A stretch of 64,000 nucleotides of DNA, taken from NCBI RefSeq assembly GCF_030704535.1, contig NC_081808.1:17792501-17856500 (forward strand). Reading direction: 5' to 3'. Every line of letters begins with the position of its first letter. Positions within the stretch are counted from its first letter, which is position 1. This DNA is from Vitis vinifera (taxonomy: Eukaryota; Streptophyta; Magnoliopsida; Vitales; Vitaceae). The position numbers were made by a program, and so were the translations under genes. Below the pieces are notes generated by a model. It had not been told where the DNA came from and did no database searches. It saw only the letters and a program-made list of their open reading frames with translations. Shown piece after piece: positions 1-64,000 of the stretch.

Positions 1-3000
1 AATGTGATCACACTAACTCCAATTGAAAAAGATCAGTTGAAAGAATTGAAAAAAATGGATGCAAAAGCTCTCTTATTTATTCAACAAGGTGTTGGTAATA
101 ACATCTTTCCAAGAATTATGAGAGCTTCAAAAGCTAAAGAAGCATGGGACATCCTTCAATAGGAGTTCCAAGAAGACAAAAGAACCCGGTCAGTAAAGCT
201 TCAAGCTTTAAGAAGAGAGCTGGAAAACATGAAAATGAAGGAGAATGAAACTCTAAATGAGTTTTCTTCCAAATTTATGGAGTTAGTAAATCAGATGAAG
301 TCATATGGTGAAGAAATTAGTGATAAAAGAATTGTTGAGAAACTGTTGATCAGTCTACCTAACAAATTTGACCCAATTGTGGCTGTGATTGAAGAAACAA
401 AAGATTTCTCACTACTCTGTGTACAAGAGCTATTTGGGTCTTTAAAAGCTTATGAACAAAGATTGTTGAGGCATTCTGAAAAATCAGTAGAAAGTGCATT
501 CCAATAAAAAATAAGCCTTAACTCCAGAAATGTTGAAAGGAAACCTATAAGCAATGAAAATAGAAGTGATTCATCTAGAGGTGGCAGAACTGGACGAGGA
601 AGAGCAAGAGGAAGAGATGGAAGAGGTAGAGGAAGATTCAACTATGGAAGAAAGTTTACTAACGAGGAAGGCTCATCATTCTCAAAGTGTAATATTTGTA
701 AAAGAAGTAGTCATGTTGAAAAAGATTGTTGGTTCAAAGGGAAGCCTCAATGCTTCAATTGTAAAAAATTTAGGCATGTCCAAAAAGATTGCAGATTTAA
801 GAACAAGCAACAAGCAAGCTGTGCTGAGGAGAAAGAGGCTGATGAAAACATGTTTTATGCTTGTCAAAGTGCTGCTGAGCAAAAGAATAATGTGTGGTTC
901 CTTGACAGTGGCTGCACAAACCACATGACTGGTAACAAAAATATTTTCCTTAACATGGATACAACCATCAACTCACAAGTCAAAATGGGTAATGGTGATT
1001 TAGTGAATGTTAAAGGGAAAGACACAATTGGCATCCAAACTAAAGTGGGAACCAAGTACATTAGAGATGTTCTTTTTGTACCAGCCTTGGAGCAAAATTT
1101 GTTGAGTGTGGGACAGCTAGTAGAGCATGGGTATAAACTTCACTTTGAAAATAATGAGTGCACCATTTATGATAAGGAGCGGAGAAGAAATTTAGTGAAG
1201 AAGATAAAGATGGAGAAAAATAGAAGCTTTCCAATTGTCTTCAAATATGCTGAAAATGTGGTTTTGAGAATGGAAGATGTTGAAGAAGCTTGGTTGTGGC
1301 ATAGAAGATTTGGGCATTTGAACTTCAATAGCTTGAAAATGCTTTGTCAAAGGAAGATGGTACAAGGATTGCCAAACACCATTGAAGAAAAGAATGAAGT
1401 ATGTGACGGTTGTGCTCTTGGGAAGCATCATAGACAATCATTTCCAAAAGGAGTCGCTTGGAGAGCAAAGAAGGTATTGGAGTTAATTCACACTGATATA
1501 TGTGGGCCTATGTCTACACCTTCTCAAGGCAACAACAAGTACTTTGTTTTGTTTATTGACGATTTTACAAGAATGACTTGGGTGTTCTTCATGAAGCAAA
1601 AATCAGAAGTGTTCTCTATCTTCAAAAAATTCAAGAGTTTTGTTGAAAAGCAAAGTGGTTGCTACATAAAGACCTTGAGAAGTGACAGAGGAATGGAATA
1701 TACTTCAAGCCAATTTGGTAATTTTTGTGAAGATGAAGGGGTTGAGAGACAGCTTACTGTTGCATATACTCCTCAACAACGTGGAGTAGTTGAAAGGAAG
1801 AATCAAACGGTTATGGAAATGGCCAAAGCTATGTTATATGAGAAGGGTTTGTCTAAAATTTTTTGGGCTAAAGCAATTAACACTGCTGTGTATCTTTTGA
1901 ATAGATGCCCAACAAAAGCATTATTGAACAAAACTCCGATTGAAGCATGGAGTGGAAGAAAACCATCTGTTAGACACTTCAAAGTGTTTGGGTGCTTATG
2001 TTATTCACAAGTTCCAAAGGAAAGAAGGAGCAAGCTGGATGAAACATGTGAAAAGTGCATCTTCATGGGTTATAGTTCACAGTCAAAGGGTTATAGGCTG
2101 TATAATTTGAAAACCAATAAGCTGATCATAAGTAGAGATGTTATTTTTGATGAAAAAGCTACTTGGAATTGGGAAGAAGGTAAAATTCTGAAGAAAACAA
2201 TTCTTGTTGATGAACTTCAAACAAAAGCACCAGTTGAAACTGGAAATGGCAGCACTTCAACTTCATCACCTCAAGAATCCCCAAGATCAGTTCCATTATC
2301 TCCCTCAATTGAGTCTCCAACTTCAAGCTCATCATCACCATCCTCAACTCCAAGAAAAATGAGAAGTTTGACTGATGTTTATGAGAGATGCAATTTGTGC
2401 ATTGTTGAACCTCAAAGTTTCGAAGAGGCAACAAAAGATGAAGATTGGAGGAAAGCAATGGAAAAATAAATTGATGTCATTGAGCAAAATGAAACATGGC
2501 AGCTGGTTGAAAAGCCAAAAGACAAAGAAATCATTGGGGTGAAATGGATTTTTAGGGTGAAATATCATTCTGATGGTAGAGTTCAAAGGCTTAAAGCTAG
2601 ATTGGTTGCAAAAGGCTATTCACAACAGTCGGGTGTTGATTTCCATGAGACCTTTGCTCCAGTTGCTCGCCTTGATACTATTAGAACTATTATTGCAGTG
2701 GCTGCTCAAAAAGGTTGGTTGTTGTACCAACTTGACATAAAATCTGCATTTTTGAATGGAAAGCTGGAAGAAGAGATCTATGTTGAACAACCTCAAGGCT
2801 TTGTTGTTGATGGAGAAGAAAACAAAGTTTACAAGTTAAAGAAAGCCTTATATGGTTTGAAACAAGCTCCCCGTGCCTGGTACACTCAAATTGACAACTA
2901 CTTCATTGAAAATGGTTTCATTAGAAGCAAAAGTGAGCCTACCCTCTATGTGAAGAGCAAAGATAATTCCCAAATCCTTATTGTTTCTATTTATGTTGAT

Positions 3001-3956
3001 GATTTGATTTTTACTGGAAATGATGAGAAGATGGTTGAAAAATTTAGAAATGAAATGATGAAAAAATATGAAATGAGTGATATGGGATTGTTGCATTATT
3101 TTTTGGGAATTGAAGTCTATCAAGAAGAAGATGGTGTGTTTATTTGTCAAAAGAGGTATGTTGAACATATCCTCAAAAAGTTTGGCATGGCTGGTTGTAA
3201 TCCTGTATCTACTCCTTTAGTTGTGAATGAAAAGTTGAGGAAAGAAGATGGAGGGAAGATGGTTGATGAAACTCACTTTAGAAGTCTTGTTGGAAATCTG
3301 TTGTATCTCACTGCAACTAGACCTAACATCATGTTTGCAGCAAGCTTGCTGTCAAGATTCATGCATTATCCTAGTCATTTACATCTTGGAGCAGCAAAAA
3401 GAGTCTTGAGATATTTGCAAGGCACGGTTGAACTTGGAATAAAATATTTCAGGAACATTGAAGTGAAGCTAATTGGCCATTGTGATAGTGATTGGGGTGG
3501 CTGTATTGATGACATGAAAAGCACATCAGGCTATGCATTCTCCCTTGGTTCAGGTGTTATATCTTGGGTCTCAAAAAAGCAAGGCTCAGTGGCTCAATCA
3601 TCTGCTGAAGCAGAGTATATTTCAGCTTCACTGGCAACTTCTCAAGGCATATGGTTGAGAAGAATTTTAGAAGACATCAAGGAGAAGATGAAGCAACATA
3701 TCTACTTTGTGACAACAAATCTGCTATAGCCATTGCAAAAAACTATGTTTTTCATAGTAGGACTAGGCATATTGCAGTGAAGTATCATTTTATTAAAGAA
3801 GCTATTTCAGATGGTGAGGTTCAATTGATGTACTGTAAATCAGAGGAGCAGGTTGCTGATATCTTCACTAAAGCATTGCCTTTGGAGAAGCTTGTTCACT
3901 TCCGAAAGCTTTTGGGTGTAGAGGAACATCACATTAAGGGGGAGAATGTAACATAA
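1..3956 (+). pseudogene. copia gag-pol polyprotein, interrupted
   Basis: The same frame reads from base 1 to about 3690, broken by stops at 160-162, 505-507 and 2467-2469. A frameshift near 3680-3690 then moves the RNase H end into another frame, which runs to 3956. Visible landmarks: two CX2CX4HX4C zinc knuckles (about 694-800), protease motif DSGCTNHM (about 904), integrase acidic motifs in HTDICGP and RSDRGMEY, RT motif YVDDLIFTG (about 2992), and RNase H motifs CDSDWGG and CDNKSAIA. In a living element this polyprotein builds the particle and copies and integrates the element. The stops and frameshift make that unlikely here. The clade within copia was not determined. Confidence 0.92.
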
Positions 3957-4314
3957 TGTGCCTATGCTGTGTTAGGTTATATATGTAAAAACAACTTTTT
4001 TGTTTTTGTTTTGAGTGGTTGTCATGCTTCCACGTGGAGAGATTTACACAGGTTAAATCTCTTTGCATCTAGTTTAAATTCTGGACTGTACAACAAAAAG
4101 TGAAAAACCGAGAATACAAAGTGAAAAGAAACAGGGTCCTCTGTTTTTTTGGGACTGTCTTAACTCCTCTGTTCCAGGTCTGTTACAAGGTGTCACTCTT
4201 CCATTTTTTCTTTCTATAGCCTTTCTCTGTTTCAGGCTGAAACTGCAGCCAACACTTATCTGCTCACCTTCTTCATGTTTATTAAAGAGTCCAAGATATA
4301 TATAGTAACACACA
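3947..4314 (+). repeat. 3' LTR of the first copia element
   Basis: It begins TGTAACATAATG immediately after the polypurine tract and stop codon of the element. The right boundary is approximate, placed at AGTAACACA just before the coding similarity to Mur ligase begins. A G-box-like CCACGTGG core lies at about 4030. Confidence 0.65.
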
Positions 4315-4390
4315 GCAGTGACGTATCTTGCTATATTAGGAAACTTCTTCAGGAAAATTATTTGCTCTTGTTGGAAAGCGGTTCTTACAG

Positions 4391-4581
4391 CAGCTAAGAA
4401 TTTGAATCTAGTTGGGGAAAGAAATATGATATATTCACCTGATGCAGAAAGTTTGGCATTCAAAATTGTGCACAGGCTAAATAGAAACGATTTTATTTTG
4501 GCGAAGGGTAGTGAAGCAATGCAAATGGAGAAAGTTGTAGATGCAATAAAGGCCATGAATATAGGATTTCCACATGAATAG
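4391..4581 (+). CDS. murF: Probable last exon of a plant MurF-type Mur ligase gene (partial)
   Basis: The reading frame ending at 4581 has the C-terminal signature of UDP-N-acetylmuramoyl-tripeptide--D-alanyl-D-alanine ligase. In order: an AAKNLNLVG segment, a loop with ERNMIYSPDAESL, and then DFILAKGSEAMQMEKVVDAI, which parallels the bacterial VLVKGSR...MEEVV end. In bacteria MurF adds D-Ala-D-Ala to the peptidoglycan precursor; plant homologues are presumed plastid-targeted. A likely splice acceptor (TTCTTACAG, ending 4390) precedes the exon. The frame stays open back to 4318, so the exon could be longer. The copia 3' LTR ends roughly 75 bp upstream, so either the element sits in the preceding intron or the gene is disrupted; the other exons are outside the window. 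Family assignment rests on a short C-terminus. Confidence 0.5.
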
Positions 4582-5699
4582 TAAGGGGATAAGAATCAAG
4601 TCAATTTAAGTATTAACTCTTTCTCTCGCTATGTGTGTATATAGTGTATATATGTATGCAACTTCAACTCAATATATTGACGACAAAACTTTTCTTCGCA
4701 CAAAACACAGCTATCACATAAGACGACCAACGGGAAACCTCAGTTGTTACATCAAAGCTACTATACTATGTTTTATAAAGTGTGAGTTACATCTCTCATT
4801 TTTAGATTGGTTTCACTGATGTCGCCTATTCACTTATCCAATTATTCTTCTGCTTTTCTAACGTTTGGGTTATTGTAATGGCAACAAAATGCTTTTTCTA
4901 ACAACATTTACATGGAAAGGTGGATTTATGGGCTTTATTGAACCTGTTGATTGTATTCAACTGCAGAGCTAGAAATTTTGAGTAACCATATCAATCTTGG
5001 GAGTAGTTCAGAAGATTGTCATACACAAGCTATGTTGCAACAAAAGAAAAGCTTGGCAAGACAAGTGGTCTTGCATAGATGCTTAAAGGGTTCAGCTGTT
5101 GGAAAGTTCAACATTCTACGTTCGTCCCATCACCAACCTCTGTGTGTCATATCACAAAGACAAGAGGCTCTAAACTCCCAACCCCTCCACTTGACCTTCC
5201 CAAAAGTCCTCTTACTGACTCCTTTTCAACTGTACCTCCTAGGAACTCTACCCACTACCACTTGCTCCTATTGTGCCATGTTTCCACTCAGCCAAATCAT
5301 CTTCCCTTTTCGTGTGCTTTTCTCCCTATTTGCCTTTCATAACATACCTTTTTCTCCGGGATGAATCTCTCTTTAACGCCAAGCAGCAATTTCCTCTGAC
5401 ATGAAAACCACCAATATCGAAATAGCTAAAGAAGTGATTAACATGAGGGTGAGGCAATAGCATACGAACTCAAGACACTTGCATATTGGGGCATGCAATC
5501 AATTATTGGTTTCCTGCTCAGTTGGATGTTCCAAGGGTCAATTTGGAGTAGGGCTATATGCAAACCAAGATATTTCAATTATCATGAGATGCTTAACTGA
5601 AACTTTCCTTTGGTCATGGTTGTGATATGGCAGTTTGAAAGAACTAATCACTTCCTCCACTTGATGTCAGAATTTCCCTTTTACATTTTGATTTTATAA
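4582..5699. other. Intergenic region, no gene recognised
   Basis: Downstream of the MurF-like exon. Contains short open frames (for example 4951-5364 and 5079-5342) without recognisable domains or splice structure. Read as 3' UTR plus unique intergenic DNA. Confidence 0.5.
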
Positions 5700-8340
5700 G
5701 AAATTTGCATGAAAATACCCCCAGCTTTTTCTAATCACAAGGAGATTCAGATTTGTCTCTCGGGACAAGTCCCATTGTCTCTAGGAAGCATCAAACAGTG
5801 CCAGATTCTCAACTGCAATGCAAGTTCATTACGTCAAACAATCCAAGATTGATTAGTCAAGCCTTTCAGTCTCAATAATATGAGTTCATTTTCTCCCTTT
5901 TGGGTAGGGATATTGATGTTGATTGTTATGACCACTGGCAAACAAAAACATTAATAGCAATCTCAAGCAATTTCATCTCCCTTCGAAATTGGACTAGGGA
6001 AAATCAAATAGCAATTCCAATGTCGTAATTGGATATTGAACTACAAGGTCAATCTTGTCACTTGATTACAAATGTGCCAGTTGTCCCATGAAACAGAAAT
6101 TGGAGGACATGTCCTTTCTTGGGATTCAAAGTATTGACAACAACTCCAGGTTCATCTACTGGGGGTAGTGCACAAGCCAATTGATTAATCATGAGAATGT
6201 TTAATTGACATTTCTCTTTGTAATACTTAAAACATGACTTGCCTGACCAGTATCGGTTGTTTTGTGTCAATCAGGCTGCGCTGATTATTGCTACTAGTCT
6301 ATATAGAGACAGGGGAAACATGTTGTATTGTCATCTGAATAGAGATTCAATCTGTTTTCATTGAGATGATGAACATGCATACAAGCCATCAGTCTGTTAT
6401 TGTTCCACGAAGTCCTCTATTGATACCAGTTCAGGGCATTCAAGATATTCACATGGGTGCTTGAGTGGAGGAGTATTAAGCTGGTATGGCACATTGAGTT
6501 AGGACTTGACAGAAGAATGTCGTTAGCTTAAGACCAATGAATTGTATTTCAATTATGATTGTGGGAACTTTGCAATTGGTGAAACTGGTGGTGAAAAAGA
6601 AAGTTGCTCTTGTCCAACATGTTAATGTGTGAATTTATTTTGTTTTCCTCTTATGTTACATTTGATTATATCTCAAGGCACTTGAATATCATAGTGTGTT
6701 GTGCGTGTTCCTCTGTAAGTTATGGAAAGCCTTGTCTGCAATTGGTGTTATAAACTTATAATGAATGTTATATATTTCTATGCGTCCATTCTCAGGCCTA
6801 CGGATTGAAATACCAAAGCATGACTTGCTTGGCTATTGAACTTGGAACTAGATTTGTCTGCTTTTCAAGTTGGTGAGTTCACTTAGATGAGCTGGCTCTT
6901 CCTATGCACAGGGAGTTTCCTTTCTATTGCTTTTATAGAAATGGCAAGTCCCATATAAAAGTGAATCTTCCCTTCCAGCAGCTAACATGTTTTGTCTGCT
7001 AAAAAAGTAGCCATTATTATCTGGTGGGGTTTTGTTTTAGTTCCAGCCTTACAAAGGTTAGGTATGCTTCTCCCTTAAACAATACTAAAGACCGCCTGAA
7101 GAACAAAACCAAAATTTTGATGATTTCTTTCCTTAATATTATTTATTATTTTACTGGTGCCAATTTTCATGGACCCCCTTTGTTCCAGATTCTCCAAACG
7201 TAACAAGTTCTCATTGAGATTCAGGATTATGAATCATACTGAGGTCCCATAAAGCAAGGAAATGGGCCACCCAAATCCACAGCATCAGTATTCTGTGGGG
7301 AATAAAGGATTCATTATGAATCTTGCTGGGGTCCCATGGATGTTGTGAAATATGAAAGATTCATTGTATTGTTCATCAAAACTGTGTTGTTCAACATAGG
7401 CCTTAGACCCTAAATTTTTTTGTGGTTTTATGTAGAGAATGACATTTGGAAAAGGGTGAAGCATCGTTAATCAACCCGGTCTACAACCCGTTTTCCTCAA
7501 AATCTAAGGATGAGGATAAAAGGGAAGATAAAAGGACTGTTAAAAAGCATGAGATAAGCACATGGTAGGTTGGTCCTATCAGGTTTATGAATAGTGAGCT
7601 TTCCTTTTCTGACCACTTTAATCAACACTCAAATTCATAGGTTGCTCCTTTGAGGGTCTTTCCTTTTCCTCACATGGGAAATCTCCAAGAATTTCATTCT
7701 TCTGTGAATCCAAGCTATCAACAGTTTTTTTGGTCTAGAACAGGTCTGGTTGTTCCCACAATTGCTGTGAACTCCATCTTGAGCTGTAGAATCACGAATG
7801 CCAAGGCAATTCCTGAGAACTTGTGTCTGAGTCCCATTCCATTTTCAACCTTCTAGAACAAAGAGGTTGTTTAGTTTGGTAGTTATTTTCAATCTTCCTC
7901 AGTGAAACCATTAAAACATCTTATCTTGTAGCTTGTAATTTGGTTGATGTAATGCCTTCTCATTTCCCCTTTTTCATATAGAATTAAAAGAGGTATGGCA
8001 TCAGAAAGCTAAAAGGCCAGCTCAAAAAGATGCATCTCCATGTACTCTGAGTCAGCTTAAAAAAAGGAAGACTGAACTGCTGACCAAATATCTAATATTC
8101 TTTATGTGTCCAACCGTATTTAACCAAATACACCTTTCTTGCAATTTCTTGGAGAATTGAACAAAAGAAGAATAGGTTCTTCTTACAATAGCTTTTCAAA
8201 AATGGCCGAACACACCGTCATCTCAGACTGTTTTTAAGTAGAGTTATTTTTTCAAAAAGCTCATGCCTGTGCCTTTATTCATGTTGATGAGCAACGGATT
8301 AGTCATTAACTAAAAGTCAAAACATTCACCCACCATTTCT
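5700..8340. repeat. Upstream part of duplication unit 1 (GEM-like A unit)
   Basis: Non-coding stretches here recur, diverged, at 19900-20040 plus 26320-28340, and in part at 30170-31260, 33060-33700 and 36280-36840. Examples are the ATTGACAACAACTC segment near 6130 (also near 26645) and the GATTCTCAACTG segment near 5800 (also near 20025). The minus strand at 7380-7600 holds a broken relative of the small secreted-like ORF at 30558-30857. No intact gene was seen in this stretch. Confidence 0.65.
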
Positions 8341-8356
8341 ATCCCTTTAAATGCAC
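8293..8356 (+). promoter_or_regulatory. Core promoter of GEM-like gene A
   Basis: A TATA-like CCCTTTAAATGCAC lies at 8343-8356, about 110 bp upstream of the ATG. About 40 bp further upstream is a degenerate version (GATTAGTCATT) of the TGAGTCAT element seen in the other three GEM-like promoters of this window. Assignment is by conservation among the four paralogues. Confidence 0.55.
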
Positions 8357-8466
8357 ATGCATTTTACAGGTTTCTTCAATCTCTTGAAAGTAGAGCATTC
8401 AAGGCTTACTTGTTGCAGACAAGTCAGTTGGAGAAAGAGAAACTGAATTGCAGCACTTCTAGAAAT

Positions 8467-9386
8467 ATGAAGAACCAGCTCCAAGAACACATTATTGGAA
8501 TCCCAGTCAACTGCCAATACGATAGGCCATCTCCTCCAAATGGCTCTGGGGCAATAATTCCAAGTAAAACTCTTTTTTTCACTTTGTTTATCAATTGTTT
8601 TAGTTATAGAGGACTTCAAAATGGAAGTTGTTTTACCAATGGGTTGTCTTGAAATCGCAGAAAAAATGAATTCAATGAATTATAAGATGAACAATAACAG
8701 GAAGAAGGCAGACAATTTTGTGGATGGAGTCCGAGAGCATGGTAAGTTTCTTTTTTGCTACAGTTTATTTAAGAATCATGAACATCCTGATTTTAACCAT
8801 CTTTTATTTATGAAACTTCAGTGAGATTAGGGCTTAAGTTCTCTGAAACCGTGAAGGGAAAGTTGAGCTTGGGGGCTAGGATTCTTCAAATTGGGGGAAT
8901 GAAAAGAGTTTTCAGACAAAATTTTGGTGTTAGAGAAGGAGAAAAGCTATTGAAGGTTTCCCAATGCTATTTATCGACAACAGCAGGCCCTATAGCTGGC
9001 CTCCTCTTTATCTCTACTCAAAGAGTTGCCTTTTGTAGTGAAAGGTCAATCAAATTTTCTTCTCCAAATGGTGAATTAGTTAGAATCCATTACAAGGTGG
9101 GTTACTCACATTACTCTCTCTATGTCAACCCATCTCTCTTTCCATGATTTTTGAACATCTAAGTAAATTCGTTTTTTTTTTTTTTTTTGTGTAGGTCTCT
9201 ATCCCACTAAGAAAGATAAAGAGAGCCAATCAAAGCGAGAATGTGAAAAAACCTTCTCAGAAGTACATGGAAATTGTTACTGTGGATAACTTTGACTTCT
9301 GGTTTATGAGATTCTTGAATTACCAAAAAGCTTTCAGCTATCTTCGACAGGCAATCTCTCAAGTGCAGAATCCAGTCCAGAAGTGA
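8467..9386 (+). CDS. GEM-like GRAM-domain protein A (4 exons, 214 aa)
   Basis: Exons 8467-8563, 8661-8741, 8822-9096 and 9195-9386, all with GT-AG introns, joining into 645 nt without a stop. Exon 3 starts VRLGLKFSETVKGKLSLGAR and contains the GRAM core (ASQCYLSTTAGPIAGLLF in the close paralogues, with VSQCYL here). Exon 4 contains IPLRKIKR and the YMEIVTVDNFDFWFM stretch typical of GEM-like / ABA-responsive GRAM proteins. GRAM domains bind membrane phosphoinositides. Arabidopsis GEM interacts with CDT1 and TTG1, and several GEM-like genes respond to ABA. The start was chosen because the same Met and phase-1 first exon of 97 nt recur in all four paralogues. The role of this particular copy is unknown. 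Confidence 0.93.
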
Positions 9387-9647
9387 TTCAAGCCAATAAG
9401 TTCTTCCCTCCCACTTCGACAAATGTAATTACACGAACCTAATGAAGCTCTGCGCAGTCAAAGGCTTTGTACAATTTTTTTTTGTTAATGAGAAATTGAT
9501 CTCCAATTCTTCAACCCTTATTTTCTACTCAGTCAGAGAACAAGTTGTTCCAAAGTGATAATTGTGCTTGTACTTGAGTAGCTTGGGGAGATGAAATATT
9601 TCATCCTCCCAGGGTTCTCAACAACCAAACACAATTTGCTGAAACTG

Positions 9648-9880
9648 TGGTGAGATTGGGGCCTAAGATCTCTGAAACTGTGAAAAAGAAGTTGAGTTTG
9701 GGGCCTAGGATTCTTCAAATAGGAGGATTTACAATAGTTTTTATGCAAATTTTCAGTGTTGAAAAAAAAGCTGTTGAAAGATTCTGACTTTTGGTTTATA
9801 AGGTTTGTGAATTATTAGAAAGATTTCAACTATCTTCAACAAGCAACATCTCAAGCATGGAATCCACCATAAAAGAAAAG
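9648..9880 (+). pseudogene. Internally deleted GEM-like pseudogene
   Basis: Starts like GEM exon 3 (VRLGPKISETVK) and runs to the middle of that exon. It then jumps straight to the middle of exon 4 (DFWFIRFVNY-like) with a frameshift and stop at the junction near 9780. The second half of exon 3, intron 3 and the start of exon 4 are missing. No exons 1 or 2 are visible upstream; instead the preceding sequence resembles the 3' flank of gene B (near 29515), pointing to a partial tandem copy. Confidence 0.85.
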
Positions 9881-10900
9881 TGGCTCAAGCCAATACATTT
9901 CTTCCCCTCTGCTTCATCTGATATTGTTAGCAAGAGCCCAACAAAGCTCCAAACATACAATTTTTTTACCGTTGCTTTTCCATGAGTAGATAGAATCAGT
10001 TATTCTAGGGTTGTTCACTGGTAGCCATGACTTTCAAAACAATATTGAACGTCCTCATCCTTTTAGTCATCTAGACTTCACAAGTTCTCCCTGAGACTGA
10101 AGGAGTTCAAAAGAATTCAACTAGTAATCATTCCTCCATACCCCTCCACAAGCTTGTTGAAGTTGCACTTGCCCAGACCTAAATAGAAGGTAATGCAACC
10201 ATTGTCATTGTCTGTAAGACTGTAACTAATACCTATGTTTCCATTCTTCTTGGCAACTTCTCTCATGAGTGTCTAAACTTAAAACTAACAGACCTGGAAC
10301 TGGCATATATATGGGGCAGGCCATATAGACACTGTATGGACTGCAAATCCTGGTTTGATATATGCTGGAGCGGCAAATTACGTCAATTTTTTCCGTCAGC
10401 TAGGCTATAGCACTAAGAACTCCCAGATTATGTCAAAACCAACATAAAATTTTTTAACATCAGCTACAAACCTCATTAGTTTTTAACTAAAACATTGGTG
10501 CATTTTATCAACAAAGAGGACATTGTTTCCCTTCATATATCCTGAATCCATGTAAATAAACTTTCACTACTGAACTTCGGTGTAACTAGCTTACACAGTT
10601 ATCAATGAGGTGGGACTAAGTAATGACCACCCCAACATTGGATCCACAATTTTTCTGCAACTCTTAAAAATACAGTAGTTCAAACACTAGATTCCAAGCA
10701 AGACCTAGGAACAATTCAAGCAAAATTAGGAGTAACCCCCAAAACAAATAGTTGAAAATGGAAATACTAATGTGACAATGAATTTTCATTAAATGAATGC
10801 TGATTACAAATTTACAGTTTGTAAGAATACTATAAAGAGAATTCTTTGTGTCGATGATTATATTCACAAGCTACTAAAAGCCTCTATACAGTTTTCAATA
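9881..10900. other. Intergenic region between GEM-like pseudogene and ZFWD 3' end
   Basis: No gene recognised. The last 75 bp or so are probably 3' UTR of the minus-strand ZFWD gene, whose stop codon is at 10977-10979. Confidence 0.5.
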
Positions 10901-10976
10901 GAAATATCATGAACATGAAGGAGCAAAACAAGAAACAGAGAATGGCTTTATGGAGATGACAGCTGCCTTCCATCAT

Positions 10977-13623
10977 TCAGGATGCCAATGAAGTTGGCTC
11001 CGCCTGCCATTTCCAAATATCAACTTGTCCAGTTCCATCCCCAGTGAAAAAGAGTCCCCCAGGACCTATTTGAATCGCTCGGACTTCTTCCTTTGCAAAA
11101 ATCCTGGCCCTCTCGGTGAATCTATGCCACAACAAATAAAATTAGTCCACCAAGAAGCAAGGAAGAATAAGGGAATTATGAAGAGAAATACAACCTAGAA
11201 AGTAATGGTTATACTCACGATGGTAATTCATATAGCCGAACAGAATTGTCATTGCAAGAGCACAACAATATTGGTTTTCCTTCTGAATTGAACATACCGA
11301 AAAGTGCAAGCACACCCTGTAACAAGAAGCAGAATATAACAGCATTATAACAGAAATATATCAGCAGTACCGCTCACATTCCCTTGATAAAAAGGTTCCT
11401 AGAAGCAAACCAAAATCCACCATGCATAAATTAAGATATAAAAAGAAATGAATGACAATAACTTACATGTTCTTCATTATGTGTATAGGTCACTTCCAAG
11501 TTGCCAGCTTCAGTAGCAAACCAAACCTAAACCAAAACAAGTATCAGAACAGACATCCAGTCTAATATCCATGGTGAATGTAATAATTGTAATCAGAAAT
11601 GAAACTGACCTTAATTGTTTGGTCCAATGAACATGATATCAAATAGGGACCCCAACAACCAAGAGACATCACAACTGATGCATGCTCCTTCAGAGTATGA
11701 ATACACTGTAATGTATTAAGATCCCACACCTGAAAGGAATATAATAATCACTTTTGTATACACATTTGACCAAGAAATATTATAAACCATGACAATGGAA
11801 CAACTGAGCAGTGTTAAAGACTATCATTAAGTCAAATAGCATTAACTACATATTTTAATGAACCATGAATTTTGCAATTTGGAAAATCAAATAATTAGTA
11901 TTACCAGTGACTCTAGTGTACAACATGCTATTACCATTAAAGAGGAGATTTGCGTAATTGTCATATGCAACGATAATAGAAGCTTTTGAATTGACAAACC
12001 TATTTCTGCTGAAGTTGCTCAATGAAATTGGCTTTCAAGTGCTATTTTTCCAGTCCACATACTTTGTATAGATTCGACTATTTTGCAGTTTTCACATAAT
12101 GGGAAATGATAAAACAAACACCCTTAATATAAAAACACAAGCTGACATATTTCCAAACCACTCTGCATAGAAAAATGATATAATAGTACATAAAAGAGCT
12201 TAACTAAACCTACTCTTATTGTATTGTCCATGGAACCAGAATATAGCTTCCCACCACCAACTGTGAGCGAAACCACAGCACAATTGTGGCCTCCCAATGT
12301 TGTAGCCAGCTCAAAAGCATTGGTTTCCTTATTGGGTTTCCATGCATATATAGTGCCATTCTGCAGCACCAAAAATTAAAAATAAGAAATAACTTTGTAG
12401 TGTGACCCCAACATGTTGAAATAGTGAAAGAGAAAAAGAAAAAAAGTTGGACTCAAATGTGCAAGTTCTTTCACACTGCCATTTTCAGGTTGTAAAGCAG
12501 TATGGGAAGTTGGGACTCCATTAGTCGTTTACAGGGGTCAGATGATATATCAAATCATTACCATTCCTAAGAGCAGGACACAAAAATTTACCTCTGCCCC
12601 TGCGAAGAGCATATCATGATCCACCACCATAGCATAAATTTGCCCAACTGGTCCATCCAGAGAGAGATCAGCACAATACTCAATATTCCATGCCTGAAAC
12701 AGTACCAGCATAGATTCGATCAGATACATCAAATTATAATCAAACTGAATTGAACAAACAACTTGAAGATAATAGGAATAAGTTGTATTTCAATCTTACT
12801 TTAACAACATTTTTTATCCCAGCAAATACCCATGGGCCCGCACTGATTAAAGACCCAATTTCCCCTCCAAGGTTGACTGCACCATCACAGTGACCAGTAT
12901 GGCAGTCCCAAACCCGTATATACCCATCTCCACTGGCAGTATAGAGCTTCTCTGAGCCAGAAGGAAGCACAATTCCTGAGATGGCCTGAACAAAGAAAAA
13001 AAATTCTCATGGATAAGATGTCGTTCAATTTAACCAATTAACAAAAGCACCATCTTAATTACTGCACCAAGTACCTTGATGTGCCCATTAAGCTCTGCCA
13101 ACTTGAAAACCCCATGGCCCTTAAACCATGAATGGAGATACTGGCACCTATCTGCCTCCACACAATTTCCATGTAGCCAGTACTTGCAGACCCTTTCTCC
13201 AATTACTTTCTGTGTAATTCCATTTCCAGAGCTACTTCCTGCTCTTGTTGGACTTGATGAACACCTTAGATTAGTTGAGTCCCATTCACCCTTCTGGTCA
13301 GAATAGAGAGTCCTCTCCCTGTTGTTTCTATGGGATTGATTTGAAGCTGATGAACACTTCGGAGGTGTTGAACCTGATGACCTATAGAGACTCGTTAAAC
13401 TTGATGCACTCTTCGAATCAGAGTCGGGATTCCTCTGCCAGCAGTTTTTGCGGAACTGATTTGAAATTTGATAGTGGGTGTTTTGGGGCAATTCTTGGTG
13501 CAGGAACCTACAAGGGTTTCTGTTGCACCTCCCACGGAGCCAATAGGAACAAACCATGTTGTTCACATGTCTTCTTCCCCTTTCATTTTTGTCTCCAACC
13601 AATCTTGATGGCTTGATGTCCAT
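10977..13623 (-). CDS. ZFWD-type CCCH zinc finger and WD40-repeat protein (8 coding exons, 468 aa)
   Basis: Minus-strand exons: 13623-13075, 12985-12800, 12693-12592, 12360-12214, 11729-11610, 11526-11467, 11316-11219 and 11121-10977. They total 1407 nt with no stop, and every intron is GT-AG. Two CCCH fingers are visible: C25, C33, C38, H42 (MVCSYWLRGRCNRNPCRFLH) and C146, C154, C160, H164. From about residue 176 there are WD40 repeats with blades ending VWD, IWKW and similar, including YTASGDGYIRVWDC, LYSGSMDNTIRVW and LFFTGDGTGQVDIW. The architecture matches plant ZFWD / C3H48-type proteins, thought to act in RNA-linked or nuclear complexes; the exact role is uncertain. The start at MDIKPSRL is preferred because an acceptor-like GATATAG lies just 2 nt upstream. 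Confidence 0.95.
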
Positions 13624-14058
13624 GGCTATATCACAAAAAATACATAGGTAGAACATATAAGTTTGCTGCACCAAAAAAATTCCTTCAAAATCCTAACATC
13701 AACATCGAGAAAACCCTTAAATCTATGATCTTCAATTTAAAACCCTCAGAAATCCACCATGATCCTCAATTTAAGACACTCAGAAATCCACCACGAATAG
13801 CTGCAAAACATCAATTAAAATAAAATAATTTCATCTCTTCACATGCATCAAACCCTTAACTTTCCAATTCTTAAAAACTTCAATCCAAAACCCATATCTA
13901 TCAGAATCTTTAAATCTCCGATTCTCAATTCAAAATACCAAATAAATCCACCAACCCATCTTCGATATGAATCAAAACCCTCAAGCAAAAACCCAAAATA
14001 TAAAGAAAACAGCCCCATAAGAAGTTTGAAATTCCACCAACACTAGGAGGCTATGATC

Positions 14059-14290
14059 TAAAGAGTTTGATAATTGTGTGAACTGTATTTTCATTAAAAA
14101 ACAAATCGTATAAATAATACATTGAAGCAAAACAGAAAGCAATAACTATATCCTATATTTCAGCAATATTCAAGCTGACCTATTCTTAAGGAATACTAAC
14201 AGAAAGATATTTGGAGGACTACATTCAAAATACAACTTCAGTTGGAACTGCTAGAGTTGATATAGACCAGAAATTGTGACTACTTCTATA
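14059..14290 (-). repeat. 3' LTR of the recent copia element
   Basis: 232 bp. Identical to 18603-18834 except for one T/G difference (CAACTTCAG here, CAACTGCAG in the partner). Confidence 0.95.
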
Positions 14291-14297
14291 TGCCCCC

Positions 14298-17200
14298 TCA
14301 AGATAGGCCACGAGTAGAGAGGCCAATCTTGTCCCGTAACAGCAGAAATTGAGAAGTAGGCAGTGGCTTGGTGAGAAGATCGGCAAGCTGATCAGCAGAG
14401 GAGACATGAGCAACTCGAAGTAGACCAGACTGAACTTGATCTCTGATAAAATGATAATCAATAGCAACATGTTTCATGCGAGAGTGAAAAATAGGATTGG
14501 AACTTAATTGGGTAGCACCAACATTATCACAATAGACAACTGGAGAAGTGGTGAAGTTAATACCAAGGTCGAAAAGAAGAGAACCAACCCAACAAAGTTC
14601 AGCAGCAGTAGCAGCAACAGAATGATATTCTGCTTCTGTGGATGAGCGAGCAACAGTTTGTTGCTTCTTCGAACTCCAAGAGACAAAGTTCCGGCCAAGA
14701 TAAACAAGATAAGCACTGGTGGAAGAATAATCGTCTTTATTACCAGCCCAGTCCGCATCTGAAAAGGCATGAAGAGAATCAGAGAAGCCATGAAGAGGGA
14801 TGGAAGAATCACGATAGAGAAGGAGCCCCTTGTCTAGTGTGCCACATAAATAGCGTAAAATACACTTAACAAGGACCCAATGCTCAGAGGTAGGTTGATG
14901 CATAAATTGGGCCATTCTATTGACTGCAAAGGAAATGTCTGGACGGGTTAAGGAAAGATATTGCAGGCTACCAACTGCTGCACAGTATGGTGTGGGGTCG
15001 GAGAGAGGGGTGCCTGAGGTTAAGGAGATGGCTGTTGAGCTAGTGGGTAAGGGGGTGAGAACAGGTTTTGCATCAGCCATATTGGTCCGTATGAGTAGGT
15101 CTTGAATGTATCTTCTTTGGGAGAGCAGAATACCAAGACGGTGAGGGACAACTTCAACTCCAAGGAAGTAAAAGAGTGGACCAAGATCTTTTAGAGAAAA
15201 CCGTTGAGCCAGATAGTCAACAAACTGTGAAACAAGAGTATCACTGCTGCCAGTTAGGATAATATCATCAACATATATAAGAAGATACACGACATGGTTG
15301 CTGCTGCGAAGAACAAAGAGAGATGTATCTGAGTGTGAGTTCTTGAATCCGGAAGTGAGTAGAAACTGACGCAACTCGTGATACCAAGCTCGAGGAGCTT
15401 GTTTGAGGCCATAGATAGCTTTATGAAGTTTACAAACATATGAGGGATGATCAGAGTCAACAAAACCTGGTGGTTGAGCCATAAATACATTTTCAGAGAG
15501 CCTGCCTTGAAGAAACGCATTATTGACATCCAAGTGGCGAAGAGACCAACCATTACTTACTGCTATACTAAGCACAAGTCTCACTTTGGTAGGCTTGACA
15601 ACTGGACTGAAAGTTTCATGGTAGTCCACACCCGGTCTTTGATGAAAGCCCTTGGCTACAAGGCGAGCTTTGTACCTATCAATGGAACCATCAGAGTTTC
15701 TTTTAATACGGAAAATCCATTTGCAACCAACCAGATTAGTAATGTCTTCAGGTGGAACTAGTTCCCAAGTTCCATTACGAACAAGTGCATCATACTCTTC
15801 GGACATAGCTTGACGCCAATTTTGATCTTTAAGAGCTTGGGAGATAGATGTAGGAGTAGTGGTATGGAATGTTGGTTTGTGGGTGTGAAGGTTGAGTTTC
15901 TGAATTGGTTTGGTGATGTTATTCTTGGCTCGGGTAGTCATGCGGTGTTGAGTGGGAGGTGGGACTGGGATTTGGGGTTCGATGGTTGTAAGGGAAGGTT
16001 GAGGAGATGGTTGGGGGGCAGAGGAAGCCTGATGTGGGAACGGGGCAGCTGGTGGTGAAGTAGTCTCGAACAGAGGCAGTCCTTGAGAGCTAGCTGCAGA
16101 TGGAATGATGGCTTCCTGCTGGGATGATGTGGGAGTAGAGACAGAAAGGACAGGAGGAATCCAAGTAGATATAGTAGTGGAATTGGGACGGGGAAGAGTG
16201 GTGTGTAGGGAAGTGTATGGAAAGACTGATTCAACAAATTGCACATGGCGAGAAACATAAAGTTTCGAGGTGGAGGGGTCGAGGCAGAGATAAGCACTCT
16301 GAGATAAAGAGTACCCAAGGAACACACATGGTTTGGAGCGTGGAGTAAGTTTGTGGGTAGTCTATGGGCAAAGCCAAGGATAACACAAACAACCGAAAAC
16401 TTTTAGTCTAGAGTAGTTAGGACTTTTGTGAAAAATTAATTCAAAGGGGGAGGACAGATTGAGAGTGGTGGTTGGAAGTCTGTTAATGAGGTAAACAGCA
16501 GTAGCAAAGGCATGAGGCCAGAAGGTGTTTGGAAGTGAAGCATGAGAGAGTAAGGTGAGACCAGTTTCAACGATATGGCGATGTCGTCTTTCAGAGTAGC
16601 CATTGTGTTCAGGGGTATGTGGTGGAGTGGTGAAGTGGGAAATGCCGTGGAGAGAGAGATAATCTTTGAGGACCATATATTCGCCTCCATTATCAGAGTA
16701 GAGAGTGATAATTTTTTTAGAAAAATAATTTTCCACAATGGCCTTGTACAGTTTGAAAACTTCCTGAACTTCAGATTTTTGTTTGAGGGGGTAGAACCAA
16801 ATATATTTTGTGAAGTGATCAACAAAAATAACATAATATTTGAAACCATCTTGTGATAAAATGGGAGAAGTCCATACATCAGAAAAAATTATTTTAAGAG
16901 GATTTGTTGAGTGAAGAGATGAAATGGAGAAAGGAAGCTTATGACTTTTATTGCTAAGACAAGCATTACAAGAGAATTCTTTTGGTAAAGGTGTAGAAAA
17001 ATCTAACTGATAACTAGACATAACGTGTTTTAAAATGGGAAAAGTTGGATGACCTAAGCGATGATGCCAATTTGATGATGTGGTTTTGACATGAGAGAAG
17101 GCTAGAATTGGAGAAGAGGCAAGTTGTGCAGCTGGCCACTCATACACTCCATCCTTAGTGTTGCCCGTCAAGATTATTGCCCCCGTACGAAGATCCTTCA

Positions 17201-18533
17201 CATGAAAATAAGAGGGTAAAAATTCAACAGAAGCATGATTAGAGTTGCAAAATTGAGAGATAGAAATTAAGTTCTTTTTCATGGATGGTACATAGAGAAC
17301 ATCATTCAAGGTAAAGGTGGTGGTTGATGATGGAAGAGAAGCAGAACCAGTGTGAGAGATGAGTAAACCTGTACCATCACCAATCATAACATCATCGGAT
17401 CCAGTGTATGGTGCATGAAGAGACAAGTTGTTTAAGTCGGTAGTGACATGATGAGAGGCACCACTGTCCAGCAGCCATGATGGATTATTAGTGGTGGTAT
17501 TTGCAGCATAGTGAGCTCGTGGCTGCCAAGGTGTGGCAAAGTTTGCTGGTGGTGTAGCACTTGTAGTGGAAGATTGGACTGGTACAAGTTGGAAAGATGG
17601 GCATCTCTTGGCAATGTGACCTTGAATGCCACAGATTTGGCAGAACCCCTGGTATGGACGGGGTGGAGGGCGGTTGATGTGAGATGGAGTTCCTGAGTGG
17701 GTGGCCATAGGAGGACGGGTAGGGAAGGTTGCAGGTGGACGCCAGCCTATGTTACCCGGAGAGTTTGAGTGGTTGGGATGCCAGTTGGTGTTGGTCTTGT
17801 GTGGCCGCCAATTGGTGTTCATGGGATTGTTCCTATTTGTGGGATTAGCAGTAATAGGAAGATTTACCTCAGATTTGGTGTTGGCTAAGAGAGAGGCTTC
17901 AAAGGATAAGGGTTTCTCATGAAGTTCATCAAATGATATAGAAGTGTCACGGGCTTGAACAGCACGGACAAGTTCTTTGTACTCATCACCTAGTCCATCC
18001 AAGATCTTCTCGGTAAGATCTTCTTCCTCCATTGGGGCGCCTAAAATGGCAAGTTCATCTGTGCGTGCTCTGACAGAGTGGAGAAAATCAGTTACTGTCA
18101 TAGTGCCTTTGCTGGGATTTTTGAGAAGATTTTTGACTTGTTTGATGCGACCACGAGATGGTTTGGCATAGGTATTTGCTAGAATAGTCCATGCTTCGTG
18201 GGAGGTATTGGCACGAGCAATGAATGAGATGATTGTGGGTGAGAGAGAGCCAATGAGAGCATTCAAAATCAGTTGATCTTGGCGGATCCAGAGGGTGTAG
18301 GCAGGATTTAGTGTGTCAACATTGTTTGTGGTTAGAGTTTTGGGTGGACAAGGTTTGGATCCATCAATGTATCCAAGAAGATCATAGCCAATGAAGAGTG
18401 TTTCAAATTGGATTTTCCATGAGAGATAGTTGGAGGAGGTAAGTTTGAGAGGAGCTTGTGCAGCTGTGTTGATTGTGAGGAGTTGAGATTCATTGGTGGT
18501 GGGTAGAATTGGTGTACCGTTTGGAGTAGTCAT
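14298..18533 (-). CDS. copia gag-pol polyprotein, one in-frame stop
   Basis: Starts at the ATG at 18533 (MTTPNGTP) and ends at TGA 14298-14300, overlapping the polypurine tract. The single frame of 1412 codons is interrupted only by TAG at 16362-16364, inside the integrase C-terminal region. Order: gag with SNYLSWKIQFETLF, zinc knuckle CQICGIQGHIAKRC, protease DSGASHHV, integrase zinc-binding HRLGHP and catalytic motifs SDVWTSP and YSDNGGEY, RT with YVDDIILTG, and RNase H with DADWAG and YCDNVGATQ. Such a polyprotein supports particle formation, reverse transcription and integration. With the stop, this copy would need read-through or help in trans. I did not test whether the stop is real or a sequencing error. 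Confidence 0.94.
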
Positions 18534-18590
18534 GATGGTATGGGAAGTGGGAAAAATGAGAAAAGAAAAATTAGCAGTGAAGGAGAAGCT

Positions 18591-18602
18591 GCTCTGATAC
18601 CA
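18591..18602 (-). other. Primer binding site of the recent copia element
   Basis: The minus strand reads TGGTATCAGAGC, complementary to the 3' end of initiator methionine tRNA. It starts directly next to the LTR end at 18603. Confidence 0.9.
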
Positions 18603-18834
18603 TAAAGAGTTTGATAATTGTGTGAACTGTATTTTCATTAAAAAACAAATCGTATAAATAATACATTGAAGCAAAACAGAAAGCAATAACTATATCCTAT
18701 ATTTCAGCAATATTCAAGCTGACCTATTCTTAAGGAATACTAACAGAAAGATATTTGGAGGACTACATTCAAAATACAACTGCAGTTGGAACTGCTAGAG
18801 TTGATATAGACCAGAAATTGTGACTACTTCTATA
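18603..18834 (-). repeat. 5' LTR of the recent copia element
   Basis: 232-bp partner of 14059-14290. It is followed outward by the TGATC target copy at 18835-18839. Confidence 0.95.
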
Positions 18835-18991
18835 TGATCATCGTAATAGGTATTACAAAATTAAAGAAGCAGCAAACCTGAAGAAGAAGAAGAAAACAAG
18901 AGAAGGCGGCTTAGTAACCGACGATCTTCAGAAAGAACGACACAAAAGTTATCTACGAGCTTGCTGTTATGTTCTTTAGCTCTTCTCTTTC

Positions 18992-18999
18992 TATTTATA
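18992..18999 (-). promoter_or_regulatory. TATA box of the ZFWD gene
   Basis: The minus strand reads TATAAATA. A transcription start would be expected about 25-32 bp downstream (about 18960-18970), followed by a short CT-rich leader up to the predicted donor at 18877. No other good TATA sequence lies near the ATG at 13623, apart from those brought in by the copia insertion. Confidence 0.6.
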
Positions 19000-19009
19000 G
19001 GCGTCGGGA

Positions 19010-19501
19010 TCCTTCTAATGCAAGTAAGCGCAGGAATGTTTAAAATTTGAATTTCCGTTAAACGGGCGCGTACTCTTCACCTGACTTGATCTGCCCGTTA
19101 GGTGCCGCGCTGCGTTGAGTAAATAAAAAATTACAAAAAAAAAAAAAATGAAAAGAAAGATTAGGAATCAGTAGGAAAATAACAAAAAAAAAAAATGGTT
19201 TATAATTTTTCATTAAAAAAAAAATTTCTTGAAAAATCAATATATTTTAATGGTTTATAAATTAATATATTTTATGTAGTAATGGTTTTTTTCTCTAATG
19301 AGAACATTCATATCAAAATTTTATTAATTAAAAATATATTTGAATCTTTTCTATAATAAATTTATAAAAAATTATTAATATTTACATAAATGAAATAATA
19401 TATACATATTCTAATTCCTCACTAATTTTTTATTATTTATTATCAATTTTTTTTAAATTAATATTGAATCAAATAAATCAAAAAATGTATTAGGTATTAA
19501 G

Positions 19502-19533
<32 letters not shown>

Positions 19534-19890
19534 CATACAAAATGCAAAGAGAAAAACAGAAGGACAAAACATTTTGGGAGTCAATACTCTCTTTTCATTA
19601 TAGTAAAAATCTATAGCAATTATTAATAGTCATAATCTCACATTGAGAGCGAACCGCTAGAAATCTTGCGTGTTGGTATGCTTTAATTTTTAGTATTGAT
19701 TTATTGTCACTTTTGGAAAATAGGATTAGGATGTTTTAATCCTAACATTAAGTGCATTAATTTACATTATTTTAATGATTAAATGTCTTGTTATCTCAAA
19801 TAAAATAGTTAAAATAAAAATTGTTCCTTTATCTTGCAAAATATTCTCAACAGAATTTTTAGTTTATTTTAGTTTAAATTATGCAGCAAA
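19010..19890. other. AT-rich intergenic DNA upstream of ZFWD
   Basis: Contains an inverted ACGGGC / GCCCGT pair near 19060-19100, A-rich tracts and a (TA)n run at about 19502-19529. No gene was recognised. Confidence 0.5.
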
Positions 19891-19899
19891 TATAACACT

Positions 19900-20044
19900 T
19901 GTCATCAATTCCTCTGTTGGTGGTTATGTTATGGGAGTCACCCCTAGGTTTTTCTATCATGAGGAGATTCATTTTGCTTCTCAGACCAGTCTCATTGACT
20001 CAAATAACCATCAAACGGTGATAGATTCTCAACTGTAATGCAAC
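19900..20044. repeat. Left fragment of duplication unit 3, split by the palindromic LTR
   Basis: Resembles 5720-5835 of unit 1 (shared GGAGATTC, CCATTG/CTCATTGACTC and GATTCTCAACTG stretches). The similarity resumes at 26319 on the other side of the 6.3 kb insertion, giving an empty-site reconstruction consistent with one insertion event. Confidence 0.7.
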
Positions 20045-20049
20045 ATGAT

Positions 20050-20811
20050 TGTAAACCCTCAATTTTGTTCATTTAGCACATGTTTTAAAGTCCATTACCA
20101 ATACTTTACAATAATCTCTTGGTAGCCCATAGCTACTCACGCTACTTACCTTTCTTGAGCCACCTCGGAGACTTTAGTTGAGGGGTTTACCCGGCTCCAC
20201 ATTATGACCTTGGCTGCCCTTCAAGTTTAGATTAGGCTTCACTTAAGTGCACTTCAGGTTAGACTTAGTTAGGTCCACCTAGTCTCACCCAAGGCCCACT
20301 TAGGTACACCTAGCCCACTTAGGTCCACCTTAACCCACTTAGGTCCACCTTGACCCACTTAGATTCACCTAAGCTCACTTAGGTCCACTTTAACCCACTT
20401 AGACTCACCTAAGCTCATTTAAGCACATCTAGGCTCACTTTGGTTTGCTAGGTCCACTTAGGCATCCTGGCCCACCTATGTTACCTGTTAGATAACTCTT
20501 GTATGACTTGCATAGTTCGCATGATTTGTATTTCTTAACACTTGCATGAGCTTGATTTCTTATTCATTTAGTTATTTATTTATTATATTTGTTTAGCTAT
20601 TTGTTTATTGTTATCTATTTATTTGTTTTTACAAGATTGCATGTGATCAATTATCTTATCTCTTTTTATGATTACTATTATTATTACTATTAAATGTTTT
20701 TATTAATATGTACGTTAATAAATTTTTTTTAGTAAGTTATTTTGTCTTTTATTTTATTTTATTTGGTTATTTTCTTAAAGTGCTTTTAATATATTTTTTG
20801 GGAAGTTAAGT

Positions 20812-20850
<39 letters not shown>

Positions 20851-22246
20851 TATACCAATTTGATACGTTATTATTATTATTAGTACCTTTAAAAAGGTTT
20901 GTTAATATTTTTTTTTTTTTTGTGAATTATGATGTATATAAAATAGAAAAGCACCTTCCATAAAAGTTAAAATACCACTTTGCAATTAAAACATCACTTT
21001 CCATATATCCACGTACATATCTCAAAAGGAAAGAAAATATTCCATGAAAAGGATAGGTTGCCATATAAATGGGACAAAAAGGAATAGAAGGACGGTGGGA
21101 CTTTTTCTGGGAAAATGAGACTTTTTCTTTGAGGGGAAATCAACACACGCAAGAGTTTTTTGGGAGGAGCGATAGAGGACTTGAAAGACTAATTGGGCTG
21201 CCATTTCGACACATCAAGAGAGTATTTTTCCAATACAATATAGGTTAGTTTTCGATTTTTGATACAGTATTTCTTTTTTTTTAGTTTGGGTTTTAGTTGA
21301 TTGGTTTAATTAATTGTTTGTGATAAATTCTTTTAAATCTCGATTTCGAATAATCTTTTATTTTTCTTAGATTAAATGTCTCTCTTTTATGATTGCAATT
21401 CATTAGTTCTATGCTAATTTATTTTAATCTACATGAAAGTTTAAATAAAGTTTATATTTTTAGTTTAATTTTAGTTTATTTTTAATTTGAATGAGTTATT
21501 GATCTTAAATCTATTAGTTTAATTGATCTTGTAAGGTAAAGTTTATATTTTTAATTCCGATTAGTTTAAATTCTAGTTTATTTTTAATTTGAATGAGTTA
21601 TTGATCTTAAATCTATTAATTTAATTGGACTTGTAAGGTAAAGTTTATATTTTTAATTCCGATTAGTTTAAATTCTAGTTTATTTTTAATTTGAATGAGT
21701 TATTGATCTTAAATCTATTAGTTTAATTGGTCTTGTAAGGTAAAGTTTATATTTTTAATTCCGATTAATTTGAATGAGTTATTGATCTTAAATCTATTAG
21801 TTTAATTGGTCTTGTAGAGTAAAGTTTATATTTTTAATTCCGATTAGTTTAAATTTTAGTTTATTTTTAATTTGAATGAGTTATTAATCTTAAATCTATT
21901 AGTTTAATTGGACTTATAAGGTAAAGTTTATATTTTTAATCCCGATTAGTTTAAATTCTAGTTTATTTTTAATTTGAATGAGTTATTGATCTTAAATCTA
22001 TTAGTTTAATTGGACTTGTAAGGTAAAGTTTATATTTTTAATTCCGATTAGTTTAAATTCTAGTTTATTTTTAATTTGAATGAGTTATTGATCTTAATTC
22101 TCTAGTTTAATTGATCTTGTGAGGTAAAGTTTACATTTTTAATTCCAATTAGTTTAATGTTAGTTATTCATGTGTTTCTTGAAATCTAAATGTTAGTTTT
22201 TGGATGATAATTTTGTTGGTTTGTTTGATTAGGAAGTCATAAATTT
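20050..22246 (+). repeat. Inverted partial LTR (left arm)
   Basis: First 2.2 kb of the LTR in + orientation, lacking the conserved 3' third. Includes direct repeats of the CCCACTTAGGTCCACC type (about 20270-20470), a (TA)n run at 20818-20845 and seven copies of a 102-bp tandem repeat. It stops abruptly at about 22246, where similarity to the right arm ends. Confidence 0.8.
21490..22185 (+). repeat. 102-bp tandem repeat array, left arm (about 7 copies)
   Basis: Copies marked by GAGTTATTGATCTTAAATCT start near 21493, 21591, 21698, 21770, 21876, 21978 and 22080. The spacing is about 102 bp except for one 72-bp short copy. The units are AT-rich and non-coding. Confidence 0.9.
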
Positions 22247-22426
22247 GAATCATGCTAAAGTGAGCAAAACAATCAAGTGATCATCCAAGGCAATCAAACA
22301 TGTTAAGATTGCAAACCAAACAAGCAAGCAAATCGAATCACCTTGCCTAAAAAACAGAGGTATCCACTAATCGACCAATTAAACGCCACATTTTCCTCAA
22401 CTAGTGTTCAAGCTTGATCCTCAAAA

Positions 22427-22444
22427 TCCCCAATGGAGTCGCCA
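22427..22444 (-). other. Primer binding site of the Tat/Ogre-like LTR
   Basis: The minus strand reads TGGCGACTCCATTGGGGA, three bases beyond the LTR end GGGTCCACA at 22448. It resembles the tRNA-Arg-type primer site described for Ogre elements; the tRNA identity was not checked. Confidence 0.65.
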
Positions 22445-23779
22445 ATTTGTGGACCCGCATTTTTCACGTGTGTCCCCACTCAATCGGCGAGACTCGCTTT
22501 TTATTTGTAAAAAAATAATTTTTGGAAAAGTCGGAGTCGCCACTTATTTTATTTTTATTTTAAAGGGAAAATAAAACAAGAAATAAAACCCTAAAAAAAA
22601 TGACTCCATGATTTTTGGAAAAGCGTGTCTTTGAAAAACCTGAGTCTAAGTCCGGAGATCAGGTTACTTATTGGGAAGGTACCTCTAGGAGGTAGCACCC
22701 CTCTAAGCCCTAAAGAGGTCTCTACTGACTAAATTGGAGGTAATGTGGCAATTAATTGATTAATTGGGGATACCTAGATAGACTAAGGTGATTTCAAAAA
22801 ATGACATGTCAAATAGGATCAAATTACCATAAAAGAGAGTTAGGGTGCGTACCTGGACGGCTTCTCAAGCGCTATCATAAAACATCAATGGTTAATTCAG
22901 AAATATGACACACGACATGCATTTTATCAAGGATGATCAAACAAGCATCGAGACAATCAAGTATGGCATCAAACAAAGGCAATGACATGCATATTCATGA
23001 AATTTTGGGAACGTACCTGGATAGCATATATAACTCCTAATGCGCTTCCTCAGGACATGGGGGTTAGATAATAAATAATAAATAATAAATCCTAGCATGC
23101 TTATCTAATTAATTAGCAAAAATTATCAGAATACAGAATAATTAATTATCATATATATCTTGTATACAATTCCTAAAAATAAAAATGTAAATATGATTAC
23201 AATAAATAGTAGGGTGGTAGCAAAAATAAATTTTGAAAAGATTTTCTTATGTAGGGGTTTCACCAATTCCCCAAATTAATATACACGAATTTAGCCTAAA
23301 ATTGTCCCATTTATTTGGGACCACAAGCTTTGATTCGTGTCTTGTTTAAAACCAAAATTTTTGTTGAAAATTGAGAAGGATGCAAACCGATTAAGATATG
23401 GTTGCATGTTATTTTTAAATGGAAAAGAGATTTTTATTCTAGAGGCTTTAAATGAATTTTAAAAAAAAATTCTTAAAAGGGTTTTTTTTTTTTTGAGAAA
23501 AAGAGTTTTGTTTTAAAATAAAGGAAATTAATTTTTAAAATAACAAAAATAGAAAACAAAATATCAATCAAAACAAAAGGAAACAAAGATCACGAAATAA
23601 ATATTTTAGGAAATCTTGTCAATTAAAGTGGTGAGAGTAAAGGCGTTGCCTTCATGGATTTCTAGTGGCCCTAAAAAAAATTTGACCAACAATCACTAAG
23701 GCAACAAATTTATGACTTCCTAATCAAACAAACTAACAAAATTATCATCCAAAAACTAACATTTAGATTTCAAGAAACA

Positions 23780-24835
23780 CATGAATAACTCAAATTAAAC
23801 TAATTGAAATTAAAAATGTAAACTTTACCTCACAAGATCAATTAAACTAGAGAATTAAGATCAATAACTCATTCAAATTAAAAATAAACTAGAATTTAAA
23901 CTAATCGGAATTAAAAATATAAACTTTACCTTATAAGTCCAATTAAACTAAAAGATTTAAGATCAATAACTCATTCAAATTAAAAATAAACTAGAATTTA
24001 AACTAATCGGAATTAAAAATATAAACTTTACCTTATAAGTCCAATTAAACTAATAGATTTAAGATCAATAACTCATTCAAATTAAAAATAAACTAAAATT
24101 TAAACTAATCGGAAATAAAAATATAAACTTTACCCTACAAGACTAATTAAACTAATAGATTTAAGATCAATAACTCATTCAAATTAAAAATAAACTAGAA
24201 TTCAAACTAATCGGAATTAAAAATATAAATTTTACCTTACAAGACCAATTAAACTAATAGATTTAAGATCAATAACTCATTCAAATTAAAAATAAACTAG
24301 AATTCAAACTAATCGGAATTAAAAATATAAATTTTACCTTACAAGACCAATTAAACTAATAGATTTAAGATCAATAACTCATTCAAATTAAAAATAAACT
24401 AGAATTTAAACTAATCGGAATTAAAAATATAAACTTTACCTTATAAGTCCAATTAAACTAATAGATTTAAGATCAATAACTCATTCAAATTAAAAAATAA
24501 ACTAGAATTCAAACTAATCGGAATTAAAAATATAAACTTTACCTTACAAGTCCAATTAAACTAATAGATTTAAGATCAATAACTCATTCAAATTAAAAAT
24601 AAACTAGAATTCAAACTAATCGGAATTAAAAATATAAACTTTACCTTATAAGTCCAATTAAACTAATAAATTTAAGATCAATAACTCATTCAAATTAAAA
24701 ATAAACTAGAATTTAAACTAATCAGAATTAAAAATATAAACTTCACCTTACAAGATCAATTAAACTAATAGATTTAAGATCAATAATTCATTCAAATTAA
24801 AAATAAACTAAAATTAAACTAAAAATATAAACTTT
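23780..24835 (-). repeat. 102-bp tandem repeat array, right arm (about 10 copies)
   Basis: Copies marked by AGATCAATAACTCATTCAAA recur about every 102 bp from near 23860 to 24780. This is the inverse complement of the left-arm array with about three extra units. Confidence 0.9.
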
Positions 24836-25443
24836 ATTTAAACTTTCATGTAGATTAAAATAAACTAGCATAGAACTAATGAATTGCAATCATAAAAGAG
24901 AGACATTTAATCTAAGAAAAATAAAAGATTGTTCGAAATCGAGATTTAAAAGAATTTATCACAAACAATTAATTAAACCAATCAACTAAAACCCAAAACT
25001 AAAAATAAATAAATATTGTATCAAAAATCGAAAACTAACATGTATTGTATTGGAAAAATACTCTCTTGATGTGTCGAAATGGCAGCCCAATTAGTCTTTC
25101 AAGTCCTCTATCGCTCCTCCCAAAAAACTCTTGCGTGTGTTGATCTCCCCTCAAAGAAAAAGTCTCATTTTCCTAGAAAAAGTCCCACCGTCCTTCTTCT
25201 ATTCCTTTTTGTCCCGTTTATATGGCAACCTATCCTTTTCGTGGAATATTTTCTTTCCTTTTGGGATATGTACGTGGATATATGGAAAGTGATGTTTTAA
25301 TTGCAAAGTGCTATTTTAACTTTTATGGAAGGTGTTTTTCTATTTTATATACATCATAATTCACAAATAAAAAAAATAAAAAAAAATATTAACAAACCTT
25401 TTTAAAGGTAATAATAATAATAATAACTTATCAAATTGGTATA

Positions 25444-25447
<4 letters not shown>

Positions 25448-25533
<86 letters not shown>
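25448..25533. repeat. (TA)n microsatellite
   Basis: About 85 bp of uninterrupted TA. The equivalent position in the left arm (20818-20845) has fewer than 30 bp. Confidence 0.98.
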
Positions 25534-25540
<7 letters not shown>

Positions 25541-26323
25541 TTAACTTCCCAAAAAATATATTAAAAGCACTTTAAGAAAATAACCAAATAAAATAAAATA
25601 AAATACAAAATAACTTACTAAAAAAAATTTATTAACGTACATATTAGTAAAAACATTTAATAGTAATAATAATAGTAATCATAAAAAGAGATAAGATAAA
25701 TGATCGCATGCAATCTTGTAAAAACAAATAAATAGATAACAATAAAAAAAAATAGCTAAACAAATATAATAAATAAATAACTAAATAAATAAATAGATAA
25801 ATGAATAAGAAATCAAGCTCATGCAAGTGTTAAGAAATACAAATCATGCGAACTATGCAAGTCATATAGGAGTTATCTAAAAGGTAACATAGGTGAGCCA
25901 GGATGCCTAAGTGGACCTAGTAAACCAAAGTGGGCCTAGATGTGCCTAAATGAGCTTAGGTGAGTCTAAGTGGGTTAAAGTGGACCTAAGTGAGCTTAGG
26001 TGAATTTAAGTGGGTCAAGGTGGACCTAAGTGGGTCAAGGTGGACCTAAGTGGGCTAGGTGTACCTAAGTGGGCCTAGGGTGAGACTAGATGAGCCTAAC
26101 TAAGTCTAACCTGAAGTGAACTTAAGTGAAGCCTAATCTAAACTTGAAGGGCAGCCAAGGTCATAATGTGGAGCCGGGTAAACCCCTCAACTAAAATCTC
26201 TGAGGTGGCTCAAGAAAGGTAAATAGCGTAAGTAGCTACGGGCTACCAAGAGATTACTGTAAAGTATTGGTAATGAACTTTAAAACATGTGCTAAAGGGA
26301 CAAAATTGAGGGTCAACAATGAT

Positions 26324-28280
26324 TGAGTCAAAGAATCTAAGGTCGATTAGTCATCATTCTCAGTCTCAGTGGCATGAATTCATTTTCTTCTTTTTGGGCA
26401 GAGATATTGATGACCATTGTGATTACCCACCCTAATAATAGCAACCTCAGCCACTTTCAACTCACTCCCACATAGAGGACTGGGGAAAATCAAATAACCA
26501 TTCCAATGTAATAACTGGATATTGAAGGACAGGTTAACCTTGTCATCTGATTCTAAGTGTGACCCTTGTCCCATAAAACAGAAATCTTTAATTCTCTTTC
26601 TCAATTTCCTTGGATGACATCTTATTTCTTGGGAATCAAAATATTGACAACAACTCAAGGTTCATAGGTTGGAGTAGTGTACATGTCAGTGGCATCAATA
26701 AGTATATCTTAAGGGACTTGATGTCTGAAGCTGTTGTGTTCCTATTTCTCTGTATTTTAATGAAAGGCTTTTCTCTGTACTTATTTTTATATACTTACTA
26801 ATGAAATTTCCATGTATCAATTCTCAAGTGTACTGATGGAAATACTGAAGTGTAATTGCTTAGCTGTAAAACTTGCAACTAGATTTATCTGCTGGTTAAG
26901 TTGGTAAGTGAACTTTTGTGAGCCGGCTTGTCCTATGCACAGGGAGTTTCCTCTTTATTGCTTTTACAGAAATGGCATGTCCCAAATAAAAGTGAATCTT
27001 CCATTCCAGTAGCTAACATGACATGTCTTTTGAAAAAGTTCCCTATTACTATTTGGTGGGGTTTTGAGTTAGTCCTTGCCCTACCAAACTTAGGTCTCTT
27101 TTTTTGTGCCAAAATTCACAGGATCTGATTTATGCTTCTCCCTCAAACCATAATAAAGACCATCTGTGAAAAAGGACCAAAATTTCATGATTTCTTTCTT
27201 TACTATTATCTTCACAAGTTCTCACTTCTCACTGAGATTTAGGATTATGAATCTTGCTGGGGTCCCTTGAATGTTGTGATAGATGAAATATCCATTGTAT
27301 TGTTCATCAACACTGTGTCGTTTAACATGGGCCTTAGACTCCATAAATTTTTTTAGTGGTTCTATGTAGAGGTTAACATTTGGAAAAGGGTGGAGCACCT
27401 CTTTTCCTTAAAAATTAAGGATGAGAAGAGGGATGATAAAAAGACTGCTAAAAAGCTTGAGATAAGCACATGGATGATAAAAAGACAGCTGCAAAGCTTG
27501 CAATAAGCACAAGGCTGGTTGGTCCTATCAGGTTTATGCATAGTGAGTTTTCCTTTTATGACCACTTTAATAAACTCTTGACTTCATAGGTTGATCTTTC
27601 TTTAGGGGCCTTTCCTTTTCCTTGCACCCAAAGTGTCCATGAATTTCATTCTCCTGTGAACCCAAGTTCTCAAGAGTTTCTTGTCTAGAAGAGGTCTGGT
27701 TGTTCTCACAATTTCCGTGAATTCCATCTTGAGTTGTATGATCCCCAATGTCTGGGCAATTCCTGAGAAGTACTGACTGAATTCCAGGGAATAGAAGAGT
27801 CCTATTCAAAGTTAAACCTTTTAGAACAAAGAGGCTCTTTGATTTGGTGGTTAGATGCAATCTTCCTTTATGAAACCATTAAAATACCTTTTGTTTTAGC
27901 TTGTAATTTGGTTGACGTAAAGCCTTCTCATTTCCCTTTTTCTTATAGTATTAGCATCAGAAAGCTACAATGCCAGCTCAAAAGGCTTCATCTTCACATA
28001 CTCTCTGAGTCAGCTTAAAGAAAATATGTAATAGATGGTGCTTGTTAGGATTAAGTGATTGAATAGTTGAGCAAATATATGATATTTATTTTTATTATGT
28101 CCCACCATATTTAACCAGATACACCTTTCTTTTGATCTCTTGAAAATTTGAACAAAAGAAGAATAGGTCCTTGCATAGCCTTACAAAAAAGACCGAACAT
28201 ACCTCGTCATCTCAAACTATTTTTAATTAGAAGTTCTTTTTTCTTGAAGCTCAGGTATGTGCCTTTATTCTTGTTTATGA
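26324..28280. repeat. Right fragment of duplication unit 3 (upstream of GEM-like B)
   Basis: Matches 5850-8290 of unit 1 with many substitutions and small indels. The minus strand at about 27230-27565 holds a decayed relative of the secreted-like ORF at 30558-30857 (HPFPNVNLYIEP-like stretch, frame broken). No intact gene was seen. Confidence 0.7.
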
Positions 28281-28288
28281 GCAATGGA

Positions 28289-28346
28289 TGAGTCATCAAC
28301 CAGAAGTTAAAGATTCACCCACCATTTTTGTCCCTTTAAATACACC
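28289..28346 (+). promoter_or_regulatory. Core promoter of GEM-like gene B
   Basis: TGAGTCAT at 28289-28296 (bZIP/GCN4-like core) and CCCTTTAAATACAC from 28332. Both are conserved in position with genes C and D. Confidence 0.6.
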
Positions 28347-28449
28347 TGCATTGTACAGGGTTGATCAACTCAAAGGGTTTTTTCAATCTCTGGAAAGTAG
28401 AGCATTCCAGACCACTTGTTGCAGACTGAATTGCAGCACTTTCAGAAAT

Positions 28450-29372
28450 ATGAAGAGTCAACTCCAAGAACAAGTTATCGGAATCCCAGTCAGCTGCCAA
28501 TATGATAAGCCATCTCTTTCAAATGGCTCTAGGGCAATCATCCAAAGTAAAACCCTCTCTCTATCTCTTTTCACTCTGCGTATCAGTTGTTAGTTATAGA
28601 AGACTTTAAAATGGAAGTTATTTTGCTAATGGGCTTGTCTTGAAATTGCAGAAAAATGGGATTCCACAAATTACAGGATCAACAAAAACAGGAAGAAGGC
28701 AGACAATTTTGTGGATGGAGTCCGAGAGCATGGTGAGTTGCTAACTGTTACTTTTTTGCTACAGTTACGATTAAAAATCATTAACATTCTGATTTTAACA
28801 TTCATTTGTGAAACTACAGTGAGACTAGGGCCTAAGTTCTCTGAAACGGTGAAGGGAAAGTTGAGCTTGGGGGCTAGGATTCTTCAAGTTGGAGGAGTGA
28901 AGAGAGTTTTCAAGCAAATTTTTGGTGTTGAAGGAGAGAAGCTATTGAAGGCTTCCCAATGCTACTTATCAACAACAGGAGGCCCTATAGCTGGTCTCCT
29001 CTTTATCTCTTCTCAGAGGATTGCCTTTTGCAGTGATAGATCAATCAAATTCTCTTCTCCAAATGGTGAATTGATTAGGATCCATTACAAGGTGGGCTAC
29101 TCACATAAATCTCTCTAGGTCAACTGATCTCCCTCTCCTTGTTTGCTAACATCTAAGTAAATTCATTTTCTTTTGTGCAGGTCTCTATCCCACTGAGAAA
29201 GATAAAAAGAGCCAACCAAAGTGAGAATGTGAAAAATCCATCTCAGAAGTACATGGAAATCGTTACTGTGGATAACTTTGACTTCTGGTTTATGGGATTC
29301 TTGAATTACCAGAAAGCTTTCAGCTATCTCCAACAGGCACTCCATGAAGCGCAGAATCTGGTTGAGAAGTGA
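28450..29372 (+). CDS. GEM-like GRAM-domain protein B (4 exons, 213 aa)
   Basis: Exons 28450-28546, 28652-28732, 28820-29091 and 29181-29372 give 642 nt open throughout, with GT-AG introns. It is the closest relative of gene A: exon 1 encodes MKSQLQEQVIGIPVSC, exon 2 ends in DNFVDGVREH, exon 3 carries VRLGPKFSETVKGKLSLGAR and the GRAM core ASQCYLSTTGGPIAGLLF, and exon 4 has SIPLRKIKRAN and DNFDFWFMGFLNYQ. One residue is missing near GVEGEK relative to A. GRAM/GEM-like proteins are membrane-lipid-binding regulators linked to ABA and epidermal patterning in Arabidopsis. The gene looks functional. Its distal upstream region has been interrupted by the palindromic LTR about 2.1 kb upstream of the ATG. 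Confidence 0.94.
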
Positions 29373-30557
29373 TTCAAAGTTTCTTCCCCCCAGCTTCTAC
29401 AAATGTATTTACATGAACCTGATAAGGATCTGTACAGTCAGAGGCTTTGTACAAATTTTTTGCTAAGGAGAAATTGACCTCCAATTTTTCAACCATATTT
29501 TCTATTCAGTGCATGGAACAAGTTCTTCCAAAGTGACTATTGTTTTAGTACTATAGTAGCTATGCTATCACATAAACCCCAGCTCTTTATGTTGTGTCTG
29601 TTGTATTATATGATGTATGACACATTCCATTGCTTCTTGTCAAATGTGTTCTGGTGTAGTATGAAGACATAATACCTGAGGAAACAGATTAACAACAGCT
29701 TTTGTTGAGTTACAGGAATTGAATGAATCTCTGAGTTCCAAAACCATATACAGAGTGATATCCAACCTCAAGTATTTTTGCAGAAGCTTTTACTAGGACA
29801 AATAGGCTTACTTTCTTCTATAAGATCTTGAGTTAGACCACCTTTGGTGAATCAAACCAGGTAATCTGTCTTGTGATGAGGAAGCCTTCACTTTAGCCAG
29901 CTTCTGCAGTTCCTTTTTGGCAATCCCATTTCTAAGAAACTTGAGACACCAATTGATACCCTCATACAAGCCTATGGAATTCATTGGTCTTGGAAACATA
30001 TTGTTGAGTTTTATGTGAATTAAACTACCTCATCATTGTACTCAGCTCCATACTTTTATGAACAGATTAAGCACATTGAATTATAATTTCATCGGTAAAA
30101 CAATACATCGAGTTTCCAAAGTCCATTAAATTATAATATCTGAAAATTCTATGACTTCCAATGCCTAAGGTAGCTGTTAGCACCATCTTATGATTCAAAT
30201 CCATTGAATGATAGAAGCTGATGCATGCATTCCCTTCTCTCCATATTTTAATGAGAAAACTCCCACTGATGGTTGTCATAATGTGGCTAAGATGGTTATT
30301 CTATGTAGCTGGTGTTGGGCTGCAACAATCTTGTTTTTAAGGCCAGGATGAATCATCCAAATAATGACTCTTAGAACAAGCTTACTTAGCATGATATCAA
30401 AAGATTCGACCTACTCTCACTTAACTTTCACAAGAGATGGTAAAAGGCCGATTCAAGAATTGGTATCTAGTAGGAAAAATTTTTAAATTATTTTTTTTTT
30501 AATTCCTACTTCAATTCTTGATAACGTGGAGTTTCAGGGATAAAGAACTCAGAACTT
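29373..30557. other. Intergenic, 3' flank of gene B and start of the next duplication unit
   Basis: The minus-strand frames at 29808-29999 and 30067-30279 are short and unassigned. From about 30170 the sequence resembles 36280-36370 (ATATTTTAAT, CCCACTG, GTTGTCATAATG stretches). Confidence 0.45.
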
Positions 30558-30857
30558 TCAGTTGGATCCTTGAAACTCAATTCCGGGGCCCATAAAGTTA
30601 GCAATCATGTAAGGATTCTCCTTTCTGAAAACATGGATGAAGAGATTCATCACTTCATTCATCAACACTGTTTTAGATTCCCTCGGTATATTTTCATGAT
30701 AATAAAGATTCACATTCGGGAAAGGATGAAGCATCTTTAACTTTCCCTTCCCACACAACCCCTTTCCCTTAACACCTAAGGATGATGATAAAATAACCAC
30801 AAAAAGGAATGCCAAAAGTTTCAAGATAAGCATATTGTAAGATGATCCTATCAGCAT
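30558..30857 (-). CDS. Putative small secreted protein, 99 aa, family unknown
   Basis: Open frame starting MLIGSSYN, with a second Met (MLILKLLAFLFVVILSSS) that begins a textbook signal-peptide-like hydrophobic stretch followed by GVKGKG. The mature part would be about 70 residues, with HPFPNVNLYYHENIPRE and the tail MGPGIEFQGSN. Broken relatives lie in the same orientation in the other duplication units (7380-7600, 27230-27565, 33300-33450 and 36530-36700), always opposite to the GEM-like gene. I do not recognise the family. It could be a signalling peptide precursor, or simply the only copy whose frame has stayed open by chance. Confidence 0.4.
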   Translation of the reverse strand: MLIGSSYNMLILKLLAFLFVVILSSSLGVKGKGLCGKGKLKMLHPFPNVNLYYHENIPRESKTVLMNEVMNLFIHVFRKENPYMIANFMGPGIEFQGSN

Positions 30858-31599
30858 TGTGACTTGTGATTTCCTCCTTTCCTTCTATTTTAAACAACTT
30901 GACTTCATTCGTTAGTAGTTTCTTGGGCCTTTTCTTTTCCTTTTTCCCATATCCAAATTCTCAGTCTGCCGAAAAACATCAGTATATATGTCCAAGGCCA
31001 TTCTGAACTCCACTGTCAATCATGGGAGCCATCCAATTCCTTGAATTATTGACTTGAGACTAGCCTAATGGATTTGGTGGTTGGATGCATTCCCACAAAG
31101 ATAACTTATGATCCTTCACTTACGGAGAAAACCATTAGAATATCTAATCATTAAGCGTGTATTAGGGCGCTAGTTTTGCAAATGTCTCGTTCCTTTTTGA
31201 CGATAGAAGAGGTCTGGCCATCAGAAAGCTAAAATGCCAGCTCAAAAGGTTTCATAATTGACACATACACATGGAGTGATCAGCATATATATATATATAT
31301 AAGAAAAAGAGATAATATATGGTTTTCTCATTTTAGGTTTGGATGATTCAGCTGCTGACCAACTGTTGACAATACATATATATGGATTCATTTGCAGAGG
31401 GATCTGATTTTCTGAATTTTAACTGGGAAATTATATAAAACATGGAAAAAACAATGCATATATATGGATTCATTAATGCATATATATTTTTATTTTAATA
31501 TTAAACAATTATATTTCAATCTTAACAACGAATATAATTTGTTTTTCTTTTATAGATTCATACATAAAAAAGAAAAAGAAAAATAGACCTAAACAATAG
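30858..31599. other. Intergenic, duplicated flank
   Basis: Includes a copy of the AGCTAAAATGCCAGCTCAAAA segment (also near 8005 and 27963) and a short (TA)n run near 31285. No gene. Confidence 0.5.
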
Positions 31600-31602
31600 A
31601 AG

Positions 31603-32133
31603 TTGAATGTTCTAGTGTATGTAAGATACAACGCTAAATTAAGAGAGCTAAGTATACGAAGAAAACAAAGTGTTTATCCAATATTGGTGGAAGAGATGGA
31701 TTCGATGATGAATGGATTACGGAGAAAAAAGCTCCCCTCCTCCAATTTGGTTTTTCTTGGCTTGAAGATGAGGAACTATTTAATGTTGATGTTTCTAGAA
31801 TTGTGTTGCAAAAAGGCAAAGAGATTCAAGCACCATCATTCAATATAGTTTCTTCATACTCCTACAAAAGAAAACATGATGAATTTTCAAGTAAGTATTA
31901 TAAAATTAAAGTTATAAATTTGATTGAATTTAATCATGAACCTGTAATATTTTACACCTAATTTGTATTTTATACTAGGTAAAAATGGAGGCAAAGACAA
32001 GGAGAAGAATATGAATTTAATATCGATTAACGAAGATAAGGAATTAGATGAAATGGAAGGATTTGATAGTGGAAATTTTCCTACAATGGATACATTGAAC
32101 GAGGATAATGATGACACGGGAGAGGAGGATTGA
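31603..32133 (+). pseudogene. C-terminal fragment of an hAT-type transposase (low confidence)
   Basis: The first frame reads VRYNAKLRELSIRRKQ then PILVEEMDS, resembling the region after the hAT dimerisation domain. A shift near 31705 continues as DDEWITEKKAPLLQFGFSWL in another frame. A possible intron (about 31890-31978) is followed by an acidic tail ending DDTGEED. The upstream catalytic part is absent. It is probably a relic of a DNA transposon or of a domesticated hAT gene. Confidence 0.4.
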
Positions 32134-32399
32134 AGTTAATATGTCTTAGTTATATGTGTATGACTTATATTTGTTTGTGACTTATTATGATTTTTGGTGG
32201 AAGTGTGGAACTAAAAGTATGGTTTTTTCCATCTTAGATTAACTTATTATGAGGTTTTCATTTATTTTACTTTATTTTATTTTTATTCTTTTATATATTT
32301 TAAATTACACCCCTATGCTTCAAGGCCTATGCATCACCTCACAAATATTAAAATGTCTCGCCTTAAGCTTTGGTCTTTAAAAACTTAGAATACAATGAA

Positions 32400-32810
32400 T
32401 AAATATGCGGACTCAATATGGAAAAAAGGCTGATAATATTGTGTATGGAATCAGAGAGCATAGTAAGTACTTTTATCCTCTTCTTCTTCGTGTCCCCTAA
32501 GCATGTCTTGACTGAGAAAGAATATCTAAAACTGCAGTGAGAATAGGTTGTAAGATCTCTGGAACTGTGAAGGGGAAGTTGAGCTTGGGGACTAAAACTC
32601 TTCAACTAGGAGGGATTAGGAGAGTTTCAAGCAGATTTTTGCAGGTCTCAAAATGAAAAAGATAAAGAGAGTAACCAAAGTAAGAATATAAAAAAGCCAT
32701 CTCAGAAGTACATGAATAATTTTGAGTTTTGATTTATGGGGTTATTGAATTATCAGAAAGCTTTCAACTGTCTTCAACAGGCACTGCCTCAATCTTGAAT
32801 GAATTACAAA
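32400..32810 (+). pseudogene. Internally deleted GEM-like pseudogene
   Basis: An exon 2 remnant (about 32414-32461, ending in an IREH-like codon run) is followed by a donor-like GTAAGT. An exon 3 start (about 32538-32640) is cut short and joins directly to exon 4 (ATAAAGAGAG...TCTCAGAAGTACATG) with stops and frameshifts. It most resembles genes C and D. No promoter or exon 1 was seen. Confidence 0.85.
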
Positions 32811-34120
32811 TGAATCTGGAAATGATTCAAGGAGAAATGTTTTTTCCCCTCTGCTTCATTAAATGCATTAACATGAAGCAAAAACAAAGCTTTTGGACAG
32901 TCAAAGCCAATGTATAAATTTGTATTTTTATTAAAGAGAAATTGATCTCCAATTCTTCTCTGGCACTGATTGTGTCTGGGTTTAGGGGTGTATTATATAC
33001 ATCTATACTGCCTGAAAATTGACAAATCACATTATCATTTTTGTTCTATCAATCCCTTCATTCAATGGACTTCATGACTGTTATAGTATGTCCATGACAG
33101 TCGTTTAATTTATGTTGTTGGGGTCCTCAAACTCTGGGGTGTTTTAGCCACCCTGGTCTAAAACTGAAATTTCTGAGTTGAATCCTCGTTTGGCATGTGG
33201 GAAAAAGTGCTGATTTGTCAGTGAGATAGCAGATATCTTTCTCAGAAACTATCCAGTGAGGGCCTTTGAATTTCTTCACTGATTTAGTCAATGTTTTTGT
33301 GCTGAGAAAAAGGCATTAGGAAAGGGGTGAAGCAAATTGAATCAGCTAGATGGCCTACCAGCTATCCGTTACACATCACCATGAAGATGAAAGATGCCAA
33401 AAGAGTCGTTCATTCCAGATCAGCACATGGACACTTGGTCATCACTTTAACTTGTTGAGGAGTTTCAGTCCTTTTCCAATGGCCACTTCCTTCTCCACAA
33501 TGGCCTATCTTATTCTGCAAAAGGTCTGGCTATATCCATGGTCATGCAAAAATCCACCAAGTCATGGACCCCCCACCTCCTCAAGTGGTAAAACACCATG
33601 GAAGTTAGAACATGGTGCTTGGTTCGATAGTTCCTGATAACTTCTGATATAAAAATCCAGGGAATATGACACTCTCATTCAACTTCCAACTATTTAGGAC
33701 AAAGTGACTGTTGGGATTGGTGGTTGGATCTATAATTTCTTAAGGATGACATATAAGCCTTCAAATATTGAGAGATCTTCACAATATCTATTCTTTAGGA
33801 TTGTCATTCGACTGATGCAGTAACTCATCTATCATACAAATGCCTTTTTGCTTTATTTATTTATTTTTTCCTAATATCAAAAGATAACTGGCTTCATAAA
33901 GCTCAAATGCTAGCTCATAAAGCTTCATTGACGCATCCACACAGTCAGCATATTCAGCTTCCATGCAGACATCTTAAATAACAAGACCAAACAACTTTCT
34001 TTTAACCCTATCTTGGATCTTGTCCCAAAAGAACTGGTTCATTTTACTATAGCCTTTAGAAATGTGAAGAATTTTCTTTGAAGTTCTCATGTCGATCTGT
34101 GCCTTTCTTTTTGTTGCTGA
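32811..34120. other. Intergenic, duplicated flank upstream of gene C
   Basis: Stretches near 33080-33180 and 33340-33480 resemble 36290-36430 and 36590-36720 (GATGGCCTAC, CATTCCAGAT, GAGGGGTTCAGTCC-like). No intact gene. Confidence 0.5.
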
Positions 34121-34128
34121 TCCATGAA

Positions 34129-34186
34129 TGACTCATCCAACTAAAGTTAGAGGTTCACCTACCATGTTCTTCCCTTTAAATACACT
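34129..34186 (+). promoter_or_regulatory. Core promoter of GEM-like gene C
   Basis: ATGACTCATC at about 34128-34137, then CCCTTTAAATACAC from 34172, about 100 bp before the ATG. Same arrangement as genes B and D. Confidence 0.6.
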
Positions 34187-34281
34187 TGCATTCTTCAAGG
34201 TTTGATCAACCTCTGAAAGTACCACCTCTTCAATCTCTGAAAGGGAGAAAACATTGGCAAGCACTAGTTGCAGTTTGAGAT

Positions 34282-35232
34282 ATGAAGAACCAACTTGCAG
34301 GACAGATCATTGGAATCCCAGTTAGCCGCCAAAATGAGAATCCCTCTTCCTCAAATACATCTCTGGCATTAACTCATAGTAAGATTCTCTCTCTATCAAG
34401 CATACTCAGCCACTCTTTTCTACTTTTCATATCAGCTACGGTTCTACAGAACTTCAATGGAAGTCCTTTGGCTAATGGGGTTGTCTTTAAAATTTCAGGT
34501 AAGGTGGACAGAAAGAAGAAAATGATGAACAGACATGAGAAAAAGGCCTATAATTTTGTACAGGGAATCAGAGAGCATGGTATATACTTGTTTCATCTTT
34601 CATTCAACCTTATCCTCCAGGATTAAATAGTATGATGACAATATACAATAAAACCTAAATTTGGTTTATTTTACATGAAACTGCAGTGAGATTAGGGCCT
34701 AAGATCTCTGAAACTGTGAAGGGGAAGTTGAGCTTAGGGGCTAGAATTCTTCAACTAGGGGGAGTGAAGAGAGTTTTCAAGCAAATTTTTGGTGTTGAAG
34801 AAGGAGAGAAGCTATTGAAGGCTTCTCAATGCTATTTATCAACAACAGCAGGTCCTCTAGCTGGCCTCCTCTTTATCTCTACTCAAAGGGTTGCCTTTTG
34901 CAGTGAGAGATCAATCAAATTCTTTTCTCCAAATGGTGAATTGGTTAGATTTCATTACAAGGTGGGTTACTCACTTAACTCTTTCTCTAGATCTCTCACT
35001 TCCTATTTCTCCATCTCCATGTTTTCTATCATCTAAGAGGAAATCTTGCTTTGTGCAGGTCTCAATCCCACTGAGAAAGGTAAAGAGAGTAGACCCAAGT
35101 GAGAATGTGAAAAACCCATCTCAGAAGTACATGGAAATAGTCACTCTGGATAATTTTGACTTCTGGTTTATGGGGTTCTTGAATTACCAGAAATCTTTCA
35201 ACTGTCTCCAACAGGCACTGTCTCAATCTTGA
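34282..35232 (+). CDS. GEM-like GRAM-domain protein C (4 exons, 208 aa)
   Basis: Exons 34282-34378, 34499-34579, 34687-34961 and 35059-35232 sum to 627 nt without a stop; the introns are GT-AG. The exon sizes 97, 81 and 275 equal those of gene A, and the last exon is shorter (ends in SQS). Exon 2 diverges (KVDRKKKMMNRHEKKAYNFV), while exon 3 keeps VRLGPKISETVKGKLSLGAR and ASQCYLSTTAGPLAGLLF, and exon 4 keeps DNFDFWFMGFLNYQ. It is expected to be a membrane-associated GRAM regulator like its paralogues. The sequence groups with gene D in exon 1 (MKNQL or MKNQV start, NENPSSSN) and in the last exon. Confidence 0.94.
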
Positions 35233-36280
35233 ATGAGTTACAAACCAAACCAGAAGTGATTCAAGTAGAATGGTTTTCCTCTCTGCTTCATTAGGTGTAT
35301 TTACATGCAGCAAAAATCTGCACAGCCCGAAACTCTGTATAAAGTATTTATTAATGAAATTTGATCTCCTATTCTTCAACTATTGTTAAAGTTAGAATGA
35401 GCTCCACCGAAGTTGTTGATGTTTTATAAGTTTTATGTATGCATTCTTACACTTAGGGTTTATCTCAAAAAATCCAAGAGAATGACTCAAGCAAAGAACA
35501 CAAAACTGACATCAATGTGACTATGTTAGTTCAGTCAGAGCTTAAGTAGTACACAACTTTCTAGCATCCATGAGTCAATTGAGTTTTCTCTTGGCATATT
35601 TAAAGGTCTACTGTTGTCAAAAACTGTCACGACCCATGTATGTATTGTCTACCCCATTGGCTCTCACGACTTTCAAACACAAGCCATGTAAATATTACTC
35701 TGGATCAATCTCATGACTTTAAAATATAAATCACGTAAATATTGTTTACTTTAAACACACTAGTTTTGGGACTTCAAAACTTGAGCTTATTAGGAAATAT
35801 CTATTATTGTGAGGGTATCACATTCATCTTCCTTCTCTTAAGGAGTATCAATCACAATGAATTATCACATTCACCTGCACATGAGGAGTCATGGCCGTAG
35901 GGAATACCAGCCCCCCAAGTGGACACTTCTAGATGGGAAGTAGCTATACCACTATGAATATTGTCTACCTTTGGTTCACTAACGTAGTTTAAAATACATT
36001 CAAACAAACCAGCTGGGTCTGACTCTTATAATTGTTAGACACTTCTCCCCAAATAGCGTGAGATGTCATTCTTTAAGACTATTTTAACTGAATCTGAATA
36101 GAAATCCCCCCATTGCATTCCTAACATTGACATGCAACTTAAGGGGGAGTAATAGTTTATATGGCATGTTACAAATACAGGTCAAGTAGTTGAATTTAAA
36201 TCATCAGTGGAAACATAACGTCTTGCAGAACCTTCAATAAAAGGAGATGCTCTTGTCCCCTTCACTCATTTTGTTCATAG
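35233..36280. other. Intergenic, no gene recognised
   Basis: 3' flank of gene C followed by unique AT-rich sequence. No coding potential was supported. Confidence 0.5.
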
Positions 36281-37349
36281 CAGCCTCCATTCAATGGATT
36301 TGAATGGTATTCTTCTCCATATTTTAATCCAAAACCCCCACTGTTGTTCGTTATAATGCAGCCATGACATATTTTATGTTCCTGGGGTCCTTGAAATTGT
36401 GAAGTGCCTTTGCCACCCTATTCAAAACACCAAAAACCCTAGAGTTGAATCCTAGTTTGACACATGGGAATGGGGCCGGGCTGATGTGGTATTGACATGG
36501 CTGCAGGTGTCTCCTTCTCGGAAACGCGTCTTGGCCGATTTAATGGATGTGCTTGCTTGGGGAAAAGCCATTTGGAAAGGGTTGAGTCATCTTGCATCAG
36601 CTGGGATGGCCTACAAGCCATTGCTTACACCGCAGGATAAAGGTGAAAGAATGCCAAAAGGATTGCATTCCAGATAGGCATATGGGCACTTGGTCTTGTC
36701 ACCTTGACTTCTTGAGGGGTTCAGTCCCTTTCCAATGGCCTCTCTAGTCTTTTCCTTTGATCCCCACAACCCAATTCCCAGGATCTCCATATTCCCACCC
36801 ACTCCAAATTCAGAGACTCAAAAAACACTGAAAATTTTTGGGTTGAAAACAGCTTTCTTGTTTTTTTTTTTTTTGTTTTTTTTTTTTAAATTGTTCTAAA
36901 ACAAAGTAATTTTTTGAAACAAATTTAAGATGCTTTTAAAAAATATTCTAGGGAACAATGAGAGAATAAGCCAAAATTTTTTGTATTATACGTGATTGTA
37001 AAATGCCTTCACAATCCAAAAATCTATGTTTTATATTTGAGGTCTCAAAAATAATTTTATTCCTGAAAATTGTTTTTGAAGATATTACCCAATAGGCCCC
37101 CCCTTAAGTTCAGGTTTTCGCATACTCCGAAAATCTTTTAGAAAAATATCATGCTTGGAACTTCAAACTTCCTCCTTCAAAATTTCCATTTGTATTTAAT
37201 CAATAATGCTACAATCCTCCTAAGTAAGCTCAATTAATGTTCATCCATTTTCACTTAATTTGGTCCCGTGTCAATATCCAAATACACTTCATATTCGAAG
37301 TTCCTTTTAGCTAAACTTTTGTATCTTTTGTACTAAATATCTCTTTTCC
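36281..37349. repeat. Partial duplication unit without a GEM gene, then AT-rich DNA
   Basis: 36281-36840 resembles the region upstream of gene C, including a degenerate secreted-like ORF on the minus strand (36530-36700). No GEM-like exons follow. A T-rich tract lies at about 36860-36890. Confidence 0.5.
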
Positions 37350-39130
37350 TTCTACAAAAACTTTAAGCTGGAGGAGAAGAAGACGAGAGAAGAAAACATA
37401 TAAAGAAGAAAATGATTCTGGTATTTCTTGTCTCTTATACAGTGAGATAAAAACAAAGGAATATATATGGGAACAACCTGTACACGTGGCCCTATTAGGA
37501 TAAAACAACTAGAAACTGAATGTAACCAAAATACAATATTATTTGTGTTATTTACTCTGCTTATCAGCCCCCCGCAAACTCAAAGGCCTAGTGAGGACTA
37601 TGAGTTTGTTTCAAAAATGAAGACGGTGAGACAATCAGCAAGTTGATCAGCAGATGGAGTATAAAGCATAGCAAGAGTTTTGTGAAACACCTTTTCCCGG
37701 ACAAAATGAAAGTCAATCTTGATGTGCTTTGTTCGACCATTGAAAGATTGGATTCGCAATCATATAGTTGGCACTAATGTTGCCAAAGTAGAGGTAAGGA
37801 ATAGAGTTGGTTGCAATGTTGAGTTCTCGAAGAAGAGAGCCAATCCAACTTAATTTAGTAGCACCATTTGCAACAGCCCTGTATTCAGACTCAGCAGTGG
37901 AACGAGATACAACTTTTTGCTTTGTAGAATACCATGAGATGATGTTAGAGCCCATAAACACAAAGTAGCTGCTTGGACTTTGATGATCATCAAGGCTGGA
38001 AGCATAGTTAACATTAGTAAAACATGTTAAATTGTAATCTGGAGTGGCTTGGATTGAAAGACCATAATGAGAAGTCCCTTTCAGATAGTGTAAAATGTGT
38101 TTTACAGCCTGCCAATGAACATCAGAAGGAGAATGCATAAATTGGTCGACTTTGTTCATAGTAAAGGAAATATCAGGCCTTATTAATGTGCAATACTGAA
38201 GTGCCCCAACTACACTTCTGTATGCAGTGCCATCTTCAAGAGGAGTCCCATCATAAAGGGAGAGAGAATAACCAGAAGCCATAGGGGAATGAAACGGCTT
38301 AGAATCAGTCATGGAGGTGCGGGCAAGAATATTTGTGATGTACTTATGCTGACTGAGATGTAGACCAGAAGCAGAACGATGCACCTCGATGCCTAAGAAA
38401 TAGTGAAGAGGTCCCAGATCTTTAATGGCAAAATGATGACCAAGTGAAAGGATGAGCTGGGAAATAGACTCAGAATGAGTGCCTGTGACAATGATATCAT
38501 CAACATAGATGAGTACGACAAGAAAAATAGAACCTGACTTGTAAATGAACAATGAAGAATTTGCAAGAGAACTAGTGAAGCCCCACTGAGAAAGAGCATG
38601 GCTTAGTTTGGTGAACCAGGCACAAGGAGATTGTTTGAGACAGTAGAGTGCTTTCTCCAATTTACACACATGGTTGGGGAATTCGAGGTGAAAAAACCTA
38701 GTGGTTGCATTATAAAAACTTCTTCAGTAAGGTCACCGTGTAGAAACTCATTTTGGACATCTAACTGTCAGAGAGGCCAATTTTGAGAGATGGCAAGGGT
38801 GAGAACTACACGGATGGTAATAGGCTTGACTACCGGGCTGAAGGTTTTAAAAAAATCCAAGCCAGCTGTTTGGTGATAACCTTTAGCTACCAAACAAGCT
38901 TTGTATCGATCAATACTACCATCAGCTTTCAGTTTAAGCTTGTATACCCACTTGCAGCCAATGACTTTACCATGAGCAGGAGAAGGAACCAAGTGCCAAG
39001 TCATGTTCTTAATCAAAGAGTTTAATTTTTTTTTTTCTCTCAATTTCTTACTCTTATCATGCTCGTCTACACCTATAATATACTTGAAATCAGTGGTCTT
39101 GATCTTAATCAAATGACTCTCCTCGAGTTG
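37350..39130 (-). mobile_element. 5'-truncated, decayed copia element (RT, RNase H and 3' LTR)
   Basis: The minus strand holds the RT and RNase H part followed by a purine tract (GCGGGGGGC at about 37567-37575) and an LTR start TGATAAGCAG at 37566. The LTR runs to an uncertain end near 37350 and contains a CCATATATATTCC TATA-like stretch. Gag, protease and integrase are absent, and no second LTR was found. Confidence 0.85.
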
Positions 39131-39166
39131 GCATGCGACTACATAAATAATATGTGAGTTAGCCAC
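37713..39166 (-). pseudogene. copia RT/RNase H remnant
   Basis: Two frames, 39166-38768 and 38669-37713, are separated by frameshifts near 38670-38770. Motifs: KVIGCKWVYKLKLKADGSID, LVAKGYHQTAGLDF, YVDDIIVTG, LGPLHYFLGIEV, a degenerate RNase H, and YFGNISANYM, where active copies usually have a Cys-Asp-Asn motif. The first part of the 39166 frame (about 39166-39060) may be unrelated flank. Confidence 0.88.
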
Positions 39167-39169
39167 TTA

Positions 39170-39750
39170 GGAATATTTTGTAGTTTTCATGAGACGATAC
39201 TGACGCCAGTCGTGCTTGGAGCTCGTTTGGCATTCTTCCAATTTTCACTAAAATTTAAAAAGAAATATCAGCGGTGATGAAAAGTAGTTTCAGCTTTTGG
39301 AAAACTACAGTTTTAAAAGTATTATAATTTTTTAAAAAATAAAATTTAAGTGTTTATAAAACAAGAATATCAAATTATTATTGGTAAAATATATAAAGAA
39401 AATCATAAAAATTGGAACTGTAACGTTCGAATAGAGACATTTGGCTTACTTCACAAAACTAGTATCAAAGTGCATGCGACAAAACTAGTAAAATGTTTGT
39501 AAAAAACTATTGCAAAGTGATTTCTTAAAATGAATCCCGGACAGGACCTAATCTGCTTCTTTTCGTTGCTGAAAAGATTGGTCGGACTTTCTTGAAACAA
39601 TATACTGCGAAAGCCAGACATAAAAGCCCAAGCTCTCGCTGTCAGAGAAAAATTGGAGATCAATTTCTTATTAACAAAAATTTTTGTATACATTTTTTAT
39701 GTAGAGGGCAAAACCATTTCTGCTTCCATCACTTTTGGGTTCATGTGTAA
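39170..39750. other. Intergenic, 3' flank of gene D
   Basis: No gene recognised. Short AT-rich stretch beyond the stop codon of the minus-strand gene D. Confidence 0.45.
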
Positions 39751-39755
39751 CTCGT

Positions 39756-40877
39756 TCAAGATTGAGACATTAATGCCTTTTGGAGACAGTTGAAAGCTTT
39801 CTGATAATTCAAGAACCCCATAAACCAGAACTCAAAATCATCAGCAGTGACTACTCCCATGTACTTCTGAGATGGATTTTTCATATTCTCACTTTGGTCT
39901 ACTCTCTTTATCTTTCTCAGTGGGATTGAAACCTGAAAAAAGGAAAAAAAAAAAAAAAAACTTTAGATAAATGTTAACAAAGAATAGATATATATAAAGA
40001 AAGATAGTTATGTGAGTAACCAAACCTTGTAATAGATTCTAACCAATTCACTATTTGGAGAAGAGAATTTGATGGATCTCTCACTGCCAAAGGCAACCCT
40101 CTGAGTAGCGAGAAAGAGGAGGCCTGCTATGGGGCCTGTTGTTGTTGATAAATAGCATTGAGAAGCCTTCAACAGATTCTCTCCTTCCGTAACCCCAAAA
40201 AGTTGCTTAAAAATTCTCTTCATGCCTCCTTGTTGAAGAATCCTTGCCCCCAAGCTCAGCTTTCCCTTCACAGTTTCAAAGATCCTAGGTGCCAATCTTA
40301 CTGCACTTCCAGAAAAAAGTTTATAAGAAAAAAAAAAAAAAAAAGATCAATTAATTATTACTAGAATGTTGTTCCATAGAAGTAATTCTTATGATTCAAT
40401 ATATATATTCTCTTGTTTACTTCAAACTCCCACCAGCCAAACAAGCCAAACAAATACATAAACTACATGTCAGACCTATATCTATATAGGAAGTAAGAGT
40501 CCCAGGAGATATGCATGCCTCAATTCTCAGTCAAGACATGCTTTTATGTTTTGGAAATTGACATGAAGAATAAGAGAAGGTTAAGTACTTGCCATGTTCT
40601 CTGATTCCATGCACAATGTTATCACCCTTTTTCCCATGTTGGTTCATCATATTCTTCATCCTATCCACTTCATCTGCAATTTTGAAGACAACCCCATTAG
40701 CAAAAGGACTGCAATTTTGAAGTGTTAAGTAGAAAGTAGTTATATGGGCATGTGGTTGAAAGAGAGAATCTTAATCTTACTATGATTTAATGGCAGAGAT
40801 GGATTTGAAGAAGAGGGATTCTCATTTGGGAAGCTGATTGGGATTCCAATGACCTGTCCAGCAACTTGGTTCTTCAT
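39756..40877 (-). CDS. GEM-like GRAM-domain protein D (4 exons, 209 aa), with a GC-AG intron
   Basis: Minus-strand exons 40877-40781, 40673-40593, 40300-40026 and 39932-39756 give 630 nt open throughout. Exon sizes 97, 81 and 275 match genes A and C. Intron 2 starts GCAAGT (40592-40591 are GC) instead of GT, with an otherwise consensus donor and a normal AG acceptor. Exon 3 reads VRLAPRIFETVKGKLSLGAR and ASQCYLSTTTGPIAGLLF; exon 4 has SIPLRKIKRVDQSENMK, DDFEFWFMGFLNYQ and ends MSQS. It is the only inverted member of the cluster. GRAM/GEM-like membrane-associated regulator by family; expression and role are not known. Confidence 0.93.
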
Positions 40878-40972
40878 ATCTCAAACTTCAACTGGTGTTC
40901 CACAATGCTCTCTCCTTTCAGAGATTGAAGAGGTACTACTCCCAAAGGTTGATCAACCCTTGGGGAATGTAA

Positions 40973-41030
40973 GGGTATTTAAAGGGATAAAAATTGTTGG
41001 TGACTCTCAACTTTTAGTGGAATGAGTCAT
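40973..41030 (-). promoter_or_regulatory. Core promoter of GEM-like gene D
   Basis: The minus strand reads ATGACTCATT (about 41021-41030) and then CCCTTTAAATACCC (about 40974-40987) upstream of the ATG at 40877. Equivalent to genes B and C. Confidence 0.6.
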
Positions 41031-43704
41031 TCATGGGGTCATCAACAACAAGAAAGGCACAGACAAGAAATCTTTAAAGATTTCTTTTATGAAAGATTGT
41101 CAAGAAAGATACAGTTTGTGGTGGAAGTATCAAATCATCAAAGATACTAGAACAAAGATGTAAGGTTAGAAAAGGGTTTGTTTCTTGTTATTTAAGGTTT
41201 GTTCGGTTGCTTACATGGTAGGGCTTTGCATGGGACTCAATAATTTCATGCATTTAAAATCCCCTTAATGATAAGTAATAGGGCTTAAGAGCATGTAAAT
41301 GGATAGCCTCTAGAATGTTCTTGACAGTTATTTTATGCTAGAGCTGTCCAGTGCTTTTTCCACCCTAATCAATAATTGAAAATTCTTGAGCTAGACATTG
41401 TAGAAACTTGAAGGATTAGGGGGTGACTCCCTTTTCGAAAAATATGAAATAAATTTGTCCCCTGATGAGTTTGGTAGTCGAATATAACCCTGGAAGATGA
41501 TATGCCAACAGTAGCCCTAGTATCATTTGTTATGAGAGTGAAAGCTTTAATAGTACAAGATGTTGTTTTACATATATGTTTAACTCCATCTCATAATTTT
41601 TCTCTCTCATAATTTAGAATATTTATTAGGATATTCCAGCCAACTCGTAGGATATCTAATTTTACTAGGAAATACTAATATGTAAAATAATCTACATAAT
41701 ATTCTTTGAGACACTTAATAAATCATTAAGATATGTAAGATGTTTAATGGCTAACAAGTCTTGAGCCTAACTAGAGCCCAAGAGAATGAGCTGAGCCAAG
41801 AAAATAAAACAGACACCTATATGAAATTTTGTAGGGAGACCTCTAAACTTTGAACCAGTTTATCCCATTTGAAAGTTTTCTACAAGGGAATATAATCGAG
41901 CTTTCTTGTATGAGAAATTGCTAAGTAGGTTTCAAACTTTGAGCTAGTCAAATTAGGCCAGTTTCACTGGGATGAAGACATATGTGAATGATTGTAAGCC
42001 ATATTGAAATTAAAATTGTCATTACTTACATCAAGATTAGATTAACAACTCTCCATCTTATTATCTTTATGATTGATGATATAATATTTTATCTTATACT
42101 TTGTTTAATCCAATTTTAAATTGAATGAAATTATAATCTAAGCATGTTTAATCTGAATTCATGATCAAAGGAGATTTCCTAGGCATTGCCTATTTGAAGT
42201 CGCATTGTCTAGGTCTTCAAAAGACGATTTTTATCTACGCTGCCTAGCCTAATGGCCTAGGCGACCCAGAACGATTGCCTTTGACTAATCTGAAGATTCA
42301 AAGACTTGGTTGAAAAATGATTTTTGATGGCATTTGGATATGAAATAATGAAGAGAAAAAAATCAATTAGAAACAAATAATTAACATATCCTAAAAAAAA
42401 ACAATATTTTTTATTCTTTCTTTTATCCTTATTTTGTGGAAAAAAATAAAAAATAATGAATATTTAAAATAGAAATATCTGAAAAGTTTCCCCACATTCA
42501 CAACCACATGCTTGTCATATCATGTTGACATGGGTGGGTGAAGCTGAAGAATCCGACTATCAAAGATTAAACATAGATCTTTTTTTTTTTTACTTATTTT
42601 AGTTTTCTTCCTTTTTGTATCTTTGCCCCAAGAAATTCTTGCAGAATCACTGGAAACCAATGCTAATGATTTGCCTTGAAAAGTTGGAGGAAAGTAAAAT
42701 GGAGAGGAAAATTATAAGGAAAGAAAAAGGTGAAGTTGTGGAAAAATAGTTATCATGATATGGAATTGCATCATATTGGTATTATCATATGAAGTGTATA
42801 CTTGACTTGATAGGACTGATTCTATCAAATATAGAAGTGGCAGGTAGTTATTTTGCTAGTTTGGGATAATTTTCTGTATAATTTTGATACAATCATTTTC
42901 AAAAAATCATATTGATATGATAAAATTCTCATTAAAATTGAAATAAATTTATGCATAAGTCATATAGCTTCTAAAAATATTGATATGAATTTCATTTTGT
43001 TGATAGATACAATCCTATGTTATATATATATATATGTACTCTACAAACATTGTGACTACTATTTCTACAAGAAGATTTCTATTTTAAAAAACAAAAAAAA
43101 AATATTTGAATTTTGGATAAAAGATTATTTATTAATATTACGTTTTAAAAGCAAAATGACTTTTTACAACATATTTAAGGTGTTACCCCTTATTATATTA
43201 AAATAAGAAAAGACATGTTTGAGAGTGTAACGACATTGACTTGCCAACTAGCACTAAAGTTATTTTATAAGAAAATCTCAAAAAAAATCATGTCTCTTAA
43301 TAATAAATCATCCTTTTGCACGAAATTCATAATCCAACTATTGCAATTTATCCAAAATAGTAGTAGTATTTTAAACTACTAATAATAAAATGTCACTATG
43401 ATACTAAACTCAAGACTAAGAACTAAGTGATCTTTTTTAGATGTGTTTGTAAAATGACTTTGGTACTTAGCCTCTAGGTTAGGGTCATTACAAATAGTAT
43501 CAAAGTTGATATTTGACCTTGGTGTGAGAGTTTGTTTGACTTCATAAAGGTATCTGTCTATTTGGTTCCATAACCTCATTGGGTACAATGAAGATGTTGT
43601 GCTTATATGGAGGGAGACTGCAATATCTTACATTGGATAAAGGAGAAAGTTCTTTGTGCTATATATATGAACTTAATTTTGTAGATGTTTTTTAAAGTCA
43701 TGGG
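41031..43704. other. Intergenic, no gene recognised
   Basis: AT-rich DNA. A GC-richer stretch near 42180-42275 (repeated CCTAGG and GGCCTAGGCGA words) looks like a repeat relic. Short (TA)n at 43022-43036. The frame at 42985-43206 is low-complexity. Confidence 0.5.
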
Positions 43705-43709
43705 GGCTC

Positions 43710-43947
43710 TATAGAAGAAATAACACTGCTATTTTCAATGAAATTTTTCACACACTTTTATTGATGTAATAAGAGCTGACTTATATACATAGCTAGGAAA
43801 AACTATTTACGGCAATGTACATTAATTTTTCTACAACTACGTAGCAGTTACAGATTTGTTAAAGTCAACAGATCAAACAATGATTACAAGAATATACAAA
43901 ATTGATTTTGAATGTTCTTGCTTGATTGTAGGCTATCTGTTCAATCA
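43710..43947 (-). repeat. 3' LTR of the older copia element
   Basis: Pairs with 48295-48532, about 94 percent identical by eye. Ends in TATA on the side next to 43710. Confidence 0.9.
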
Positions 43948-44029
43948 TTGCCTTGATCCTTGCAGTCTGTTTTTATACGCGCCCGCAAGATTGAGCTTCC
44001 ATCAGCAAGCCCAATCTTGTATCTCAACA

Positions 44030-47000
44030 TTTTGATTTTTTGTCTTGACAATGGTTTTGTCAACAAATCAACCAATTGGTCTTATGTATGAACATGTCGA
44101 ACTTGGAGAGAACCACGTTGAACTAGATCACGAACAAAATGGAGATCAATTTGTATGTGTTTCATGTGTGAATGTTGGACTGGATTGAAACTTAGATACG
44201 TAGCACCAAGGTTATCACAGAGTAATAAGGGAGCTATTTTTAGTGGAAAACCTAGCTTGTGAAGAAGTCCAAGAAGTCACATTGTCTCGGATGTCGCATT
44301 TGCAAGAGCTCAATATTCAGCTTTGGTGGTAGATCTTGCAACTGATCTTTGTTTCTTTAAGCTCCATGAAATGGGATTTGGGCCTAAGAAGCTAATATAG
44401 GCAGATGTGGAGGTTCGATCATCAATATTTCCTGCTTAATCGGCATTGGAATAGGTGATTAAAGCTAGAAGTCCAGATTTTGTGAGTTGTATACCATGGA
44501 AGATGGTTTGCTTTAAGTACCAAAGAAGCCTTTTTGTTGCTGTGAAGTGAGTGGTGGTAGGCTTGTGCATGAATTGGGACAACTTGTTGACCGCGAATGA
44601 AATATTTGGATGCGTTAAAGAAAGATACTGAAGGCTGCCAATGATTCTTCAAAATTCAATGTTGTCCACATTTGTTGTGTCATCAAGTAATTTGAGAGAT
44701 TGAGTTGTTGAAAGAGGAGTTGAGACATCTTTGGCACCACTCATGTTGGTATTTGATAGTAACTCTTGAATGTACTTGTGTTGTGAGAGAAATAGTCCTC
44801 TTTGAGTAGGTACAACTTCCACACCAAGAAAAAAATGAAGTAGACCCATATCCTTAAGAGAGAAACGATCTCTCAATTGCTTGATAATTGAAGCCACAAA
44901 ATTTTTGTTATTTCCTGTAATCACAATATCATCGACATACACTAAGAAATAACGGATTATAGAGTCCTTTCGATAAATAAACAAAGACGAATCAGCTCTG
45001 GAATTATCAAACCCAAGCTCAAGCAGTACATTTTTCAATGTAGTGTACCAAGCCCTAGAAGCTTGTTTGAGGCCATATATTGCCTTTTTGAGCCTTCAAA
45101 CATGATTGGGTTTAGATGGATCTTTGAAGCCCGGGGGTTGCATCATATATACAGTCTCAAATAATGCACCATGTAGGCATTATTAACATCCATTTGCCTT
45201 AAATCCCAACCATTCACAACGATAATAGACAAAATGGTTCTAAGGGTGGCTGGTTTAACTACTAGACTGAAGGTCTCTTTGTAATCAAGGTCTGGACATT
45301 GATTATAACCCTTTGCAACTAAGCGGGCTTTGAATCAATCCACTAATCCATCAGGTTTTCTTTTGACCCTAAACACCCACTCGCAGCCCACTGGGTTACA
45401 GTTCAAAGGGATTGGCACTAAATCCCAAGTTCCATGCTTCATGAGAGTTGTAAGCTCACTAGACATAGCATCATGCCACTATGGTTGAGATAAGGCCTGA
45501 CTCACACAGGTTGGTTCGATGGTCTCAGGGAGTGGATGTTTAGACATAGAATTGAGTTGTTTGGGTTTAAAAAATTTGTTCATTGACCGAGTGGTCATTT
45601 GGTGAAGACGTTGAACAAGTGGGTTTTGGGAATTTTCAGTATGTCCTATTGTTTGCTCAACAAGTGAGAAGTAAGAAAGCAATGAGTTTGAATCAAGCAA
45701 ACAAGTATTGGAACTAGAACTTAGAGATGAAGAATTCAAGTGCAAGGAATTTTGACCTAAATTTTCAAATGAAATGATAAGAGAAGAAGAAAGAGGGTTG
45801 AAGAGATTACCTAAGGAGGATGCGTCGATGGCGGCTACACCTTTCAAAGTCGTTGATGCGAGCAGGGGGGCAGATGGCATTGGCAAGGGCACTAGCGTGA
45901 CCTAGGCATCAGGGAATAGAGGGGCATTGTGAGATTCTGGTGTTTGGATTTTTGGTTTGGTATAATACAGAGTGGGAGTGTTTGGTTCGTCGAATAGAAC
46001 ATGCCTAGAAATGTAAATCTTATGAGTTTTAAGGTTAAGACATTTGTAGTCACTTTGGGTTTGAGAGTACCCAATAAACACACAAAGTGAGGATTTTTGC
46101 TGCATTTTATGAGTGTTATAGGGTCGGGTAAGTGGGTAACAGAGACACCCAAATTTTCTTAATTTGAGGTAATTTGGTTTTTGACCAAAGAGAGCTTCAA
46201 AAGGAGAACGATTTTGAAGAAGAGAAGTAGGTTGCCTATTGATTAGATAGGATGTTGTTTGGAAAAGCATGAGGCCAATATGAAAAAGGTAGTGATGTAT
46301 CATGGAGAAGAGTGAGACCCGTTTCAACAAGATGACAATGACGACGCTCGGAGACACCATTTTGTTGCGAAGTGTGTGGGGCGGTGGTATAGTGACCAAT
46401 ACCATTAACCAATAAAAAGGATTTTAAAGGAATGAATTCCCCACCATTATCAGAGTACAAATTTTTTATTTTGGTTTGGAAGCGTGTTTCTACAAGTTTT
46501 TTGAAATGAGGAAAAATTGTAGACACCCCGGATTTTGTAGCCATTGGATAGAACCACATGTATTTTGTGAAGTGGTCAACCAAAATGAGGTAATAATGAG
46601 ATTCGTCGATACCGGTATAATGTGCAGGTCCCCAAACATCAGTATAAATAAGTCCAAGTGGTGCATGACTTTGAAGACTATTGGTATGAAAAGGTTGTTA
46701 ATGTGCTTTATTAATTGAGCATGAACTACATAATCAAGAAAGATTTTTTTCTTTGACACAGGAAGATAAAGATTTTTTTCTTTGACAACGGGAAGAGAAA
46801 AATTCTTAACAAGATGTTGGACTATTCAAAGAGATGGATGCCCAAGACGCTTGTTCCACCCATCAATTGAGGTCCATTCATGCACATTAGCAACCATTTT
46901 GGAAATGGGAGACATCATTGATTCCGGAAAAATGTACACACTATTTTCACATGCTCCTCGAAGTAGAATCGCCCCCGTTATCTTATCATTCACAAAGAAA

Positions 47001-48250
47001 TGAAAATGGTGAAATTCAACAACAACATTATTTTGTTTGGTAAGATGATGAATGAAAATTAAATTTTTGGAAAGGTTTGGAACACAAAAGGTATCACTCA
47101 AGATGAAAGTGCGGTTGGGTGCGTGTGATTCCAAAGAACCAATGTGTGAGATAGTTAAACCTGAACCATCACCAAGAATTACTTCATCGGTACCATCATA
47201 TTCATTGTGAATGGACAAATTTGCAAGATCACCCATTATATTGTGAGGGGTCGCTGAGTCCATGAGCCAAGTTTTGTCTTTTCCGTTAGAAGAGGTTACG
47301 CAGTTGACTGTGAAATCTTTGGACTGGAGTTTAGGACAATGCTTTACGGTATGGCCCATTTGTTCACAAAACTGACAACGTAGCGTGTAACGTTTCTGGT
47401 TGTTATTGGGTTTGCCAGACCCATAGTTGGAGCGACGTCCATCATGTTGGTGGCCATTGGATTGGCGGGCTGAGCTTTGGCCTTGATTACGTTGAGACCC
47501 ATTCGGTTTATAAGACTTCTTTGAGAAGTCACCTCCAGATGAAGGTTGGCCTTTGTTTGTGAAGTTTACTGTCACCACCATCTATTGAGTAGCAACTTCC
47601 AGACGCCAAAGGTAGGATCCGTGACCCTTTAAGAGGTCGTGTTGCTCTTCAAACACCAAGGACTTCTCCCATGCTCAGATAAGTGCAGCAATCTCACTAA
47701 AATTAGGCCCTAACCCATTCAAGACATATAGGGTTAAATCATCATTAGAAATTGGATGATCGATGATGGCGATTTCATCCACCAGAGCCTTCATAGGATG
47801 CAAAAAGTCAAAAATTGACCTATTTCCACGTTGAATCAAGGTGAGTTTCTCCCTGAGTTACATAACCCTTGTTCTTGAACGACTAGCATATAAAGTGTTA
47901 AGTTTATTCCAAGCCTCGTGTGATGTTTTTGTTGTGGCTATGAGCAGTGTGATTGTGGGGGATGTAGAGGCTAGGATGGCACTAAGGATAAGTTTATCAT
48001 GTCGAACCCAATGAGTTTTGTTGAGATCGGTAGTTGAAGTGCCAATGGGAGAAGGCCAAGAAGATATGCCATTGACATAGTCAAGCAAATCATAGCCAAT
48101 AAGGAGTGCTTCGAATTGAGCACGCCATTGAGGAAAAGTGGAAGGTGTTAACTTTTCATTGATTTGGGCAGTGATATTGAGGTCAATAAGTTGTTTATCA
48201 GTGCCGGAAATGGGATGGGTATTGAGTGGGATGGATTCTGAGGAGGAGGA
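44030..48250 (-). pseudogene. copia gag-pol polyprotein, heavily degraded
   Basis: Fragments in order on the minus strand: gag (48295-47858, FPQWRAQFEALLIGYDLLDY), zinc knuckle CQFCEQMGHTVKHC and a protease region (47581-46826, DSATPHNI), integrase (46583-45902, YSDNGGEF and HTSQQNGVSERRH), linker (45892-45479), RT (45038-44649, YVDDIVITG, LHFFLGVEV) and RNase H remnants to about 44030. Multiple stops and frameshifts separate these pieces. It belongs to the same broad copia group as the 14-19 kb element. Confidence 0.92.
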
Positions 48251-48294
48251 TATATTTGGGATCAGATGCTCTTGAGAGAATAGCTCTGATACCA

Positions 48295-48532
48295 TATAGA
48301 AGAAATAACACTGCCGTTTTCAATGAAATTTTTCACACACTTTTATTAATGTAATAAGAGCTTACTTATATACATAGCTAGGAAAAACTATTTACGGCAA
48401 TGTACATCAATTTGTCTACAACTATGCAGCAGTTACAAATTTGTTAAAGTCAATATAGCAAACAACGGTTACAAGAATATACAAAATTGATTTTGAATGA
48501 TCTTGCTTGATTGTAGGCTATCTGTTCAATCA
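48295..48532 (-). repeat. 5' LTR of the older copia element
   Basis: Partner of 43710-43947. Starts TGATTGAACAG on the minus strand. Confidence 0.9.
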
Positions 48533-48537
48533 AGCTC

Positions 48538-49690
48538 TCTAAACTTAAAACAAACACTACTTACACAGTTGAGAGTGAGTTGTTACAAAGAGGAAGTGTA
48601 ATAGAAAGGAAAAGAATTTGAAAAAAGTGGAAAAAATAACTAATTCATAATTACTTTTAAAATTATGATTCTGTTTGATAATTCAAATATGAAAATTAGT
48701 TTTCTCAATTATTTTTATTAAGGAATTATATGTTTATAGACAATACAATAATTATTATTCAAAATATTTGAAAAAAAAAACTGAAATTACTTCTTATTCT
48801 AAAAATTCAGTAGTAAAAAGTTTGTTGAACATGTTTTCTAAGTAGAAAAAGTATTTACTATCCTAGAAAGGGAAAAAATGTTTTTAAAAATAGTTTTGAC
48901 TAGGTTCTAAGATTTTCCTTTTTATTTTAGCCATTTATAAAATATTTTAGAATTAAATGAGTAAATTATCATTTGAAATCATGTTTGACAAAAATAATTA
49001 GTCAAGGTATAAAAATTTAATATATTAATTTACACGTACATGGATATTTATGTGATATACATTTTCTATATTTTATATTAAAAATAGAAACTTATATATA
49101 AAATATAAGAACTTTTGTGCAAGAAATATAAATTTACCTATATCTATCTCAATATTTCAAAATTTTGAGGAAGATTTTTTTTTTTTTTCACTTCATGGAA
49201 TTTTAAAAAATGTTTTCATATATACAGGCAATGCATCTTTTTTTGGGTATAAAATTCATGGATTTTATATAGGAATTTTTTATTCTTAAAAGTAAAAAAA
49301 AAGCAAATATTTCCATAGGAATTTTTATTTTTAAAAATAAAAACAATTTGTTTTCTTTGCTTGGGCTCTTTGGGTGGGCAAAGTAAAATTTTCAAAATTT
49401 TTAATACAAACATGAAGAATAGATAGTAATTTTTTAAAAAAGAATTTAAATAAGGATTCTAACATGATAATAAAAATAGAAATCATGTATATTTATGTTA
49501 AAAAAACTATGGTAGTACATTTGCCTTCTATTTTGAAAAAAATAATTGATTTAAAACATTAAATTTCTATATTTGCTTGGATTCTTCTAAAATTTTGATG
49601 AAATTATGTGGTTTTACTATTTTTATTAAGAATAAAAATTAAAATAAAATTCAAGTAAATTAAATTAGTACTTTATTTAGGTTTTTATAT
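48538..49690. other. AT-rich intergenic DNA
   Basis: No gene. The last 150 bp or so (from about 49560) are shared, diverged, with the region upstream of the second kelch-like gene (60440-60560), so the tandem duplication reaches at least that far. Confidence 0.55.
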
Positions 49691-49912
49691 TTATCTAAAA
49701 TTAAAGGGTAAAAGTGTCTTTCTCTTGATGAGCATTCTCGTCTTAACGATAAAACTGAAAATTGCGCGGGCATTTTCTCCTATTAACAGCTTTCAAAACC
49801 GTTAACGTTCTCTTTACTTCTCTTCTTGATTCTCCTTGCTTCCCGAAATCTGAACCAGAGGAATAAACCCTAAACCTAGCAATTGAGATTTTTTGCGGAG
49901 CACGGAGAGAAG
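49690..49912 (+). promoter_or_regulatory. Conserved upstream region and 5' UTR of kelch-like gene 1
   Basis: Shares with 62070-62283 the words AAAAGTGTCTTT, GAAAATTGCGC, GGCATTT, CAAAACCGTTAACGTTC and GAACCAGA. A telo-box AAACCCTAAA lies at 49865-49874 and a GCGCGGGCA (E2F-like) word at about 49765. Function is inferred from conservation between paralogues only. Confidence 0.5.
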
Positions 49913-50989
49913 ATGGAAGGCGAAGGTGTGCTGCTGATAGCGACCAAACAACGTCTGCTTGTCGTCGACTTGACGAAGTTGCAAAACCTTGACTCCACAG
50001 ATACCGAATTTCCGGCAGCGCCGCTATCGGCCGTGGAAGTGTTCAATTTCGTGGAGAAGGGGTTTCCCTTTGGAGCGAGTTTTTTTATGCGGGAATCCAA
50101 ACTGTACATGGTCGGCGGTGAAAAAACTCGCGCCGGATTATCACAAGAAGAGCTTTGTACTCCATCCAGCGCCAATCTTGATGAATCGTTTGGGGAAAGA
50201 GGACTTTCTCCGTATATCTACTTTTCGGATCTCACGACGCTGGATTCCATCACCCAATTCTGCGAGCACACTCTCACCATGCTTGCGCCAAAGACCAGCC
50301 CCATTATCGAAGAGATTGAAGGCAAGATTTACGCGCTCTCGGGTCCTTCTTGCCACTATGAAGATTTCTTGCCGGCCCCCGCGTTTGAGGTTTATGATCC
50401 ATCACTTGACCTATTGGAGGCCCTGCCTCTTCCTCTCTTCTACCAGGAAAATAGTTATGATGGCTCTGATAATATTATACGTGACTACTCTGTTGTGGGA
50501 ACCACCATTTATGTGCGGGCTGGTGACAATTATTATTCTTACAGCGTCAATGACAGAAAATGGGATTTTCTAGGGAATTCAGAGCATGAAATACCCGTCC
50601 AGGCACCTTTGCTGCCTGGTATTAATGGCAAGTTTGTGCCTGCTTACAAAGACATCCTCATCTGCTTTTCTCTCCATGCCCTGTCTGCATTGATGCTCCC
50701 TCAAGATGGGGGTCCTCCTTTAATTCAGTTTTTGCATGAGGTGTACGAAGATCGTCTTGATATGCATTCATGGAGGGAAGTGGGAGCGGTTGTTGCAATA
50801 GGTGAGCATGCGATGTGCGTCATCAGGCCTAAAGTAGTAGAAATTGAAAATGTCATCCTCCACCGCATTTATGTGGCCACTTTTCGTGTGGAGAAACTGA
50901 ATTCCTCATCTCCAGCTCCCAAGCTAGCCAAGACTGCTTCTAACTCCCAAACTTCTGATCATGATAGTGGTAATTGTCATTATAGATAG
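49913..50989 (+). CDS. Kelch-like beta-propeller protein 1 (358 aa, C-terminal tail lost)
   Basis: Starts MEGEGVLLIATKQRLLVVDL. The frame also stays open upstream to a TTG at 49883, but the ATG at 49913 aligns with the ATGs of both paralogues. The body has kelch-type blades: FPFGASFFMRESKLYMVGG, KIYALSGPS, AFEVYDPSLD and YYSYSVNDRKWDF. It ends DSGNCHYR at a TAG. The conserved tail of the paralogues (SVTCLSKGFYNLPEWG then SAFFHRW) is still readable at 51133-51225 in another frame, behind several stops, and has no stop codon of its own at the equivalent place. This is either a truncated gene or one that needs an unusual splice. No F-box is visible, and the molecular role is unknown. Confidence 0.85.
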   Translation: MEGEGVLLIATKQRLLVVDLTKLQNLDSTDTEFPAAPLSAVEVFNFVEKGFPFGASFFMRESKLYMVGGEKTRAGLSQEELCTPSSANLDESFGERGLSPYIYFSDLTTLDSITQFCEHTLTMLAPKTSPIIEEIEGKIYALSGPSCHYEDFLPAPAFEVYDPSLDLLEALPLPLFYQENSYDGSDNIIRDYSVVGTTIYVRAGDNYYSYSVNDRKWDFLGNSEHEIPVQAPLLPGINGKFVPAYKDILICFSLHALSALMLPQDGGPPLIQFLHEVYEDRLDMHSWREVGAVVAIGEHAMCVIRPKVVEIENVILHRIYVATFRVEKLNSSSPAPKLAKTASNSQTSDHDSGNCHYR

Positions 50990-51046
50990 TCATGTTATTT
51001 TAAGTATAGATATCATGTTATTTAAGTAAAGAATTCTATGTTGTAG

Positions 51047-51230
51047 ATGTTCAAGACACAGCTGATTCATCACCTATTCAAGATAGTGATAATTCGGCAC
51101 CCATTCAAGATAGTAATCATTCAGTACCCTTCTTGTCTGTTACATGCCTCAGCAAAGGTTTCTATAACCTCCCTGAATGGGGTTGTGAAAGGCCTAAAAT
51201 TCGCAGTGCCTTCTTCCATCGATGGTCTGT
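51047..51230 (+). pseudogene. Detached C-terminal tail of kelch-like gene 1
   Basis: Reads DSSPIQDSDNSAPIQDSNHS then the conserved tail LSVTCLSKGFYNLPEWGCER and SAFFHRW. Separated from the body by about 57 bp with stops in every relevant frame. A GT...AG pair at 50988 and 51046 exists, but joining them creates an immediate stop. Confidence 0.75.
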
Positions 51231-51269
51231 CTTCACTCTCCTCTCTTTGTACATTACTAGTTTAATTTG

Positions 51270-52905
51270 TCTATGGCATCTTCGTGCATGTTCAGGAGTA
51301 TCAGAAATGCTTTTCTTGGACATTTCTATGGTAATTCCAAGGATCAAAAGATTGTTATTTCTATTGTTCATTTAAGTTCATTGTTATTTCTACGACAAAG
51401 CATGAATCTACCATCCATGTGTTTATTGTGTGGATAATACTTGTGCTTGCACGATGACATTGGGAAGCATTCGTGAAGTATCATCTTATTGCAGGTCTAA
51501 AGTTTCTCCAGAGTAAGCTTGTTGATTGGTTTGAGGATTGAGCTGTCAAGGTGGTTGTTTCCTGTAATTTGGGCTGAGTAGGGAAGAAGTCAACCAATTC
51601 ACTTAGAGTTCAGTTCTTTTGATGGTTTAAATATTCTCTGTCAATGGCCTCAAACTAGTCTCTATCCTTCTATGTTGAAAAATGCTTCAATTCCTTTTCA
51701 CATTCTTTTGTGTAGATGTCATTTTGCCAATATTTTCAATTTGTATAGATGCCATTTGGCAAATATTTTCAATGATACTGTTTTCTCCATTTGTGAAAAT
51801 GTGTCCTTTCCAACCAATACAGTTGATTTTCTATTATTTTTCTCCTTTCTTCCCATACAGTTTTGACAATTGAAAATTGATTTTCAAAACTCCATTTAGT
51901 TTTTTCAATATCTACTAGAGAATTGTTTGAAAGGGATTTACAAGGATCAAAGAATAAAAGTGTGTTTGGGAGTGATTTTAAAAAACGTTTATAGTATTTT
52001 TAACATTTGAATTATAAAATTTTTCAAGTATTAGAAATATTAAAAACGCCTCCTAGAATCATTACCAAACGGATTCTAAGGCAAATGGAGGCTCTACTTT
52101 AGTTTTCTTTCGGATTGTTAAATGTTTCATTTTCTTTTTCTTATTCTACAAAAAGGTAAATTTCAGGTTACATTTATATGACCATCATTTAACTATTGCA
52201 ATGCAGGTCACATGGATATGGCCAACTTGGACATTGGTCATGGTCTGAGAAATGAAAATTGTTTTTAGAAAATGAAAACTAAAAAAACACTTTCCAAATC
52301 AAAAGCAACGAAAAAGGAGCTTTTTTTGGAAAGTATAATTAAAAACGATAGTTAAGAAGGTGGAGCGGCCAGAACGTTCAAGCATTTGATTTAGACTAGT
52401 TAATGTAGTTTTCCATTGTTTCCAATTTTCCTAATAAAATATGATTTCCAATTTGAATGGAAGTCCACTAGAGTTTATCTCCTCTCTATATATATTTCTC
52501 ATATTGCATGATTTCACGTTATGTGCCAAAGCTTTACTTCACTATCCTCTAAACTTAACCCAACATTACTACAAAGAAAAATTAAAATTTGTTGAGTTCA
52601 AGGTAGCAAGATTGTATCCCCTCAAGTTGTTGAGGAGCCCACTAAGGAGCATGGAGCTGCCCTTTCGTTAACATAAGAGTAGATACGGATATTGACAAGG
52701 TAAGTCTCAAGTAATAGCAACTCTTAGGTAAAACTTTATACCTATTTTTTTTAATATTTAGTAGATTTTAGCTCTACGGCCTTGAATTTTTGGTTTTTAT
52801 ATTTGTGAAGTCTTTGGGAAGGCTTTGTGGATGGTTTTTCAAGTAAACTATATCATTTTATGTGATTGAATGTTCTTTGTTCTTATTGATTAATTATATT
52901 CTATT
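51270..52905. other. Intergenic, no gene recognised
   Basis: AT-rich. A word ATCCCCTCAAG...TTGAG...CCCACTAA(A/G)GAG at about 52617-52660 recurs at about 54797-54835, suggesting remnants of one older repeat on both sides of the MITE-like element. Confidence 0.45.
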
Positions 52906-52911
52906 ATATAT

Positions 52912-53566
52912 ATATAATAAAAGCAGAAGTTTTGGGCAAATATTTAGTTCACCAATGGATCTACCTATTTCATCCAATTTTAATGGTGGTCCCTTGCAAA
53001 ATTCGACTGCATTCCAAACCTCATTCCCCTTCCATTCTTGAAAGGAATTCAATATGGGCTTTATAGTGGGGATAATTATTGTCATCAAAATAAATTATTG
53101 TCATCAAAATATGGTGAATTTTTATGAATGGCTCCACTCTTTGTGGTTCCATGATTTAAGATCTTAACGGAACAAAATATATATATTTAAAATTTTTCCG
53201 ATTTGGATACGAATAGAGGGTTTAAGATCTTATACGTTGAAATTACATAGTGGGGGAGAGGATGAATAGGTACTTAAATATTTGTCCAAAACTTCTCGCT
53301 TTTATTATATATATATATATCCAAATCGGAAAATTTTTAAAATAAATTTTTTTTTTGTTCCGTTAAGATCTTAAATCATGGAACCACAAAGAGTGGAGTC
53401 ATTCATAAAAATTCACCATATATTTTGATGACAATAATTATCCCCACTAAAAAGCCCATATTGAATTCCTTTTGAGAATGGAAGGGGAATGGGGTTTGGT
53501 CGAATTTTGTAAGGGACCAGCATCAAAATTGGATGAAATAGGTATATCCATTGGTGAACTAAAACT
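52912..53566. mobile_element. MITE-like nested inverted-repeat element
   Basis: The stretch 52933-53210 is repeated in inverse orientation at 53326-53566 (CACCAATGG...ATTTCATCC and the inverse GGATGAAAT...CCATTGGTG; AAATTTTTCCGATTTGGA and its inverse). In addition, AAGTTTTGGGCAAATATTTA near the left end has an inverse copy TAAATATTTGTCCAAAACTT at about 53275-53295. (TA)n runs sit at the left end and at the centre. No coding potential. Total about 650 bp with arms of about 250 bp. The superfamily is not determined. Confidence 0.65.
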
Positions 53567-55030
53567 AATATTATTTTAGAAAATAATAATATTTAGTAAT
53601 AGTTTATTTAAAATTAAGTATAAGCAAACAAAATTTATTTTTCAACTTATGGAAATAAACTAATTTTTTTTATTGCATAAATACATTTATTATCCAATTG
53701 AGGATATGATTATTTCGTGCATTCTAATTAAGAAAATTCTGATCCACCTTAGCAGATGGATAGGTGGCTTGTCATTGTTAAGTCATGGGTGTCATCACAA
53801 CTTGGCCTGAGCTTTATATGTTTTGCCCCTCTGGATAGAGCAAGAGGGTTTTCAGGTGCTATTTTGTTGTTTTTGCTACCTCGTCAATGTTTATGTGATG
53901 ATGGTTTAGGTCCTTTTGGGTTTGATACTTTCATGTGTATTTGGATATTCGATGTATTTTGGACATCTTCATCACTTATTTATGATATTTTATGCTCCCT
54001 ATATTTTAGTACTTCTCACTTTCCTTCTTTATCTTTGGTCATTTTTGTGATAGAAAGGGGGAGAATGACACATGCATGAATGATCTTCCGATTATTTATC
54101 TTGATTATACTTGTGATTATATCTAATTGTTTATCAAGCCATGATTTTTTGGTCTGTGGCTTGTTTTATTTAACATATGATTTGTACATTTTTCTCTTAT
54201 GCATTACCTTTTCAATTGCATTGTTGTTTGAGTGTGTGCATGTCATAGGTTTTTAGTATCATGCAGGATTTACTTCATGACAAGTGGTTTAGGGTTAGGA
54301 TATTTGGTTTAAACATGTCAACTTATGAGTGATATGTAAACTTCGTTTGAGAGTATTGAGGGGTTCATATAATCATTATTTTGTCACAAATTGCCAAAGG
54401 AATGGGGTCAAATTTGCTAAAAAGTATTAAGGGGGTTAATGAGCTAGACTAGTTAGTTTAATATGGTTAAGTTTGTTCGGTAAATAATAGCATGCTTAGG
54501 TGTATTATGAGCTAATTCGCATAAGAGGTTTGAATTTGAATCGAAAAAACAAAAAATCAAGAGTTTTCAATTGCTCATAATAAATTTTGTGCAATTAAGA
54601 TGGTCTTAATTTTTATTTTTTTTCATCTATCACTCATGGCTCAACCCACTATGTTTATTTTGACTATAGATATACTCATTAGTTGTGGTTTTACATGCCA
54701 TACACCCTAGAGTTCATTTTCATTATTCTTTATGCATTTCTAGCACTCTCAAAACCTCCACTTCGATTGAGATTGATCATGGTAGTTGGTCACATCCCCT
54801 CAAGACATTGAGAAGTCCACTAAAGAGTTTGTGGGTGGTGCACCACATGTGGACATGACGACTAGATTTTGGTTGGTGTAAGACCCTTGGGAGAAGGTAG
54901 CATTTGATCTAAATAAAACTAAGAATAGACGATTGGCCCATGGTTTTTACATCATTGAGTTTTTGAAAGCCTCTCTTGGTGATTTTTCATATACACCATG
55001 TGTCAATTATGAAATTGTTCCTTAAGTATT
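53567..55030. other. Intergenic, possible old retroelement remnant
   Basis: Contains an unassigned frame (53756-54079) ending at a purine tract AAAGGGGGAGAATGACAC (about 54055) of the kind found next to 3' LTRs. Another stretch near 54885-55020 reads NKTKNRRLAHGFYIIEFLKA. I could not assign either to a family. Confidence 0.35.
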
Positions 55031-56171
55031 AGCTATATATGTTGATCAAAGAGCTAATATAACATTTACAAATCAAAATTTTGTGTTAAAAGAAGAAGAA
55101 TATATATTCTTCTCCCTTTTAAGTGGTTTCGTGAATCAATATCAAAACTTTCAAGTAGTTTTAAGATAGGGATATAAATTATCTTTGATTGTTTACATGT
55201 TAGTGATATAAACAATGCATTATAAAGAATCTTAAAAAAAAAAAAAATTTAAATCCAATACTCAAGTTAATAAGGTAGGATAGATTTGTATATTTCCAAA
55301 TTTTTTATAAGAAAAGTCCGGAAGAATGTTCTTTTCTTGAAAATATTAAAGTATTTTTACTTTTTTATAGTCAAGAAATATTAGGGTCTATTTGATAACT
55401 ATTTTAAAAAATATTTCTTAGAAAAATTTTGAAAAAAGTTTTTAAAAATTATTTTATGATGTTTTGTAGAATAAAAGTTTATTTAAAACCTAAAATGTTT
55501 TTAATGTTTATTTAATTAGTATTCCTTTGGCAAAGGACTAAAGGAAGAACCCCACACACCTTGAGATATTTGAAACAACCCTTGATTCAAAATATTTAGA
55601 GTATCTTTGGGAATTGTTTTTTAAAACGGTTTTTTGTTCTTCCAAAACAAAAATATAAAAAATATGTTTGATAATCAAAAAGTATTTTTGTTCTTAGTTG
55701 TTTTCAGATAACATCTTTTAGTTATTTTTTATTATTTTTACTTATTTTTTAAGAGTTGTTTTAAGAAATAATTATACAAACACGTATAATGATTAAAAAT
55801 AAAATACTAAATATAAAAATTATTTTAAAGCATATTAAAAATATTAAAAATGAATTAAAAATATTTTAAATTTCAAACAACTTTTGTTCTACAAATATTA
55901 GAGAATAGTTTTCAAAGACTGTTCATAACGACTATTTTTCATAATTTTTTTTAAAAATAATTATCGTACAATTTAATGTGTTTGGGTATACTTTCTAATT
56001 TTTATGTTTAAAATTAGAAAATAATATTAACTTTTATATAAGATATAAAAATCGTTAAAGAATTTTATTTTTTAAAAAAAAGAAATGATTTTTCAAACTA
56101 TTTAAAAAAAAATAAGATATCAAGAAAGTTTTACTATATTGACTAATTTAAAAAATAAAAATTTAGTTTAT
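55031..56171. other. AT-rich intergenic DNA
   Basis: Homopolymer-rich, no gene or clear repeat structure seen. Confidence 0.55.
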
Positions 56172-57122
56172 ATATTTGTGGACCCCGTATTTCGGCTTAA
56201 TGCGTTTCCCACTCGATGGCGAGCTCGATTTTTATTTGAAAAATTGATTTTTATTGATTAAGAAAATGACTTGGAGTCGCCACTTATTTTTGTTTTATTT
56301 TTAAAGGGTAAACAAAATAAAAAAGAAAAACCCTAAGTGTGATTCCTTGTTTTGGAAAAAGTTGGTCTACGAAAAACCGGATCAGGTTCGGGGGTCAGGT
56401 TACTTATCGGGAAGGTACGGTAAAGACCATAGCACCCCTCTAAGTCCCTAAAGTCGGGTCTCTACTAATAAAATGAAGCTGACATGATAATCAATGAGAA
56501 AGTCAATGAATACTCAAATTGATCATGCACGTATGAAAATAAAAGCATGCATAGAAAATAATCAGAATGAGAATGAGTGCGTACATGGACCTCCAGTGAC
56601 AAATGCGCTATCATGAAGCAGGATCAGTGAACAATGAATATATACATATACTTATACGCATGTCAAGGAACAGAATAAATCAAACACGCATGACAAATAA
56701 ATCAACCAAATGGTCAATCAATCACGAGATCATATATGTGGGGCTCCCACCAAAGCCCGTTTATTTTTGCATGAATTAATTCCATAAATTCCATTATTTG
56801 GAATTACGGAATTTAAATTCTTGCTTATTTTAAAACATTTTAAAAGATCATGAAAGATTTGAAAATTGCTTGCCGAATAGAAAGTGGAAGCAAATTTTAT
56901 TAAAAGTGAGACTCTTGGGTGATCCTAAAAATTCTAAGGATGAAAGATGAGAAAATTGGGATTATTTGAAAATCAGAATTAGAGAAAGATATTTACAAAA
57001 ATGGGATTTAAGAAATCATTTAAAGAAACAAAGGTGATGGAACAGTAGGTGGCATGTGGTCCAGAGGTGACCATGCATGCCATGCAAGAGTGGGTCCCAC
57101 GGTCTGATTTTACCTTACTCAC

Positions 57123-57250
57123 CTTTTGACGCATCCAGTCCACGTCGGGGATGTTAAGACCATGAGCAACAATATCAGTACATAACAAGATGGCTTTCTC
57201 GACTTTACAGAAATCAAAGAAGGTGAAGGTCTGCTTCTGCTCAGAAGGTG
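57123..57250 (-). pseudogene. Captured fragment of a DEAD-box RNA helicase
   Basis: The minus strand reads FFDFCKVEKAILLCTDIVAH then GLNIPDVDW. This matches helicase motifs around LLCTDVAARGLDIP of plant DEAD-box proteins of the RH51/RH27 (DDX18-like) type. The highly conserved ARGLDIP is altered to AHGLNIP, so the fragment is no longer constrained. Similarity stops at AAAAG|GTGAGT, which looks like a splice donor, so this piece may retain the start of an intron. About 42 codons. Confidence 0.75.
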
Positions 57251-57339
57251 GCCATGCAGAGAAGATCCCATTTTGGCCCACTTTTAAGGAGTGTTCTTTC
57301 TCTTATTTCCTTTCTTAGTACAGCAAGCCTGATTTGAGA

Positions 57340-57545
57340 AAAACTGAGTCAAGTTCCAGATTTAGGGCCTCTCAGCAATCCTTGATTTGATCTATTCTGG
57401 GTTCGACAAAAGATCTTCCCTCTGCATCTCAATCTCTCTTTCCTTGCTCACAATCTCCTTGGGAACATCTTCTGTAACAAGAGATTGCACTTGAAGACAG
57501 GCAACAGCTTGCATGGCCAGGTCATCAATTAGCTTCATTTCCTGT
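57340..57545 (-). pseudogene. Captured fragment of plastid elongation factor Ts
   Basis: The minus strand reads [40 protein letters not shown] and EDLLSNPE followed by a stop at 57392-57394. The similarity carries on as IKSRIAE. This corresponds to the EF-Ts segment DDLAMQVAA...EDVP.EI..KEREI...PE.IRSKIVEGR. About 60 codons are readable without an intron. EF-Ts recycles EF-Tu during translation; this piece is not a gene. Confidence 0.75.
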
Positions 57546-57689
57546 CTCTCAATTAGCATCTTCAGCAGCTTTCAAGTGTAGAGTCTCCTTTCCAACCTCA
57601 CCCTGGTCTCCTGAGTTCCATTGCTTCTTGCATCACTCGCCTCGCTTTACAGCAAGTCCTGTACTGCCGCTGGAGCCCATGCTAAACTG

Positions 57690-58195
57690 GTTATGGATGG
57701 CTTAATGTAGTTGCTGCCGAAGATGAGATGAGTGAAGGGCCCCTAAGTTAAATCCATCAGGCCGTCCCATAGGAAAATGCTGAAATTGCATCATAGACAC
57801 AGCGCTATCACAAAGTTATTCTTTCCGGTGAGGGTCCATAGGAAAATCAGTATTTCTACCCTTAAATCCTGGTAATACAAGAAAATCTTCATTCTGGATA
57901 CTGAATTCTCAGTTTTGATGGACAACTCCAATGCTTCGCTTCCACAGAGAACCCAACTATCCTTGAAAGCTACCAGCAGAATTAAGGTGAGCGGTCAGTT
58001 GGGGAAAATCATCTGTGTCAAAAGGAACATTCTCATGGACACTCAAATCCTTTAATGATGCCATGGAATTTGAATGATTATTCACTGCTTGGACCTGGTT
58101 TTGAGATCGTAGCCCTCCCACAGAAGAATAAGAATTTCTAGATATAAATGTCACCTAGTGAAAGAACGCCACCCATTAATCTGCTAGTTTCTTGT
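57690..58195 (-). pseudogene. Captured fragment of CCR4-NOT subunit NOT2/VIP2
   Basis: The minus strand reads SRNSYSSVGGLRSQNQVQAV, NNHSNSMASL, PFDTDDFPQL, then after a stop LGSLWKRSIG and EFSIQNEDFLVLPGFKG, then after another shift AVSMMQFQHFPMGRPDGFN. All align in order with the N-terminal half of plant NOT2 (VIP2), a CCR4-NOT transcription and mRNA-decay subunit. About 160-190 codons are present with no intron visible but several stops and frameshifts. Confidence 0.85.
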
Positions 58196-58207
58196 GTACC
58201 CACATTC

Positions 58208-58864
58208 CCATATTCATTTTGAATTGATATCCGGAGAAAATGTTAACTCAATTGGTAACATAACTTCCTCAACAGTCTTCTCAGTCAAACCGAGAGCCCC
58301 ACTTACATTTGTTGTCTCATCATGAGTGAATTCACCTACTTTGCTGGCCTCTTGGCCATGGATGGAGACAAGTGCTTTCAATTGAGCCCGTCTGAATAAT
58401 GCTTCATTATGACCAAGTACCAAGTCTAGGATCTTCCCAATTGGATGGCAAGTCATCATTAAAATACGGACTAGCAATATAAAATTTGCACCTTCAGAAA
58501 GTCCAAATCTGCTACACATTGCTTATGGAATAACCTCTCCAAAAGCTAAGACGAAAGTAACAGAAGGTACAATAGTAGCAAATGGATTGAAAAGCTCATC
58601 CAGGTATAATGGGAGGGCCTCTATGGGACGCAACATTGCAAAGAAACTGAGCCATAAGGATCGGATGCTGCTTTTGAACAACTAGAGAGATAGCAGCCAC
58701 TTGCTTCTTCTTGTCAAAAATGCCACTGTGCTGAAGAGTCTCAAAATCGACGCAGCCGGGAGACATGAAACCTAGGTGTGACCAGTCATAATACTGATGA
58801 AGGGGACAAGGAAACGACAGATCCCGACGTAGGTGAAGAACCACAAGGACCCGAAGGCGATGTC
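58208..58864 (-). pseudogene. Captured fragment of a DUF21 (CNNM-type) membrane protein
   Basis: The minus strand starts DIAFGSLWFFTYVGICRFLV, passes a stop, and continues in order: LGFMSPGCVDFETLQHSGIF, DKKKQVAAISLVVQKQHP, then after a frameshift an EALPLYLDELFNPF-like stretch, SVTFVLAFGEVIP, CSRFGLSEGANFILLVRILM, PIGKILDLVLGHNEALFRRA and QLKALVSIHGQE...THDETTNVSGAL. This covers the DUF21 transmembrane domain and the start of the CBS region of plant DUF21 proteins (metal-transporter-like). About 215 codons show no intron. Two or more stops and a frameshift make it non-functional. Confidence 0.88.
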
Positions 58865-58869
58865 ACCTC

Positions 58870-60149
58870 TGCAAAGGGATTCAACACCGAGATTTCTCGT
58901 TTCCAAGACGCAGAGTGAAGTCCAATTTAGGAGACGAATTCAGGCAGCCCTAGCAGGAGCCCACGACTTTCAGACAAGCTGATGGTATCTTCTGGGGTCA
59001 CTCTATCAGCACGTGGAACCTTCTTAGTCAAGGATGCTACTGCTACTGCCAATTTAGCTCCGCTTCTTGGCCGTGGCTCTGGACCTTTGGCTGAACTTCA
59101 AAACGTCACTGACAAGACTGAAGCTGCCGCATCACTTAGATGTTCTCGTGATCAGTTCTCCTCTTAGATGACAACCAAACTTTGAGAATATGTATCCCTT
59201 GTAAGGATTCACAACTAGCCTTGATTTCTCTCTCTCACACAGCCAATGTATTGAGCGAGATCCAAAAGCAAAAGGCAATCACCACAGAGAAAGAAACAAT
59301 AGAAACAGAGCATAAAAAAAAAAGACAAAGTAAAAACATCCTCAAATGAGGCTTCACTGCATGAGTCATCAGCAAGCCCTCTGATTAAGTGAGAAAAACC
59401 ACATCAAATATGACTATTGGCATGATTCCTAGGTATTTCGCAATAGAGGCAAGGTGCATTAAGATCAACAATGGCAAACATGAGTTCAAGATTATATCAA
59501 CAAGCAACAAGTGGCCTTCATCAATCCACCCCAAGCAAACCAACAAATATCCAGATATCAACAAGAAATGCAGAGGGATAGTCAGGATCCAAAATAAAAC
59601 AATGTACCTGCTGCATTCATACCTGAGAGTGCCCTTCTCCGGTAAGGTTCTGTTCAGCTTCAAACACCTCAAAAGCCATGAAAAACCTCCCTCTGCAGTT
59701 TGCTCTCTCAGCCAAAAAATTTCTCCTCCAAAGTCTCCCTGAAAAAAAAACCCCTCCGTAGCAGCTTGCTCCTTGCCTTCTCCAAAAATCCTCTCTGTTT
59801 TCTCTCTAGTCTTTTTCCCCCGGAAAAGCATCACCCTCTGCCCTCTGTAACAGAAACGCTCCATATCTCTCCACAAACACGTCCCAAAAGCAACTCTTTC
59901 CTGCAGCCGCAAGCCTCCACTACCCCCATGCAGCTGGCAGCCTCTGCTCCTCTAACCTCCATGCAGCTGGCAGTCCTCAAAAATATCTCATAACTGAAGA
60001 ATCACTTTACAGGTGTCACCACCTGGTTTGCCTCTCAAATCCACTACTTGATCCTTCAGCAGCCTGTCAAGAGGCACCACGCGGCCTCCTAAAGTTGCTC
60101 CACCTGGCAAAATTTGCTACAACAATTACCCCCAAAGTGGGGGTCTACA
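58870..60149 (-). other. 5' portion (U3 side) of the solo LTR, unassigned sequence
   Basis: Contains an antisense open frame at 58982-59167 and a sense frame at 59912-59385, neither recognised. A duplicated CATGCAGCTGGCAG word is near 59928 and 59960. Further captured pieces may be present but cannot be named from reading alone. Confidence 0.4.
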
Positions 60150-60154
60150 ATATT

Positions 60155-60684
60155 TCATTTTCTTTGATGAGAAAAAACTTTACAAATAAAAAAAAGATTA
60201 AATTTGAATAGAAAATAAATATATGGTTTGTTTTATTTAAAGAATTTATTGATAACATTTAATTTCTAAAGTAACTTTCTATTTACTGGCCTCTTTTTTC
60301 TCATATCGATTCAATTGTTTAACTTGAAAAATTGGATATATAATTTAAAAATTAGTAAAAATAAATAAATTGTAATAAAAAATAAATATATTATTCCTTT
60401 TATATTTTGAAAAAAAAATTGAGTCATAATATTTAATTTCTATATTTGTTGCACTCTTTTAAAAAGATTTGAAGAATCTAATTTGTTTTATCATTTTTTA
60501 TTAAGAAAATAAATAAAAATAAAATTCAAGTAAATTAAATCCTATCTTATTTAGGGCAAAAGTGTATTTTCCTTAATGGGCATTCTCCTTTTAATAAAGA
60601 AACTGAAATTTGCGCCATCGTGTTCTCACAAAACCGTTCACGAACCAGAAGAAGCTGAGATTTTGTGCAGAGCAGAAGGAGAAG
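60155..60684 (+). promoter_or_regulatory. Upstream region and 5' UTR of kelch-like gene 2
   Basis: From about 60440 it resembles 49560-49912: TTATTAAGAA, AAAATTCAAGTAAATTAAAT, GGGCATTCTC, AAACTGAAA(T/A)TTGCGC, AAAACCGTT. It lacks the telo-box of gene 1. The solo LTR ends about 530 bp upstream of the ATG. Confidence 0.5.
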
Positions 60685-61836
60685 ATGCAAGGCGGAGGCG
60701 TGCTGTTGATAGCGACCCAACAACGTCTGCTGGCCATCGACGTGACGAAGTTGGGAATCAGTCGCTACTCACATGCTAAATTTCCGCCGCTACCGGTCGT
60801 GAAAGTGTTCAATTTCGTGGAGGAGGGATATTCCTTTGGAGCGAGCTTTTTCAAGTGGGAATCCAAACTATATATGGTGGGCGGCGAAACAACACGCTCG
60901 GGAGCATCAAAAGAAGAGCATTGTAGGCCAGTCGGCTCCAGCTTTGATTTGGATTCTAGGGTAAGCAAGCCTTCCCGTGATATCTTCGTTTCAAATCTCA
61001 CCACGCTCGACTCCATCTCCGAATTCCGTAATCATTCTGTCACCATGAGTACTGAAAAGCCTAGTCCCATTCTTGCAGAATTTGAAGGTAAGATTTACGT
61101 GCTTTCTGGTCCTTCTAGGCGCTGTGACTATTCCTTGGAGACCCCCACGTTTGAGGTTTATGATTCCTCCCTTGGCCAGATGGAGCCCCTGCCTGATCCT
61201 CCCTTCTACATTAATAATAATTACAATTCATATTATTGCGTCGTAGCTCGCTGCTCCGTTGTGGGATCCTCCATTTTCATGTTGGTTGGTGGCCATTATT
61301 ATCGTTACCGCATCCAAGACAAGAAATGGGATGAAAGAAAATATGCAATGGATAATATACCCGTCCAGATACCCATGCTTCCTGGTTTTGGTGGCCAGTT
61401 GGTGCCTGGTTACGGTGACATTTTCATCTGCTTTCGGTTCAATTCCTTGATTGCAGTCATGCTCCGTTCTGATGGGGGTCGTCCTTTCCAGTATATAAAT
61501 GAGGTTTTTGATCCTTGTTACCGTCCTGATTCATTTTCTTATAATGGACTAGTTGTCTCGATGGGTGACCATGAGATGTGCATAGTAAAGCCTGCCACAG
61601 CAGAAGCTAGAAACAGAGACCGCAGTGTTGTTTATGTGGCCACTTTTCGTGTCGAGAAACTATATTCCTCACCACCTGCCTGCAACAGTGATGATTCAGA
61701 ACAACCACAACCACAACCACCAACCCCACGACCCTTCGTGTCTATTACTTGCCTGAGCAAAGGTTTTTATGACTTGGAAACATGGGGCCGCGAAACACCT
61801 AAAATTTCCGGTGCCTTCTTCCATCGATGGGAATGA
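60685..61836 (+). CDS. Kelch-like beta-propeller protein 2 (383 aa)
   Basis: Intronless frame from ATG 60685 (MQGGGVLLIATQQRLLAIDV) to TGA at 61834-61836. The frame is open further upstream, but the Met was chosen by alignment with the two paralogues. Blade motifs: YSFGASFFKWESKLYMVGG, GKIYVLSGPSRR, PTFEVYDSSLGQMEPLPDPP, YRYRIQDKKWD, FGGQLVPGYGDIFICFRF, and MGDHEMCIVKP near the end of the propeller. A short PQPQPPTPRP linker leads to the conserved tail VSITCLSKGFYDLETWG and GAFFHRWE. I read it as a kelch or galactose-oxidase-like propeller without an F-box. Partner and function are unknown. Confidence 0.92.
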   Translation: MQGGGVLLIATQQRLLAIDVTKLGISRYSHAKFPPLPVVKVFNFVEEGYSFGASFFKWESKLYMVGGETTRSGASKEEHCRPVGSSFDLDSRVSKPSRDIFVSNLTTLDSISEFRNHSVTMSTEKPSPILAEFEGKIYVLSGPSRRCDYSLETPTFEVYDSSLGQMEPLPDPPFYINNNYNSYYCVVARCSVVGSSIFMLVGGHYYRYRIQDKKWDERKYAMDNIPVQIPMLPGFGGQLVPGYGDIFICFRFNSLIAVMLRSDGGRPFQYINEVFDPCYRPDSFSYNGLVVSMGDHEMCIVKPATAEARNRDRSVVYVATFRVEKLYSSPPACNSDDSEQPQPQPPTPRPFVSITCLSKGFYDLETWGRETPKISGAFFHRWE

Positions 61837-62283
61837 AGGACGGTTTGTCTCTCTCTCATACATATTTCTATATGCATCTATACATTTGTTCATCTAGTTA
61901 TATTCATTCTAAGAAAGCCAAAGATTAAGAAATTTGATTTCCGAAGGGTGACTATTATGGTTGAGAAGTTCTAAGGTCTTGGAGATACACAAATCATTCT
62001 GTTTAGAACGCTATTCATCCTATGGGAAGAGCAAAAAATTCTACAAATACTTCGTCAAATAAATATAAAAGTAGGGATAAAAGTGTCTTTTCATTAATGG
62101 CCATTCCCGTATAAACAAAATGAAAATTGCGCTGGCATTTGCTCCGATTAGCAGCTCTCAAAACCGTTAACGTTCGGTTATCTTTGCGATCCTTCTCGAT
62201 CCTTTTTGCTTCCTCGAAATCCGAACCAGAAGAATAAATCCTAACCCTAGAAATTGAGATTTTGTGCAGAGGAGAGAGGGAAG
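61837..62283 (+). promoter_or_regulatory. Spacer and promoter between kelch-like genes 2 and 3
   Basis: 447 bp. From about 62070 it repeats the words found upstream of gene 1 (AAAAGTGTCTTTT, GAAAATTGCGCTGGCATTT, CAAAACCGTTAACGTTC). The telo-box position reads AAATCCTAACCCTAG. Confidence 0.5.
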
Positions 62284-63669
62284 ATGGGAGGCAACGACGT
62301 GCTGTTGATAGCTACCCGACTACGTCTGCTCGCCGTCGACGTGACGAAGCTGAAAATCCTTCACTACTCATATACCGAATTTACGGCACCGACATTGCCG
62401 GTTGTGCAAGTGTTCGATTTCGTGGACGGGGGTTATTCCTTTGGAGCGAGATTTTTCATGTGGGGTTCCAAACTTTATATGGCCGGCGGTGAAAGAACTC
62501 GCTGGGATGCATCACAAGAAGAGCTCAGAAGGCCACTCGGCGCCGGCTTTCCTTTGGAATCTAGGGCAAGCAAGCGTTCCCCACTTATCTTCGTTTCAGA
62601 TTTCACCACGCCCGATTCCATCTCCAAATTCAGTAGAGCTAATTTCAGGATGATAACAGAAAAGCCTAGTCCCATTATAGTAGAGTTTGGAGGTAAGCTT
62701 TACGTGCTGTCTGGACCTTCTTGGCACTATAACCATCCCTTGGAGTCCCCCACGTTTGAGGTTTATGATCCGTCTCTCGACGAATTTGAGCCCCTGCCCG
62801 ATCCTCCCTTCTACATTGATAATAATTTCAATTCATATGATTGTGCCGTGGCTGGCTACTGTCTTGTGAAATCCTCCATTTACATGTTGGTTGGAAACCG
62901 TTGTTATTGTTACCGCATCCAAGACAATCAATGGGATGCTGATGGAACTTCAATGGATGAAATAGGTGTCCACAGATATGCGTTGCCTTGTTTTAGTGGG
63001 CAGTTTGTGCCTGGTTACAATGACATTTTCATTTGCTTTCGTTTCCATTCCCTGATTGCCATCATGCTCCGTGATGACGGTGGTCATTCATTTCAGTATA
63101 TAGATGATGAGGTTTTTGACCCTTATTACCACCCTGATTCATTTTCTTATAAAGGACTAGTTGTTGCCATGGGTGGGCATGGGATGTGCATCCTAAAGCC
63201 TGCCATGGCAAAAGTGGGAAACACAAACCGTTGTGTTCTTTATGTGGCCACTTTTCATGTCAAGAAATTGGATTCCTCGGTCGATGACGCCAAACGAGCC
63301 TTGACTAGTGCGGAAAGTTCCATAGCTCCTACCTCTAAGATAGCCAAGATGGTTACTGATTCTGATATCGGAACTTCTCATCATCATCGCGGTAATCATC
63401 ATTCCAGTCATTCTGGTTATCATAATATAGATCATTCATTGTATTTAATTAAAGAATTTTATGTTGAAGATGTTAGAGAGAGTGATGATTCAGCATCTCT
63501 CCAAGAGAGTGATCCACCGCCACCACCCCAAGAAAGTGATCCACAACCACCATCAACCCCACGACCCTTCGTGTCTATTACTTGTTTGAGCAAAGGTTTC
63601 TATAACCTCGAAACATGGGGCCCTGAAATACCTTACATTACCAGCGCATTCTTCCATCGATGGGAGTGA
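62284..63669 (+). CDS. Kelch-like beta-propeller protein 3 (461 aa)
   Basis: Intronless, ATG 62284 (MGGNDVLLIATRLRLLAVDV) to TGA 63667-63669. The propeller closely parallels protein 2: YSFGARFFMWGSKLYMAGG, KLYVLSGPSWHY, PTFEVYDPSLDEFEPLPDPP, YCYRIQDNQWDADG, FVPGYNDIFICFRFHS and MGGHGMCILKP. Between the propeller and the tail it has about 80 extra residues: a His-rich patch (HHHRGNHHSSHSGYHN) and a Pro-rich repeat of ESDPPPPPQESDPQPP type. It ends with the conserved tail VSITCLSKGFYNLETWG and SAFFHRWE. The His-rich patch might bind metal ions, but that is speculation. Function unknown. Confidence 0.92.
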   Translation: MGGNDVLLIATRLRLLAVDVTKLKILHYSYTEFTAPTLPVVQVFDFVDGGYSFGARFFMWGSKLYMAGGERTRWDASQEELRRPLGAGFPLESRASKRSPLIFVSDFTTPDSISKFSRANFRMITEKPSPIIVEFGGKLYVLSGPSWHYNHPLESPTFEVYDPSLDEFEPLPDPPFYIDNNFNSYDCAVAGYCLVKSSIYMLVGNRCYCYRIQDNQWDADGTSMDEIGVHRYALPCFSGQFVPGYNDIFICFRFHSLIAIMLRDDGGHSFQYIDDEVFDPYYHPDSFSYKGLVVAMGGHGMCILKPAMAKVGNTNRCVLYVATFHVKKLDSSVDDAKRALTSAESSIAPTSKIAKMVTDSDIGTSHHHRGNHHSSHSGYHNIDHSLYLIKEFYVEDVRESDDSASLQESDPPPPPQESDPQPPSTPRPFVSITCLSKGFYNLETWGPEIPYITSAFFHRWE

Positions 63670-63805
63670 AGGATGGGTCTGTCTCTTTCTCTCATACATC
63701 ATTTTTTATTTATCTCTATGCCCAGTTACATGCAACCTAAGATAAATAGCCACTATCTAGAGCATTATGAACTTGCCTTTATAGGGATACATCTTACTCA
63801 CATGA

Positions 63806-63851
<46 letters not shown>

Positions 63852-64000
63852 TTCGGTCAAATCAAATCATAAATATCTATCCTAGCACAAGATGTTTTCT
63901 CTGTGACCTTTTTTTGGTATTTTGATTATCATAACCCACATAGCATGGTATTTTGGTAATATTAAAGATTGTGCAGGTCAAGACAAGTGCTAGAATGGAA
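63670..64000. other. 3' flank of kelch-like gene 3 with (TA)n
   Basis: Uninterrupted TA run at about 63808-63847. No gene in the remaining bases. Confidence 0.7.

Follow-up and report, generated by a model that had tools for sequence, protein, structure and literature searches.

How did pieces of up to four host genes come to lie in one orientation inside a single unit of the Vitis vinifera genome? The unit, found in the window analysed here (the whole stretch of 64,000 nucleotides), is 3973 bp long, has TG...CA termini and is flanked by a perfect ATATT duplication, and its coordinates (Table 1) bear out this part of the preliminary description. We read it as the solo LTR of a long-LTR retrotransposon that holds joined sense cDNA of at least three, and probably four, spliced host mRNAs, with a probability of about 0.6. 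When the unit was searched by itself for repeats, no terminal direct repeat emerged, and self-BLAST returned nothing besides the self match; thus, a short element bounded by small LTRs of its own is ruled out. The sole repeat family within it is diffuse: four copies of 29 nt, of which one serves as reference and the remaining three match it at 66–72% identity. Inverted repeats reaching 20 nt are likewise absent from the unit.

Table 1. Features of the unit and of the related LTR end, in positions of the window
Feature	Position	Strand	Remarks
Related LTR end (22448-22884), then PBS-like TGGCGACTCCATTGGGGA (22444-22427)	22427..22884	-	inside another repeat
Target-site duplication (TSD), copy 1	56172..56176	.	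ATATT
Whole unit, read as solo LTR	56177..60149	-	5' end at 60149; TG..CA ends, TSD
LTR 3' segment (R/U5-like)	56177..57125	-	56177-56620 homologous to LTR end 22448-22884; remainder, 56621-57125, unassigned
Stretch matched by P0123 residues 369-412	56451..56583	-	two colinear tblastn pieces
Splice-donor-like AAG/GTGAGT	57117..57125	-	right after helicase match; pattern scan
Helicase fragment, HAS1/DDX18 type	57126..57245	-	40 codons; phmmer vs PDB
ORF with EF-Ts fragment	57392..57571	-	domain match about 57416-57544
NOT2 fragment, P0121 residues 200-373	57711..58224	-	
CNNM/DUF21 fragment, aligned to Vitis P0001 residues 1-249	58205..58939	-	735 bp
Stretch common to P0123 residues 6-40	58918..59022	-	ends where CNNM piece starts
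LTR 5' segment (U3-like)	58919..60149	-	1231 bp; no Pfam match above cut-off in ORFs given
Target-site duplication (TSD), copy 2	60150..60154	.	ATATT

The assignment of the unit to LTRs, already proposed in the preliminary description, is supported by a relative elsewhere in the window. The U5 end of the unit (444 bp) aligns with the related LTR end at 321 of 464 columns (69%, blastn E=5e-48), and 3 nt from position 22448 begins an 18-nt PBS-like sequence, TGGCGACTCCATTGGGGA, that starts with TGG, like a primer-binding site. Since the LTR homology adjoins this PBS-like sequence, the sense strand of the LTR, as judged from sequence, is the minus strand. Three copies of the 9-base core of this PBS-like string lie in the window: at 22436, where it adjoins the relative LTR, and at 22534 and 56274, which are a shared place inside each LTR end. 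Hence no separate PBS is apparent in the unit.

Other features of the LTR are less distinctive. No clear TATA box was found near 58919, the only TATAAT being at 59496, so position 58919 is an unproven candidate for the U3/R border. The whole window has no Rfam match at gathering scores. An exact LTR motif had no matches in viral contigs or in genome contigs, the motif TGGCGACTC led to no relevant paper in a search of paper texts, and two stretches of the unit (59097-58927 and about 57646-57510) matched nothing in PDB up to E=5.

The two longest host fragments are CNNM and NOT2. The CNNM fragment is 71% identical to its Vitis counterpart over 249 aligned residues, of which those from about 8–13 to 247 are trusted; 173 of 244 codons are identical, with two stops and two frameshifts. 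Its frameshift-aware score of 781 compares with at most 36 for five mononucleotide shuffles, and a protein stitched from minus-strand ORFs exceeds the Pfam CNNM cut-off (29.0 vs 28.4 bits). The first 20–35 nt or so of the fragment overlap shared LTR sequence, and therefore its true extent is about 58213-58918. The DUF21 length of about 215 codons given earlier was too short. In the NOT2 fragment 130 of 171 codons are identical (76%), with three stops and one frameshift, within the range of about 160–190 codons first noticed, and the frameshift-aware score is 605 (shuffle maximum, 33). Since the two alignments overlap by 20 nt, CNNM and NOT2 are joined without a spacer.

Neither the 249 aligned CNNM residues nor the 171 aligned NOT2 codons are interrupted by an intron, as had been noticed at the outset. 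Soybean DUF21 genes have 8–15 exons (PMC7846513), and thus spliced host mRNA is the likely source of these two pieces. In a toy model with uniform placement of introns, the chance of an intron-free stretch as long as the CNNM fragment is 0.006 for a gene of 8 exons and 0.0007 for one of 11. The wheat DUF21/MGR family has 11 exons in one subgroup and a simple exon-intron make-up in some genes, which would allow for a donor gene poor in introns. In a comparison of CNNM isoforms, 5 of 119 proteins have a gap or insert of at least 6 residues relative to P0001 within its first 255 residues; none of these differences, examined as a guide to exon borders, proves that the matched part spans an intron. 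The protein P0025 diverges from P0001 past residue 247, near the end of the CNNM fragment, which hints at a possible exon border near that residue.

The other two fragments are shorter. The putative EF-Ts piece matches Pfam EF_TS with E=5.5e-4 and 20 bits, below the curated cut-off of 27, NCBIfam tsf with E=0.0067 and PDB with E=0.92; its identity is weakly indicated over about 43 codons, the domain match being shorter than the roughly 60 codons reported before. The helicase piece has HAS1 as its best phmmer match in PDB (E=9.2e-11), followed by DDX18, and its match to Pfam Helicase_C (E=3.8e-4, 21.1 bits) is below the cut-off of 23.5. The AAG/GTGAGT that directly follows it is the single match to this splice-donor-like pattern in the whole unit, and the helicase piece could come from unspliced DNA or pre-mRNA. 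All four host fragments are on the minus strand, the LTR sense, in the order of the preliminary description, with EF-Ts confirmed weakly. The plus strand has 38 ORFs of 30 aa or more, and the 23 of them included in the Pfam scan gave no credible match.

The gene model P0123 of Vitis piasezkii, AAG906_035214, has a firm match to the LTR on the upstream side of the cargo and a weak one on the downstream side. Its 5' flank is identical at 32 of 35 residues (91.4%, tblastn E=1.8e-13) and corresponds to the final 105 bp or so of the LTR 5' segment; its 3' flank consists of two pieces with 46% and 76% identity (tblastn E=5.4e-5), which singly score 26.9 and 26.6 bits, only just more than the 26.2 bits reached by the top hit among 200 shuffles. 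The left cargo boundary of P0123 coincides with that of the unit to about 16 nt, and the cargo itself is different: it contains DXS (E=6.7e-56), a BTB domain above the Pfam cut-off and possibly an HSP70 piece. From the shared left boundary and the other cargo, uptake of host mRNAs by this LTR family seems to have happened on more than one occasion. As a predicted protein, P0123 has had its introns removed by software, and its orientation adds little, because gene models only join pieces of one strand. At the protein level the cargo of the unit is 71–76% identical to the closest sequences recovered, compared with 91% in the shared 5' flank, and so it looks older than the split of the 5' flanks. 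This age contrast would be hard to square with independent capture in a single step, unless elements exchange LTR segments by recombination.

We suggest the following route. During minus-strand synthesis, reverse transcriptase would leave the element RNA and switch through packaged host mRNAs. Because the enzyme reads RNA from 3' to 5', the switching order would be helicase, EF-Ts, NOT2 and CNNM, followed by a return to the element RNA upstream. If this happened at the first (strong-stop) transfer, the foreign cDNA would end up between the 5' segment and R; in the unit, the pieces lie head to tail between the LTR 5' and 3' segments. Plus-strand synthesis would then copy the cargo into both LTRs, the element would insert with a 5-bp duplication, and LTR-LTR recombination would leave the solo LTR. 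Of the original proposal that joined mRNAs became part of an LTR, the LTR, the orientation, the intron-free stretches and the spacerless CNNM-NOT2 join are supported; we infer the capture route, its timing and, from the solo-LTR structure, the presence of the cargo in both LTRs. We tentatively consider a more general scheme, in which a fixed point of the LTR repeatedly captures strings of mRNAs at the first strand transfer and the cargos, copied to both LTRs, differ.

The same ends and TSD would be retained by an internally deleted element composed of a 5' LTR head, an internal piece with captured mRNAs and a 3' LTR tail. The gene fragments of maize Bs1 reportedly lie in such an internal region, between the LTRs. 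Those of soybean GmaRetroS15 do so as well (PMC4717578). However, such an element requires two separate deletions that removed the PBS and the PPT; no PBS is apparent in the unit itself, and P0123 has the same left boundary with another cargo, so we regard this explanation as unlikely. Somewhat less likely still is a chimeric cDNA made elsewhere, by LINE-type template jumping or as filler of a double-strand break, and inserted into the LTR as DNA. It would likewise yield intron-free joined pieces, and reverse-transcribed spliced mRNA is reported to be captured at breaks in mouse zygotes (PMC4516963). On the other hand, regions 58850-59050 and 57000-57300 have no 9-mer in common, the sense sequence has no poly-A after the helicase piece, and to account for the other cargo that P0123 has at this LTR position, such an event would have to recur at an identical point.

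Entry of the gene fragments as DNA, carried by a Helitron or Pack-MULE that inserted into the LTR, is improbable. Pack-MULEs are marked by TIRs and a TSD of about 9 bp, and the same two regions contain no 9-base direct repeat flanking the cargo. Plant DNA elements do hold numerous gene fragments, and in maize Helitrons made 1194 captures and the remaining DNA transposons 462, compared with at least 189 for LTR elements (PMC2774510), but Pack-MULEs hold exons together with introns (PMC4717578), whereas the CNNM and NOT2 stretches are intron-free. We rejected, as very improbable, the reading of the unit as a DNA transposon whose termini are short and inverted and whose insertion makes 5-bp duplications: the ends of the unit do form an imperfect inverted repeat, with 9 of 12 bases matching, but they are of the TG..CA type, and the homologous LTR end at 22448 is followed by the PBS-like sequence.

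The solo LTR with joined mRNAs can be compared with several known systems. Like the unit, the soybean TRIM GmaRetroS15 is of LTR type and combines stretches of three host genes that lack introns, and elements in the same survey carry 5-bp TSDs; in contrast to the unit, its pieces are in the internal region, and gene-carrying TRIMs are 1,172–1,449 bp long compared with 3973 bp here (PMC4717578). Maize Bs1, an LTR retrotransposon, similarly combines fragments from three host genes that comprise only exons, but they make a chimeric gene inside the element (PMC13317346, PMC7264820, PMC4717578). In the BARE-2 LTR, foreign sequence did enter the LTR, by abnormal template switching with Wis-2, but the donor was another retrotransposon and no host mRNAs were involved (PMC13317346). 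Turmoil-1 of C. elegans has two gene fragments inside a terminal repeat, but the repeats are inverted and the case is presented as transduplication (PMC2572040). In maize B73, 425 intact LTR elements contain gene fragments, representing at least 189 captures, but under the authors' conditions none has more than one standard nuclear gene (PMC2774510). Among the matches listed in the gene-capture literature, with few subscription journals, there was no report of several host mRNAs inside an LTR, and in the excerpted text of a review from 2026 on gene capture in plants the only LTR template-switching example has a retrotransposon donor (PMC13317346). Multi-gene capture is thus already known from the internal regions of elements; here it would concern the LTR itself.

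If the cargo is part of the LTR, each retrotransposition would double it and set joined host exons next to a promoter, and would thereby efficiently give rise to chimeric transcripts as well as small RNAs directed at the donor genes. A fixed boundary with differing cargos would make the reverse-transcription step of host mRNA entry testable by sequence comparison alone, and if the fixed-point scheme holds, the LTR would contain a retroviral-type exon-shuffling cassette.

The long LTR, the 5-bp TSD and the PBS-like sequence at 22444-22427, putatively of the tRNA-Arg type, are only a lead to the Tat/Ogre lineage. The criteria for this Ty3/gypsy lineage are the reverse transcriptase phylogeny and an aRH domain between RH and INT (PMC6317226).

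The unit at 56177-60149 spans 3973 bp. On the plus strand it starts with TG and finishes with CA, and ATATT, a perfect target site duplication, adjoins it on either side. When the unit by itself was searched for repeats, no direct repeat was found at its termini, the sole repeat family inside it being a diffuse one with four 29-nt copies, and BLAST of the unit against itself returned nothing beyond the self match. Hence the unit is not itself a small element bounded by short LTRs. Its layout comprises an LTR 5' segment, host cDNAs in sense orientation, and an LTR 3' segment. A 33-bp sequence is present in about 1.9 copies at 59915-59978 in the LTR 5' segment.

The orientation of the LTR is indicated by a related LTR end inside the window, at 22448-22884, which aligns with bases 1-444 of the unit (56177-56620) at 69% identity (321 of 464 columns; E=5e-48). 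In the minus-strand reading at 22448, TGGCGACTCCATTGGGGA precedes TGTGGACCC, 3 bases off the LTR end. TGGCGACTCCATTGGGGA begins with TGG, like a primer-binding site (PBS), and presumably matches tRNA-Arg. Judged from this PBS-like sequence beside the related LTR end, the U5 end of the unit is at 56177 and the sense strand of its LTR is the minus strand, in agreement with the preliminary description, which placed the gene fragments in sense within the LTR. A part of the PBS-like sequence, GAGTCGCCA, is also found inside both LTR ends (56274 and 22534), approximately 90-100 bp in, and is possibly a duplicated PBS remnant.

Segments of the unit and host gene fragments (window positions)
Feature	Position	Strand	Match
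LTR 5' segment	58919-60149	minus	
CNNM fragment	58939-58205	minus	P0001 residues 1-249 aligned
NOT2 fragment	58224-57711	minus	P0121 residues 200-373 aligned
EF-Ts fragment	57571-57392	minus	Pfam E=5.5e-4, under curated cut-off
Helicase fragment, HAS1/DDX18 type	57245-57126	minus	E=9.2e-11
LTR 3' segment	56177-57125	minus	

Pieces of CNNM, NOT2, EF-Ts and helicase genes in one orientation had been recognized earlier, and all four were recovered on the minus strand, although the EF-Ts identification is weak. The alignment to the Vitis CNNM/DUF21 protein P0001 has 173 of 244 codons identical, with two stops, two frameshifts and one 4-residue gap (score 781, at most 36 in five shuffles); the top CNNM matches are from Vitis rotundifolia and V. 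vinifera, which identifies the window as Vitis-like plant DNA. The NOT2 fragment and P0121, which has a NOT2_3_5_C domain, are identical at 130 of 171 residues, with three stops and one frameshift in the fragment (score 605, at most 33 in shuffles). The NOT2 protein search, restricted to lengths of 0.55-1.75 of the query, yielded two proteins, and P0121 is the closest protein found, not necessarily the donor. On the plus strand, 23 of the 38 ORFs of at least 30 aa touching the unit were run against Pfam; none gave a match above the cut-off, and a single match (BNR_assoc_N, E=0.031) was below it.

Because the alignment of CNNM shares 20 nt with that of NOT2 (58224 to 58205), these two genes are joined without a spacer. 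Approximately 140-170 bp lack a gene assignment between NOT2 and EF-Ts, and likewise between EF-Ts and the helicase. The helicase match is directly followed by AAG/GTGAGT, the sole instance of the scanned splice-donor pattern in the unit.

The matched stretches of CNNM and NOT2 contain no intron. Soybean DUF21 genes are described as having 8-15 exons (PMC7846513, in the part cited), and the cited part of a wheat survey gives 11 exons for one subgroup and simple structures in some members of another (PMC12651028). If introns were uniformly placed in a gene with 8 exons, 249 of 480 codons would be free of them with a probability of 0.006; with 11 exons this value falls to 0.0007. This comparison, based on DUF21 exon counts from soybean and wheat, favours spliced mRNA as the source.

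When the stretches of the unit not covered by the named gene fragments were searched against proteins, one of 7997 scored candidates was returned: P0123, a 412-aa protein of V. piasezkii (AAG906_035214; E=1.8e-5), which appears to represent a second member of the LTR family. Residues 6-40 match 59022-58918 (32/35; E=1.8e-13 in a search of the window). Two C-terminal pieces, residues 369-394 and 396-412, align colinearly with 56583-56506 and 56501-56451 (46% and 76%, E=5.4e-5). These C-terminal pieces score 26.9 and 26.6 bits versus 26.2 for the best single match in a control of 200 block-shuffled sequences, 141 of which had any match. The left flank is firm; the right flank is supported by two weak, colinear matches. 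Between these flanks, P0123 has a different cargo, which includes DXS (E=6.7e-56 to plant DXS, in two stretches with approximately 25 enzyme residues missing between them), a BTB domain above the Pfam cut-off and perhaps HSP70 (E=0.0084), and has no significant match to the unit. P0123 is known as a protein from a spliced gene prediction, and such models join pieces of one strand only. The common left flank stops at 58918 and CNNM similarity is convincing from TRNLG, at about 58903; thus, the two LTRs hardly differ in the position where the cargo begins. Cargo identity to the closest proteins found is 71-76%, whereas the left flank is 91% identical between the two LTRs; the more diverged cargo could be explained if elements exchanged segments of their LTRs.

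We infer that capture most likely occurred during minus-strand synthesis: a reverse transcriptase that departed from R, copied packaged host mRNAs and landed upstream on the element RNA would produce exactly this layout. Plus-strand synthesis would then put the insert into both LTRs, and later LTR-LTR recombination would leave a solo LTR with a perfect target site duplication. Position 58919 could be the U3/R border; no TATA box was found near it.

LTR-type elements are known, though rarely, to capture several genes. The gene pieces of Bs1 reportedly lie internal to that element. In the cited parts of the literature, Bs1 carries pieces of three genes (PMC13317346), and the internal region of the TRIM GmaRetroS15 also contains fragments from three genes (PMC4717578). 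The cargo of the unit is instead in the LTR. Template switching into an LTR is described for BARE-2, but with another retrotransposon as donor (PMC13317346), and Turmoil-1 has host gene pieces in its terminal inverted repeats (PMC2572040). Under its conditions, a maize survey, in the part cited, reports no case in which a single LTR element had captured pieces of two or more standard nuclear genes (PMC2774510). Among the matches listed, titles and abstract beginnings of the gene-capture literature mention no case of several host mRNAs in one LTR.

Three related kelch/DUF1668-like ORFs were found at 49880-50986, 60607-61833 and 62251-63666. The solo LTR stops approximately 460 bp upstream of the second and so may affect its promoter. 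The LTR pair at 14059-18836 is 99.6% identical, and the ORF between its two LTRs, 775 aa long, has gag and integrase domains of copia type; this element looks recent. Another pair, at 43710-48532, is 93.7% identical, and a Pol_BBD domain is present in the ORF that it encloses. A long inverted-repeat element at 20045-26323 has arms approximately 95% complementary, with 102-bp tandem units, and in its centre a retrotransposon piece with an LTR end and PBS-like sequence (22427-22884). Repeated blocks at 8810-9391, 28805-29377, 34675-35255 and 40024-40318 (inverted) are probably a dispersed gene family; one copy contains a GRAM-domain ORF (28630-29115).
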